Source: Sipunculus nudus
Taxonomy: Eukaryota; Annelida; Sipuncula; Golfingiida; Sipunculidae
NCBI GenBank assembly: GCA_026874595.1
Contig: CM049307.1
Coordinates: 50,783,370 to 50,847,369 of the forward strand
DNA: 64,000 nt
Direction of reading: 5' to 3'
The position numbers and the translations under genes are program-made. This document shows positions 1-64,000 of this stretch, piece after piece (the first letter of the stretch is position 1; every line of letters starts with the position of its first letter). Under the pieces are notes generated by a model. The model saw only the letters and a list, made by a program, of their open reading frames with translations, did no database searches and was not told where the DNA came from.

Positions 1-604
1 TAATGCACCATCTGGGGGGGGGGGGGAGAAGGCAGGGCAGAGGGGAAGCCTGCTAGTAGTGGCCAAGCTGAGCCAAGGCAAGCTGCCCGGAGAGGGTTAC
101 ACAATGCAAGTGAAGGCTGTACTACTCGGTGGGCTAGATGTAAACAACCCTTGACATGGTGTATAAAAAGTTAAATAATAGCTACTCTTTTCAATCAATT
201 CCTTTGAAATTTTAGATTTTGAAAGATTAAATCCTTATGTATATATGCTGTGAAAATTGCATTATATTTGGGCCCATAACTTCAAAATAATACCCAATAC
301 TGACCTAATTTTTGGTATGATCATGGAAAATGTATGGAAGAATATGAATACTAAATATGATCAAAAACAGATCAGTGGTTTTGATATTAGGCAGCCTTGA
401 AGTGTAACAATGGCTTTTTTAGTCCTAATTACCCAATTTTCCGTATGGTAGGAGATTTTGGGGACATCTGATGGTATGCAAATTTTTGGATTTGTAGGTC
501 CAACGGTTTCAAAACGTGCCCTGTTAATGGACGGACAGCTGGACGGACGTACAAAGGACCACGACTATAGCTCAGATGACTTATAGTCAGCTGAGCTAAA
601 AATG
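1..604 (+). repeat. Interspersed family A, partial copy cut by the window edge
   Basis: Collinear with 56030-56911: a poly-G run, the AAGCCTGCTAGTAGTGGCCA segment, the GGACGGAC microsatellite-like stretch and the shared end CAGCTGAGCTAAAAATG. It lacks an internal piece present at 56290-56510. Direct orientation relative to the 56-kb copy. Confidence 0.75.
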
Positions 605-1862
605 TATTAAACATTTTTTTTAAAAGAAGTTTCATCCTATATTAAAGTGATAAATCAAGGGTCACCAGGCATAAGGCATAAATATCCAATGACCCAGCGA
701 CCTGAAACAATTAGTAATGGTACCAATACAAGTAATTGAACATTAATCAAGAATTTCAAACAAAAGTCAAATTATCATAGGAAAAAATGTAATTTTTGTG
801 GTAACAGAAATTTAAACCCCTACCACACAGCAAATACAAAACAGTCTGTAACTGTTTTAAAGCTGCATTCAATCTGCACTAAGCATTCACACGGCAGTTA
901 AATGTGTATTAAATCTGTTTTAACCAAACTGTTTTAAATGCATGATGACCTTTCACATTGCAATAACAAATTGTTTTGGCAAGATAGAGCTTAACACCTT
1001 CTTCCAAGTCACCTATAACTAAGTGACTAGTGCACTAGTGCACAGATTGCCAGATACATTGTGTTATAATGTCAGATATCATATTGGTATCTTCAGCTGA
1101 CCCTGAATTGATACATAGACAATATTTGATTACCTGATGTAATGTGACAGGGCTTCAACAGGAAGAAAATCTGCAGAGTCCGGAATGCTCGGGCAAATAC
1201 TTTGGGGAGTCCTATCTGAGTTTAGTGCGTCCAAAGGGGTGATGATATGTGTCCAATTTTGAAGGGTTGTGTAAATTGAATTTTTTTTTTATATTTCATG
1301 TAATTATCATATCACTTTATGATAAGAAATTGTGTAATTATCTGAATATTTGCTTAGAGCAAAATGTAAGCCTCAGTTGTCAGTGCAGTTTTTACACAGC
1401 TGACGGTTTGTTTGAGGCAGCTGGCAATGGTCATTGACTGATACAGGGTCCTAAAGCCAGAATTTCACGTGTCAAATTGGATACTTGGAACCTTCAGAAC
1501 CAAGCATCCATAGGAGAATTTATGCATCAGAGACACTTACCTACCTGAAATCCCTGAGTGATGTTTGATATTAAATAATTGTTTACAATACCATACAAGA
1601 CATATAAGCCATGCAAAACAAGAGGGGCCAGCATCTGACAGGCTGTTTGGAAATAATTTTATTTTACATTTTGGAAATAACTCAAAAGATACTGAACAGA
1701 AATAGTATCTTTCACAGAAGAAGGAAGAATACTGAAAGGAAGAATATCCCTTATGTATTGTATGGTGTATCCGGTTGTGTGGAAGGTATCACAATATGTA
1801 TTATATCATCAGATACTGAACATTTACTGTTGTAAATATTTAAACATATATCAGCCACATAC
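605..1862. other. Intron 25 portion, nothing recognised
   Basis: AT-rich sequence following the exon 25 donor. I searched the minus strand for a LAMAN terminal exon (PMxIxTF-like) and found none. Confidence 0.5.
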
Positions 1863-1983
1863 CATCTGGTGTAGTGATGCCATCTTGCGTCCTCCACTTG
1901 AGTCTCTTCACTTCAGACACTTTAGCATTCGCACCAAGGACAAGTTCTTCTACTGAGCTGATCTTGAAGGTATTAAACAAATT
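1863..1983 (-). CDS. MAN2B1: MAN2B1 exon 25 (last exon found on this strand)
   Basis: 121 bp, residues 953-993. Acceptor TTATTTTCAG, donor CAGATG|GTATGT. Encodes [20 protein letters not shown] and [16 protein letters not shown], equivalent to DLFSTFTITRLQETTL. It ends in phase 1, so a terminal exon starting with two bases is needed. No such minus-strand exon is recognisable between 1862 and 1. Confidence 0.94.
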
Positions 1984-4900
1984 CTGAAAATAAATGTTAC
2001 ACAAATGATTAAAACAAGCTATTCCCCTTCTTTTTTTCTATAGAATGTATGTGATTTCTGGCTTACTCTGAGTATATATTAAGTCCTGTTTTGAAAAGTT
2101 CTCATGCCTCTGTGACAGATGTATGTGCTTGCTTTGTAACAAACTGTTAGTAAACATGAAACAGAAAAAAACATGAAACCTTAGATAGCTGGTTGCATAA
2201 ATGTTGAACTTGATTTCTGGTTTGTCTGACTTGCTGCAAGATGTTCTGTCCTGGTTGAATGTGTTTGAGATTCCTTTTTATTTTTATTATTTCATTATAA
2301 ACATGCGGATTGAAACATGTGGCATGGTCAGCACTTCTTGCTCTCTTTTTTCTCATAAAAGGTTAGGATATTATCTTTAGTTAATAGACATCAGATATAG
2401 GCCACCTTTTAATTCTGCTCAGTTTGTTCAGATGAAAAACTTTTCATGTGGTAACTCAACATTCCTCTGGTATCTTCAAATTTAGATTTTCATTTTGTAT
2501 CTTGCACACTGAAGGCCTGTGGGTGTATAACTTCAACCTTTCTCCTTGAAATTGTATCTAAGATTTCTGCTCCCTTCACTTTTATTTGAGGCCATTAACC
2601 TTCTCAATTGTTCTGCTGGTTATCTTCCACGCATTCTGTTGGTTGTCTATCATGTTTTCTGTTGGTATTTAAATTTTTTTTTCAGTGATTTGATTACAAT
2701 TCGTTACTCTGTGAGCTTCTATCTGCCATTCTCATCTGTCAGAAGTGTTTATTACTTCTTTATAGACTGGTATCTACTTCTCCACATTTCCCTACCTGTA
2801 GTGACACTTTAGCTGGCTGGGACATCTTGGGGTCCTCGCCTCTCTCATAGAAATGTTCCAGTCTCAGCAAGATGGAGTTATCCTCCCATTGCTCCAGGGT
2901 CAACAAGTGCACATTGTCTGGTAGACGCATGTTCATGCCACTCCACTGTTATAAAACATTACAAACAGATATATTAAGATTAAAGTACTTCTGAATACAC
3001 AAATGTTTGTGTTTCTCATCTTTTATACTTTTATTTTTGTTTTTAAATCATGTTTAACTAGATGTTTCGGTACGACACGAATGCCCCCGCCTGGGGCAAA
3101 TTAGAAACATTTGTTAAATTTTGTAAAATTTTTCTAAGTTAAGGAGGTGTTGTATGGTCAAAAGTAGGTCAAGAAGGGCAAAATGCAAACTCGATCTGTA
3201 ACGGGTCATTATCAAGGAACACACCAAAAATCAGGCCAGTATGCAGGCATTGTGAAAAAAGTCCATACATGTGCATTTTTCATAAAAATTTCTGTCTTTT
3301 ATGAAATTTCTATGTTCAGGATCTGTCATATGGTCAAAAATAGGTTAACTGGGACAAAACGCGAACTCGACCTGTAAGTGGTCATTATGCGCCCACAGAC
3401 CAAACAATGGGCCAGTATCTGTAAGCATTGCATTGCTAAACTAAAATATTAGCAAAAGCTGGTAATCAGTTATAAATTTAAATTGGAGAGGTATGTACCA
3501 TGTTTTATAACAATCCACCAAATGCTTCCTGAGAAATATCCCCCTAAGTTTTTTTTCTATACTAAGCTCTGTGACCTTGAAAAGTAGGTCAAGACCACCC
3601 ATCTTTGAACCTGACCAAGATTTTGTAAATATGATGCAAAAGCACTGAAATAATGAAGTTCCTTAGTTGAATACCTTTGGAGATATCCTGCACAAAGGCC
3701 AAAATTGAAAAATCCGATAAAATTTTATTAAAAAATCAGAAATTGCAGGTGACGCCACCGAAATTGTGCAGCACGTACAGACCATCAGTCCCAATGATCA
3801 TAGTAAGTTTTGTGAAAATCCACACAATGGTTCCTGAGATATAAGCTTCTGAGTGTTTTTCTATAATCAGCTCTAAAATGTAGAAAAATAGGTCAAGGTC
3901 ACCCATCTTCAAACTTGACCGAGATTTTATCAATATACATCTTCACTGATGAAATAAAATTCCAATGGTGAATCCTTTTAGAGATATCCAGCTCACAAGG
4001 TAAAAGTTAACAGACACGGAACGGACGGACGGACGGACACCCGACAGACAGATAGACGGATAGACGGACAGCTTGGGTGATGACAATAGCCCATCAGCCT
4101 ATGAGCTGAGGGCTAAAAACGGCTGTACATGTACATTTGTCATGAAAATTTATATTTTTCATGAAATTTTCTATGTTTAGGAGCCGTAAAACAATCAAAA
4201 GTAGGTCAACCGGGACGAAACGCGAACTCGATCTGTAACTGGTCAATATCTGCCCACACACTAAAAATCAGGCCAATATCTGCAGGCATTTTCGAAAAAA
4301 AGTCCGTACATGTGTATTTGTCATGAAAATTTCTATTTTTCATGAAATTTTCTAAGTTAAGGAGCCGTAAATGGTCAAAAGTAGGTCAACCGGGAGGAAA
4401 CGCGAACTCAATCTGTAACTGGTCAATATCTGCATACACACCAAAAATCAGACCAATATCTGCAGGCATTGCGAAAAAAAAGTCTGTACATGTGTATTTG
4501 TCATGAAAATTTCTATTTTTCATGAAATTTTCTAAGTTAAGGAGCCGTTAAAAGGTCGAAAGTAGGTCAACCGGGAGGAAACGTGAACTCAATCTGTAAC
4601 TGGTCAATATCTGCATACACACCAAAAATCAGGCCAATATCTGCAAGCATTGCGAAAAAAAGTCCGTACATGAGTACTTGTCATGAAAATTTCTATTTTT
4701 CATGAAATTTTCTAAGTTAAGGAGCCGTAAAATGGTCAAAAGTAGGTCAACCAGGACGAAACGTGAACTCGATCTGTAACTGGTCATTATCTGCCCACAC
4801 AACAAAAATCAGGCCAATATCTGCAGGCATTGCTAAAAAAAGTCCGTACATGAGTATTTGTCATGAAAATTTCTATTTTTCATGAAATTTTCTAAGTTAA

Positions 4901-7900
4901 GGAGCCGTAAAATGGTCAAAAGTAGGTCAACCAGGACGAAACGTAAACTCGATCTGTAACTGGTCATTATCTGCCCACACAACAAAAATCAGGCCAATAT
5001 CTGCAGGCATTGCGAAAAAAAGTCCGTACAACTGTTTGATTTCGGAAGGACGGAAGGACAGACATGGGTAACACTATATGCCCCGGCCACTTTGTGGTGG
5101 GGGCATAAAAATACATTTCCCGAGGCCAAAAAAAACTAATTTTGCAATATTATAGAGATAATATCTAATCACCAGCATACCAATATTTTTTACTTTTATT
5201 GTGCTGATGATATTTAAATTCCATGATAAAACTGGCTCTATTAATGATGTAAGCTTCATGGTTAGAAGAAAATCGAGATAAGACAGGAAATGAATTTATT
5301 TTACTCACAATGGCTTTGAAGTCCTTGGCATAATCCTGTGGGGACATTGTTAGTGGACTGTAGGAGACACTGGGAGACATGAAGAGTTTCTCTCCTAAAT
5401 CTCTATGGAGGGCACCAGAGGCCTCCACTGTGTCAAACAGCAGGTAATGCTTTCCTGCAAACACAAAGATTCACAATATTTTATAACTAACTGCAGCAAA
5501 CACATAAACAGTATTTGATGCAACAGCTCAATGTTTATATATGTTTATACATATAAATAAAATTCCATATTCAATTTTCAAACAAAATATAAGTTCAAAT
5601 GTGACCACTAGACTGCACTGGTCAACAATCGAGGTATAACTGGAAATAAAATTATTAGGATTCACCTAAAACAAGTGATTATAAGTAAGAACAATAAATT
5701 GTGCTGAGAGACAAAACAAGGTATAACTGAATATAATTACAGTGATTTAAAAGGACTCCACTGCTATTTTTGAAGGACTCACCTCTGACCACAAGTCCCT
5801 TTCCTGTAATACCTGTCTCATTAAGTGCCTCTGCAACACCGAATCTATCATCAACAAGTAGTCTGCGATGGACCTGGTATATGTGTCACACAAAGGGAAA
5901 TGTTATTTAACAAAATCAGTCTGACATTATAAATGTATGGATAAGTATTATTAAACAGTCATAATATTAATTCCATTTTCAGTAAAACCAAAAATTATCT
6001 TCACCTATAGTGAAATTAGGCATAAAATTACATGACATAAGAGTTCCAGTAATTCAAAATCAGGAAACAGATGCAATTTTAATTAATCATACCATATGCC
6101 CTTACTAAAAGCACTGCAAATACCCTACCCATAGGAAGAGGTTGAAATGAAAAGATGAGTCATGCCATGATCTGAAATAAATCCAAACTGTTGAACACTC
6201 ATGACATTATCACATGGAGAGTCTCTGTCACATGAAGAATCAGGACATGACCATCCACCTCTTTCACAAGAGGAGACTAGAATACGGGTAGTCGACAAGT
6301 GACTACGTGTATCCGCCTAAATCAGAGTGGAATGGGTGAAGTGAGGCATGGATTGAGTGGCAAGGGGAAATAGAATGATGTGTTGCATATTAGCATGGAT
6401 GTCTGCAGCCAAATTGTGTATGTAGGTTGCCCCCCCCCCCCCCCCCAACCACAAAATCCAGAAAGCCGTCCAAGTTATACATATGCAAAATTTAAGGCAG
6501 ATAAGTCAAACCACTACATGTACATGAGTGATTTTAGCCCGTGGCAGACAAACAGATGGACGCTGAGCAAAAATGATTGCAGGTGGCGCCACCAGTTTTG
6601 CGTATGATAAAGAGCTATGTGAGAACTATACACATGCAAAACTTTGGCCCAATCGGTCAAACGGTTCCAAAGATATGAGCTTGGATGTCTGCTGCATAAA
6701 CTAGAATGCAGGTGGCGCCACCTGTCATAAAATCAAGAGAGCTGTCAGGGATGTATAAACCTGCAAAATTTTAGGCAGATATGTCAAACCACTGCCGAGA
6801 TAGGAGTGATTTTATCCCATGGCAGACAAACAGACGGGAGCTGTGCAAAAATGGCTGCAGGTGGCGCCACCAGTTTTGTGTATGATAAAGAGCTATGTGG
6901 GATCTATACACATGCAAAATTTTGGCCCAATCGGTCAAACGGTTCCTGAGATATGAGCTTGGATGTCTGCAGCGTAAATGTGAATGTAGGTGGCGCCACC
7001 TGTCATAAAATCAGAAAAGCTATCAAGGATGTATATGCATGCCGAATTTCAGGTGAATTAGTCAAGTCACTGCAGAGATATGAGTGATTTTAACCCAATG
7101 CAGACGAACAGATGGACACTGTGCAAACATGGTTGCAGGTGGCGCCACCATTTTTTGTGTATGTTATAAAGCTCTCCAAGGGCTACATTTGAGCAAAAAA
7201 ATTTTCCTGATCAGTCAAACGGTTCCTGAGATATGTGGGTTTAAGTGGGGAAACAGACGCACAAACGGACAGAGCACAGAGGAAAGGTCAGAGGTCAAAA
7301 CAAAATCGGGGCGCAGCAGTTCACATGTGACCCGAACATAATCCCGGGTTTCCTAAAATTCAGCCCAGCAGTTACGGAGGAGTTCTCCGGACACCTACGC
7401 GGCGGCGGCGGCGGCGGTGGGCTGAAAACATAGTATCCGCAAAACTCTGTTTTGGCGGATACAATTATGACATGACATTATTATCCACCTCTGGTACAAG
7501 AAGGATTATGACATGACATTACACACAACCTCTGTAACAAGAATGATGCCATGACATGACAAATAGCCTCTGTCACAAGAGGAATTATGACATGACATTA
7601 CTATCCACCTCTTTCACAAGAAGGATTATGACATGACATTACAATGGACTTTTGTCAAAAGAAGAATTATGACATTTCCATCAAACTATGTCACACGTAA
7701 AATTGTTACATGACATAACAATAAACCTCTGTCACTAAAATCATCATGACAAGAAATTTCCATGTACCTCTGTCAAAAGAAGAATTATGACATGACATTA
7801 CCATCAACCTATGTCACAAGTAAAATTGTGATATAACATAACAATAAACCTCTGTCACTAAAAAATATAATGACAAGACATTTCAAAGGACCTCTGTCAC

Positions 7901-10900
7901 AAGAAGAATTATTACATAACATTACCATCCAACTCTGTCACAAGAAGAATTATGACATGACATTAATGTCAACCTGTGTAACAAGAAAATTCATTACATC
8001 ACATTACCATTAGCTCCACTGACCCGTCCTTGATACTGGAACCTCCCTGAGAGCGATCAGTCAGAATTGTCAGCTGTTTCTGCTGTTCACTGTCCTGTAG
8101 AATTAACATCAAATAGAATGGATAATACTTAAACATTATCAGCTTACATAAAAGGTGAGGTAATCTGAACAGGGATATGTTTTGAGGCACTGTATAAAGA
8201 GCCTTCAGCTGTGAAATGAGATCTCTACAACATAGTTTACTTTGTAAACCAACATATTTACATTTTAAATAAAGCTATTCACTGGTCTTATCTGTAGAAT
8301 TTATGAGGTTTCAACTGACTCTTTGCACATATCAATAAACTGTAGGTAACCCCTGACATGGAATGCTTCTGTAAAGGATGTATGAACAAGTTTATCAACA
8401 AGCAAAGCCTCGTGGATTTAATGAATGATACAGATGAAAATTATAATATACCATTTGACCTGTATTTAACTTGAGGTAGCAAGTCTCTCTTACCCTTATA
8501 TATATCCTACTGTTGACTGGGTAGTAGTTTCCGGCAACTTCCTCTGTCTGGTCCAATTTCCAGGTTGAGCGATAGTCCCGTCTGTAATAAAAAGAGTGCT
8601 TATACTTTATAGCCATTAAAGTCCTGTTAAAATGGAATCTTCTTTGCTTTATTAATTCAGTAAACAAGGCCTACAGGCCTAATGCAAACCTGTGCAAAGT
8701 TTAGGAGTATAGAGGTTTATTTTTAAAATTTAATATTGATCCTTTTAATTCCTGCATATCTATCTAAGTCATTATGATTTCAGCAAAAAGGACATTTCAG
8801 ACCTGCAAGTTTCAGACTAGGACATTTAAAAACTAGAATATGGGTAGTCGACAAGCAACTATGTGTATCCGCAGAAATCAATATGGGACGGGTGAAGTGA
8901 GGCATGGATTAAGTGGCAAGGGGAATAGAGTGAGGTGTGTTGTATATTAGAATGGATGTCTGCAGCTTAAACGTGAATGTAGGTGGTGCCACCTGTCATA
9001 AAAACAAGAAAGCTATCCAGAATGTATAAAAATGCAAAATATCAGGTGGATAAGTCAAACCACTGCTGAGGTATGAGTGATTTTATCCCAAGGCAGATGA
9101 ATAGATGGACGCTGTGCATAAGTGGTGGCAGGTGGCGCCACCAGTTTTGTTTATGATGAAGAGCTATTTGAGATCTATACACATGCAAAATTTTGGCCCA
9201 ATCGGTTAAATGGTTCCCCGAGATATGAGCGTGGATGTCTGCAGAGTAAATCTGAATGTAGGTGACGCCACCTGTCATAAATCAAGAGAGCCATCCAGGA
9301 TGTATAAACCTGCAAAATTTCAGGTGGATAAGTCAAACCACTGCTGAGTTATGAGTGATTTTATCTCAAGCTAGATGAACAGATGGACGCTGTGCAAAAA
9401 TGGTTGCAGGTGGCGCCACCAGTTTTGCCTATGATGAAGAGCTATGTGAGATCTTTACACATGCAAAATTTTGGCCCAATCGGTCAAACGGTTCCCAAGA
9501 TATGAGCTTGGATGTCTGCAGAGTAAACCTGAATGTAGGTGGTGCCATCTATCATAAAATCGAGAAAGCTTTCCAGGATGTATAAACCTGCAAAATTTCA
9601 GGTAGATATGTCAAACCACTGCTGAGATATGAGTGATTTCACACCAAGGCAGATGAACTGATGGATGCTGTGCATAAATGGTTGCAGGTGGCGCCTCCAG
9701 TTTTGCATATAATGAAGAGCTATGTGAGATCTATACACATGCAAAATTTTGGCCCAATCGGTCAAACAGTTCCTGAGATATGAGCTTGGATGTCTGCAGA
9801 GTAAACGTGAATGTAGGTGGCGCCACCTGTCATAAATCGAGAAAGCTATCCAGGATGTATAAACCTGCAAAATTTCAGGTGGAAAAGTCAAACCACTGCT
9901 GAGATATGAGTGATATTATCACAAGGCAGTGATCGGTCAAACGGTTCCCGAGATATGCGGGTTTATGTGTGGAAACAGACACACAAATGGACGCTGGGCA
10001 GCAAGGAAAGGTCAGAGGTCAACAAAAAATGAGGGTGCAGCAGTTCACATGTGACCTGATGATAAACCAGATTCGCTGAAAATGCAAACCAAATTTTTTC
10101 AAACAGTTGAAAGATATAGTTCCAATAATCTGGGAATTCTACATCTTACCATTGTGTCCAGACGTCTAGACGCTATGTCTCGACGTCTAGACACATTGTC
10201 TAGACACCCCCAAGAGCCAGGTCAGTTGCCATGGTGATGTCTGGACCCCCACCTGTTTGTACTGAGTGACCTCTTGACTTGGCTGCTGAAACTCATCTTA
10301 TTGTCAAATCTGTTTTCAAATACAAAAAGCCTTTTTCAATTGGCTACAATGCTTTTCTAAAACTGTTTTTACCCAATCTATTCTTATAAAACTGGCAGAA
10401 CCCTACTATAGAATACTGTGGTTGTCTTATTATTTGCAGTGGTTTCAAATTCGGGATATTCGCGGTCGATCTCTGACCACGAAATTGAAACCACGCAGTT
10501 TTGAATGCATATATACAAGACCATGATCAATAATTTCATAAGCTGCCGATAGTTTGCGACAGTTGAGATTTATCTTCAGCTACTTAGTGATGTTCATCGA
10601 GCCTGGTGCATATACGTTAAATGATTCAGGGAGAATGACAGGGCCCATTTAAAATAATATTGGTTGGGTTTGATGCAAAAACCGGGATCCTTTGCAGGTG
10701 TGTGCTAACGCTGGCGGATGTGCCCGGCAGTAATTCCTTTCCCCCAGCACATGACTGGAAAGTGTCAATGCCCGCTGGGCAGTAATATTGCCAAGTTAGA
10801 TGACATCCAGTGCCGCTAAAAAAAGAATATTGAGTAGAAGGTACTCGTTCACATTGTGCCGTATTTAGTCATGTTAATGAATAAAATTTGCCACTAAAGT

Positions 10901-13900
10901 AGTGAACATAGCCGCTAGGGTTGCGATCTTGTAACTGTATAAAAGACTTTCTGATTCTTTCTGAAAAGATTCTGTGAAATCATGACGTGCCAAACGATGT
11001 ATGATTTGCTAGTGATGACTTGAATTTTGAATATATTTGAAGGGTCACAGTTCATTTTGGGACCAAAGTGGCGTAAAACAGTAAAATATTATTTTTTTTC
11101 TTCAGATTTTAACTGTGAGAAACTGAATATGGTTCCTTCCTCCACCTATATGGAAGTAATTAGCAACATAAATGGCACTCAAATTATTCTGGGCATATAT
11201 CCCTGCCTTTGATACTGAAACAAGTTGGCACTCTACAAGCGTCTCTTGTAGGTTGAGAAAGTAATTATGACTCGACTTTTAATTAACAGGAGTAAGATAC
11301 CCTTATCAAGACAGTTTCCCTAAACAAAATTAATATATGGTTTTGTAGTAACAGGTTGGTTTCTCGACACACCTTAATAACATTTGAGTTGTTTTTAATG
11401 AGCCTCGGCCCTGAACTAATTACAGCCAGCGGGGTCAATGCTTCCCGCTGGCATCGGCTTAGCCGTCTGTGAATGTTCGAACATGCGATATCCGGCCAGA
11501 GAAATAGTAGACCTAGATAACAGTGAAATCACTGGTATATGAAATTATTTTTGATAATAAAATATACAGACCAATGATAGAGCGCGAAAAAGGAACCCCG
11601 TGAAACTTTTAAAAATAGAAAAACTGCAAAAATTCAGCCCTGCCGATATAAAGGCAACCACAGTAATTCTTGTAAAGTTAAACCAATCAGCTTAACAGTT
11701 TCATCATAAATCAGTGTATAAGCTAGAAGAGTTTAAAATTACATTTTCGCTTGTAAAAAACACATCAATGTAGGTGGCGCCACCAATACCTCAAAATCAG
11801 ATATGACATATGTGACAAACATTGGTATAAAATTTGGTGATTATAGCTCTAGCCATTTCTGAGATTTTAATTTTAGTGTGCTTTTTTGGACAGATGACTA
11901 AGTTCAACCTCCTGTAAATCGGCCAAAAATCTCCGAACTGGAACCATTCGAACAAACTTGAGAGAGATTGTTCCAGGGATCATTTCTGTGAAATATTGGA
12001 CAACTTGGCTGGACAGTTTCGGAGAAGAAGATTTTTAGAGCTTTTTTAGCTTTTTCCCTATGAAATCTAAGAAAATGCAGTAAGAAAAAAAACAAACAAA
12101 ATCCAATATAGTTTTTTGGATGACTGATTATTTTCAAAAAGTTTGGTGATGCTAGCTCCTGCCGTTTTAGAGATAGATATGGTTAACGTACAGATGACGC
12201 ACGATGCACGACACATGACCTACAGCGGACGACGACGCACCATCCCATAAGCTCACAGGTTCGCTAAAAAGGGACCGACACTTACACTCTCTCAAGAATC
12301 TGTCTGCCATTAGCATCTGTGTAGAACGTAGATTTGCTGTCCATGTCTGATGAGTAACGACTGATCACTTCCTTGCCGATGGATTCCCTGTAAATGAATA
12401 ATGTGCCAGTTAATTGATAATATTGATGAATGGTCCTTTTCTTTCATAATCAATTTAAACAATTGCATTTTTGCATAATCAATCAATTATGCAAATCAAA
12501 AGAAGCTGCATAAAACATTCTAATTTTGTCAGAGATATGAGAAAAATGGGGCACAAAACAGTAAACAACATAAAAACTTAACCTTATGCAACAAATAAGT
12601 GTCAACAAACAGCTATTTCCTTGACCTTTCAGCATGATATATAAATAAGACTGAATTTTACTCATTTAATATTTTCAGTATAATTCCTTACGGCAGATTT
12701 CATGATAATGTAGATTGTATATATAATAAATGGTCAATGATGGACTATTGGTCGTTTTTATCTTTCAATCATCAAACATGATTTTACAATCGATTCCTAC
12801 CACCAATAAATGACAAATCAATCTGTCATAATATGAACCTGAACACACTAGAGATTATTATACAAATTCATATCAATATCACAAAAAAAATGATATATTT
12901 AAATTAAAATAACACTGAAATATTTTCTTTGAAGATTACAATTCAATGCTTTGAATTTCAGCAAGATTTTTCACCAATTTTCAAAATGTTATTCCTGCAC
13001 AATTTTTACAGTAAAAGGTACCATGACTAACTATCAGTGCCAACAAGTGCTCATTTCTGAAATTATTATTCGAGTTAATTTTTTTTATTGACACAGAACC
13101 AATGCAAAGATGAAAATTATCATTTTTTTGGTCAATATAAATGTGTAAATTTTTTCATCTTTGTACAACGGTACACCGATGGATTTTTTTACTTTCAATT
13201 ATCAGTTGGGTATGTTTTACCAAAATCAGATTAAACCTTCAAGAGAAAGTAACAGGATCCATGAAAGGCAAATGATAAAATATTTGAAAAAGATTCCATG
13301 GCAAATAAATATGACATCAAAGATCAATCAAGATTTCTACACCTTTTGCCAGGGCTGGCCTGTATTCATAAATATATGACTTCACCCAATATGAAATTAA
13401 TAACCCTACTGAAACTAGTAGATATTCAATAAAACATAAAAGGTAAGTTTATTCCGAAATAATTTTATGATCTGGTGAGTAGATGATCATTTACCCAATA
13501 GGAATAGGTCCTACAGTCCATTCTACTTCAGCATACTGAGCGCTGTCATAGAGACGGAACACCTGGCTGGCCCAGCTGCTGTATACCTGTCTGACCTCCT
13601 GGACTTGAGATCCCTGAATATCAGGAGAACCATGTACAATCAGATAAAAATGTTTTATATATATCCAGGAAAATATATATGATATTATTAATGTAAAAGA
13701 AAGTTACCATTGTGCTGAACTGTTAGAAAGATAACTGCTTTATACTTGAGTCATTTTTAACAGGCCTATAAACCTACCACCAAGTTCTAACCCTTGAAGA
13801 GCTGGATTCAGTGTGCTCCAGCCATACATCGTGAAGTGTCAGTATATTTATATAAAGCTTATTGTACCCACTGAGACAAATCATTACAATAAAGCATACA

Positions 13901-16900
13901 ACCTGATATCCAAGGGGACAACTTACAATATGAAAAAGTTAAAGTATTCTCATGTATATTAAGTATCAGAACTTTTTACTACAAAAGAAACAGGTTAGTC
14001 ATTGATCACTATACAGCATGGAATGTTGAGAGATTTCATATGCACTGGCATGGTAAACATGCCTATTTTCCGTGTCGCTTGGGAAACCATACAGAACTGG
14101 CATAAATCACTAAATGAAGTTATTCATTTTGCTTGATACACATTCTGTTAAATCTGTGTAGATGGAATCTCACCTTACTAATCAGTCAATATTCAGCATT
14201 CTGCATGCCGGATCCCAATTCAGTGCATATGGAATCTTAGCTTAATTCTCTCATTTAGTTTTCATCATCTAGTTAAAGGACTATCCTGCTTACTCACCTT
14301 AACATATTTGAGAGTAGGTGTGATAGTTTTGTTTATGGGGAGCGGGTCTGAGCCGTTGGGTCTGAAAATGTACGCCCCTGATGACTGAGCCTTGTCATCA
14401 TGGTTGTCACCTTTAAATGCCTGGTAGTACAGCAGTGCCTGGCTCAGCTTCATACTCAGTTTCTTAGGAATATTCATGGCTGACTTGAGAAGACCGGTGG
14501 TGCCATCAAATGTCAGACTTAGGTACTATAAACACATAAATGTATGTGTATACAGTTTATTATGAAAATATGTAACAAGTTATATTAACAAATATGCATA
14601 TATTATTTACTGTACAAACCTGTTACACATTAAGAAATAAATAATTTTGATAAAACTATCAATAAATTGTATAAGGATGTAAAAATTGTTAAAATCTTGC
14701 TTGCAATGGTAAGCCATATTATATACACTGGTTATTTTAATGAAGAGTATTTGTTTTTTATTTCTTTAGGGGGTAAACTTTCAATAAAGTTGAGGACTGC
14801 TGGGAATTTATAGCAGTAAATCAGCACAGAGATGCTATTAGTAGCAATTATTGTAGATTATTGAAAAGCCTTTCATTTGACATTTTGGGTCAGGAAATTT
14901 CAATCTATGGCTAAGTCCTTAGATATAAGCCTGGATGTCTGCAGCTTTAATGTGAATGTAGGTAGCGCCATCTGTCAAAAATTATGAAAGTTATCCAGGA
15001 TGAAAATACATGCAAAATTTCAGGTGGATAAGTCAAACCACTGCAGAGATATGAGTGATTTTATCCCAAAGTAGATGAACAGATGGACGCTGTGCAGAAT
15101 GGTTGCATGTGGCACCACCATTTTTATGTATGTTATAAAGCTATCCAAGGGCTACATTTATGCAAAATTTTTAGCCTGATTGCTCAAACAAGTCCAAAGA
15201 TATGTGAGTTAATGTGTCAAAACAGACGCACAGATGGACACACTGGAGATAGAAAAGGTCATAGGTCAACACAAAATATTTTGGCACCAGTTCACATGTG
15301 ACCCAATAATCGTGTAAAGTTTCAGAAAAATCTGTCCAATGGATTTAGAGTTCTATTTGGGAAATGAACTTGACGGTGGCGGCCAAACCTGGTCAAAAAC
15401 ACAGTATCCACAAAATATTGTCGGATACAATTAAGTCACAAAGTTGTCTAATCAGGTCCCATACTTCAGCTTTATTATTCACATTAATCAGGAAATTTTA
15501 AAAGGATCGAAAATGTAGCCTCAAACAGAAAGTTTATCTTCTGTTTCCTGCAGAATCTTCCATTTAACTTGAGGTCTCAGGTCACTTTCAACCAGTGAGT
15601 ACAAAGACTGTGGCCGCATGACACTCAGTTCACACAGAATATAGTTTGTGCTAACATTTCTTCCTCCTGTATTAATCAGGTTCTTTTCTAAAATTATCTT
15701 AGAAATATGAACACTTCCTAAAAGATTCCTTCTGCATAGAAAAGGACATGTCATCAAGTATAAGGCCAAAAAAAAGATATGGTTCTCAGGCACAGCCTTC
15801 ATCAATTTTAACATCCCGCATCAAAAACTTTGATTTTGATTTTCATCTTTCAAGATGATAAAATAATACCATCTGATAAGAATTCCTTTGTTATGTAGTG
15901 CTTTTACCTGTTTAGCCAAAAAATTCTGTTATTATCATGATGATTTTCACTGATAATATGACATTTTTATCTAAACATACAAAAAAAAAGGTAAAAAAGA
16001 TTGCCCGCCCGCACTGATTTTTGAAAAAAAAAGAGTGCCTGTGAACCATACTTTTTTTTTGGGGGGGGGGGGGGGGCGCTTTAAGGCTTACTTTGTTTGC
16101 AGCATATTTTTATAAGATCATATCACAACAACTCATACAAGGGATAAAAGGGATATAGCAGGAACAGATACTAACCTGGTTTTCCAGGACCACATCACTA
16201 GTCTCTACATTCTCTTCTTTTGGAGGCATTGCTTCAGATTCTAAGAATATTAATACATTCTTTATATGCTTCATTTATAATTTAGTGACTTATTTATATG
16301 CTTAACGCTTCATTTAATGTCTAGACACAGGTTTTACTGTTAACTGTTTACTGGGTTAAGAAGAAGCAACCAGGTTCTATATCAACAAAGGCAAACTATG
16401 GCTAACAACCTTCTGTGGCAGGCAAGGTCTCTTTCTGTGACCTGCAAAGGGTTGTGTTACCAGAAATGAACTACAGCATTGAGCACGAGTATATTTCAGA
16501 TTTTACCTACATCTTTAAATTAACACCTGTTTCAAAAAAAGTTATCATAACAAAAAAGCAATGAAAAATAATTGTATCTTTTTAGTTTATTATTTGGTAA
16601 ATTTATTTTTTGTCAAATGCAGCCCACTAGAGAACTTAAGGATGTTCCATATGGCACATGGTGAGAAAAATTTGCCAATTTCTGTTCTAAATGTTAGACC
16701 GGAAGATGTTAATTTTTATGTGGTTTTAGTATCAATTTTTGAACAGAAGGCTATAGTCCATGCCAAAACCCTTGTTCACATGTTTATTTGCCATAACTGT
16801 TATACAAATATTCTTTACAAATGATTTTTGTCCTAACACATATTTGCAGATGTTCCATCAATTATGTGTAATGTTATCAGATATTTATTTAAAAGTATTT

Positions 16901-19900
16901 ACTTTGGAAACTCTATTACATTGTTTTTGTCGATGGATCAAGGATGGTGTCTTTCCGATTAAGCTGGACAGCAAGTTCCTCCATAAAAAATTTTTAAATG
17001 TCTATGCGTCCATGAGTCTTTTATAAGACAAAAGTGATATCTTATAAGACACATCATGGTCGGTCGTGCATGACGTTGCCTTGTCTGACATCACCAGCTG
17101 GAATGGCTTATTTATTTCTCAGTTCACCAGCATTGAACATGTTGCAAACATTGATGGCTGTCCTGTACATATTTTAGATTTTTTGTCTTATAAAAATTCA
17201 GTTCAATGTAACACTTTATTTTTCATTCAGATTGAAGGCTGAATCGCTCCTTCAACCACTGGGCCAGAAATGAACCTTTCAAAACACTACATAAAATAGC
17301 TTTCCAGTATAGCAAAAGGTATTCAGCAACTTAAGCCAAGGTAAGGGCACCCAGTGTTTACCTGCTTGCTGCTGAACAAAGAACGTTTTGTAGCCAAGTG
17401 GAGGCAGTGTAGCAGCAAACACCAGCTCTCCAGTAGCAATGCTGCCGTTATGAGCTGGAATGGCTTTGGTGGCTGCTGACAGTGGCACAATCTGTTAAAA
17501 AATAAAAATAAAACATCAAGGTCATGATCAGAGTGGATTTTAATATTAGCAGATAAATAAAGCTCTAGCAAAATGGACAACGTTTGTTATGAGGTAAAAC
17601 TGATTATACTGGATATCAAGGATGTCTATAATCAACAGGAATATTTATATTTGTAAGGTAATAAAAATAGCAAGTATTCAACTACAGTAAAAGTTAAAAC
17701 ATGTGTAATAAGATGACCTGAGGGACTTGTCAAAAGTGGTCTTAACTCCAAGGTAGTCCTATTATATAGTTATAACTTATGTGAATGCTTTAATTTGGTT
17801 AACTTAAGGTGGCCTTAAAAGTTAGATGGTCTTTTTAGATAGGTGGTCTTTCAGAAAGGCTCCACTAAAATATGAAATTAGACAAATAAAACAGCATCCT
17901 GATTAGTGTTTATGCAATGATAATTGAATATTTTCAGCAATAAAAACTAAATAATACTCAGACATGAATTTAATTTTCTTGTAATAACACCTGAAATAAA
18001 TAATGTTTGCATACTTAAGAAGTTGTAGTTCCTCTTATTTTTTACATAAACTTTACCTGAGATTTGACTGTGGTCATATCTGGTCCTGTCACCATGTAAT
18101 TAGATCCACTGACTGGCACCCTGACCCAGTTAGACACCATACGTCCGATGGGGTTGTACAAAGTCACTGTGAACTGTAACAAATTTCAAGCAAGACAATA
18201 ATAACGAGAATATCAGTATACAATAGAATATATCTAAACATTTCCACTTTAAAATAAATCTAATCTTACTGAAAATATAACAGAAGGAAACTAAATGTTG
18301 ACTGTATTCATGCTGTAGTCATCCAAGTTTTATAATGAATTAGCAATATTCAATGACAAATATTCACTAGGTCTCAAGGATCTGAAAGATCTTTATCAAA
18401 CATTTTGTGGGAAATTACAGCCTCCTTTATAAGTAAATTTAGCAGTCAATTGTAAAATAAGCTTCATGTTCAGTTAGCCATAAGCAAAATGACTATCTCC
18501 ATCTCTAACACATAACTTCATACTTACTGTCCAGATCAACTTATTTTTTACACAAATATAAGACGAAATTTCCCTCATATACTAAATCTAAGGTAATACT
18601 TATTTCAAATTAACAATTAATCACTTTTTTATTTAAAATACCTTAAAGTGAAGATTTAAAGAGTGCACAATCAGTTAAATGGTGAAAATATAGCCAAATA
18701 TACAATATATCTCATAAGAAATATGACAAGAGTATCCAAAGCTAATAATTTCTCGTTTATTTAAGCATATCTATGCAGTTACGTAATAAATGTTTAAAGC
18801 CATCTATGTGATTCTGGTAGTGGTTGACCTAAGAAATACTGACACATAATAATGATATAATCCTGTTTCAGAATGACACTTATCACTGACCATTATCAAC
18901 TTACCTGTTTATTTTGCTCAGACACAGGACAGTAGCTGACATTTGTCAACTGACAAAATCCCTGTTTTGGTGCTGGAGTGCTGGACTCCTGCATGACCTT
19001 ACCCATGGCTGAGTTCACCACATCCTTAAAAGGGATTACATCTCATTTGCATATTTAATAAACAGGTTTGATACTTACTGCCTGTTATGTATTATAATGA
19101 TAATAATAAAAGTGTTTTTTTTTTCTGAGGATAAACAGTTATACTCACAACTGCAACTTCTTTGGTAATCAGGTGTTTAATATTCAGAACCACAGTGATT
19201 TTACAATAAAAGATGCCCTGATTGTGATTTAGTACCATCTGGTGGGCATTGTGTTAACTAAAGTATCCTGGATGGCATAAATACTGACAATTTTACATGA
19301 TTATAGAGATTGTTCTAGACCTTTATAAAGGGTATTCTTTCTGCCCCTCCCTCTGAAAAGTTTGTGTTTTTCACATAAAATTCCATTACTTAAGATTCAT
19401 CCATCACCTATAAAAGAATACAAAAGTAATCTCTCAGTGTAAGGAAAACAGGCTCCATAACTTGAAAGACAGAATCATTTATGTGAAATACATTGCAACT
19501 GAGAAGATCTTCAAGTTAATTAAGGGTAGTATTCCTCAAATAATATATCCTAGGATTTCTCATAAACATCCAGTTAAGTTGGGTTTTTTACCTGACATTC
19601 TTGGATGCCAGCAGCTATTCTTTCAGCATAGTCATAAGCAACTGCCTGTTTCTCTGTTCCACTGTAAACAAAAAAAGGTATTGGTTTCAAGAGGCAACAC
19701 AAATGGAGGGTCATGGACACAAAAAATTACATATTTTTTTCATATTTTGGTTTTATATTTTATGATACAAATGAATTCACCAGGTCAGGTTGTATTAAAT
19801 TGGAAAATAACAGAAGAATAAAATATGGTTAGGGAAATGTAGTCAATAATATTTAATAATGTTGAGTTTATTTTTATCATTAGTTGTGTTGATTGGTAGA

Positions 19901-22900
19901 TCACATTGTTTATGTATCAAGTAATGGAACTTACTAGGCTAAAGTCTGTTATGATTGGCTCAGAGAAGATTCTAGAGAATCCAGGTGCTTCTATGAGGCT
20001 CTGTGGTAGTTTCCACCTGAACAGGTTCCACAACTCTTTGTTACTAGAACTTTGCGTATGACACATGTTTCGAGATGTACATCGGCACCAAGCGGGGTGT
20101 TGAGAGGACGATTATAGGTCCTGGAGTTTTATTTTTAGCCAAGCAGGGCATACAGGAATACTTTGTGTGTTGTATTTGGAGCCAGTTATGGCAGGCAAAA
20201 GCCAGAAAACTGTGTATTGTGAAAGAACTGTTTATAAGACAGAGACCTGTCAATGGTGAGGAAAACACAAACAAACTTGTTTTGTTGCATCACCTGGACT
20301 AGAAATTTCTGGACTATTGCGTGAAAGATCCCAAGAAATATATCTCCACAACATGTGTGGTGCAACATTTTACATTATATTGTGGTATATAATACACCAG
20401 TACATTTTTTAATGTCCATGAATTAGCACTGTGCTCCACATAGGGGTGTTTTATACAACATTTTTAAGTAATAACCTGTTCCTTAATTAAATCATTTTCA
20501 CAGATGCCTTTTTTTAATAAGGTAGTAAGCACTGGTCAGTGACTGAGACAAATTTGATCTTTTTAGGGACACACTGAAACCTGGGGCCTGTTGCAATAAT
20601 ATTTTACTGGACTTAAGCCCAGTTGGGGGCCTAAATACCATGATTACAATTGTGACATCATAATGGTTACCATGGTGACACACAGATGCCCCTGGGCTTA
20701 AGTCACCTACATGACTTAAGTCACCTTATTGCAACACACCCCAGGGCCCAAACTGAGAAACAAGGGCCCAATTACTGGTAAACACTTGAAGATAACATTT
20801 AGAAATAAAAGAAATGGTCATGAATCCTGTTTAATCATGATGACTGCATCTATCCATTCCCAATCAAATCAAAGTACAGGTGAAAAGATGTATTTTTAGT
20901 GTTAAACTCTTTTTAAGGGTCAATTTATCTAAATTTGGGATTGTCTAAACACCTGTTTCTGTAAACCACCTTGGGCCTGGCCATTTGTCAGACTATATAT
21001 TTTATAGTTAAAAATTCCCATATATTACTGAATTTTACAAATATTTCTGGTGTTGATGGTTAGAGTACTGTCCATTCCATTATAATCACTTGGAAAATGT
21101 GTAAAATTCGCAAATAAAACATGTTTGATAAGGCCGTTTTCATTGGGCCCAGGTTTATATGCCCTATACCTGCATATCCAAGGCATGGTCACAGAGAAGT
21201 TCTGTGACAAAATTCCAATCCGACCTTCATAAATTAATAAAATTAATTTAACTTACCTGACAGCATCATGATGCTGAGCCACACCCATAGCTCTCCCTGT
21301 AATAAGGCAATGTAAAAGGTGTTATTCTTCATATTTAATTTAACTTGCATCATCACAGTTATATGTTACTTAATAAAATTTTGGGATGGGAGTTTTACAT
21401 AGTTATTATAAGAGTTTATTAATTTGAAAAATAGGTTAAACTAAACTTATAATGTCTGAAATTGTAAAATATTAGTTGAATATACTATATTAATGTAACA
21501 TTATATTTAAAGGCACTCAATAATGCATATTACTGTTTATTGCACAAAATTCCTTGTTTGCTCTGAATAATAAATTTAAAGTAAATAATGAGAGGCATGC
21601 CATATACCTCTTGGAGGTTGACCTCCAACCCTTCTTCATCACTGGCACAAATTAAATATTTGTTTGTAAAGAATTGTACAGACATGTACCATATATTCTA
21701 TTACATACTTGTCAAAAAAGTTCAATTCAATTCAAACTTATTTAATGTCTCTCAAAATCAACTAATAACTGTTATACCAATTTAATTTGTTTTCCATATT
21801 AAGACTTTATTTATTGCATTTCATCCCTCTTATTTGAAAGATTCAAACCAGGTCCTTTTTTAAAGTTATCAAACTTAATCCAAACTCTGTTAGGCCACAC
21901 AATAAAATAGTTGTTCTATGCATTTGCTGTTCCTGTTTTTCATGGATCCATATGGTGCAAATAAGGACAATGTCGCTGGTTATGTTGCTAATTTGTCTTC
22001 TTGATTCAATTCCTGGAAGGAATTCTCAGAGGAATGGAAAATGGACTGGATTTTATGTTGAAATGATGTACCATTACAAGTATTGAATTACTTTATTTTT
22101 CCTGCAAAGCTTACAAAATTACACATACTGTATATCAAACAATAACTGAGTAATAAATTTGCTTGCTTGCAGCATATGTATTGTACTCAGAATCCAAAGA
22201 ACAACTAGAATACGGGTAGTCGACAAGCGACTACATGTATCCGCCTAAGTCAGAGTGGAACAGGTGAAGTGAGGCATGGATTGAGTGGCAATGGGAAAAG
22301 AGTGTTGCATATTAGCATGGATGTCTGCAGCCAAATTGTGTATGTAGGTTGCCCCCCCCCCCCCCCACCACAAAATCAAGAAAGCAGTCCAAGTTGTATA
22401 CATATGCAAAATTTAAGGCAGATAAGTCAAACCACTACATGTATATGAGTGATTTTAGCCCGTGGAAGACAAACAGATGAACGCTGAGCAAAAATGGTTG
22501 CAGTTGACGCCACCAGTTTTGCGAATGATAAAGAGCTATGTGAGAACTATACACATGCAAAACTTTGGTCCAATCGGTCAAAAGGTTCCCAAGAAATGAG
22601 CTTGGATGTCTGCTGCATAAACTAGGATGCAGGTGGCGCCACCTGTCATAAAAATCAAGAGAGCTGTCGAGGATGTATAAACCTGCAAAATTTTAGGCAG
22701 ATATGTCAAACCACTGCCGAGATATGAGTGATTTTATCCCATGGCAGACAAACAGACAGGAGCTGTGCAAAAATGGCTGCAGGTTGCGCCACCAGTTTTG
22801 CGTATGATGAAGAGCTATGTGAGATCTATACACATGCAAAATTTTGGCCCAATCGGTCAAACGGTTCCCGAGATATGAGCTTGGATGTCTGCAGCGTAAA

Positions 22901-24384
22901 CGTGAATGTAGGTGGTGCCACCTGTCATAAAATCAGAAAAGCTATCCAGGATGTTTACGCATGCCGAATTTCAGGTGAATTAGTCAAGTCACTGCACAGA
23001 TATGAGTGATTTTAACCCAAGACAGACGAACAGATGGACACTGTGCAAACATGGTTGCAGGTGGCGCCACCATTTTTTGTGTATGTTAAAAAGCTCTCCA
23101 AGGGCTACATTTGTGCAAAAAAATTTTCCTGATCGTTCAAATGGTTCCCGAGATATGAGCTTGGATGTCTGCAGCGTAAACATAAATGTAGGTGGCGCCA
23201 CCTGTCATAAAATCAGAAAAGCTATCCAGGATGTTTACACATGCCGAATTTCAGGTGAATTAGTCTAGTCACTGCAGAGATATGAGTGATTTTAACCCAA
23301 GACAGACCAACAGATGGACACTGTGCAAACATGGTTGCAGGTGGCGCCACCATTTTTTGTGTATGTTATAAAGCTCTCCAAGGGCTACATTTGTGCAAAA
23401 AAAATCCTGATCGGTCAAACGGTTCCCGAGATATGTGGGTTTATGTGTGGAAACAGACGCACAAACGGACGCAGAGCGCAGAGGAAAGGTCAGAGGTCAA
23501 AACAAAATCGGGGCGCAACAGTTCACATGTGACCCCAACATAATCCCGGGTTTCGTAAAATTCCGCCCAGCGGTTACGGAGGAGTTCTCCGGACACCTAC
23601 GCGGCGGCGGCAGCGGCGTGCAGCTGAAAATATAGTATCTGCAAAACTCTGTTTTGGCGGATACAATTAATTTTATGGTGGTTTGAGCAATATTTATCCA
23701 AATGCCAATGACATTCTCTTGTTGATCAAGTAGTTCCTGTATCCTGACAAATCTGTCTACTGGGACCAAGTTCTGTATACAGTAAATCCTCAAAATTATG
23801 ACCACCAACAGGACCTTGACATAGTGGTAACATTTTTGAGGTGGTCATCTAAGCAAGGTTTTGATATAAAGAGCAATAACCAATTGGAATCATTAAAACG
23901 TGGTTGTTATTTTGAGGTGGTCACTTAATTGAGGCAGTTGTTAAGCAAGGTTTTACTGTATAAACCAATATGATGATGAAAATAATAACATTTTATGCCC
24001 TTTTTGTTCAAATTTTATTTAACAACTGATCACTTACTGAGGACATCCATTTTGGCGACACTTCCGTCTGCAGGATCAAGTCTAGCAAGTACTCCAAGCT
24101 GCTTACACACCTATAAAATTAAATATTATAATTAAAGTACTAATAATGATTAACAGAATCTGAAGCAATAAAAAAATATAACCTGTAACCTGCTATCCAG
24201 CTGTTCAGGCATTATCACCACTTATAATTATAAAGCTATTTAATCAATATGTTATATCTTATTTTACAAATGAAATTTTTATTATTCCAGCCATAGCCAC
24301 AGAAGTGTGTTGTAAAGAAAAATTTAAGATCATAATAAAATCCACAAACTTAGAACCTCAAAAGTTTTAACAGCTGCTAAGTGG

Positions 24385-24435
<51 letters not shown>

Positions 24436-27400
24436 TATATTTATGCTGATATATATATATATATATTGTATAAAAATAGCTACCTGTAACAAAGATGATG
24501 GTGAATTATGCAGATAATTATTTGATCTGTAAGCTCATAGGAAAGAGTTAAAGAAACATCAATGCAATATGAATATTTTGTTTTATTTGGCTTTCTTGTA
24601 TTTTGCTCTAACATGCCATGTTAGTTTGCCAAATAGGCATGCAGTTTGCCATCAAATGCTTTTAAACATTTCTAATTAAAGAAAATGTAGGAATAGCAGA
24701 GAGAAGTACCACATATATAAAACTTGCATTTAAATAGCTAAAACGAAAACATTCTTTTCATATGTGAAGAGTTACCTGGAGAAAGTTGTTTGTTGATCTG
24801 ACGTAACCTTTGAGCGCTGGTCGGCTGGTGAAGTAACCGGTCCAGAAGGTATGACCACGTGAAGCGTAGGGGAAGAAATCATCACTCTTTGTGGTCAGAG
24901 TCAAGTTGGCCTTGTTTATAGCATAGGTGTAACAGGAAGGAGTAGAGTAGAAGATGTTCACCTTGCTACCCTTACTTTGCTATTTCAAAAAAAAAGAAAA
25001 AAGTTTTATATGAGTGCTCATGTTTTCTTTATACCTCTACCAGGTGGCAGCAGGTGTCATGTTTTACCTTCTTCCTTATTTGGTTGGTCTGTTAACAACT
25101 TTTTGAAAAATTTCTGATACAGATTCTGATAAAATTTGGTGGAAAGTTAGGCAAACATCCAAGGAACAACACTTCATTTTGGCTGACTGCATGTACAAAA
25201 TTGAAAGATCACTCATTGTTTGCACCAAATATCATGGAGAGACACACCTGGATTACAAGTGGGGTTATTTTAGTGGCCCCCTACATTATAATGACAAGTG
25301 AATATACAAAAGTTAGACTACGGTGCACCATGGAAACAAGGCATTTGGCTTATTTCTATAAAAGTTTAAAAAATTATCTTTATCCAATATGCATCTGCTT
25401 ATTGAATCGGTCCCTTTAAAACTGATGAAGGTTAGGAAGTTTCCACACAATGCTCCCATAACTCAAGGGCACTTTACTGGTTTTCAGACCCTTCCATCAT
25501 ACTCACCCTCTGGTTGACATACTTGATCAGCTTGTCAAGGTTGTTATAATTCTCGCGAGCATTTTCCCACTGGAAGTCTGATCCCATGGTCATCATGATA
25601 TGGCCTGATCTGTAGTGCTGGGCCTAAAATGAAAAGTCCATTAAACTTGAGCAGATAGACTTCAATCAGTTAGGGTATACCAAAGAGAGAAAATATTCTA
25701 TACTTGTTGCAAGTGTGCATTTTATGTTAAATTCATCAATTAAAAATTTGTAATATTTGGTCGCCTTAATTGGTTGAAACAAAAGTGTTCTTCTATTCTT
25801 GAAATGGTCTGTATATATAACACAAAGTTTTATTAATTTTTGGTGAAAGCTTTAACACATTTAATGGTTATTTTGAAGTAATCTAGAAGACTAAGGAAAG
25901 TCCATGTATGGATCCATCCATGTACATTTTATATTTTCAATTTTATCAATGCCCACCTGGTCTTGTGCGGCCTTGATGAAATCATCCACACGCTGGTCAA
26001 CATTGTAATCATGGAGACTGGGGTCATCCTATTGAAAAAGAGACTCAGGGGTCTTATAGCTCAACATGACCAAAGAATAAACAGAGATATATCTACACCA
26101 GAAAGAAATTAATCAATTACAGACCCTTATGTCAATCATTTAAGTTTATTAAAAGCTTTAACCACAAGAAATATGAGAAAAATGGTTGTTTATATATGTA
26201 AGAAAACTTATTTATAGCAATTTACTTAATATAACATGAAGGAGAAAATTAAACTTACATTGACCATATGATGCACTTTCAATGGATTTTTTTGCTAAAG
26301 AATTATTGAGTAAAACTGAGTTATTAAACCTAGCAAGTTTAACTAACTCATAACAAGAAGTGGATGCTAGTGTCATCCTGTAAAAATAAAAAAAAATTCT
26401 GCAAGGTTCATGAGAAGCTTCAAGCAGATAGTCACAGAAATAACAATATATATTTTACAATTACCAGTCAAAAGAATGACAAATCCCCAGGAAATAATTC
26501 TAAAATGTTACATATAATGTCCCAAATTAAAATTTTCAAATGAGCAAGTTTTAAGCAAAACCTAAATCTACATAAAGCAATCAATGTAAATGTTTATTGT
26601 CATATCTGTGTCTTGCTACTATTTGTAAAATGTGCATTTAGTCATATACACCAATACAGGTTGACTCTAGCATTCAATATAAATTGATACCAAAAATGCT
26701 GATGTAGCAATGATAATACCAGTTAGGTTTTTAAGCTTCAGTATTTTTTGACTGGGGCTTTGCACTGAATAAGCATAACAACTGGAAAGTTAGTTAATAT
26801 AGTTAATGTTAGCTCCAAGTTATGTCCCAGCTGTGAATGGAACACTGAATAATGCATGGTTGTTCTGTTTTTAGATCAAGCTTACCAACTCCATGTGAGA
26901 TATGTTAACATATAGTATTATTTGGTCATCTCCAGATTAATGTAACAGAACACATTGTATCATTATCATTTTTAAAAACTTCTTCTGATTTTAATGTGGT
27001 ATTCCAAATATTTATGTGGTATTTAGTGGTACCTCTTTCATTTTTGTTTAAGTTAAATCACCTGTTTTGTCAAAAATTTGATGCTTCTACACAACTGAAA
27101 TGTTCATTAACTGGCAATATGACTGTAACAACCAGACTGTAGATAAACTAACACCATAGTATTATGAACCACACTTGCAAATATTCTCTCTCTCTCCCTG
27201 TCTGTCTCTCCCTGTCTGTCTCTGTCTTTCTCTCTGTGTCTCTGCATCTTTCTCTGTCTCTCTATTCCTGTTTCTCTGTCTCTCTTTTTGTCTCTCTCTG
27301 TGTAACTTTAACTCATTCTCTAATCCTCTCCCTCACTCACTCCACAGTCTTTCTCTCTCCCATTTTCTCTCCTTATTTACTCTGTCATTTTTGTCATTCT

Positions 27401-30400
27401 GCCTTTCTAATACCCGCTTCTCCCTCTCTCTCTCTCACTCTCTCTATCTGCAACCCTCTTACTTGGTGTGTTCACTCGCTCACTGGAATTTACAGGTTTT
27501 AATATAGTCTGTGGTTTAGATGAGGTAAGTGCTTTAGGGTATACAGGTAGTGTACAGGTTTGGTGTTTGCAGGAGTTTACCATAATCGGAGGATCAGCAC
27601 ACAATATATCAAAGCAGAAAGAAGGAGGATTCTGGTACATATTGTAGTTGACACCGGTGAACAGGGATGCCTGCGGGCCTACAACAATAAACATGTCACA
27701 TTTGTTTTAGTTTAAATCTAATGAATAAAGGAGATGTGCTGGGTCTCAACCTACTGTGATGGAAAGCAAGAGTTGAACAACCGGAGAGAGCACTAAAATC
27801 AGTAATCATCCATGTCTTGTGAAAAATCTATATTGCATGAATTGAAACAGAATTACATTTCTATGATAGACTCATCTTTTCACCTCACTAAAACCAGAAA
27901 AAAAAGAACAAAAAATATGGAGCAAATCTATTGAGAGTCTGAATGTGTGATTTTTTAAATTTTTTCTTTCTTTAAATAAATTTTAAATTTGGCAAAGTTA
28001 ACTAGTTTAAAATCAGTCAATCAAACAAGCTCCTCATGTTGTGCAGTAAATAGAGATCAATGCAAACAGTGAACACATGAAGCAAAGTGTCAAAGCTGAT
28101 CTGTATTAGTGATTATCAAAAAGCATTAGATACTGTGGTCAGTTTAATCTTTCATGATTTACACTTTTTCAATGTTTAACAAGTATTTATTTTTTTTTGC
28201 CATTCCATGATAAAGTTATCAACACCTTATAGAATACTGTGTGATTCCTGTTGATGACTGATAAATTTTGCCTTCACCTCAGTGCAAATTTGAATATTCT
28301 AAAACACTGGGGTCGCTTCGGTATTCCTTGCTATAAGTGTCCTTAATGCCATATATAAAAATTTTGTGTTTTTTAACAAAAGAAGTATTTAATTTTGTAC
28401 TATGAACAGTAACTTTTATGAAACCTAAATTATATATTTGTCCTTGATATTTATGTCTGTAATGCCCTACAGATCCACAAACAATGTATAGTCAAGAAGA
28501 CTTAACATGGACTGTAATAACAGGGCATCCAGTCTTGCCATCCAATCCAAATTCATCAATTAGAATGTGTGCAAACAGCATAATACGTTCATCTTCAGCA
28601 GTGAAAACTATGGGATAGATCCAGTAGTGGAATACTATGGGATAGATCCAGCACTGAAAAACTATGTGATGTATCCAGCAGTGAAATATAATGGAACAGA
28701 TCCAAGCTAGAGACAGTTTTAAGAAAAAAGCAGGAAAGAAACAGGAGTGCTGGAATTTAATTACCACAACTGCATTGTCAAAGCAGTAGTAATGAGGGCA
28801 CCATTATGTATTGTAGTTCACACCAGAAAACATTAAATAGGAATTCCTTTGTGTCTGTTACAATAAACCAAGGTCTCAAAACTTATTTGAAAAGAATTTA
28901 ATGTGCAGTTTACTTATTATAAGTCACCAAGACCTAAATTTCTGACTTTTTTAAAAGAGGTACTGCATAAACCTTTTGGAAAACAAAACTGGAAGCATCT
29001 ACCTCTATCTACACTTATATCAGACTTATCACCATACATCATAATGGAAGGACAATGGATGGATATCATATCTTCTATAGCTGAGATAAAAACCTTCACT
29101 CCATTGTCTCATTACACTGAGAATGAGATACCAAATAACTACTAACAGAAATTGGTAAACCTGTTTCATAAGTGAGTGACCATACTCCAATAAAGAGAGT
29201 AAAATGTGACAAATTTGTTTATGTGGGAAAGGAAAATAAGAGGACTAGGAACTGAAGCAATAAGGTTCTGCTTAAGTGCTTTAAGACTGGTGTAGTCTGT
29301 ATGCTTTACTGCTGTTGTATGGCAAATACTATGGTTGGCTGCATATTAACGGGGATTTAATTTTCATGATTTTTACCTTTTAAGTATTTTGTGAGGATTC
29401 CATTTTCAAAATCTTACCAAAAAAATATATACATAAAGTATATCCATTATTATATTAATAATTAAACTAACTTGCAAAATCTTACCAATTTGACTAAAAA
29501 CTGTTAGAGAACATAGGGAATGGGAATACCTGTTCAATATTGGCAGATGATACAAAAGATCTGATTTTATTTATAATCTGAATATTTTTTTTGGCTACAT
29601 AAAATGTATTTCCTTTTTATAATATCATTCAGTTCGTTTAACTCTATGGATAAGGTACAAGTGATGCAAGCGAGGCTGTGGTATAAAGGACTGTTCACCT
29701 CTGAATGTGGGGCATATTATTCACAAAGTTTTTATTTTCTCAGTAATCTCCCTTTCACAAATTATGCAAATTTGAAACCCACATGCCAACCACAGTACCT
29801 CATGCCTTTGTTTGGCAGGTGCAGCCATCTGGTGGAAAATTATATGACTAAATTACTCTCATCATACAATCATGCCTAACTGATGAACTGAAATTCAGGT
29901 GGGTGAGTTGTTAATGTCAATTCTGTTTCATTCATGCATAACCTATAGCAGTAACAGATTTAAGCATGTTTTGCAAGTAAGAAAAATATTACCCATGCAA
30001 GTCAATCTTTTATTAACCATGCAAGATTCAGTGCTCCATGCATGCTGCCTGCGGTGAAAATGTTAAAGAATGGAAGCAAAATAGAGCTACATGTTCAAGC
30101 ACCCAATTATGAAAATGACTACATGAATTGTGCATTAAACATCTCAACATGTGATGTCACTTAATAATTTTCTGTAAATATAAAAATATCCATATTAGCT
30201 GCATTTGAATAATCAGATACTTGTATATTCTTTTGGGTATTTTGAGGCACTGTGGGACTCTTCCGAAAAGAAGATTTAATGTTCCATGGTTTTATATTTA
30301 ATGTTTCTAATATTTGAGGTTTCCTGTCTTCTGTGGGTACTCAAGTTTAGTTGTTATAAGTGTAGTCAGCACTCGAACTGGTCATGGTGATATCATGACT

Positions 30401-33400
30401 AGGTTGGATTTGCACCAGCTCCCTCAGCAACGCTCAAGAACTCTCCAGAGTACTTGAGTTGTTCTGTGAGATATAGACTTTAAATCTAATTATTACTAAT
30501 TGGTAGTGAGTCATTTATTTCTTCTGAAAGATTTACAAATATCAGGTCAAATTTTAAAAAGAACTATTTGTGAAAAGCTGTCTCTTTAAAGAATGAAGAT
30601 GCTTGTTTTTGTCTGAAGTTACTTAATTAATCCGTGTGTTAATAAACCTATATAACAATATCTCCAAATTTGATCCAGTTTATGTTCAATCAAACAGTTT
30701 AAGCCCCCATGACACAAAACTATCAGGCAACATTATTATTTGAATAAAGAGCTCGCATCATAAGCTGCAAAGGCTTTGCCGTATCTTTAAAGCTGTGTTT
30801 CCATGTGCATGTATATGGATATATGTGTTTAAAATCACTCCTTCAACTTTGTAACTGTGGTGTTTCCACATGTCCATCAGCATGTATATCTATGTTCATA
30901 TAAGTGTGAAAATAAACAAAGGATCAATGTTCATGCACAGGGCTGTGTGAACACCTGAGGATTCTTGGTAAAATGACATCTCTCCTGCATAATTCTTTTA
31001 AGACAGCAACATCCACATTACAACTGTATATTTCTGCAAGTGCATGCATATAAACACATACAAACACATGGAAACACAACTATTTTTTCATAAATGAACA
31101 AATATCTGCATATATATGTGCATATGGAAACACAGCTTAATATCACAAACATATTTTGTTGACAATCAAGAAATTAAAGAAGAATAATGAAGGAGACTGG
31201 TGGATCAAGTGACAGCTCATGCTGAAAACCATTAGGTTATCTTACACTACAGGAGAAATTTCGAAAATTTTTCAGAATCACTTTATGTACATTTATTTAG
31301 GATAAGTGTGGGTGAGTGATTAATAGACTATTTGGTAACGGGTTTGAGGAACATCATTATCATGTAATGAGGGTCACATATATTGAGGGCCTGGCATACC
31401 ATTATGGGAGGGTCAGAACAGCCTACATCAAAGCAAAACCCTCCAGGAGGGCCATATCCATTGTAGTTTACACCAGTGAACAGCGAGGCTTTCTCCCCTG
31501 TAATAGAAAAAGCAGCAGTGGGCATGCTGGATTTGGTACCCACTTGGAAAAGCAAGGATCTCATCAAATGTTACATATGTATATCAACATGCAGGTATGC
31601 AGGTACACTCTTCACACAGCAGTTATACACTGTACTCGTTCTAAATCTCCTTCGTTTAAACTGCTGCTTTATTAAGCAAGATTTTCCAGGTTTCACTACC
31701 AGGGCTTGCGTATAGAGCATAAAATATCTACAAGGGATATGTCAGTTTAGATGCACACAATCTGCAAAGCAAGGATTTCTCATCTGCAAGATAAAGTTGA
31801 ACATATAGGTATTCAATATCTGGAGAAAATGCTCCGGTAGAGATTTACTTGAAATATAAATGATTTACTGCAGATATACTGGTATTATCTGGAATATGGT
31901 TTGCAGGTATTTGAACACACTTCTGAAAAGCAAAGACAACTCATCTGTTATATAAATATGACTATCAGGGAATGCAGGTTTACGAGCATTATCTGGAGAA
32001 AACACAATAATGGAGATGTTTTTTCCAACAAAAGCAGAGTCTGGTTATAAATGCATAACAAGTGACCAAGGGGTCATGATACTCAGCTGACTAGGAAGAC
32101 ATACACAAAAGAAATTTTATCATCTGGAAGCCAAAGCTTGTTGGTTGTATTAAAATTCAGCTGAAGCATATAAGGTCAGAGGATATGGGTAACTGAGCTG
32201 TAATTTCAGGTTTCCAAGGAGATTTTTTATGGACCTCAAAGGATGTCAAGTTTGAGATTCTTGGTGCAATTGTAACAATATGTGCCCTGTTAACAGGCAC
32301 CCGCATCTTTCAAGGTCTCAAAAATAGAGAAAAATGCATAAACTTTTGAAAGGTGGTGCCACAAGTCTGCAGGAACTGATGAAAAACTCTATGATGAATA
32401 TGCATGCAAAGAATCATGGTGATCAATGCATTTGTTGTATTTGTATAAAATTTTCAATTATTCTGGGGGGGGGGGTACTTCTGAGCCCTATAGCTCAGAA
32501 GATATGGGTAACAGAGACCTAATTTTAGGTTTTAAAGGAGATTTTTCATAGACCTCCGTGGATATAAAGATAGGAGATTCTAGGTCCAATGGTTACAATT
32601 TGTGCCTTGTTAACGAACAGACAGACAGATGGACAAAGAGTGATTGCTATAGCTCAGATGACGTCCATTCAGGTGAGCTAAAAATTGATATGTTCAAGGC
32701 ATTGGAACATACTTCTTGAAAGCAAAGAATTCTCATCTGTAATAAAAAGATAAGCACACTGGAAAACTAGTCTGTTCCACCAGTAGGTGCCCATTGAATT
32801 TAGCTGGTTATTCTCTTATACTTAAATATTTTCACACAGTTTGAACCTGCATCTGATGTGGGACAAAAGGTTTAATATGAGATAAACCTTTCAGTATACA
32901 ATCAAACATTTATATTTTACAACCTTTTGGTTATTCAGATTGTTGGGGCCAAGTGACATGGTGTCTGACATGGGTTGCCAGCCTCACTTTGATGGTCATT
33001 TTTTTAGAATATTTATGGCACTAAACCACCAATCAGCAGCATTAAAATGTAGTTTTTGATCATGTGATCTGTGACCTTCACCTTCCTTCTATGGGGTTGA
33101 TACATAAAAAAGAAGACTGTTTTCTCATGTATTGACTTTCTCGCATTACTAATATATTTTGCAAGCAATTATAGTCTTTGCTTCATTCCAGTTAATTAGT
33201 CTTATGCCTCATTTCTTTACTGTAGCTTATTTTGTTTTAATTAATCTTTCAATATATGATAACACTGTCAATTTTGAATGGGCACTCCACTGTGGAATAG
33301 AGTATAGTTTCAGCACAAATTTCTTTGACCTGAAAAAGAACAACTATAGTCTTTCCATTAAAAATAATTTATTACTTCATACTTATTGCAAATTCATGAT

Positions 33401-36400
33401 TATGGTAGAAATTAAGATTTTTAATACATGAAATCATACACTAAAAAATAAGATATATGTACCAATAAAAGACAGTCATGACCATCACTTTACTGGTTCA
33501 AGATCTGATCTGGCTTGCAGAATTGATAAAAAAAAGACTTTATAGTTCATAAATAACATAAACATTTGATGCATACAGTTGCAAAGTGATCACTAGAAGC
33601 CTCCCCGCTGAGTGATAATGGGGAATCGGCCATGGAATGTACGACCTTGGGAACAAGGTCAAAAATAAATATCAGCTGCTATCTGTGACCTAGGATTAAA
33701 ATTGGGCCCAAATTTCAGCTTTTGAAAATCAGCCATATTGCAGAAAAAAACAGAAAATGGCAGAAGGAAAAAAAAAATTTGAAATTGTTTTGCAGTTTGA
33801 GGGGACCCAGGTAGGTCCACCCACAATAATTTTACTTTAACATAAATATTAATATAGACATAAAACTCCCCAACCCCTAATAAGCCTCCTCAACTGAAAG
33901 GGGGAGGCCTGAAAAGGATTTGGTAAAATATATAATTTCATAAAATAAAAACAATTTTTTTCTGGTATTAAACTGCCTAGGAAGGCTCCACTGCACATAA
34001 ATAATGAAAATACTGGATATGTAACACGAAAATATACAAAGGACAGGTAAAGCTGTCACTGGGTAGGCAACCCTAGGGTGTGTTTCATACCATATTAGGT
34101 TCATCAAAACAATGTAAATCAAAACAGAAGCCTGGAGGATGCTCATATCCATTATACAGAACTCCTGTTAACAAGTCCCCTTGGTCACCTGAAATCAGTG
34201 ATAGCTACTATCAGTGTGTACTTCATCTTATCTAAAATAAAATGTACTTGTCATATAGGAAATTGTCATATTTGACACTGGCAAGTGCAAAATTTATATG
34301 ACACCTCATGAAATACATCTCAGTTCATGAACCTAACTTTGTCTAACCCTGAGGTAGCTATGTTATTTGTGGACTTGCAAACAGTGTAGGACTCCAGTTG
34401 TGGACTTGTGTCCGGACTCCAGTCCACCTTTTTAATAACTCGGACTTGGACCTAGAAGTGAGGGTTCTGGACTTGGACTTGGTACTCGGACTCAGGGGCA
34501 AGGCCTGGAGATATCTGGTTGAGTCCACCTTAAGTCCAGTAGAAAAGAAACTCTGTCACACATTAAATAAAGTTTGTGCATACGGGTAAACTAATAATAG
34601 TATATTAGAAAAATAAGACTATAAATACCTAGTTTTAGCTCTGTTTTAGGGGCTAAATTGTAATTACACATTCAAGTGAAGGGGCTTGTAAACTAACATA
34701 TAATTTGCATGATTGTCTCAAATATCCTTTTTAAATTTATTTTAATAAGGAGATTTGTATAGGACTCAGACTCAGACATGGCCTAAAGTTCTAATTTACT
34801 CAGATTCTTAAAGGTGAATTCAGACTTGAAAAGCAAGGACTAGGACTTGGGACTCTAGTAGCCTGGACTCGGACTTGCACTCAGAGTCAGATGGTTGGAC
34901 TCGACTACATCACTGCTTGCAACTAACAGTTAAAAGGATGACCATGGCTCTTACTCACTGTTTTTTTTAAAGCAAGTTCAAATTGATAAATGATTCCCTA
35001 AGTTGTCTTCATTAAGCCAATATGAAGGGATATAAAGGCCCTGATGTTTTTTTCAATGGGCATAAAATGGCCAGTATCCTGAATCACTTAAAAATTAAAA
35101 CAATTTGCTGCTCTCCTAGCAGACAATCTGAAAACACAATCAGCTTAAGGATTCTGCATGTTACTTGATAATCCTTTACCAGTACTTTTTGAAGTATATA
35201 GCTATTTCTTACAGAATATATGAAGGAAGCTACTACTCTTAATATTAACCATAATGTTTTCATTACCATTAAACTTGTATATATAAAGATTGTCTTTAAA
35301 TCAGTCATTTTAATTAATTACATGTATTTGGTTGGTCATAAAGAATAAAAGATCAATTTACGAAGACCAACAGATGGAGCATGAATAAACAGTAAAAATG
35401 TTAAAGGGACCCTTTCAGTACTGACCATAATCATATTTTCATAAACATCATTTAAATCAACCTACATAATATCATCAGAACATTTTCACAGAATTTTACA
35501 TTCAATACTGGTATAACAGAAATACAAGAATGGTATACATACAAAAGAAATACCTGTATATGATTTCATAAATAACTCATATAAAAGTCATGCATATGTA
35601 AATAAATCTTACCCAGATTATCACTGCCCCTCCACATCATCTCCATGGTTTTATTATACAGTCTCCAGTCCTTGTCCTGATAGTCTAAACGACCAAAGAA
35701 CAGTCCATCAAATCCAAACTGGAAAAGAGAGAGGAATTTTTTATATTCTCTACACTTGAATTATTAATTGTACAATGTAATCACATAAAATAATATTTCA
35801 CACTTCCTTTAATCTGAAGCTTGGTCATAACACAAGAGAACGCCCCCCCCCCCCCCCCAAAAGGCACATTTGTTTGTGAGTGAAACATGACTGTTTGGCA
35901 CAGTCTTCCTATCAAGCCAGCAGAGCACTCACACTGGGTGGGGGCTGACTGTAAAAAATATCACTAGTTCAGCTGAGATTTGAACTCATGCTCTTCTGGC
36001 TTTGAGTCCTGTGCTCTACCATGGAAGCAAGTGTAATTATTCTGTGAACTGATACATTAATGAGTTTTCAAAAGGCAGTTTTACCTCCAGAAAAGGCCAT
36101 ATTTCAAGAAATAGTTGTGATTGTGTGGACAAACCTAAGATAATGATACAAAGATAAACAAGGGACCCATGGGTCACTGTGCTCAGCTGAATTTAACCTT
36201 GAAGGTAAAAATCTAAAATAATATCAAATGGAGATAAAGTGTAAGAGGAAGAGGTAATAAAGGCCATGGTTGGTTTATATAAATGTTTTGTATTGATGAG
36301 CAAGAAATTGTTGCAAATAATATTTTGTGACCTGACCATGTGTTTCCTAATGTTGAAACTGAAGCATGTGAGCAGTTTGAACAAATGATCTGTACTATTA

Positions 36401-39400
36401 CCATGATCATTAGTTGGCTTTTTGATTACCTGTTGACATTTCAGTAGTTTACACATTTGTTAAATTGAATCTATTTTTTTGTATAATATATACATATATA
36501 TGTATTTTTTTAATTTTATAAAATGTATACAGTTGAAATAAAACTAATTAACAACATACATACATGGCAAACAAAGCCTGATCTCCAATTCTGCAGAGGC
36601 AGGAAAATAATGAACAAATGTTTGTATTAGATCCTCGTTTTTTAATTACATCAATTTTTTTTATTATAAGTTTATATTTCTATACATTTCCAATATAACA
36701 TATATATCTGAATATAAAAGTTGATTCATACTTTTCAAATGTATCATCATAAATCTCAATCTTGTCAGATAACACCACATCATACATACAAATGTTTATT
36801 TATGTTTTACCACAAAAATATTTCTTTTAAATCTGTTAAACAATAAATATCTAAAAATAATACTTGATTTAGATGTCACAATTTTAAATTGTGTCTTTAT
36901 TTATCCATAATGTGCTTCATATTTATGAATTTAAGCATACTGTTTGGTTTAATTATATTTGTTAAAATCATTTAAAAAAAATTGATTTCTTTAAAAATGC
37001 TACATTAACACAACATGGCATCTTCTGGGTTACACCACTCTTCAAGGAAGGTTTTTGTATATTCGAGCGGAAACAGCATTACAATTAAGGAGATACAGTG
37101 AAAACAATAACAATTACTGCATAACACTTGGTGGGTTTTGGGGGGGATGGAGTGTGATATGAGAATAACTGTACACCTGTCACAGCAAGGGATCTCCCCC
37201 AGTGACTGTAACAAATCAGAAACCCTGGCATAGCTGACTTCCAGTGACCTGGAGTGGGACCCTGCATCTGTAATTTGTAATCAAAGCAAATGACTACAAT
37301 AGAGCCTCAAGAAAAAAATCAATAACTAGCCTAATTTTTAAGCTTTTATTTTCAAATTTCAGATTTAAACAGATTCAATACTTATGTTTACATGCTGTGA
37401 AAATTATTCATTGGTACTTACAGGAAAAAAAACGTGCCATTGTCAAAGCTGGGCAAAATTTAAGGTACTGATTTTATTTTTATGCTAATAACTTAAAAAA
37501 TTTACAAAATCTAGATCTAATTTTGGTTTAACAATTTAATCTTAATTTAACATAGTTATATACTTGGGAAAACAGACTCTAGTTTCAAAATTTTTCATGT
37601 TAAGTGAACAAATATTTTTCCTGATTTTTTACATAGTCCATTATGTTTTGGCCCACAACTTAAAGAAACTAGAACACAGGTAGTCAACAAGCCACAATGT
37701 GTATCCCCGCGCCAAAATCAGTGTGGAACGGGTGAAGTGAGACATGGATTGAGTGGCAAGGGGAAATAGAGTGAAGTGTGGCATATTAGCATGGATGTCT
37801 GCAGCCGAAATGTGTATGTAGGTTGTGCCACCTACCACAAAATCCAGAAAGCTGTCCAAGATGTATACATGTTCAAAACTTAAGGCAGATAAGTCAAACC
37901 ACTACATGTATATGAGTGCTTTTAGCCCTTGGCAGACAAACAGACAGAAGCTGTGCAAGCATGGTTGCAGGTGGTGCCACCATTCTTTGTGTATGTTATA
38001 AAGCCATCCACGGGCTACTTTGTACAAAATTTTTTTCCTGATCGGTGGAACCGTTCCCAAGATATGTGGGTTTATGTGTGGAAACAGACGCACATATGGA
38101 GGCTGGGCAGAGAGGAAAGGTCAGAGGTCAAAGCCAACAGGTTAGGCACCAGTTCACATGTGACCCGATAATTGGTGTAAGTTTCGGAAATATCCGTCCA
38201 GTAGTCTCAGAGGAGTTCTCCAGAAACGAACGCGGCGGCGGAACCCGGTCAAAAACATAGTATCCGCAAAACTTCGTTTTGGTGGATACAATTATACTTA
38301 ACAGACTTAATTTCTGGCATGTACATAGGAACTATATAGAAGAATATTTATGATACATATGAGGAAAAACAGATGAGTGGTTTTGATATTAGGCAGTTCT
38401 GAAGTGTGAAAATAGGTTTTTAATAAAAAATTGAGGTTTTTCCTTAATTTCTAGTAGGAAGGAAGTTGCAAAGACCCAGTTTTCGGCTTGGTAGGAGATC
38501 TTGGGAACATCTAACATTATGCCAAATTTTTTATTCCTAGGTCTTGCGGTTTCAAAACGTGCCACATCTACAGACGGATGGACGGACAGACGGACGATGG
38601 ACAATAGACCACGACTTTAGCTCAGATGACTTATAGTCAGCTGAGCTAAAAATACTAATATATGTGTCTAGAAAATGAGTTGTTTCCTTAATATTACTTG
38701 TTTAATATTATCATCAGAGGTTAGCCCAGATAGTACATGTTACACCAGGGTAGTCTGCTTACATAATGAAAACTATTGGGACACAAAGATTTCAGGTCAT
38801 TTATTCTTACACAGATCTGACATAATCTTTTAGGCATATATTTTCCAGCAAATTTCAAGATGCAATCATAAAGCCTGTTGAGATGTCAGATCTTAAATTT
38901 TATCTCTAACTCAACTAATATAAACTGCACAGACTCGATTTTGGGAGTAGGGAGTGTGAAAATGTTTTACAAAATCGAACAATTTTACACCTTTCAGTCA
39001 ACTTTGTCATATGTATAAAATTTTCATATCAACCTATGCATATCATTCATTAAGTGTAGCAAATTATGCATCAAATGAAAAATGTCTCTGACCTGTAAAA
39101 ATTGACTTGCAATTGGTAGGGCAGATATTGGCAGTATCATATCAGTCAATCAGAGTTCAAGGCACACTTGAGATTTTTATTGATTTCCATAGAGCTTTGA
39201 TTGTGCCAATCAGGTATTCATGCATAATGGCAAAACAATTAACCTTGACATATTTGTATTGATTATGCACAAATTAACTAACATTTACAACTAAAATAGA
39301 GAGCAAAGATAGAAATACAACTACTGTGTCATATGAAGTGATAACACTCTGCAAATTAACCAGCATCATCAATTAATTTTCTGTCTTATACAGGTCTATG

Positions 39401-42400
39401 AACAATGAATACTAGTTCAGGGGTATTAATTAACTGACACCAATATGGACACAACCATGAGCTTAACTGAATGTTATGTAAATTAACCCAGTCTCAAAGA
39501 GATACTTAACCAGATTTATGGTTAAGGTTTAATGATGTAAAGATGAAAGACCACATTTTCTGAGCAATCATTTCAGATCTGGGGAGATTAACTGGACCAC
39601 ACAGTATGCATCAAGTATCGAAGTGACAAACATCTTACAATAATTACTATGTGTAAAATTGAATTTTTTATGCTTAGATAAAACTAGGTACAGTGAAACC
39701 TAAACAATATGACCACCAATGGGAGCTTATTAAGTGGTCACATATCAGGTTGGTCTTCTAAGTGAAGTCCGATATAAAGAGCAAAAATAAATTGGGACTG
39801 TAAAATTGGTTGCTACCCCTAGGTGGGCTTTGGGGGAGACTTTACTGTATACACAATTTTGATCTTTTGATAAATATTCTGCCAATAATTCAGTTATATA
39901 TATATATATATATATAGTGGGTATTCTAATCAGAACCTCCGACGTATTATTTTCTTTTATTCAAACTTGACTTGAGACAGACTTGGCCTAATTTCGCAAG
40001 TCCTGACCTTTAAGTCCAAGTACAGGTCAAGTATAGGACCAGAGTCAATTTACGAGTCTGAGTCTAAAAAAAAAGGACTTGAGTCCTAGATTACTACATT
40101 AGAGTATGCTTACTTGTGCAAACAATGAAGCTTGCTCCCTTGAATGACCAAAAGGATCTATCTGCCAGCCAATCCTAGGCCTGCCGCATTCACCAAAGTT
40201 CTCTTTCAGAAACATGAATCCTCGAGTATGCTGGTCAATGATGGCATTATAATGAGTGGCCGCCTCGTCGTTCATACACCATCCTCCCAGGATGAACTCA
40301 AGTCGACCTGTATAATACAAGCCATTTATTTTATATACTTTTTCTTTTTTAAAACTAAATGTTATTTAGTTGTAGAGTATGAGCCAAAAGGGATCAACCC
40401 TATAGTCAAGAATCTATTAATCTTTACACATTATATTAGTAACCATAGGAAACATACAAAACAATACCCTATACTAGTTTATACATGTTACAACATCTGT
40501 TCATGATATTCCAAACTAAGGAACCATTCCAAACGTGTTCTATAACATTTGAGAGAGATATATTTTTGTATGTATAACTGTTTGATATAAATTGTGTAGA
40601 AATATAAATACTGGTATAATTTTCAGTCTCTTAAAGTGCTAATTAGAAATTTATCAATTATGATTGGTAATTTTCATGATAAAGATGTTATACTGGTAAT
40701 ACAGTGATAATTATGTCAGATAACCTTCTTTCACCAACTGCTTCACATCCTGACGAGTTTTCTCATCTTGCTGGTTCCACCAACGATAGAAAAATGCTAT
40801 TTCTACATAGATGAAGCGACGATTAGGATCCAGTAACAACTGCTGGATCACACTGTCAAGGATGTACTGGACAGCGGCATGCTGGATCTCATTGTGAGCT
40901 GGATTATATGTAGAAAGACTTGAATAAGACAACATAATAAAAAAATCTCAGGTCTAAGATTATGATCATATGCAAAACCCTTTTAATGTTTTTGTCTTTT
41001 TGCAGGCATTTACCGAACCCCACAGATCCTAACAACTGAACATTCATTGAAACAGCAACTGATAATTTTATTCTGAAGAGTCCAGTCAAAGAATACTGGG
41101 CTGCCCTTTTGTACGTGATGTTTCCAAATTTGCATTATTCACAAAAGTAAAATTATTGTGAAAATTAAAATTTTGTGTATAAGAAGCATCATCATTTAAT
41201 GCAAGATGAAAGGAAAAAGAATAAAGTTGTAAATAACAACAGATCTTGCATGTTACTTGTTACCAAAGATTGGTGTTATAAATTATCTGGTAAAACTGAA
41301 CAATACTTTCTACTTGTTCAACATTTAGTCAGGTCCCCTCCTACTGTCACAAAGTTATGCACACATTATCCAATGAAATTAAATTATAAAACAATGGAAA
41401 TACATAATGTATCTGTTACTGTATCATGCGACAGTGATATGGAACCCTAATGAAACAATGAAAAATTGAAATTTGTGACAAGATATTTTAACCTCCCAAA
41501 TATGAAGCTAACAACAGTATATATGGGAATAATTACTGTTTACACTGAAACATTGGGTGTTTATGAATATCTTTGTTCACTGCAGTAATAGCATTCACCT
41601 ATCATTGAACCCATCAAACCTTTAAAAGAAATAATCATTATAAGCTTCCTTGTACCCTTAATCGGTTTGGGATATTACTGTGAAGCAAAAGATGTACTTC
41701 TGTAGACAAATTTGAGACATGTTTTTACTTCTGCAGATAACTTTGAGACACATTTGTGCTTCTATAGATAACTTTGAGACATTTGAGGAAACTCACTCAC
41801 CTCCATAGTAATACTGATCCACAGTCTTCAACCAGCCAACATCATCGTGAGTGTGGGGAACAAGGTGGACATTCAGCATCCCCTCCTTACCCAAATTACA
41901 GCTCTGAAAATAATAAATTGAGATGGAAATAAAGTGAATTTTGCCCAGGGTTGTAGATGCTGAACGTGTGACTACAGGGGCGGATCCAGGAGTTAGGATA
42001 AAAATTATAATATTTTTCGACATTTGTGAAATTGATAAAGTATGCAGGATTTTTCATGAAGGATAATACAACAATCTTATAAGTAACCTCATTTTTATTT
42101 ACTTAAAGATGATAAACACTTGATATCATTAAGAATTTTCAGTATTATCAGTGTAATTAAGGATCTACATTACTGGCATTAGAAATTTTAGAACATTATC
42201 TATGTATCTATTAAACCATTTGTTTGGTACTTTAACAAGTGTACATATTAACTATCAGATCATTGAGAGCAAATCAATATCACATGATAAACAACAATGG
42301 TCAATGATCAATATTTTATATGGTTAGGTGTGTGTCCTTGAACCAAATTTGTGATACATTATCTGTGCACTAAAAGTGTGTTCATAGTAAAGAAGTCCTA

Positions 42401-43987
42401 ACGATGTCCTTGGAAGGTGAATTATGTTGATTTGTCCCATTTGAAATATTTACACTGAAAATTAATTACAAAAAAAATAACATTTTTATTATAGATTTTG
42501 GATTGACACTTACATCCTCATACAAAAGTAAAAAACAGAGGTCCTACACTGGCAAACAAATTGAACATTTATAAATATTTCTAAATATCAATCACTTTTT
42601 TTTCAGTGATAGTTTGACATTTAAACTGAAAAGGGCCTAATCACTTCTATAGCATGTTGATTTAACACAGAAAATAGCCTCTTCCTTTTAAAATAAATTT
42701 GTACCTACCAAAATATTGCCCAAGTGAAACTGTTTGCTTACTCCTGTACATGTATGAGTGTTAAAAACAGTGGACCGGGGCACAATCACAGGTGTCAATA
42801 TACACACAGCATGTGAATCACCTGGGCCAAACAGGAGATCCTATGACTGACTTTGCCCACAAATGTAAATGTAATACACTGGCTGAAACACTGCGTGTTG
42901 TGGCTCACAATCAGACCTTTAGTCACATGGCCTTGTTATGGTAAACAACAGACACATGTGGACTGTGTTTACCAACAAGAAGAACCATAAGGTGGTGTTA
43001 AACAGCCCTATGTGTGGTACTGAGACTTTGTGCCAGGATGGATTTGCTGGGAATCTTTTGTATAAAGCAACTAACTGATAGTGTATAAGAACTGGCATAA
43101 TATTGCTCCTGATTATGTCCCTTTCAAATAATTTAATACATTTCAATTCTGTATGAAAGTCAACATATTTGATTTCAGCATCATCTCGGGAGTACATTTT
43201 ATCAGGTATGGATAATTTAGTTACAGGGACCAGGTACTTCCTGCTCCATAATGACAGCCAGGTAAAGGTATGAGCACACGTCAAAGCCCCAACCCTGAAA
43301 ATAGCTAATCTTTAATGTTATGTGTATATGAAATGTTTGGCAAATATTTTGTCGTTTCAGTTAAATATAATGAAAGAAGATAAAGACCAGGCCTTGCTTA
43401 ATGTCATGCATTTTAAATAAAAACAAGTGAATGTAACAAAACATCCTGAGGAAATAATTATAATTCTAGTTCACTTGAGTAAAATAATATAATGAATTCA
43501 GCAATTACAATTTACATGAGAAAACCTCTTGGGGAAAATCAACTAAGAATTTCAACTTTCTACCACTAACATAAATGCAAAGTTTATTCTGTACTTTCTA
43601 ATACGGTTCGCAATTAAATCAAAATAACTTTTATTTTATTTATATGGGGGTTGAATATAACATTTAAAAAATAGAGTTATTATTATAATAAAACATCGTA
43701 ACAATAATATTGCGATTATTGCTTCAACGGGTCAACCATATATTATTACAACAATTACGGTCAGTACTGGCTGTTTATCTATATATAATTATTTGAAATC
43801 AAATATTAATTATTAATATTATTACCTGGTAGCCGCATTTGCTTTCTGATTCTTCCTTCAAATTGGGTTTGGCTTCTTTTTCTTGTTCCTGGTTCAAGAA
43901 ATCCTGGTTGAAAGTGAACACTTGTGGCCTTGCTGCAGAGAGCTGGACCAAAAGGAGGCCCAGAACTGACAGTTCCAAAGCCCTCAT
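1863..43987 (-). CDS. MAN2B1: Gene model: lysosomal alpha-mannosidase, exons 1-25 (3' end not on this strand in the window)
   Basis: A GH38 zinc-dependent exo-alpha-mannosidase that trims mannose from N-glycan fragments in the lysosome. Twenty-five exons, all with AG/GT borders and consistent phase, total 2977 bp (992 codons plus one base). Visible landmarks are a signal peptide (about 1-20), the zinc motif PHTHDDVGW (H73, D75), nucleophile D197 in IDPFGHS, acid/base candidate D319 in MGSDFQ, zinc ligand H444 in QHHDAVSG, and the Cys268/Cys273 pair. These sit within a residue or two of the human numbering. NxT/S sequons occur in exons 5, 9, 13, 17 and 22. Exon 6 exists in three alternative versions (6a used here). 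The last roughly 30 residues are missing from this strand; a matching exon lies inverted at 57344-57435. Golgi mannosidase II and cytosolic MAN2C1 are less likely, because the match to lysosomal LAMAN is close along its whole length. Confidence 0.95.
1984..2795. other. Intron 24, nothing recognised
   Basis: AT-rich intron without a recognisable repeat end or conserved ORF. Confidence 0.5.
2796..2945 (-). CDS. MAN2B1: MAN2B1 exon 24
   Basis: 150 bp, residues 903-952, phase 0. Acceptor TATAACAG, donor ACAG|GTAGGG. Encodes [20 protein letters not shown] and [14 protein letters not shown], equivalent to LPPSVHLLTL..VLLRLEHQFAVGED. Confidence 0.96.
3440..4119. repeat. Insert within the family Q element
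   Basis: Breaks a 180-bp unit after GTAAGCATTG and resumes at CGGCTGTACATG. Contains two related units (AGTAGGTCAAGACCACCCAT and ATAGGTCAAGGTCACCCATC), then GGACGGACGGACGGACACCC and an AGCTGAGGGCTAAAAA end like family A. Confidence 0.55.
4120..5030. repeat. 180-bp tandem repeat, five units
   Basis: Units begin around TTTGTCATGAAAATTTCTA and end around GCAGGCATTGCGAAAAAAAG, spaced 180-181 bp apart and highly similar, with the last three most alike. They form the core of the family Q element. Confidence 0.85.
5309..5454 (-). CDS. MAN2B1: MAN2B1 exon 23
   Basis: 146 bp, residues 854-902. Acceptor TTTGCAG, donor GCCATT|GTGAG. Encodes [20 protein letters not shown] and MSPSVSYSP, aligned with RHLVLLDT in LAMAN. 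Ends in phase 0. Confidence 0.93.
5783..5873 (-). CDS. MAN2B1: MAN2B1 exon 22
   Basis: 91 bp, residues 824-854. Acceptor TATACCAG, donor CAGAG|GTGAG. Encodes [19 protein letters not shown] (sequon NET) and GKGLVVR, matching VHRRLLxDDGRGVxE. Ends in phase 1. Confidence 0.95.
6190..6276. repeat. Left flank of an intronic minisatellite
   Basis: Copies of a roughly 48-bp unit (ACCTCTTTCACAAGAGGA and ATGACATTA motifs), the same as at 7468-7995 but separated from it by a mobile element. Confidence 0.6.
6277..7467 (-). mobile_element. Helitron-like family P, copy 1
   Basis: Left end CTAGAATACGGGTAGTCG with hairpin GTAGTCG-acaag-CGACTAC; right end hairpin GTATCCGCAAAAC...GTTTTGGCGGATAC then AATTA. 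The interior has repeated modules with the perfect 12-bp palindrome GGTGGCGCCACC. It sits inside the 48-bp minisatellite, with host sequence resuming at an A/T junction and no clear target duplication. Confidence 0.7.
7468..7995. repeat. Minisatellite, about 48-bp unit
   Basis: About ten imperfect copies of TATGACATGACATTACCATC followed by CACCTCTGTCACAAGAAGAA. Located in intron 21, ending just before exon 21's donor region. Confidence 0.8.
8008..8094 (-). CDS. MAN2B1: MAN2B1 exon 21
   Basis: 87 bp, residues 795-823, phase 0. Acceptor TTCTACAG, donor CTAATG|GTAATG. Encodes [19 protein letters not shown] then VELM, the highly conserved [10 protein letters not shown] motif of class II mannosidases. 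Confidence 0.97.
8494..8581 (-). CDS. MAN2B1: MAN2B1 exon 20
   Basis: 88 bp, residues 765-794. Acceptor TTATTACAG, donor ATAAGG|GTAAGA. Encodes [20 protein letters not shown] then PVNSRIYIR, nearly the family consensus [23 protein letters not shown]. Confidence 0.97.
8833..10060 (-). mobile_element. Family P, copy 2 (right end missing)
   Basis: Starts CTAGAATATGGGTAGTCG and carries five GGTGGCGCCACC-type modules (some diverged, such as GGTGGTGCCATC). It breaks off after the TTCACATGTGACC segment, so the GGCGGATAC hairpin is absent. Confidence 0.65.
10415..11670. mobile_element. Non-autonomous DNA element with inverted ends, about 1.25 kb
   Basis: Left GAATACTGTGGTTGTCTTAT pairs with the right end whose reverse complement is GAATTACTGTGGTTGCCTTT. 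No coding capacity is seen between them. The interior is less AT-rich than the flanks (for example GGGATATTCGCGGTCGATC). Superfamily not identified. Confidence 0.55.
11672..12275. repeat. Interspersed family R, copy 1
   Basis: Resembles 52533-53345 over several blocks: ACCAATCAGCTTAACAGTTT, GTGATGCTAGCTCCTGCCGT, GAACCATTCGAACAAACTTG. Contains one GGTGGCGCCACC palindrome at 11773-11784. Confidence 0.55.
12286..12387 (-). CDS. MAN2B1: MAN2B1 exon 19
   Basis: 102 bp, residues 731-765. Acceptor ATTTACAG. Encodes [19 protein letters not shown] and [14 protein letters not shown]. The donor is read as GAGAGAGT|GTAAGT, which makes codon 765 Val (ERVRDYR); mammals have Arg there. One alternative donor two bases earlier would break the frame. 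Confidence 0.9.
12388..13494. other. Intron 18, nothing recognised
   Basis: Very AT-rich intron. The short ORFs have no family features. Confidence 0.5.
13495..13613 (-). CDS. MAN2B1: MAN2B1 exon 18
   Basis: 119 bp, residues 692-731. Acceptor GATATTCAG, donor TTGG|GTAAAT. Encodes [19 protein letters not shown] and [12 protein letters not shown], as in LAMAN ELEWSVGPIPVG. Ends in phase 2. Confidence 0.95.
13614..14297. other. Intron 17, nothing recognised
   Basis: AT-rich single-copy-looking sequence; no repeat ends or conserved ORF seen. Confidence 0.5.
14298..14525 (-). CDS. MAN2B1: MAN2B1 exon 17
   Basis: 228 bp, residues 616-691, phase 0. Acceptor TTTATAG, donor TTAAG|GTGAG. Contains [36 protein letters not shown] (sequon NKT) and TLKYVK. 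The GAYIFRPN motif is diagnostic of lysosomal and Golgi class II mannosidases. Confidence 0.96.
14907..15433 (-). mobile_element. Family P, right-end fragment
   Basis: Contains one diverged module (GGTAGCGCCATC, GTGGCACCACC), then the terminal segment TTCACATGTGACCC and the end CGGATACAATTA. The left hairpin is missing. Confidence 0.6.
16176..16240 (-). CDS. MAN2B1: MAN2B1 exon 16: linker
   Basis: 65 bp, residues 594-615. Acceptor ATTCTTAG, donor CCAG|GTTAG. Encodes a low-complexity acidic linker ([20 protein letters not shown]) that corresponds to the variable loop before the IENEHIR-like segment, where mature LAMAN is proteolytically processed in mammals. Confidence 0.85.
16241..17361. other. 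Intron 15, nothing recognised
   Basis: AT-rich; overlapping plus-strand ORFs of 87-88 codons at 16561-17026 show no recognisable domain and are probably chance. Confidence 0.45.
17362..17491 (-). CDS. MAN2B1: MAN2B1 exon 15
   Basis: 130 bp, residues 551-594. Acceptor TTTAACAG, donor AGCAG|GTAAAC. Encodes [18 protein letters not shown] and [20 protein letters not shown], equivalent to the ELLFSASLPALGFSTY region of LAMAN. Ends in phase 1. Confidence 0.93.
18057..18173 (-). CDS. MAN2B1: MAN2B1 exon 14: first beta domain
   Basis: 117 bp, residues 512-550, phase 0. Acceptor TTGTTACAG, donor TCAG|GTAAAG. Encodes [20 protein letters not shown] and [12 protein letters not shown], like the family's VYNPLGR..NWMVRLPV. 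Confidence 0.94.
18174..18904. other. Intron 13, nothing recognised
   Basis: AT-rich intron without recognised elements. Confidence 0.5.
18905..19024 (-). CDS. MAN2B1: MAN2B1 exon 13
   Basis: 120 bp, residues 472-511, phase 0. Acceptor CTTTTAAG, donor AACAG|GTAAG. Encodes [14 protein letters not shown] and [19 protein letters not shown], with a sequon at NVS and the paired cysteines seen in LAMAN (FCxxLNxSxCP). Confidence 0.93.
19592..19661 (-). CDS. MAN2B1: MAN2B1 exon 12
   Basis: 70 bp, residues 448-471. Acceptor GTTTACAG, donor GTCAG|GTAAAA. Encodes [20 protein letters not shown], completing the HHDAVSGT motif and the middle domain helix. Confidence 0.94.
20581..20744. mobile_element. 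MITE with CTGGGGcctGTTGCAATAA inverted ends
   Basis: About 164 bp in intron 11. The left end CTGGGGCCTGTTGCAATAA pairs with the right TTATTGCAACACACCCCAG. Inner segments ACTTAAGCCC and GGGCTTAAGT are also inverted, so the whole could fold as a long hairpin. Confidence 0.75.
21257..21296 (-). CDS. MAN2B1: MAN2B1 exon 11: zinc ligand QHHDAVS microexon
   Basis: Only 40 bp, residues 435-448. Acceptor TTATTACAG, donor GTCAG|GTAAG. Encodes [13 protein letters not shown]; His444 aligns with zinc ligand His446 of mammalian LAMAN. Enters in phase 1 and leaves in phase 2. Confidence 0.95.
22205..23669 (-). mobile_element. Family P, copy 3 (longest)
   Basis: Complete with both end hairpins (CTAGAATACGGGTAGTCG ... 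TTGGCGGATACAATTA). Six palindromic or near-palindromic GGTGGCGCCACC sites, with the internal module at about 22860-23110 duplicated almost exactly at about 23150-23400. Confidence 0.75.
23778..23960. mobile_element. Tc1/mariner-like MITE
   Basis: Ends TACAGTAAATCCT and AGGTTTTACTGTA with TA at both borders; the interior has inverted GACCACC/GGTGGTC segments. Typical of small mariner-type elements. Confidence 0.65.
24038..24110 (-). CDS. MAN2B1: MAN2B1 exon 10
   Basis: 73 bp, residues 411-435. Acceptor TTTTATAG, donor CTCA|GTAAGT. Encodes [20 protein letters not shown] then MDVL, the start of the middle helical domain. Ends in phase 1. Confidence 0.92.
24387..24467. repeat. (TA)n microsatellite
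   Basis: About 20 TA units, a short ATCAGATATATTTATGCTGA spacer, then more TA. Self-complementary over its whole length. In intron 9. Confidence 0.9.
24776..24979 (-). CDS. MAN2B1: MAN2B1 exon 9: end of catalytic domain
   Basis: 204 bp, residues 343-410, phase 0. Acceptor GAAATAG, donor CCAG|GTAACT. Contains [20 protein letters not shown] (sequon NLT), [20 protein letters not shown] and RPALKGYVR, all strongly LAMAN-like. Confidence 0.97.
24980..25506. other. Intron 8, nothing recognised
   Basis: Contains prose typical of mollusc intronic repeats (for example TGATAAAATTTGGTGGAAAG), but no element ends are visible. Confidence 0.4.
25507..25623 (-). CDS. MAN2B1: MAN2B1 exon 8: acid/base region
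   Basis: 117 bp, residues 304-342, phase 0. Acceptor ATTTTAG, donor AGAGG|GTGAGT. Contains [15 protein letters not shown]; Asp319 lies where the GH38 general acid/base Asp is expected. Ends [11 protein letters not shown]. Confidence 0.96.
25957..26028 (-). CDS. MAN2B1: MAN2B1 exon 7
   Basis: 72 bp, residues 280-303, phase 0 at both ends. Acceptor TTTCAATAG, donor CCAG|GTGGGC. Encodes [20 protein letters not shown], matching the family segment after the exon 6 region. Phase 0 entry requires that exactly one 98-bp exon 6 precede it. Confidence 0.93.
27186..27480. repeat. Polypyrimidine tract (polypurine in the MAN2B1 transcript)
   Basis: Roughly 300 bp dominated by TCTC, CTGT and CCCT on the plus strand, giving GAGA-rich RNA starting about 100 nt downstream of the exon 6c donor. 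The two long overlapping plus-strand ORFs here are low-complexity artefacts. Confidence 0.85.
27581..27678 (-). CDS. MAN2B1: MAN2B1 alternative exon 6c
   Basis: 98 bp, same phase as 6a and 6b. Acceptor TTGTTGTAG|GCCCGC, donor ATTATG|GTAAAC. Encodes [26 protein letters not shown] and ADPPIM. The Cys pair is kept. It is the copy nearest exon 7. A purine-rich tract (in transcript sense) begins roughly 100 nt downstream of its donor. Confidence 0.88.
28598..28708. repeat. 27-bp minisatellite next to the decayed exon 6 copy
   Basis: Four imperfect units of CAGTGAAAACTATGGGATAG followed by ATCCAG. It ends about 60 bp from the decayed exon copy at 28765-28854. Confidence 0.7.
28765..28854 (-). pseudogene. 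Decayed fourth copy of MAN2B1 exon 6
   Basis: Minus-strand TATTGTAACAG acceptor followed by 90 bp and a GTTGTG|GTAATT donor-like end. It retains TTTTCTGGTGTGAACTACAA (F-S-G-V-N-Y-N, as in 6b/6c FTGVNYN) and TACTGCTTTGAC (YCFD, as in FCFD). Relative to the 98-bp copies it has about 7 extra bases before the motif, 15 missing near the end, and a TAA after NYNT. It could not give a productive transcript. Confidence 0.75.
28855..31399. other. Intron between exon 6c and 6b, no further elements recognised
   Basis: 2.5 kb of AT-rich sequence. A few ORFs of 80-91 codons have no domain. No second intact 98-bp exon copy was found by eye. Confidence 0.45.
31400..31497 (-). CDS. MAN2B1: MAN2B1 alternative exon 6b
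   Basis: 98 bp, same phase and length as 6a and 6c. Acceptor CTATTACAG|GGGAGA, donor ATAATG|GTATGC. Encodes [26 protein letters not shown] and SDPPIM. It keeps the Cys-x4-Cys pair and is 23/33 identical to 6c. If spliced after 6a it would be read out of frame and hit TAA within ten codons, so inclusion together with 6a is not productive. Confidence 0.88.
31750..31783 (-). pseudogene. Truncated exon 6 relic R2
   Basis: Minus strand CTTTATCTTGCAG|ATGAGAAATCCTTGC; after the phase-1 G this reads DEKSLLC, comparable to GEKASLF of exon 6b. Similarity fades after about 30 bp. First of three units with a period of about 162 bp. Confidence 0.5.
31905..31944 (-). pseudogene. Truncated exon 6 relic R3
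   Basis: Minus strand ATATAACAG|ATGAGTTGTCTTTGC; reads [11 protein letters not shown]. It shares the downstream AGAAGTGTGTTC with relic R1 (AGAAGTATGTTC). Lies 161 bp from R2. Confidence 0.5.
32057..32686 (+). mobile_element. Family A short element within the exon 6 relic array
   Basis: Left end AACAAGTGACCAAGGGGTCA...CTCAGCTGA, right end AGCTCAGATGACGTCCATTC...GTGAGCTAAAAATTG, with ACAGACAGATGGAC near the right end. Splits a tandem array of truncated exon copies. Confidence 0.6.
32705..32736 (-). pseudogene. Truncated exon 6 relic R1
   Basis: Minus strand TTTTTATTACAG|ATGAGAATTC; reads [11 protein letters not shown]. The acceptor is almost identical to that of exon 6b. It lies 792 bp from R3, but a repeat of about 630 bp (32057-32686) sits between; without it the spacing is about 162 bp, the same as R2-R3. 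Confidence 0.5.
34091..34188 (-). CDS. MAN2B1: MAN2B1 alternative exon 6a
   Basis: 98 bp, residues 247-279. Acceptor ATTTCAG|GTGACC, donor AATATG|GTATGA. Encodes [20 protein letters not shown] then LHCFDEPNM. The Cys-x4-Cys pair falls at 268 and 273, the same numbers as a disulfide in mammalian LAMAN. It is the copy closest to exon 5. It matches versions 6b and 6c at 19 of 33 positions each. Presumed mutually exclusive with them. Confidence 0.9.
34385..34905. repeat. GGACTT/GGACTC-type degenerate hexamer repeats
   Basis: Two clusters (34385-34500 and 34745-34905) of GGACTTGGAC, CTCGGACTTG and GACTCAGACT in intron 5. A related cluster in the other sense is at 39968-40090. Probably ends of one element family; internal AT-rich filler lies between. 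Confidence 0.5.
35613..35718 (-). CDS. MAN2B1: MAN2B1 exon 5: constant exon before the variable exon 6 cluster
   Basis: 106 bp, residues 212-247. Acceptor CTTTTCCAG, donor CTGG|GTAAG. Encodes [18 protein letters not shown] and [11 protein letters not shown], with a sequon at NKT. It ends in phase 1 with a G, so the next exon must supply two bases to finish codon 247. All three exon 6 versions do so. Confidence 0.95.
36155..38653 (+). mobile_element. Family A, long copy interrupted by family P
   Basis: Left end ACAAGGGACCCATGGGTCAC...CTCAGCTGA; right end AGCTCAGATGACTTATAGTC...GAGCTAAAAAT. 37400-37668 and 38295-38653 are collinear with 56280-56911. Without the 626-bp insert it is about 1.9 kb, similar to 55005-56911. 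Confidence 0.55.
37669..38294 (-). mobile_element. Family P, short copy nested in family A
   Basis: CTAGAACACAGGTAGTCAAC to TTGGTGGATACAATTA, 626 bp, with only two diverged GGTGGTGCCACC modules. The host family A sequence continues on both sides with at most a base or two of difference. Confidence 0.7.
39689..39849. mobile_element. Tc1/mariner-like MITE
   Basis: Ends TACAGTGAAACCT and ...ACTTTACTGTA; the interior GACCACC and GTGGTCAC are as in 23778-23960. In intron 4. Confidence 0.55.
39897..39916. repeat. (TA)n microsatellite
   Basis: Ten TA units in intron 4. Confidence 0.85.
40114..40307 (-). CDS. MAN2B1: MAN2B1 exon 4: nucleophile region
   Basis: 194 bp, residues 147-211. Acceptor TTATACAG, donor CACAA|GTAAGC. 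Contains [13 protein letters not shown] and [16 protein letters not shown]; Asp197 aligns with the catalytic nucleophile Asp196 of mammalian LAMAN and is also a zinc ligand. Ends in phase 0. Confidence 0.97.
40725..40898 (-). CDS. MAN2B1: MAN2B1 exon 3: catalytic domain
   Basis: 174 bp, residues 89-147. Acceptor AATCCAG, donor GAAG|GTTATC. Contains [18 protein letters not shown] and [15 protein letters not shown], typical of the first beta/alpha units of the GH38 barrel. Phase 1 at both ends. Some reading continues past the donor, but family similarity stops at KEG. Confidence 0.95.
40899..41800. other. Intron 2, nothing recognised
   Basis: AT-rich intron; the 91-codon plus-strand ORF at 41175-41450 has no recognisable domain. 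Confidence 0.45.
41801..41903 (-). CDS. MAN2B1: MAN2B1 exon 2: zinc-binding HTHDD motif
   Basis: 103 bp, residues 55-89. Acceptor TTTTCAG and donor GGAG|GTGAGT. Encodes [20 protein letters not shown], the hallmark of GH38 lysosomal mannosidases. The second His and second Asp (H73, D75) correspond to the zinc ligands H72 and D74 of the mammalian enzyme. Ends in phase 1. Confidence 0.97.
41904..43825. other. Intron 1
   Basis: AT-rich. The only recognised piece is a short CAGGGGCGGATCCAGG at about 41977, matching the terminal repeat of the hAT-like MITE at 47880-48077. The 121-codon minus ORF at 42919-43284 has no family features. Confidence 0.45.
43826..43987 (-). CDS. MAN2B1: MAN2B1 exon 1: start codon and signal peptide
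   Basis: 162 bp, 54 codons, phase 0 at the donor (CCAG|GTAAT). The ATG at 43987-43985 opens [20 protein letters not shown], a basic residue followed by a hydrophobic core and small residues, a standard secretory signal peptide with cleavage likely near residue 19-20. The rest (residues 20-54) is a charged Glu/Lys-rich stretch with no family equivalent, ending CGYQ. This start is preferred because it is the only ATG in frame before the signal sequence. Confidence 0.9.
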
Positions 43988-44094
43988 GATTGCCTGACAA
44001 CCCCACAGGTACCTGCTACGCGGTAAATTGCTGGATACACTGTTTTTGTTTGCGTCGGACCCAGTGAAGCACGGGATAACTTGTTGATGACTGG
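43988..44094 (-). promoter_or_regulatory. Probable 5' UTR / core promoter of MAN2B1
   Basis: The 107 bp between the M-boxes and the ATG are less AT-rich than the introns and contain no TATA box. A transcription start is expected here, but it cannot be placed from sequence alone. Confidence 0.35.
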
Positions 44095-44120
44095 GTCACA
44101 TGACTATCTCATCATGTGAC
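44095..44120. promoter_or_regulatory. Pair of MITF/TFEB-type M-boxes in the MAN2B1 promoter
   Basis: gtcacatgac at 44095-44104 and tcatgtgac at 44112-44120, two E-boxes in the extended TCACATGA/TCATGTGA form with centres 16 bp apart, 108-133 bp upstream of the ATG. MiT/TFE factors bind these and the related CLEAR motif (GTCACGTGAC) in lysosomal gene promoters. No TATA box is seen between them and the ATG. Function is inferred from motif and position. Confidence 0.5.
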
Positions 44121-44271
44121 AGTAAACGGAAAAAGAATCGATCAATGTACTTAAATCTTCACCAGTTTCCCACCCTGATGGAATCGGAACGTGAATGCGA
44201 TAGTCCACCATACAATCCTCATTGATTGTCAAACTTCTAACTTGATGTGTCACGCAGTGTGTATTTGTGTT

Positions 44272-44312
44272 TGTATGTATGTATGTATGTATGTATATGT
44301 GTGTGTGTATGT
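44272..44312. repeat. (GTAT)n/(GT)n microsatellite
   Basis: TATGTATGTATGTATGTATG followed by TGTGTGTGTAT, about 180 bp upstream of the M-boxes. Confidence 0.85.
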
Positions 44313-44396
44313 ATAGCGAGAACATAATGTAAATAAAAACCTCAAATCAAAGCATGCAATCTTATATAGGCCTATAGACCTAGCTACAGGTGGCTT

Positions 44397-45009
44397 TCTA
44401 CAAGTGCGTATCCGTAGTCTGCATTCGTAGTTCGTATGCGTAATCCGTATCCGCAAAGTTTATCCACGTTGAAAGGTACTGAATAGCTGAAGATTTTCTT
44501 TCTTTGTAAGCCATTTCACCATATATTTATTGTACATTTCCACATATAATTATTAAGCGACAAAAGTTTGGTTGTTAAATTGCTTAAATATATAAATTAT
44601 ATTTATATTTTCAAAAAAATTATCTTAATATTATCATTTTACACGCGGTTCTGATGATTACTACTCAAACATTTGAAAAAAACACGTGTATGATAAGGAG
44701 AGGCCAACAAAATTTAACCAAATGCCAATATGTTTGGTTTATGAAAGACTGATTTATCAGAAAGGAAATTTATACCAGTGAAAATGTAAATTGTTCATAT
44801 ACAGCACGGCCTGAATGGGAAAACTCTATTTTAAACCTAACATTGACAAGGTGATTGGTATGCGTAGTGCGCAAAAATCGCTCCCAACAGCATGCGGATA
44901 CGGACTACGCAGCATGCGGATGAATGCATGGAAACTGCCCAGTTAGAAAGTCTACAAAGCGAATTTTGCTGACTACGCATAAGGACTACCCACTTATGGA
45001 AAAGCACCT
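44397..45009. mobile_element. MITE upstream of the MAN2B1 promoter
   Basis: Left CAGGTGGCTTTCTACAAGTG; the right end's reverse complement is ATAGGTGCTTTTCCATAAGT. Inner repeats of GCGTATCCGTAGTC and GGATACGGACTACGC are also inverted. About 610 bp, no coding capacity. Confidence 0.55.
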
Positions 45010-45014
45010 ATACT

Positions 45015-45180
45015 ATTGTCATAGGACCTGACGTTGAATTGGCTAAATTATATGTATTATTAGCCTTGTCACTTCAGTCTTGATCAGTGTTCATCGAGAC
45101 TTATTGTCATGGGACCTGACGTTGAATTATATCAAGTAGCCTATAGTACTTCAGTCGAAGTAGTCTTGATCGAGACTAGA
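45015..45180. repeat. Two-copy tandem duplication, about 86 bp
   Basis: ATTGTCATAGGACCTGACGT at about 45015 and ATTGTCATGGGACCTGACGT at about 45101, each followed by a CTTCAGTC...CTTGATC segment. Confidence 0.6.
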
Positions 45181-45277
45181 ACGAGATTAGGCCTAACTCA
45201 TATGTACCATGAACCGGGGCTAATTTGAACGGCAGGGCTACATTGAACATTGAAAAACAATAATGTGAACATTAAAA

Positions 45278-45500
45278 AAAATCAGTGGGGGATCTACGGG
45301 GGGGGGGGGGGGGGGTCAAGGGGGTCCTGACCCCCTCCTTTTGAGCTGCAACGAACCTTTTTCTAGGGTTTTAAACCATTTTCAGGCCTGAACCCCTCCA
45401 TTTGGGATCTGCATGGGAACCAATTATTAGGTTTTCTGATGAGACATCCTGGGTTGGACCCTCGATGCGTTTTCCAAAATGCTGGATCCGATTATAGGGC
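45278..45500. mobile_element. Decayed hAT-like MITE
   Basis: Poly-G run, CCCCCTCCTTTTGAG, GGTTTTAAACC, CCTGGGTTGGACCC and GGATCCGATTATAG, in the same order as the better copy at 47880-48077, but with eroded ends. Confidence 0.5.
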
Positions 45501-45807
45501 TATGTACAGAGATCGTACGCACAGATAAAACTGGTAAATCTATACAGACGAAGGTTTACTTGGACTGTGGAGTGTCCATCCAATCGTTTCACAACAAAGG
45601 CCAAGAACTCCGTAGTGTGTGAATATATCGGAAGTTACCCTGGTGCAAGTTGCCATGGAAATTGTATAAGTGCAGTTAAGAAATATGTAAGATGCTCTGC
45701 ACAAGTGATTGATTACATTGCTTATGTGAGCAAAGTTTAATGAAGCCAAAAAGTGTTTATAACACTATGATTTAAGAAAATGAAGAAGACTCAATGCCAA
45801 ATGACAA

Positions 45808-45831
45808 AAAAAAAAAAAAAAAAAAAAAAAA
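45808..45831 (+). repeat. Poly(A) tract
   Basis: An uninterrupted run of more than 20 A followed by further A-rich sequence; could be an old retroposon tail or a simple repeat. Confidence 0.8.
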
Positions 45832-46109
45832 CCCAAAAAAAAGCACTGGGGTGAGAGAAAAGAACTAAAAAGGAGCATGGTCTACTCGCATCCATTTCTA
45901 CAGGAGGTTATCCACTCTAAGGGTAAAAGCCTTATATAATATTTTATACAGAAGACCAAATATTAGATCTCAAGTGATCTTGCATTCAACGATCCAAGGT
46001 GCTGGGTGTGGATAAGACATTCAATTTGGGTGATATGTTTGCTACAGTAACATCATTAAAAAATGAAACAGTTGTATGAAGAGAAACCAAGGAGCATCCA
46101 ATTTTCTTT

Positions 46110-46870
46110 GGACCAGTTTTGTTACATGGTACTTCCACATCTTTTATTCATGTTAATTTATTCAATCACCTGGCCAATGTACTGAAAGTTGACGAGGGGT
46201 CCAGCATGACGTTTGGGTCAGATGATTAAAAGGCACTGCGCGAGGGTATAAATGCTGCTTTTCCAAATGCAACACAAGTACCGTGTACCAGGCATTTGAG
46301 AAAAATACCAACGAGTGTTTGCAAAACAAAATCGGTGCATCAAGGCGATGCCGTGTAGAGATACTCGATACTCGGATCATTGTTTGGCAGTGACGGGTTA
46401 GCTAGCTGTGTGAATGTTGTAATGTTTGAAGAAAAGGCAAGATTGGTAAAGAAAATTGTGAAGGAAAAGGCTCCTGAAATTCTTGCTTGTTTGAATAAGA
46501 GGCTTTTCCAGTTGATTAAAGATATGTTGCCGTGGTTATTCCACAAATGAAAGGCAATGTGCGCACAGAGTGGACTAATAAAAACAACGAGTCGTTAAAT
46601 CAAACAGGCCTTTGAATGGAAACCATAAAATACCAGGAATATCATTCTGAAATTGTCAGAAATGGAACAAGGCCAATACTCCGACTTGACTAGAGCCTTT
46701 GATAGGCAGGGACACGGATGTTGTCGGGTGGGTTTACACGATATCGTATTGACCCAAACATATGCCTGGCAATGGATAGTGCAGCAAGGAAGCGTGCATT
46801 TGTGAAATTTCAGAAGGACGGCAAAAAGTGCTAGTCAAGGAACTTTGTTAAGATCACGAATAGGGCCAGA
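46110..46870 (+). pseudogene. Decayed MULE-type transposase fragment
   Basis: The plus-strand reading shows GPVLLHGTSTS, FGSDD*KALREGINAAFPNA, CTRHLRKIP, LVKKIVKEKAPEILACL and EWTNKNNESLNQ, in the order found in mollusc MULE/Mutator transposases (family forms such as FGTDGEKAL..AF, CxxHxR and TNNNxESxN). Stop codons and frame changes interrupt it throughout, so it is inactive. No terminal inverted repeats were located. The family call rests on motif order, not a search. Confidence 0.6.
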
Positions 46871-47604
46871 TATATGCCAGCGTCAACTAGTGGGAGTAAA
46901 ACAGGCCAACGATAAAGGAAAAGGTGTAACAGAACCTGAACCCAAACAAAAGTTAGGCGGCTCAGTTCGGGTTAGTCCCATCAGTAAAGTCATGAGTGCG
47001 CACAAGGTCGGTGCTTGGTCTTTGCACCGCTGTCAGTAACATGTATTACGGCAATCTCATCTGAAAGGTTTTTTGGTCACTTGCATATATTGTCACATTC
47101 TTCATGGTGTATATAATCTGCTACTTGAATCAGTCAAGACCAGATGTGAAATATAAAATGTAGACACCGTCACGCGCCAGACCGTGGTCAACAGTGTCAC
47201 ATAATCAGTAAATGAAAAGGTGAGGAACGCCCCTGTATAATGTTGACCAAGTATTACGGTTCAATTCACACTATATGCGAAAAATTTACCCCTTTAATTC
47301 TCACTTAATCGGTTATATTCTTTACTGCAATTTGTGTGATGGAGTTTTAAACAAGGTTGCTATTTTTATATTAAAATATAATTTTCTGTATCTAAAATGT
47401 TTAAATTATGCTCGAGAGTAATTAATTTATAATGAGCACTCTTAACTCGTAATACCTTGTATCTGATATCTTCTGCCTTTGATGAAGGTTCCATGAAACG
47501 TATCAAATGCTTTCTAATCGCTATCTCTTATTAAGCTAAACCTTTTAAGTTTTGAGTGTACATGTCTGTCGGAAGTCCCAAGTAGACAGAAGTGGATCCT
47601 TCAG

Positions 47605-49322
47605 TAATTGTATCTGCCAAAACAAAGTTTTGCGGATACTATGTTTTTGACCTGGTTCCACCGCCGCAGCCGAGTTCGTTTCCGGAAAGCTCATTGAGAC
47701 CGTTGGACCGATCTTTCCAAAACCCAGCATAGTTATTCGCTAAACTATGTAGTTGTGCCTAACAATGTCTGGTGGTGCCACCTGCAGTCCTTATTGTGCA
47801 GTATGAATCTGGTTGTCCTTTTGATAACAGCCCTTACCTCAGGAGTAATTCAATTTATTGAACTGTTTTTTTTCATGTTCAGAAGCGGATCCGGGGGGGG
47901 GGGGGGGTCCGGAACCCCCTTTTTCATCAGAAACAACGTTTTTTAAGGGCTTCAGACAAAATTTTGCGGCCTGGACCCCCCCCCCCCCCTTTTCCAGACC
48001 TGGTGACCTTTTTTTTAGGGTTTCATTAGTGTTCCTGGGTTGGACCCCCGTTTTCCTAAATCCTGGATCCGCCCCTGATGTTCATAGATCTTGGAACTCT
48101 ATCTCGTACTCGAGACTGGTGACGCCACCTACAATTATTTTTCCGTGGCGTCCATGCATGCGTTTGCTATCTGTTCGTCTTAGTGATTGGTTTAACGTAT
48201 TGGGCTGAACTTGTGCATGTTCGTAGGTCTTGGATCTCTCCATCTCGTACTCAAGACTGGTGGCGCCAACTACAAATGATTTTTGCTAGCCGTCCATGCA
48301 TGCGTTTGCCATCTATTCGTCTTTGTTATTGGTTAAACGTATTTGGCTGCCATTGTGCCAGTCCACAGACCTTGGATACCTCAATCTCACATTAAAAGCT
48401 GGTGGCGCCGTCTGCAATCGCTTTAGTGTGGCGTCCATCCGTACGTTGCTCATATTTAATGAGTGGATCAACGTATTGGTATGAAATTCGGCATGTACAT
48501 CCGTCTTGGAGAATTTTCACGTAAACTAGACAGGAGGCGCCACCTACCTTCCCGTTTCCATAGAATAAATTAATGCCCTTTTGTCAGGAGTGATTTGCCG
48601 TATTGGCCTGAAACTATGCTTGTCCATAGATTTTGCATACTTCCATCTCATGCAAACCATCTGCATCTGTGTGTTTGCTTTGGGTAAAAATTGCTCATAT
48701 ATCAGGAGTGGTTCAATGTATTAGTCTGAAATTTGGCATGTCCATCAATCTTGGAGAGTTGACTTATAGACCAGACTGGTGGCACCAACTACCTCTCCGT
48801 TTTCGTAGAATACATTGATGCCCTTTTCTCAGAGGCGATTTGCTCAATTGGCCTGAAATTCTGCATGTCAATAGATCTTGGATACCTCGGTCTTGTATTA
48901 AAGACTGGTGGCGCCATCTGCAATTGCTTTTGCGTGGTGTCTATCCGTCTGTTTGCTCTGGGAAAAAAATCGCTCATATCTTGGGAGTGGGTGGATGCAT
49001 CAGCCTTATATTTTGGCATGTGTCTTGGATAGCTTTGTTGTAGACCAGACAGGTAGCGCTACCTGCTGTTCTGTTTTATATAATACATAGATGCACTTTT
49101 TCGCAGCAGTGGATAGGTGTGTCGGCCTAAAATCTTGAATGGTGTATCTATCCGTAGATCTTTTGTGGATGAAAATTGCACATGTATGAGGAGTTAAATT
49201 GGCAACACTTATGCCCCAAGTTTGGAGTCATGTCATGTCAGGGAGATTCCATGCCTTACTTTACCCATGCCTCTGTGATATGGCAGATACACGTAGTCGC
49301 TTGTCGACTGCCCGTATTCTAG
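47605..49322 (+). mobile_element. Family P, inverted copy with a nested MITE
   Basis: Plus-strand start AATTGTATCTGCCAAAAC; end GTAGTCGCTTGTCGACTG...CCGTATTCTAG followed by T, i.e. the opposite orientation to the intronic copies. Diverged modules carry GGTGGCGCC and GGTGGCACC cores about every 120-180 bp. A 198-bp MITE is inserted at 47880-48077. Confidence 0.65.
47880..48077. mobile_element. hAT-like MITE with GCGGATCC ends
   Basis: 198 bp. Left CAGAAGCGGATCCGGG, right CCTGGATCCGCCCCTG, flanked on both sides by ATGTT. Long poly-G and poly-C runs inside can pair. The TIR type is common in invertebrates; the hAT assignment is tentative because the matching flank is 5 rather than 8 bp. Confidence 0.65.
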
Positions 49323-50100
49323 TTATATATTAGTGCTATAGTTTGGTAATTACCTTGTTATAATTTTCAAAACTTGGTTAATTACAGGAAACATAACAAA
49401 TTTTTAACCTTTAATATAAGTTTTGATTTTTTGTTCAATTAAATCTGTACGTTTTCTTTAAAAAATGTGACTTTATTTCCAAATGTTATTTTTTTATTTT
49501 AACGAGCCCTGGTCCTGACTATGTTTTCATGCCTCGTTTTAAAAGTGTACATTTCTCTTTTGCATTGTCATTTAAATACATTACACGGATGATAGGTTAC
49601 TATAGCCAGGTATTGATTTTGTGGTCTCTGTAATGTTATGTGAAATAAAGGTTGAATGTTGCAACTACGTATTTTTTAAAATATTTTTATGGCTGAATGA
49701 GAGACATTCAGTATACATGTTTCTTCATGTTACGTTTGATTGGTTAATCTATGAAATAAGCAATCCTTATTGATTATGAAAGCCCTTTCCATTATACTTC
49801 TTAACCTTTATCTAATGAAGGAATGAATTATTGACTCAGCCTTTTAATTTTAAACCCTTTGCACATGACGTCACACAGCCTGCCCGTGCAGTAGTTACTG
49901 GAGGACAAGTTACACTGCCAAGCTGATATCTACATTTGTCCAGCTTTTTCATGCACTTAATTAATTGACAATGCTTGCTTTGTTCTCCGAGCTGTCACAT
50001 TTTACAAAATTACCTTGGTGTTGTAAATTTTGTACCTGACAGTACAGTTCCATGTGGTAGGGAAAAGAAATAATTTTCATGCAGGTTAATTATACAATGA
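49323..50100. other. Intergenic, nothing recognised
   Basis: AT-rich, no conserved ORF or repeat ends. Confidence 0.5.
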
Positions 50101-50139
50101 TAAGTGTTACTGAACCTAAATTGTAGTGGAGTGGCTGGT

Positions 50140-50161
50140 CGATCGATCGATCGATTGATTG

Positions 50162-50198
<37 letters not shown>
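50140..50198. repeat. (GATC/GATT)n then (GA)n microsatellite
   Basis: GATCGATCGATCGATTGATT grading into a pure (GA) run of about 16 units. Confidence 0.9.
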
Positions 50199-50199
<1 letters not shown>

Positions 50200-50607
50200 T
50201 GGAATACACCCAAAACCCTTTACGATCCCCCTTTTCTCTTCTTCATTGTGGTAAATGCATGCTTTAATATTAATATTTTCCGAAAGTTTACTGTATTATT
50301 TTTAATACATTATTCAGTTCAACTATTTATACTAGCGAGGCAAGGCTTATGACGGGTTGCCGTGACAACCCGACTCAGTAGGTAATGATAATTGGGCTAG
50401 TAAGCCTACCTGAGCCGTGATATTAGCAGTTGTATGTGATAAAAGCAACTATTACCAAAGGCAGTCCAGCATATTTGCAAGGCCTATATTTTTAAGGAAG
50501 ACATGGGGAGTGATTATTAAAAACTTTTTAATAATCATATATATATTCTGCCATTTTCAGTAGTTTATTATTGCAAATCTAGATGAATTTCTAAATAGTT
50601 CAAATGG

Positions 50608-50756
50608 CTTTGAAATGTACCTGTACCTGTATACTTAGGTACTTTCAAAAGTACCTGTACCTGTACCTAGGTATTCTACAAAAATGCTGCACCTGTACCT
50701 GGACCTGTACCTGACCATTTCCCTAAGTACCTGTACCTGTCACATGTTCCTGGCCG
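50608..50756. repeat. Degenerate (CCTGTA)n hexamer repeat
   Basis: Many copies of TACCTGTACCTG with AAGTACCT variants. Inverted parts (AGGTAC...GTACCT) allow hairpins. Confidence 0.75.
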
Positions 50757-51033
50757 AAACCCTGGCGAGAGCACGTGAAACAAGGTCATAGTTTGTCATT
50801 TGGAAAGCTCATCTGATTTTCCACCAGATGTTCTTACCTGACATGTTTGAACCCAACATTTCAAACACGTGTATATGAACAACACAGACAGCCCATGCAC
50901 TGCGGGACCGGCACTTGATGGCTTATTTTTATAAAAGATTCAAGAGATTAACTTAAGTTCATGCATGTCCGATATCACAATAGGCCCTTTTAAATGAGGA
51001 CGGACATGTACTCCTTGTAGAGGTGCTCTGCAG

Positions 51034-51199
51034 TACAATAGAACCTCCAAATTACGGCACTTATGAGACCGGACATTTTGCCCGCAATAGTAGGGAGGTT
51101 ATAGATTTCGGAACCTATTTTCAAGGGACCGCCCGTTAGTGGCCGTAAATATTAGGTGCCCTTAGTACAGAGGTGCCCTTAAGAAGAGGTTCCACTGTA
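51034..51199. mobile_element. Tc1/mariner-like MITE
   Basis: Ends TACAATAGAACCTCC and AGAGGTTCCACTGTA, about 166 bp, with inner GGGAGGTTATAG. Related in end sequence to 23778-23960. Confidence 0.55.
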
Positions 51200-51774
51200 T
51201 AAACATCACACGTCTAATATTCTTGGTAAAAGAGTCCCGGTAGCAATAATAACAGTTCTTTAATTGAATTTAAATCTTTGTGTTCAAGGTTCACCGTCGA
51301 ATCCTCGTTGATGATGGATTCGCTCTTTATGAGTCCCGAATGAAAAAGGTATATCTGGCAAAGTATTAATTCTGAGAGGTAAGCTGTTGATCCCTGTAAC
51401 CTTAAAGACCTAATGTATGTCATATGTAAATATACATGTAATTCTCTGAAAAAAACTGCAAACCTGAAAGACCACTTCAGTTATCTTTTGTTATGATACA
51501 TGCAGTTTATACATGACCATTCTGATTTGAGCCAGATTCAATTGCAAAAATATACCATATGAATCAGTGCCCCTGGGTGACATGGCCGATGTACTTATTT
51601 AATACAGTGAGCTCATGTCAACATGCCCCAGAATAAAATTCCATAAAATTCATGTGACTTCATTGTTCACAAGGACAAAACCCCCGTTATGAAAGCAACA
51701 AGCATTACTTTTCAAGTACATGTGTGACATGAATATGAACAATGCAAGTTCTGTACATTATGAACCTGAGTATA

Positions 51775-51985
51775 AGCGCCAATTACACGAACGTCGCTCC
51801 TGAAATACTGGCATGGATGTGCACAACACCAAATGGTTGTAGGTGGCGCCACCAGTCTTGTGTACGAGTAAGCCGTCGAAGATGTATGGACATGTATAAT
51901 TTCAGGCTGATATATCAAATCACTCCTGAGAAATAAGCAGGAGTATACACTTTGCAAAAATTATTGTACGTGGCTTGTTGCTAAA
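51775..51985 (-). repeat. Family P fragment
   Basis: One module with a perfect GGTGGCGCCACC at 51842-51853 and the flanking GATGTATGGACATG...TTTCAGGCTGATATATCAAA; no ends. Confidence 0.6.
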
Positions 51986-52532
51986 TCTAAAAATGATGCC
52001 AGTCTGCCAAGCCATTTATAGATACAGACAAAATTTTGGCATGTAGCCAAACCGTTAATACATACTGAAAAACTGGCTACAATGCTTTTTTTCAAGCTGC
52101 ATATTCATAAGATTTTTAATCAAAATGTTAAGAAATATAACAGATATAAAAAGCAAAATCAAAATATAGATATAATTTATTCATCGATTTATCTTATAAA
52201 TTAGCTGAATATGGAACCAATTATTTATATTGTCTGTACAGCTCTGCTTATAATATCCGAAGAGCTCAGTTTGTTAATACAATTAATCTACTAGCTTTGT
52301 TTACCAAAGTATTTCACAGTCTTTCCATTGTTAAAGGTTCAATAATTATGCCAAAAATCATTTTAGTAAACTTGAACAAAGGCCGCCTAAGAATCAATTT
52401 TGTGCAGTGTTATAGAAGATGAAACAAGCTTTGCAGAAGAAAACTATTGCAGCCCTCAGTTTGAAATAGGCTTACTATTGGCCACCAGACCAACTTCGGT
52501 CTATTCTTATACAATTGAAAGAACTCTACCTT

Positions 52533-53345
52533 GCGATAATTCTTATGAATAATTAAACCACTCAGCTTAATGGTTTCATCATAAAACATTAAAAACATTT
52601 TTAAGCTGAATGAGGCTAAAATTACGAGTTTTTTAACCCGTAAAAAAAGGTCAAGATAGGTTGCCCCACAAAAACCTCAATTAAATATGAGTCATGTGAC
52701 CATCATTTGCACAAAACCTTGTGAAGCTAGCTCCTTACGTTTCTGAGATTGTTAGTATGCTTATTTGGCCAGATAACTAAGTTCAAATTCCAGTAACTTG
52801 GCCAAAATTCATTGAACTCAAACCATTTTAACAAATTTGAGAGAGCACACCTCTGTGAACATTTCTGTGAAATATTAAATAATTTTGCTGAATGAGTTTA
52901 GAGAAGAAGATTTTCAAAGGTTTTCAAGCTTTTCCCCCTGAAAATTAAAGTTGACGCAGGTAGAGTTATTTAAAGCTCAACCTCACAAAATTTGATATGT
53001 GACTGATTTTTGCATAAAATTTGGGGATGCTAGCTCCTGCTATTCCTGATAAATTATGGGATAATATACTAATGACCGATGATTTCCGTACAAAAAAGGT
53101 TAATGCAATTTGCATACCTCAATTTCAAATATGACTCATGTGACCAACATTTGCATAAAATTTGGTGATGATAGGTCCAGCATTTTCTGATATTGTAATT
53201 TAAGTAAGCTTTATTCGCTTTATTCGTTTCTTCAAAATCCATCAAAGCCCCTGTAAGTTATCATGGCTACATCAAAAGTTAATCGACGGACGGTTGAACG
53301 GACGGTGGGTATACCATAATACGTCCCGTCATTGACGAGCGTATA
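52533..53345. repeat. Interspersed family R, copy 2
   Basis: Shares ACCACTCAGCTTAATGGTTT, AGCTAGCTCCTTACGTTTCT and TTTGTACGGACGG-like tail features with 11672-12275. Confidence 0.5.
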
Positions 53346-53383
53346 AAATTTAGATTTATTCCTTTTCCTATTCCTTTCTACCG

Positions 53384-53452
53384 ACTTTTTCTGTGTATTC
53401 TTGTTCTATATCTCCATGAGATGGACCAGCATGGCCAATCAACATCTTTCTT
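53384..53452 (+). repeat. SINE tail sequence, upstream copy
   Basis: About 68 bp (CCGACTTTTTCTGTGTATTC through CAATCAACATCTTTC) repeated almost exactly at 53687-53755, 303 bp downstream, directly after the tRNA-like head. Suggests two SINE copies arranged in tandem, the first without its head. Confidence 0.8.
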
Positions 53453-53611
53453 TATAATATTTGATGCACACCATAAAAGGCCATCAGTTTATCACTGCTG
53501 CATGCAAAGTCGCCGTGTCGACACATGTAGTATGTATAATACCAGTCACAGTAGTGAAGTCACTTCGCTGGTTCCTATGAAAGTGTGCTGATACACAGAG
53601 GAAGTTGGGGA

Positions 53612-53683
53612 TCCCTGTTAGCTCAGTGGTAGAGCAGACGACCGGCAATCGGAGGGTCATGGGTTCGATTCCCATACGGGGTG
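53612..53683 (+). mobile_element. tRNA-derived SINE head
   Basis: A 72-base cloverleaf-like sequence: A box TAGCTCAGTGG, B box GGTTCGATTCC, a paired T stem ATGGG/CCCAT and a six-pair acceptor stem. The anticodon stem has two mismatches and position 33 is C rather than T (apparent anticodon GGC), so it is unlikely to be a working tRNA gene. The tail continues as CCGACTTTTTCTGTGTATTC. Confidence 0.75.
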
Positions 53684-53686
53684 ATC

Positions 53687-53755
53687 CGACTTTTTCTGTG
53701 TATTCTTGTTCTATATCTCCATGAGATGGACCAGCATGGCCAATCAACATCTTTC
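53687..53755 (+). repeat. SINE tail sequence, downstream copy
   Basis: Second copy of the direct repeat, joined to the tRNA-like head. The antisense ORF over this area (53484-53750) reads MGIEPMTLRLPVV, a well-known spurious peptide from tRNA-SINEs. Confidence 0.8.
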
Positions 53756-54402
53756 TGCTGTTGGTACTTTTCTTTTAATTTCCGGACTCTTTTCTACATC
53801 TTGCCCTTGGAACCAATGCAAAGGTGTCTGATATAAACAACTCCAGTGGAGGTCACAAGATGGCAGCACCTCACCTGCCGGTATGTGCCGCTTGTCAATC
53901 CTTCTGGAACAAATTTTTTTCTACTTACAGGTTTTGCAAATGTACTGTTCAAGCAGTACCATGATTAAATGCTTTAAGGCCTGCAAAATTTTCTGTTTGT
54001 TAATTAATAATAATAAACGACACATTTATTAATATGCCTATCATAGCCCAATCATTATTCATCTATCTCCAATGCATATTTTGAGTTTTATTTGAGGTAC
54101 AACATATTGAGGTTTGATGTTATTATTTTTTAGAAAAGTAAATGATTTTAAAGGTAATGGCTCATAATGATATTTTCGGAAGTTGTGATAATTGTCTCCC
54201 GCTTCCTCGGAATGGGGGACTGATTTTGTTTTGTTAGTCTGTCTGTCGACGCTTTCGTTTACGTGCGATAACTTTCCTAAATATTATACGATTTCATTCA
54301 AATTTGGGTCACTGAATGCTCTCATGCATACCTAGGTTAGGAATGGTTTTTGAGTGTCTGTCTGAAAATTTATTCTCACCATTCTTTCTTCCAAAACCAA
54401 AA

Positions 54403-54440
54403 AAAAAACAAGGGACCCATGGGTCACGGCACTCAGCTGT
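54403..54440 (+). repeat. Family A left end, solitary
   Basis: AACAAGGGACCCATGGGTCA followed by CTCAGCTG. The matching right end is not evident before the next left end at 55005. Confidence 0.5.
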
Positions 54441-55004
54441 TATATATGATAAAAAATATGATTTGGGAAAGAGGCATACGCTGGTTTTGTGTGGTAATAA
54501 ATATAAGCTTTATTATGAGTTTTTGGTGTTTAGCTTATGTAAGATTTTGATAGTATTTTTGGAGACAGGGAAGAGGATTGATTTCATTTATTTTATTAAC
54601 AAATGGAGTGCTATTGTCACACAGATTTTGACCTGGCCATATAACTTATAAGCAGCACATAAAATAAAAGAGTTTAACTATTTATTAAAATTTAATAACA
54701 AATGTTGTGCCAATATAATATTTATTAAAAATAATAAGAGAATCATATGATTTTTTTAATTAAATATAACTGAACTAATTATTAAAATAATATTATAGAA
54801 TATATGCATTCATGAATACATTTTGAAAGTATTTGCACTGGTATTCAAATACTTTCATTTTTACCTGAATTCCCATTCTTATGCAAGAAATTTTATAATA
54901 GAGTACATATTCATATTCATATTCATATACATTTGCAAAGTATTTGCACCATGTCTGGTATTTATTCAGTTTTAGCCAAACAATGATGTTGAGAATCCAG
55001 AATA

Positions 55005-56911
55005 TAAACAAAGGACCCATGGGTCATGACAAAAGTTTGAAATTTTTGCAAATGCAAAATATGAAAAATATTCTATTGTAATGTTTTATATTTATATAAG
55101 CATATGAGAAGCTAAGAGGAAAGGGCCCTCCTACTTGGTTATAGTAAAGTTTTCAATATATGATTGCAAACTAATACTCTGACAAGACTGTCATGAAGAA
55201 AAACAATAAAAGTTTTGAGATACTGTGATGCATATGAAAAATTTACAGATGGACAGGCAAGTGGACAGAATGGACTAATACCTTCATTTCACTTTCAAAG
55301 GAATAATGCATTTAAGTTTATAAAAAAGCCTATTTTTTTAGCATATCCACTTTTTTCATTAATAGTTTTTATCTGATTCATTTTTTTATTTACAAGTGTT
55401 ATAAATTTGTAATATAAAAGTGAAAATATAAGTTAAAATATTAGAATTCTAAGTTGCAATCATTATATATCCAGATTGTAGCTCACATTAGGTCATATTA
55501 TGCATACACATACATTTTATTATTTTTAAATCAAATGTTTTAACTGAATGTAAAAGAAAATAATGCCACAACATGGCATCTACAAAATTATTCTTGAATT
55601 CCTATTAAAAAGTTTTGCACATTGGAGTTTTCAGGACAAGCTTAATTTTATTCACCTAAATAAAATAAAAGATTCAGTAAATTTAATAAAATAAAAACAT
55701 ATTTTCAAATAAAGTATACACACTGTTGGTTGAATGAGGGACAAACAATATCATTATGCTATCTAATTCAATCTTATTCAATCTAAGCTATAATTAATAA
55801 CTGGAATTAATAGTCAATTTCACACCTGGTGAAGTTTTACTCTTCTGAAGTAAAGCATTACTTATCTGATGAACATCCATACTTTCATAGCAATACATCA
55901 CTTTGTGGACACAATTAAATGTGCACTTTAATCATTGTAACCCTGGTGGTACAATCCAAAATCTAAAATGTAGCATGTCCAAGAATAAAATAAAATACAG
56001 AAAATTATGACATTCATCTAGTTTATGCACCAGCTGGGGGGGGGGGGGGGGGTTGAGTGCAGGGCAGAGGAGAAGCCTGCTAGTAGTGGCCAAGCTGGGT
56101 CAAGGCAAGCTGCCTGGGGTGGGTTACATAATGCAAGTGAAGGCTGTACTACTAGGTGGGCCAGATATAAACAACACTTGACATGGTGTATGAAAACTTG
56201 AATAAAAGCTACTCTTTTAATACAATTTCTTTGAAATTTCAGATTTCAAAAGATTAAATCCTTATGTATATATGCTGTGAAAATTAAATCAACAGTGCTT
56301 ACAGGGAAAAAACATGCCACTGCCAAAGTTGGACAAAATTTAAGGTATTAATTTTTTATTTATGCTAATAACTTGAAAAATTTGCAAAATTCAGAGCTTA
56401 TTTTGGGCAAACAAATTGAATCTTGATTATATAAAGTCATATTCCTGAAAAAAAGTCTTCAGCTTCAGCAATTCTCATGTTAAGTGAGCAAAAATATTTC
56501 CTGATTTTTAAAAAATTGCATTATATTTGGGCCTATAACTTCAAAATAATACCCAATACTGACCTAATTTTTGGTATGTGCACAGAAAATGTATGGAAGA
56601 ATATGAATACTAAATATGATCAAAAACAGATCAGTGGTTTTGATATTAGGCAGACTTGAAGTGTAACAATTGCTTTTTTATGGAAAATGGAGGTTTTTCC
56701 TTAATATCTCGAAGGAACGAAGTTCTAATGACCCAATTTTCGGTATGGTTGGAGATTTTGGGGACATCTAATGGTATGAAGAATTTTGGATTCGTAGGTC
56801 CAACGGTTTTAAAACGTGCCCTGTTAACGGACGGACGGCCGGACGGACGGACGACGGACAAAGGGCCACGACTATAGCTCAGATGACTTACAGTCAGCTG
56901 AGCTAAAAATG
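55005..56911 (+). mobile_element. Family A, long copy
   Basis: Left end AACAAAGGACCCATGGGTCA, poly-G run at 56036-56053, GGACGGACGGCCGGACGGAC near the right end, and the terminal AGCTCAGATGACTTACAGTC...GAGCTAAAAATG. About 1.9 kb. Collinear with 1-604 and with 36155-38653. No coding capacity recognised. Confidence 0.55.
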
Positions 56912-57109
56912 AAATTTTGTTCCTATTTTACAACCAAAAATAAGACACATGGAGACATCTTCAGGGGACCATGAAAACTAAAGAAAGCTACTATGACATG
57001 TGGAGATATCTTCAGACCAGAATAAAAAACTAAAACATTGATAAGGCAAGCTTGAATGACAATAAGAGGTGGAAGCGGAGGACATGAATTCCACATATTT
57101 GCTTGTTAT

Positions 57110-57343
57110 ATTTTCAGATATCCATATTATTTACAGATATGTCCATGATAATATTTACAGATATTTACAGATGTCCACCATGTAGATATTTACATTTGCA
57201 GATACATCCACAACGATATTACAGCTATGTCCACAATGATGTTTTTAGATATGCCCATAATGATATTTACAGCTATGTCCACAATGATATTTACAGGTAC
57301 AACCATACTGATAATTAAGATGTGTCCATAATGATATTTACAG
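57110..57343. repeat. Minisatellite abutting the terminal-exon acceptor
   Basis: About eight imperfect units of 27-31 bp around ATGATATTTACAGCTATGTC and CACA. The unit contains TATTTACAG, and the final copy forms the 3' splice site of the LAMAN-like terminal exon. Confidence 0.75.
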
Positions 57344-57435
57344 ATCTGACCAGTGACTTCAGTCCTGTTGATGACTGGTTGACCATCACATTTGAGCCAA
57401 TGCAGATTCATACATTCCAAGTCATTGTGATGTAA
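57344..57435 (+). CDS. MAN2B1: MAN2B1-like terminal exon 26 on the opposite strand
   Basis: 92 bp: acceptor GATATTTACAG|ATCTGACC, two bases completing a phase-1 codon, 29 codons and TAA. Encodes SPVDDWLTITFEPMQIHTF then QVIVM, aligned with the LAMAN C-terminus (ITLEPMEIRTF). The phase is exactly what exon 25 needs, and the joined protein would be 1022 residues. It lies on the plus strand, upstream of exon 1 of the minus-strand gene. ATTAAA follows a few bases after the stop. It could be the true last exon displaced by inversion or misassembly, or the remnant of another copy; no other plus-strand LAMAN exon was seen nearby. Confidence 0.8.
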
Positions 57436-59597
57436 TATAATTAAAGTCTGTCAGTCAGGCCTTCACAAATTACAATCAAGTATACTCATCTCCCCCATTT
57501 TAATTGATTTTTTAACCTCTTCATGTGTACAGAAAGTGTATATTTTATCCACAGTTTTAAAATTCTGGACATTTTTTTAGTATAAATTAAGGGTCCAATA
57601 TATAATGGCCAGCTTTGGACTCCGTTTTTGACGATTATGCAGGAATGGCCATACGATCTAAAGACTGCTCGAAACCACTATGATATTGCTAGATATATAT
57701 CAGATTGCGCATATATGTACGTCAAAAATATACGATACTGGTTTAATGTCTTAATGTATAAAAGCATGTTTACCATAAATCAAAACAAATGTTTTAACTA
57801 TGGTCACAGTTGAATGATATTTCAGATATGAAAAGTTCAGATTGATTATTTGACGCTGTGTTATATTTTAGCAGCCATTATTGACTTCAGTACATCTTTG
57901 ATGGTGTGACATCTAGTGATGGGCTGATGGCCAGGTTAGTGTATACAATATGACAATTGATTTTGCAGTTCCATAATTGATTACTGCCAAAGTTTTGCAC
58001 ATAACTCAGGTTCTGTAATTAGGGAAAGGTGTGCTTAGATGAAAATGTAATAAGAAAAGTCTGTGTTAACAAATAAATTCATTCCTAGGGTTTCTATTCA
58101 CATATGTAGGCTATAGAATATGGATATATTTTAACAAACATGTAGGTGTATATATCAGTTGAGGCAATGTGTAGGTCTATAATGATCAGAAATTTCATAC
58201 ATCTAAACAACCCATTAATACTTATAACCAGTTGGCAGATGCAAACCAATTTTTATTGAGAATTTATCATGAAATTTCACTCTATTCCCTACACTAGCAG
58301 TGAGATCACTGATAAAGCAACACAAATAACATAGTATTGTGCTTGCCAGCTGACTGGTTTGATATTCAAGGAAACCACCCACATACAGGAGACACTAAAC
58401 AGAGTATATTCCATTGATGATGTAATACCCAAGACTTTTCCTGTTACTGACATGATGTTAACCTTATACCAATTGACAGTTTATTCAGGATATGACATCT
58501 GCAGATATGCAAGATATTGACATATCAGTCATCTTTTATTACTGTGCATTTATTTGATGACTAAGCTAATGGTTGGCCAATCGGAAACCTGTCCAATCAA
58601 CCCAAAATAAGGGTGTGGCCATATTACATAAGTTATACCTTGGTATGATATTGAGCCAAAGATTACTAAGTATATTTGAAGTCCTGACCTCAAAGCTGCA
58701 TGACTGTTATACAAGGTCTAATGCGTTACCTTTCTTTCAACGTTATTTGGAATGTAATTTCTTTTACCGAGTGAAACCATGGCCATTATGTTTACTTCAT
58801 GCTATGTAGGCTATAGGCTATTACATATATTCATCATGTACTTAACTGAATTTTATTAAATTGGAATGTCTCTTCAAAACGTCTCTTTCAGTGCCTCATT
58901 TATCAAATTCAAAGAGTTGTACCAGCAAGAATATTACAAAATCTTAGTATTTGTGTTGTGATGCAAAGGTAAAAAAATATATGCTAATAATCAGTCATGT
59001 GCAATAAAATATGCTGACAAAGGGATATTAGTCTGTGGTGCTGAACAGATATTTGCCTCACGCTGTGGCTGTCAGACAGCAAGATCTATTTTTGATAGTA
59101 AGCTCAGCCAGTAAGTTCTATTTTTAATAGTTCCTTGCTTATCATATCACATGTTGATTTCTAAAATAAGATAATTACAGGGAAGTATAAAACAATAGTT
59201 TACCTAATTGTACAGGTGAACATGCAAGTTACATATTGACAGAGCAAAGAAATTTGGTTTGTCGGTCCAAAAATATTTAGGGTAAAAATATCCAATTTCC
59301 TGTACTTTATTCCAGGTGTGTCACACATTCTAGTTTGGTGGCATTTTCCTTTACATTATTTATTTGATTTTCCTGTTACTTACCTCTACTTAATCAGTTA
59401 TTTTTGAGTGAAAATATTTGGTTGTATGTCTAATTCTTCTTGGCTGAAGCTGAAAGACTAAAGATTTGTCATACATTACAAAATGCAAATGATATTTATG
59501 TTCTTTTCAAAATATGGGGAATGTCAGGTTTGGAAGAAATTATTGTACTCCCATTAGTACCTGTACAAAACAGGTTTTTTATAATACCAAGAATAAA
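57436..59597. other. Downstream of terminal exon 26, nothing recognised
   Basis: The first part may be a 3' UTR (ATTAAA a few bases after the stop). The remainder is AT-rich without recognised elements. Confidence 0.4.
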
Positions 59598-59640
59598 ACA
59601 AGTGACCCATGGGTCATGACGCTCAGCTGCCAAGCATGAC
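59598..59640 (+). repeat. Family A left end, solitary
   Basis: AACAAGTGACCCATGGGTCA then GCTCAGCTGCC. A family P copy begins about 275 bp further on and may interrupt the element. Confidence 0.5.
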
Positions 59641-59916
59641 CTGTGACATCATGGACTGAGATTCACAACTTCCAGTCAAATTTTGAAGAACCAATTTGCC
59701 AATTTGTTGAAAATTTTCTATGACAACAGAAATATATATCACCTATGTCTGGTTAAAACACAGTGAATTGATGGTCTGAGGAAAATGCATGATTGTTAAG
59801 CTATAAGGAACTTTTCCAACAGCTTGCTTGAAACCTGTCAGTCTCAAAAGGAACTCCACAAAGGGCAAATACAAGATCAAAATATATAGCAAAACTCAAG
59901 AAAATACATGCAAGAA

Positions 59917-61096
59917 CTAGAATACGGGTAGTCGACAAGCGACTACGTGTATCCCCCTAAATCAGAGTGGAACGGGTGAAGTGAGGCATGGATTGAGTGG
60001 CAAGGGGAAATAGTGTTGCATATTAGCATGGATGTCTGCAGCCCCATTGTGTATGTAGGTTGTGCCACCTACCACAAAATCCAGAAAGCTGTCCAAGTTG
60101 TATACATATGCAAATTTAAGGCAGATAAGTCAAACCACTACATGTATATGAGTGATTTTTGCCCTTGGCAGACAAACAGATGGAAGCTGTGCAAAAATGG
60201 CTGCAGGTGGCGCCACCAGTTTTGCGTATGATAAAGAGCTATGTGAGAACTATACACATGCAAAACTTTAGCCCTATCGGTCAAACAGTTCCCAAGATAT
60301 GAGCTTGAATATCTGCTGCATAAATGTAGAATGTAGGTGGCGCCACCTGTCATAAAATCAAGAGAGCTTTCGGGGATGTATAAACCTGCAAAATTTTAGG
60401 CAGATATGTCTGACTACTGCAGAGATATGAGTGATTTTATCCCATGGCAGACAAATAGACGGGAGCTGTGCAAAAATGGCTGCAGGTGGCGCCACCAGTT
60501 TTGCGTATGATACAGAGCTATGTGAGATCTATACACATGCAAAATTTTGGCTCAATCCGTCAAAAAGTTCCCGAGATATGAGCTTGGATGTCTGCAGCGT
60601 AAAGTTAATGTAGGTGGCGCCACCTGTCATAAAATCAGAAAAGCTGTCCAGGATGTATACGCATGCTGAATTTTAGATGAATTAGTCAAACCACTGCAGA
60701 GATATGAGTGATTTCAACCCAAGGCAGACGAACAGATGGACACTGTGCAAACATGGTTGCAGGTGGCGCCACCATTTTTTGTGTATGTTATAAAGCTCTC
60801 CAAGGGCTACATATTTGCAAAAATATTTTCCTGATCGGTCAAACGGTTCCCGAGATATGTGGGTTTATGTGTGGAAACAGACCCACAAACTTACGCAGAA
60901 CGCAGAGGAAAGGTCAGAGGTCAAAACAAAATCGGGGCGCATCAGTTCACATGTGACCAGAACGTAATCCCGGGTTTCGTAAAATTCCGCCCAGTGGTTA
61001 TGGAGGAGTTCTCCGGACACCTACGCGGCGGCGGGGGCGGCAGCGTGCAGCTGAAAACATAGTATCCGCAAAACTCTGTTTTGGCGGATACAATTA
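59917..61096 (-). mobile_element. Family P, complete copy
   Basis: CTAGAATACGGGTAGTCG to TTGGCGGATACAATTA, both hairpins intact; perfect GGTGGCGCCACC at about 60205, 60335, 60485, 60613 and 60763. Close to copy 1 (6277-7467) in module order. Confidence 0.75.
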
Positions 61097-61542
61097 TTGA
61101 GAAACAGGTGCTTCTGTATGAATTTTTATTCAATACAAGCCAACTGTACTGCACTTTTATAAATGATGGTAATATTTATTCAGAAATATTTGACCCAATC
61201 CTTTACAAGATTACATAAATATACATCCAACTGCATTCACTTTGACTGTTTTTGAGATAATATGATCAAAAGGAATTAAAAGATGGTTGCCTGGTGGCTA
61301 TATTGGACTTCTGACAAGTCTGAAATCAGACAACAAACATTCTCTAAATCGGACCAAACATTAAAGAAAAATTACTGAAACTGCACTGAAGAAAGAATTG
61401 CTAAGGTGGCTAACTGGCAGACATAATGGATTTCTGACAAGTATGACATTTGATATCCCACATTCTCCAATAAGAGACCAAACTTGGGGCAAATTATCCA
61501 GCAATGAATGCCCAAAATAATTCAAAAGGCATGTTCAGGCGC

Positions 61543-61647
61543 TCATATCAGATTTATAGATATGCAATTGTAAAAAGTGTAAGTCCAGTATTTTTTATTA
61601 TCACTCTGCTTTTCAATGGGGTCAGCAGGGTAGGTAAACTGCCAAAC
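61543..61647 (-). CDS. Possible terminal exon of an unknown minus-strand gene
   Basis: ATTTTCTTTCAG acceptor, then 34 open codons and TGA: VWQFTYPADPIEKQSDNKKY and WTYTFYNC. The composition looks protein-like, but I recognise no family and no upstream exon is visible. An open run of this length can occur by chance. Confidence 0.2.
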   Translation of the reverse strand, partial: VWQFTYPADPIEKQSDNKKYWTYTFYNCISINLI

Positions 61648-62089
61648 CTGAAAGAAAATAAATGCAGAAAGAATGACTAAGAGTCTTGAAATAAAACAAA
61701 AAGCCATCCTAAATCAAGGTACACATCCACATATTATGAGAACAAACACTTGCTTTTATATGTGGTGATATTTATTAAAATATTCAGATCTCTAGGAAAC
61801 TAAGTTTATTGCTAGGATTCCATAAAATAAACTGCAAAATATTCCCATCATCTTATAAATCAGTAGCTAAACCTTAATACTATACTCTCATAGTCTTAAT
61901 GCCTGGCTGAAGCATTCAGACAACAGTGTTTTTGTTATGAAGTAACGAGGTACTTATCACTGAGCCTTATCACTTATTAGGCTGATACAAAAGGGAGTCA
62001 TATGTCACCATTGTCACTCACAATTACAGCCACACAGGGAGATGTACCAGCTGAAGTGGGATAGTTAAATATACAAGAAAAATAGAGAT

Positions 62090-62960
62090 GGTCTATAAAA
62101 TAAGTAATTGTGAACATCCCTGACCTATGACCTTGGCCTTTTGCCCATATATCAACTGGATTTTTTCTAAATGATGGGTAACTACTAACCACTTAAATCT
62201 AGTGAATTACTTGGCAACCAATGGGTGAATAACTCTGACCTGCAACCTTTAACCTGCTGGCCAGTTGACCCCAAAATCAATAAGTTATTTATTCAAGCAA
62301 AAAGACCGATAAATATAAAGTTTGAGTCAAACTGAGTGATGCATAGATGTGGCATATGTGAAAGACTGAAGGTTTGGGTGAACAGTTACAATTGAAATAT
62401 GCTCACAAGCATTTAGAACAATTAAATATTGTGACCTTGACCTTTGACTTTTTGACCTCAACATCAACAGGCTTCTTCCCTTAATGGTAGTCAAGCCATA
62501 TATGACAGATGGAAGGTACAGATTGAAAAGTTTGCCTGAAAATGACTCCACGCAAGAAGTGGGTGCTGTGAACTTGACCTTTGACCTCAAAATCAACAGG
62601 TCTTTTCCCCTGTTGGCAGAGAAGCGATATCAGTGCTGAAAGGTTTGGAATGAAAAGTCTAGCTTGAAATGTGTCCACAAACTTTTCAAAGAAGTGGATC
62701 CTGTGACCCTGACCTTTGACCTTGTGACCTCAAAATCTATAGGATTCTTCTCCAACTTAGTAGGTGAACTATATGTGATAAATCAAAGAATTGGGATGAA
62801 AGGGTTGGCTTTTCAAAGAAGAGGCTCCTGTGACCTTGACCTTTGGACCTAAAAAAATTATGGTTCTTCCCCTGTTGGTAGGTGAGCTGTATGTGAAAGA
62901 TGGAAGGTTTGGGATGAAAATTTTGTCTCAAAGAGTTATTTCTGGGGGATGCAAACACAC
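62090..62960. repeat. Tandem-like repeat with GTGACCTTGACCTTTGACCT motif
   Basis: About five to seven diverged units of 120-140 bp, each with a TGACCTTTGACCT-like block, AAAATCAACAGG, TTCTTCCCCTGTTGG and GGAAGGTTTGGGATGAAAAG. This wording is typical of a widespread mollusc repeat. The minus-strand ORFs here are by-products. Confidence 0.65.
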
Positions 62961-62984
62961 ACCATAACTTTGAGAATATAGGAC

Positions 62985-63196
62985 GCAGTGGCCTAATTTC
63001 AGGTTTGCAAGGAGATCTTTTTATAACCTCTAAGACTGCATAGGGTTCATGGCCCTAGCCCCTACGGTTACGATTTGTGCCCTGCTAACGGACGGACGGC
63101 CGGCCGGACGGGCGGACGGACGGACAGACGTAAGGACGATGGACAAAGACCCATCGCTATAGCCCAGCATGACTGAAAGTCAGCTGAGCTAAAAAT
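62985..63196 (+). repeat. Family A right-end fragment
   Basis: TAATTTCAGGTTTGCAAGGA, GGACGGACGGCCGGCCGGAC and the end AGTCAGCTGAGCTAAAAATG; directly follows the TGACCT repeats. Confidence 0.65.
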
Positions 63197-63495
63197 GTGT
63201 ACCCTATGTGTCTGAATTTGCCACAGAGAAACAAACTGACAGATTTAGATCGTACAAGGGAAATTCCACGGCAATTGTAATATGAACTTTTTGCCCTTGC
63301 TAAAATGTATTAAAAAATTATGTGCATTGATAAACTAATTAAATAGTCCACATTATCTCCAATAGTTATTTCTTTTTAAAATTGTTTAAAGAGAATGGGA
63401 TCCTTTATGTGAAAGGGCAAGGCATTCACAGAAGTTGACATATTCTCTGATGCAACCTGATACAAATAAAACAGAAATGTATATAAATATACAAG

Positions 63496-63501
63496 TTTAT
63501 T
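63496..63501 (-). terminator. Candidate polyadenylation signal
   Basis: AATAAA on the minus strand downstream of the possible terminal exon at 63867-63983. Frequent by chance in AT-rich DNA. Confidence 0.15.
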
Positions 63502-63866
63502 TTTAATAGTTGACTTTACATATACATGTCTTGATATTCAAAGTTAACATGAAAGCAATTTCAGGTTGGCCTTTTCATGTTGCCAGCACACAGCTTTCCA
63601 TCAGACTCCAAATAGCACATAAGATATATATTTACAAAGAGATGTCACTTGTGAACATATATCACCAGCTTTTCATATTCAGGTAGCACCAATTAATTCT
63701 GTGTTGTTTTAATTCTGCTACATTTTCTGCTAAATTTATGTTTCTGTGTTTCCCTAGTACATAACCAAATTTTTTTTGAGCCTGCCTTTCATATTTATAA
63801 TACTGTAAACTTGAGCTTTGGGAAAGTAAAATAAAAGCGTTTCAACCTTACAGTCACTTTTCATCT

Positions 63867-63983
63867 TTATGGTGGGTTCCTGAAATAAATATTTCCAGCA
63901 TCAAATCTGATGCATTTGTTCATAGGTCTATTCTTCTTCACTGTATTATTAAAGCTGTCAGATATTTGAGCGAACAATGTCAG
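63867..63983 (-). CDS. Possible terminal exon at the window edge
   Basis: TATTCTTAG acceptor, 38 open codons and TAA: LTLFAQISDSFNN, TVKKNRPMNK and CIRFDAGNIYFRNPP. A minus-strand AATAAA lies at 63496-63501, a plausible 3' UTR of about 365 nt. Unrecognised; upstream exons would be beyond 64000. Confidence 0.22.
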   Translation of the reverse strand: MTLFAQISDSFNNTVKKNRPMNKCIRFDAGNIYFRNPP

Positions 63984-64000
63984 CTAAGAATAATACAGCT

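Follow-up and report, generated by a model that had tools for sequence, protein, structure and literature searches.

Can one lysosomal alpha-mannosidase (LAMAN) gene yield alternative enzymes by choosing among interchangeable copies of a single exon? In the 64,000-nucleotide stretch of Sipunculus nudus DNA analysed here (the window), three intact, interchangeable 98-bp copies of exon 6 and one dead copy lie between exons 5 and 7 of a LAMAN/MAN2B1-like gene, all on one strand (Table 1). We consider it probable that they represent mutually exclusive exons derived from tandem duplication of LAMAN exon 6. Mutually exclusive exons are a known kind of mechanism. For LAMAN, as the initial annotation had supposed for alpha-mannosidases, no report of an alternative exon 6 was found in literature titles and abstracts.

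Table 1. Positions of the LAMAN gene, its exon 6 copies and their flanking exons in the window
Feature	Position	Strand	Basis or remark
LAMAN/MAN2B1-like GH38 gene, 25 exons in window	1863..43987	minus	gene model, Pfam domains, bovine 1o7d match
Exon 5, shared upstream exon, phase 1 at its end	35613..35718	minus	gene model
Exon 6a, 98 bp, least family-like live copy	34091..34188	minus	gene model, profile
Exon 6b, 98 bp, closest to relatives' exon 6	31400..31497	minus	gene model, profile
Exon 6 relic, dead fourth copy	about 28765..28854	minus	nhmmer E 2.7e-8
Exon 6c, 98 bp, nearest to neighbouring gene's single exon 6	27581..27678	minus	gene model, comparison
Exon 7, shared downstream exon, phase 0 at its start	25957..26028	minus	gene model
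Probable 26th and last exon (putative)	about C2:50782199-50782288		just past the low end of the window

The host gene

The predicted enzyme is closer in sequence to LAMAN than to Golgi mannosidase II. The spliced frames with 6a, 6b or 6c encode 992 aa each and are free of stops across the 25 exons in the window. The 6c isoform (992 aa) matched PF01074, PF09261, PF07748, PF17677 and PF21260 above the cut-off, which correspond to the N-terminal, middle and C-terminal GH38 domains and a LAMAN-type domain. The GH38 motifs were located at D197, D319, HTHDD from 71 and QHHD (first His at 443), the two aspartates being where the initial annotation had placed them. We take D197 to be the nucleophile, D319 the acid/base aspartate and the motif histidines to be metal-binding. 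Bovine LAMAN (PDB 1o7d) and human MAN2B1 belong to the same enzyme family as this gene; 1o7d chain A (298 residues) was matched with 409 bits (E 2.3e-121), whereas Golgi alpha-mannosidase II (Drosophila, PDB 1hty and relatives), a GH38 relative of a different subfamily, gave 196 bits. Among solved structures the highest score, 467 bits, went to jack bean alpha-mannosidase. As a member of the LAMAN family, the enzyme is predicted to be lysosomal and to have acid mannosidase activity.

The bivalve affiliation assumed in the initial annotation was not supported. In the LAMAN tree, the gene was kept apart from the rows in which molluscs are the named members and was grouped with the annelid Platynereis, the only named member of that group, although a molluscan placement was not rejected in the AU test (p 0.149). 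Another annelid, Owenia, was placed separately. The gene looks more annelid than bivalve, but this is unproven.

No other duplicated exons were found in the LAMAN gene by tblastn with the 6b isoform (E up to 10). Beyond the exon 6 copies and pieces of a probable LAMAN pseudogene on the plus strand, only two chance-level matches (E 1.2 and 2.8) were obtained.

Layout and splicing of the exon 6 copies

The initial annotation had described three 98-bp copies that complete the same split codon and end in phase 0, and the coordinates and the gene model agree with this description. Each copy runs from phase 1 to phase 0, uses the final base of exon 5 to complete a Gly codon, and is preceded by AG and followed by GT. 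Chance similarity is excluded by the matches to an exon-6 profile (E 7.1e-33, 9e-33 and 1.7e-30), which was itself partly built from the three copies. The splice sites had been called good throughout. This holds for the acceptors, which score 9.0, 13.8 and 8.5 bits in 6a, 6b and 6c (leave-one-out median of 29 sites, 7.4), but not for the donors, which at 5.6, 5.4 and 6.3 are on the weak side and below the median of 9.0; only 5, 5 and 7 of the 32 donor sites score lower.

A dead fourth copy, overlooked in the earlier reading, lies between 6b and 6c. It spans 90 nt from its AG to its GT, carries a frameshift and a stop in the LAMAN-like frame, and has lost the second cysteine, which demonstrates that exon copies at this locus can die. 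Splice-site quality alone cannot separate live from dead copies, because the sites of the relic (7.2 and 5.3 bits) are nearly equal to those of the live ones. Short repeats resembling an acceptor and the start of 6b are also present (31761-31803, 31922-31964 and 32714-32756). Considered as possible further relics, they gave no match to the exon-6 profile at E up to 100.

As had been proposed, skipping or joining the copies disrupts the reading frame, and all five combinations that lack exon 6 or include two or three of its copies stop early. When exon 6 is skipped, a TGA is met at codon 1 after exon 5. With 6a joined to 6b, whether or not 6c follows, translation ends in the 6b stretch at its tenth codon (codon 42 after exon 5); 6a+6c and 6b+6c stop at codon 99 after exon 5. 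This rule cannot count as independent evidence of function, being the automatic result of duplicating any 98-bp exon. Mutually exclusive use of 6a, 6b and 6c is likely: each mature mRNA would contain one copy, and wrong combinations would be removed by nonsense-mediated decay or would yield dead protein. The premature stops in the five combinations would also suit a regulatory role, in which double joins or inclusion of the relic, whose sites look usable and which presents stops in every frame shown, lower LAMAN output via nonsense-mediated decay. However, a poison exon needs no amino acid conservation, yet the three live copies keep LAMAN residues, and we regard this role as very improbable.

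With regard to how a single copy might be selected, all splice sites are GT-AG and the introns around the copies are 1.4-3.7 kb long. A steric block is unlikely with introns of these sizes. No common docking/selector RNA pairing was found beyond the level of shuffled sequences: an equally good pairing arose in 9 of 15 shuffles on the upstream side and in 7 of 15 on the downstream side. The reading frame together with decay is left as a candidate means of enforcing exclusion. More speculatively, the choice of copy might depend on tissue or condition. No transcripts of the species itself occurred among the matches listed from protein searches (best 120 of 4538 and best 120 of 1085; none above 63% and 74% identity, respectively).

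Divergence, constraint and age of the copies

Amino acid identity is 19/33 for 6a-6b and 6a-6c and 23/33 for 6b-6c, in accordance with the range originally given, and is about the same as that of exon 6 between LAMANs of different animals (mean 19.6). Pairwise dN (NG86) among the three copies is 0.29-0.40, against a dS of 2.38 for 6a-6b, 1.54 for 6b-6c and saturation for 6a-6c. Third positions account for 19/37, 18/40 and 16/33 of the differences in 6a-6b, 6a-6c and 6b-6c, respectively. When neutral substitution was simulated to equal distance for the three pairs, 0-3 of 20,000 runs in each direction reached the observed identity without a stop. An exon-6 profile built from 82 of 120 homologues (38 were left out because they differed from a length of 33 aa or could not be aligned) gave 106.8 bits for 6b, 92.1 for 6c and 70.7 for 6a, with a homologue median of 99.7. 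After 37 neutral changes to 6b, the median score fell to -55 bits and the highest of 5,000 runs reached 16. Drift without constraint since the origin of the copies is ruled out by the comparison of dN with dS, the neutral simulations and the profile scores. These sequence measures indicate that the live copies are under purifying selection as averaged over their history, an average in which a very recent loss would escape detection, and that protein-level constraint acts on each copy, most weakly on 6a.

The status of 6a requires separate consideration. Exon copies may simply be born and die here, with 6b and perhaps 6c in use, 6a decaying like the relic and no true three-way choice. The dead copy between 6b and 6c and the single exon 6 found in a neighbouring gene fit such turnover, as does the position of 6a as the least family-like copy, below which only 5 of the 82 homologues score. 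6a departs from the family at near-invariant exon positions (Phe to Leu at 7, Pro to His at 17, Ile to Asn at 32). Change at codon positions 1 and 2 has been about twice as fast in 6a as in 6b (0.24 vs 0.11), though 6c is nearly equal to 6a (0.21). On the other hand, 6a is still open, has both splice dinucleotides, and keeps Tyr261, both cysteines and Pro18, Asp24 and Pro31 (exon positions). Its 70.7 bits also exceed what neutral decay would leave, since 16 random changes to 6b gave a median of 27 bits and a 95th percentile of 52. We consider turnover without a three-way choice unlikely, though it deserves more weight than a regulatory role. A search for full-length proteins resembling 6a in the exon 6 region yielded none (two candidates, none scored). 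Protein P0223 of Elysia marginata contains two exon-6-like stretches, possibly an artefact of its gene model.

The earlier reading also overlooked a second LAMAN gene, which lies nearby outside the window and has a single recognisable exon 6. This exon resembles 6c (26/33 aa, 77/99 nt; dN 0.14, dS 1.08). The rest of the exons of the two genes differ by dN 0.09 and dS 0.87 (604 codons in ungapped blocks), and 6a and 6b are separated from the neighbour's exon 6 more deeply (dN 0.37 and 0.27). From these distances, the divergence of 6a and 6b from the 6c line is probably older than the split from the neighbouring gene; that gene may itself have been altered. The proteins of relatives have 6b-like exons (6b shares 27/33 residues with P0032 and 26/33 with P0001). 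Since these are 6b-like and the only exon 6 found in the neighbour is 6c-like, the 6b type and the 6c type each act as the sole exon 6 elsewhere. Part of the history of the cluster can be read from the dead copy and the neighbouring gene.

A second LAMAN gene nearby and the probable pseudogene pieces could also have supplied copies, from different genes or haplotypes, that were misplaced into one intron by assembly or annotation. This is extremely improbable, because the locus is on one 98 Mb contig with no N in the window, the copies are in order on a single strand between exons 5 and 7, and the neighbouring gene has its own, different exon 6. Constraint, age and frame support the reading of 6a, 6b and 6c as real alternative versions of a single LAMAN exon, all three maintained for a long time.

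Exon 6 in the substrate-contact region and related systems

The exon had been placed in the substrate-contact region, a placement supported by alignment to solved structures and by a 2026 review. Exon 6 aligns to the stretch of 1o7d with the active-site residue Tyr261, Cys268, Leu272 and Cys273, the bovine numbering being set by an offset that fits Leu272 of the review. In Golgi mannosidase II, according to these sources, the equivalent stretch makes up the anchor site and includes the catalytic-site and anchor-site residues Tyr267, Tyr269, His273, Pro298 and Trp299; the review describes lysosomal enzymes as lacking a defined anchor site. Tyr261, Cys268 and Cys273 are identical in the three copies, as noted previously for the cysteine pair. 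Residue 272 is His, Gly or Leu among the copies; 6a has His at 272 and Glu-His after Tyr261.

Under mutually exclusive splicing, the gene would produce three enzymes whose differences lie in the loop following Tyr261 and near the Cys268-Cys273 pair. The likely effect would be altered holding of branched or GlcNAc-bearing glycans, because this is the region in which Golgi mannosidase II has its anchor site. It is conceivable, but rather doubtful, that the three enzymes have different glycan-holding pockets through the swapped exon (Tyr261 and the anchor/holding stretch), 6a perhaps with a contact that ordinary LAMANs lack, and that the splice choice, instead of separate genes, sets the substrate range or pH optimum. 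The initial annotation had suggested different glycan preference or pH behaviour among the copies. We can only infer such differences, and it counts against them that most inter-copy differences occur where LAMANs vary anyway.

If all three copies are used, splicing would retune the substrate pocket of a lysosomal glycosidase, and the locus would offer a natural set of three variants of the region by which lysosomal and Golgi mannosidases differ in specificity. Such variation would be of practical interest because, according to the 2026 review, inhibitors of Golgi mannosidase II should spare the lysosomal enzyme. A glycosidase would also join coq-2 among the enzymes in which mutually exclusive exons exchange the surroundings of the active site. 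The coq-2 gene, which encodes a polyprenyltransferase, has two mutually exclusive exons in C. elegans, parasitic helminths, annelids and molluscs (PMC7434440). Like the LAMAN cluster as interpreted here, it is an enzyme with internal exons used singly that remodel a substrate-adjacent part; it differs in having two copies rather than three, and in that the swap changes substrate choice, with transcripts and function shown experimentally. In the oyster alternative oxidase, exon 10 is tandem-duplicated, with copies 63.5-65.9% alike (PMC5589949). It shares with the LAMAN cluster a tandem-duplicated enzyme exon and isoforms of equal size, but its two copies are terminal exons with their own stop codons, joined by alternative 3' splicing, and their expression and stress response were measured.

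The window gene and its versions of exon 6

We rebuilt the lysosomal alpha-mannosidase (LAMAN) gene of the window (C2:50783370-50847369, in an assembly of 1.43 Gb) on the minus strand as 25 exons that extend from 43987 to 1863, are joined at GT-AG sites and give 992 stop-free codons. About 1.1 kb past the low end of the window there is a probable last exon, with a putative acceptor, which ends ...TLEPMQIRTFQVTVV-stop. Pfam places five GH38/LAMAN domains in the protein. It matches bovine LAMAN (1o7d, 409 bits) better than Golgi mannosidase II (196 bits), and its top solved match is jack bean alpha-mannosidase (467 bits).

The rebuilt gene contains the three phase-matched 98-bp versions of exon 6 described in the initial annotation, and their pairwise identities of 19, 19 and 23/33 residues agree with the 19-23/33 noted there. 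The claim that skipping or joining copies breaks the frame was borne out. Without any copy, the codon right after exon 5 is TGA; 6a+6b, and likewise 6a+6b+6c, reach a stop at codon 42 after exon 5, and 6a+6c and 6b+6c at codon 99. These stops follow from the exon length and do not by themselves demonstrate function. The splice sites had been called good, which holds for the acceptors but less so for the donors. Against matrices built from the window gene and the neighbouring LAMAN gene (29 acceptors, 32 donors), the acceptors of 6a, 6b and 6c score 9.0, 13.8 and 8.5 bits (leave-one-out median 7.4; 22/29, 29/29 and 22/29 lower), whereas the donors score 5.6, 5.4 and 6.3 bits (median 9.0; merely 5/32, 5/32 and 7/32 lower). 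The 95th percentile among the 526 GT of this stretch is 5.8 bits, so two of the three donors fall just under it.

Positions of the exon 6 copies, the relic and the neighbouring gene
Feature	Position	Strand	Description
Exon 6a	34188-34091	minus	98 bp, phase 1 to 0, between exons 5 and 7
Exon 6b	31497-31400	minus	98 bp, phase 1 to 0, between exons 5 and 7
Exon 6c	27678-27581	minus	98 bp, phase 1 to 0, between exons 5 and 7
Exon 6 relic	~28854-28765	minus	between 6b and 6c; repeat search and exon-6 profile (nhmmer E 2.7e-8)
Second LAMAN gene (neighbour; genomic matches L005-L010)	~C2:50740433-50765900	plus	tail to tail with the window gene

Constraint and age of the copies

The three copies are very likely real, old and constrained alternative exons. 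NG86 dN/dS values are 0.35/2.38 for 6a-6b and 0.29/1.54 for 6b-6c; for 6a-6c, dN is 0.40 and dS is saturated. Random substitution with equal nucleotide differences leaves a mean identity of only 10.3-13.5/33. In this neutral simulation (20,000 runs per direction, uniform rates, no indels), the runs that were stop-free at the observed identity numbered 1 and 3 for 6a-6b, 0 and 0 for 6a-6c, and 0 and 0 for 6b-6c. The divergence among the copies is about that of LAMAN exons from different animals (mean 19.6 among 82).

An exon-6 profile was made from the 82 homologous segments of exactly 33 residues among 120 matches, the other 38 being excluded. On this profile 6b scores 106.8, 6c 92.1 and 6a 70.7, above 69, 26 and 5 of the 82 homologues, respectively. 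After 16 random changes 6b falls to a median of 27 (95th percentile 52), and after 37 changes to a median of -55. The changes in 6a at F7, P17 and I32 are unusual within the family. As judged from its sequence, 6a is constrained across its history, the least of the three, in tests that average over time and would overlook a very recent loss.

The exons of the neighbour share 84% amino-acid identity with those of the window gene (dN 0.09, dS 0.87; 604 codons in ungapped blocks). The one exon 6 found in it is nearest to 6c (26/33; dN 0.14, dS 1.08), against 24/33 and dN 0.27 for 6b and 19/33 and dN 0.37 for 6a. The simplest reading of this pairing is that the copies separated before the gene duplication, an order that is likely, as far as 33 codons with saturated silent sites can tell. 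The lines of 6a, 6b and 6c would have parted first, and the neighbour would then have kept the 6c type alone. Because the neighbour lacks a GT where exon 7 should end, and QHHSGGVSG replaces QHHDAVSG in its bases as read by eye, it may be an altered enzyme, a failing gene or an early pseudogene.

The relic is a dead fourth copy of 90 nt with 7 extra and 15 missing bases relative to 6c. Its splice sites are still present (7.2 and 5.3 bits), so the loss is in the reading frame and not in the sites. The repeat search also returned short repeats at 31761-31803, 31922-31964 and 32714-32756 that resemble the acceptor and first ~20 bases of 6b; they were absent from the matches of the exon-6 profile search.

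Exon 6 in the enzyme and the probable choice among copies

By phmmer, exon 6 aligns to the stretch of bovine LAMAN with Tyr261, Cys268, Leu272 and Cys273, and to that of Drosophila Golgi mannosidase II with Tyr267, Tyr269, His273, Pro298 and Trp299 (chain position + 49 and + 30, respectively, offsets fitted to the residue letters named in PMC13204073). In that 2026 review, Tyr269 of the Golgi enzyme is a catalytic-site contact, Tyr267, His273, Pro298 and Trp299 belong to its anchor site, and LAMAN Leu272 is among the residues occupying the place of its holding-site arginine (PMC13204073). The alignments and the review support the proposed location of exon 6 at substrate contacts. The tyrosine and both cysteines are common to 6a, 6b and 6c, and the Cys pair is thus kept as the initial annotation had it. 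Position 272 is His in 6a, Gly in 6b and Leu in 6c, and Tyr261 is followed by Glu-His-Pro, Gly-Pro-Pro and Gln-Asn-Pro, respectively. Since both places lie within exon 6, an exon swap touches the right part of the enzyme. The differing positions are mostly variable across LAMANs at large, the exceptions being the three odd changes of 6a, N11 of both 6b and 6c, and, in 6c alone, N17 and S20; altered specificity is for this reason plausible from the sequence, and three different catalytic behaviours are possible.

The genomic sequence suggests that the three copies are probably used in a mutually exclusive manner. The introns around them measure 1.4-3.7 kb, all with GT-AG sites, and such lengths make steric blocking between splice sites unlikely. 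A scan for one site that could pair with the 300 bases flanking each of the three copies gave no improvement over shuffled flanks (9/15 and 7/15 shuffles as good). Our best guess is that wrong products would be removed through frame-based nonsense-mediated decay, and that further factors would choose the copy. The closest enzyme cases among those found are coq-2 (PMC7434440) and oyster alternative oxidase (PMC5589949). Literature searches gave no title or abstract that deals with alternative or mutually exclusive exons of an alpha-mannosidase, which is weak evidence of absence because most subscription journals lay outside the search.

Relatives and other sequence features

Among relatives, exon 6 is nearest to 6b (27/33 for the homologous protein P0032, 26/33 for P0001), and the neighbour has a 6c-like one; the 6b and 6c types are therefore each the sole exon 6 somewhere. 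For 6a there was no such witness, and a 6a-region search of full-length proteins scored nothing. In the sea slug Elysia marginata, an annotated alpha-mannosidase (P0223) contains two successive stretches resembling exon 6, separated by 42 residues, and may represent a second, possibly independent duplication or a fused gene model. A mosquito protein (P0044) has two far apart and seems to be a fused model. Two protein searches (candidate lengths 0.55-1.75 times 992 and 249 residues, respectively) gave none from this species among the best 120 of 4538 matches (all at most 63% identity) or the best 120 of 1085 (all at most 74%, this value over 45% of the query).

The initial annotation had taken the host for a bivalve. 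A 65-row LAMAN tree, in which the window row lacks exon 6, places that row outside the set of 42 rows in which every named member is a mollusc, and inside a 12-row group (support 99) whose sole named member is the annelid Platynereis; another annelid, Owenia, lies outside this group. The corresponding 9-row group of a 32-row tree has support 96, and Owenia pairs there with the brachiopod Lingula. These groupings do not support the bivalve assumption, yet in the AU test on the 32-row tree a molluscan placement had p 0.149 and was thus not rejected. From these trees the host is taken as a lophotrochozoan, with annelid the likelier placement.

Weak matches on the plus strand at 51289-51383, 53788-53876 and 57340-57429 are probable degraded LAMAN C-terminal pieces, resembling exon 22, exon 25 and the last exon, respectively. 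Frameshifts mark the first two, and all three lie upstream of the intact gene on the opposite strand. A tRNA match (48.5 bits, 53612-53683, plus) directly precedes one of them. Elsewhere in the assembly, a GH38-like match (C4:42290177-42290362, minus; 42% identity, E 3.3e-8) sits within a 1057-residue open frame and is perhaps an intronless mannosidase gene or a retrocopy. Tandem arrays of ~279 bp at 6476-7163, 8953-9929, 22372-23435 and 60020-60787 lie inside an apparent dispersed repeat with several occurrences in the window. Exons 23 and 24 are separated by an intron in which a 180-bp unit is repeated five times (4125-5030); beside exon 21, at 7464-8007, a 41-bp unit occurs ~13 times.
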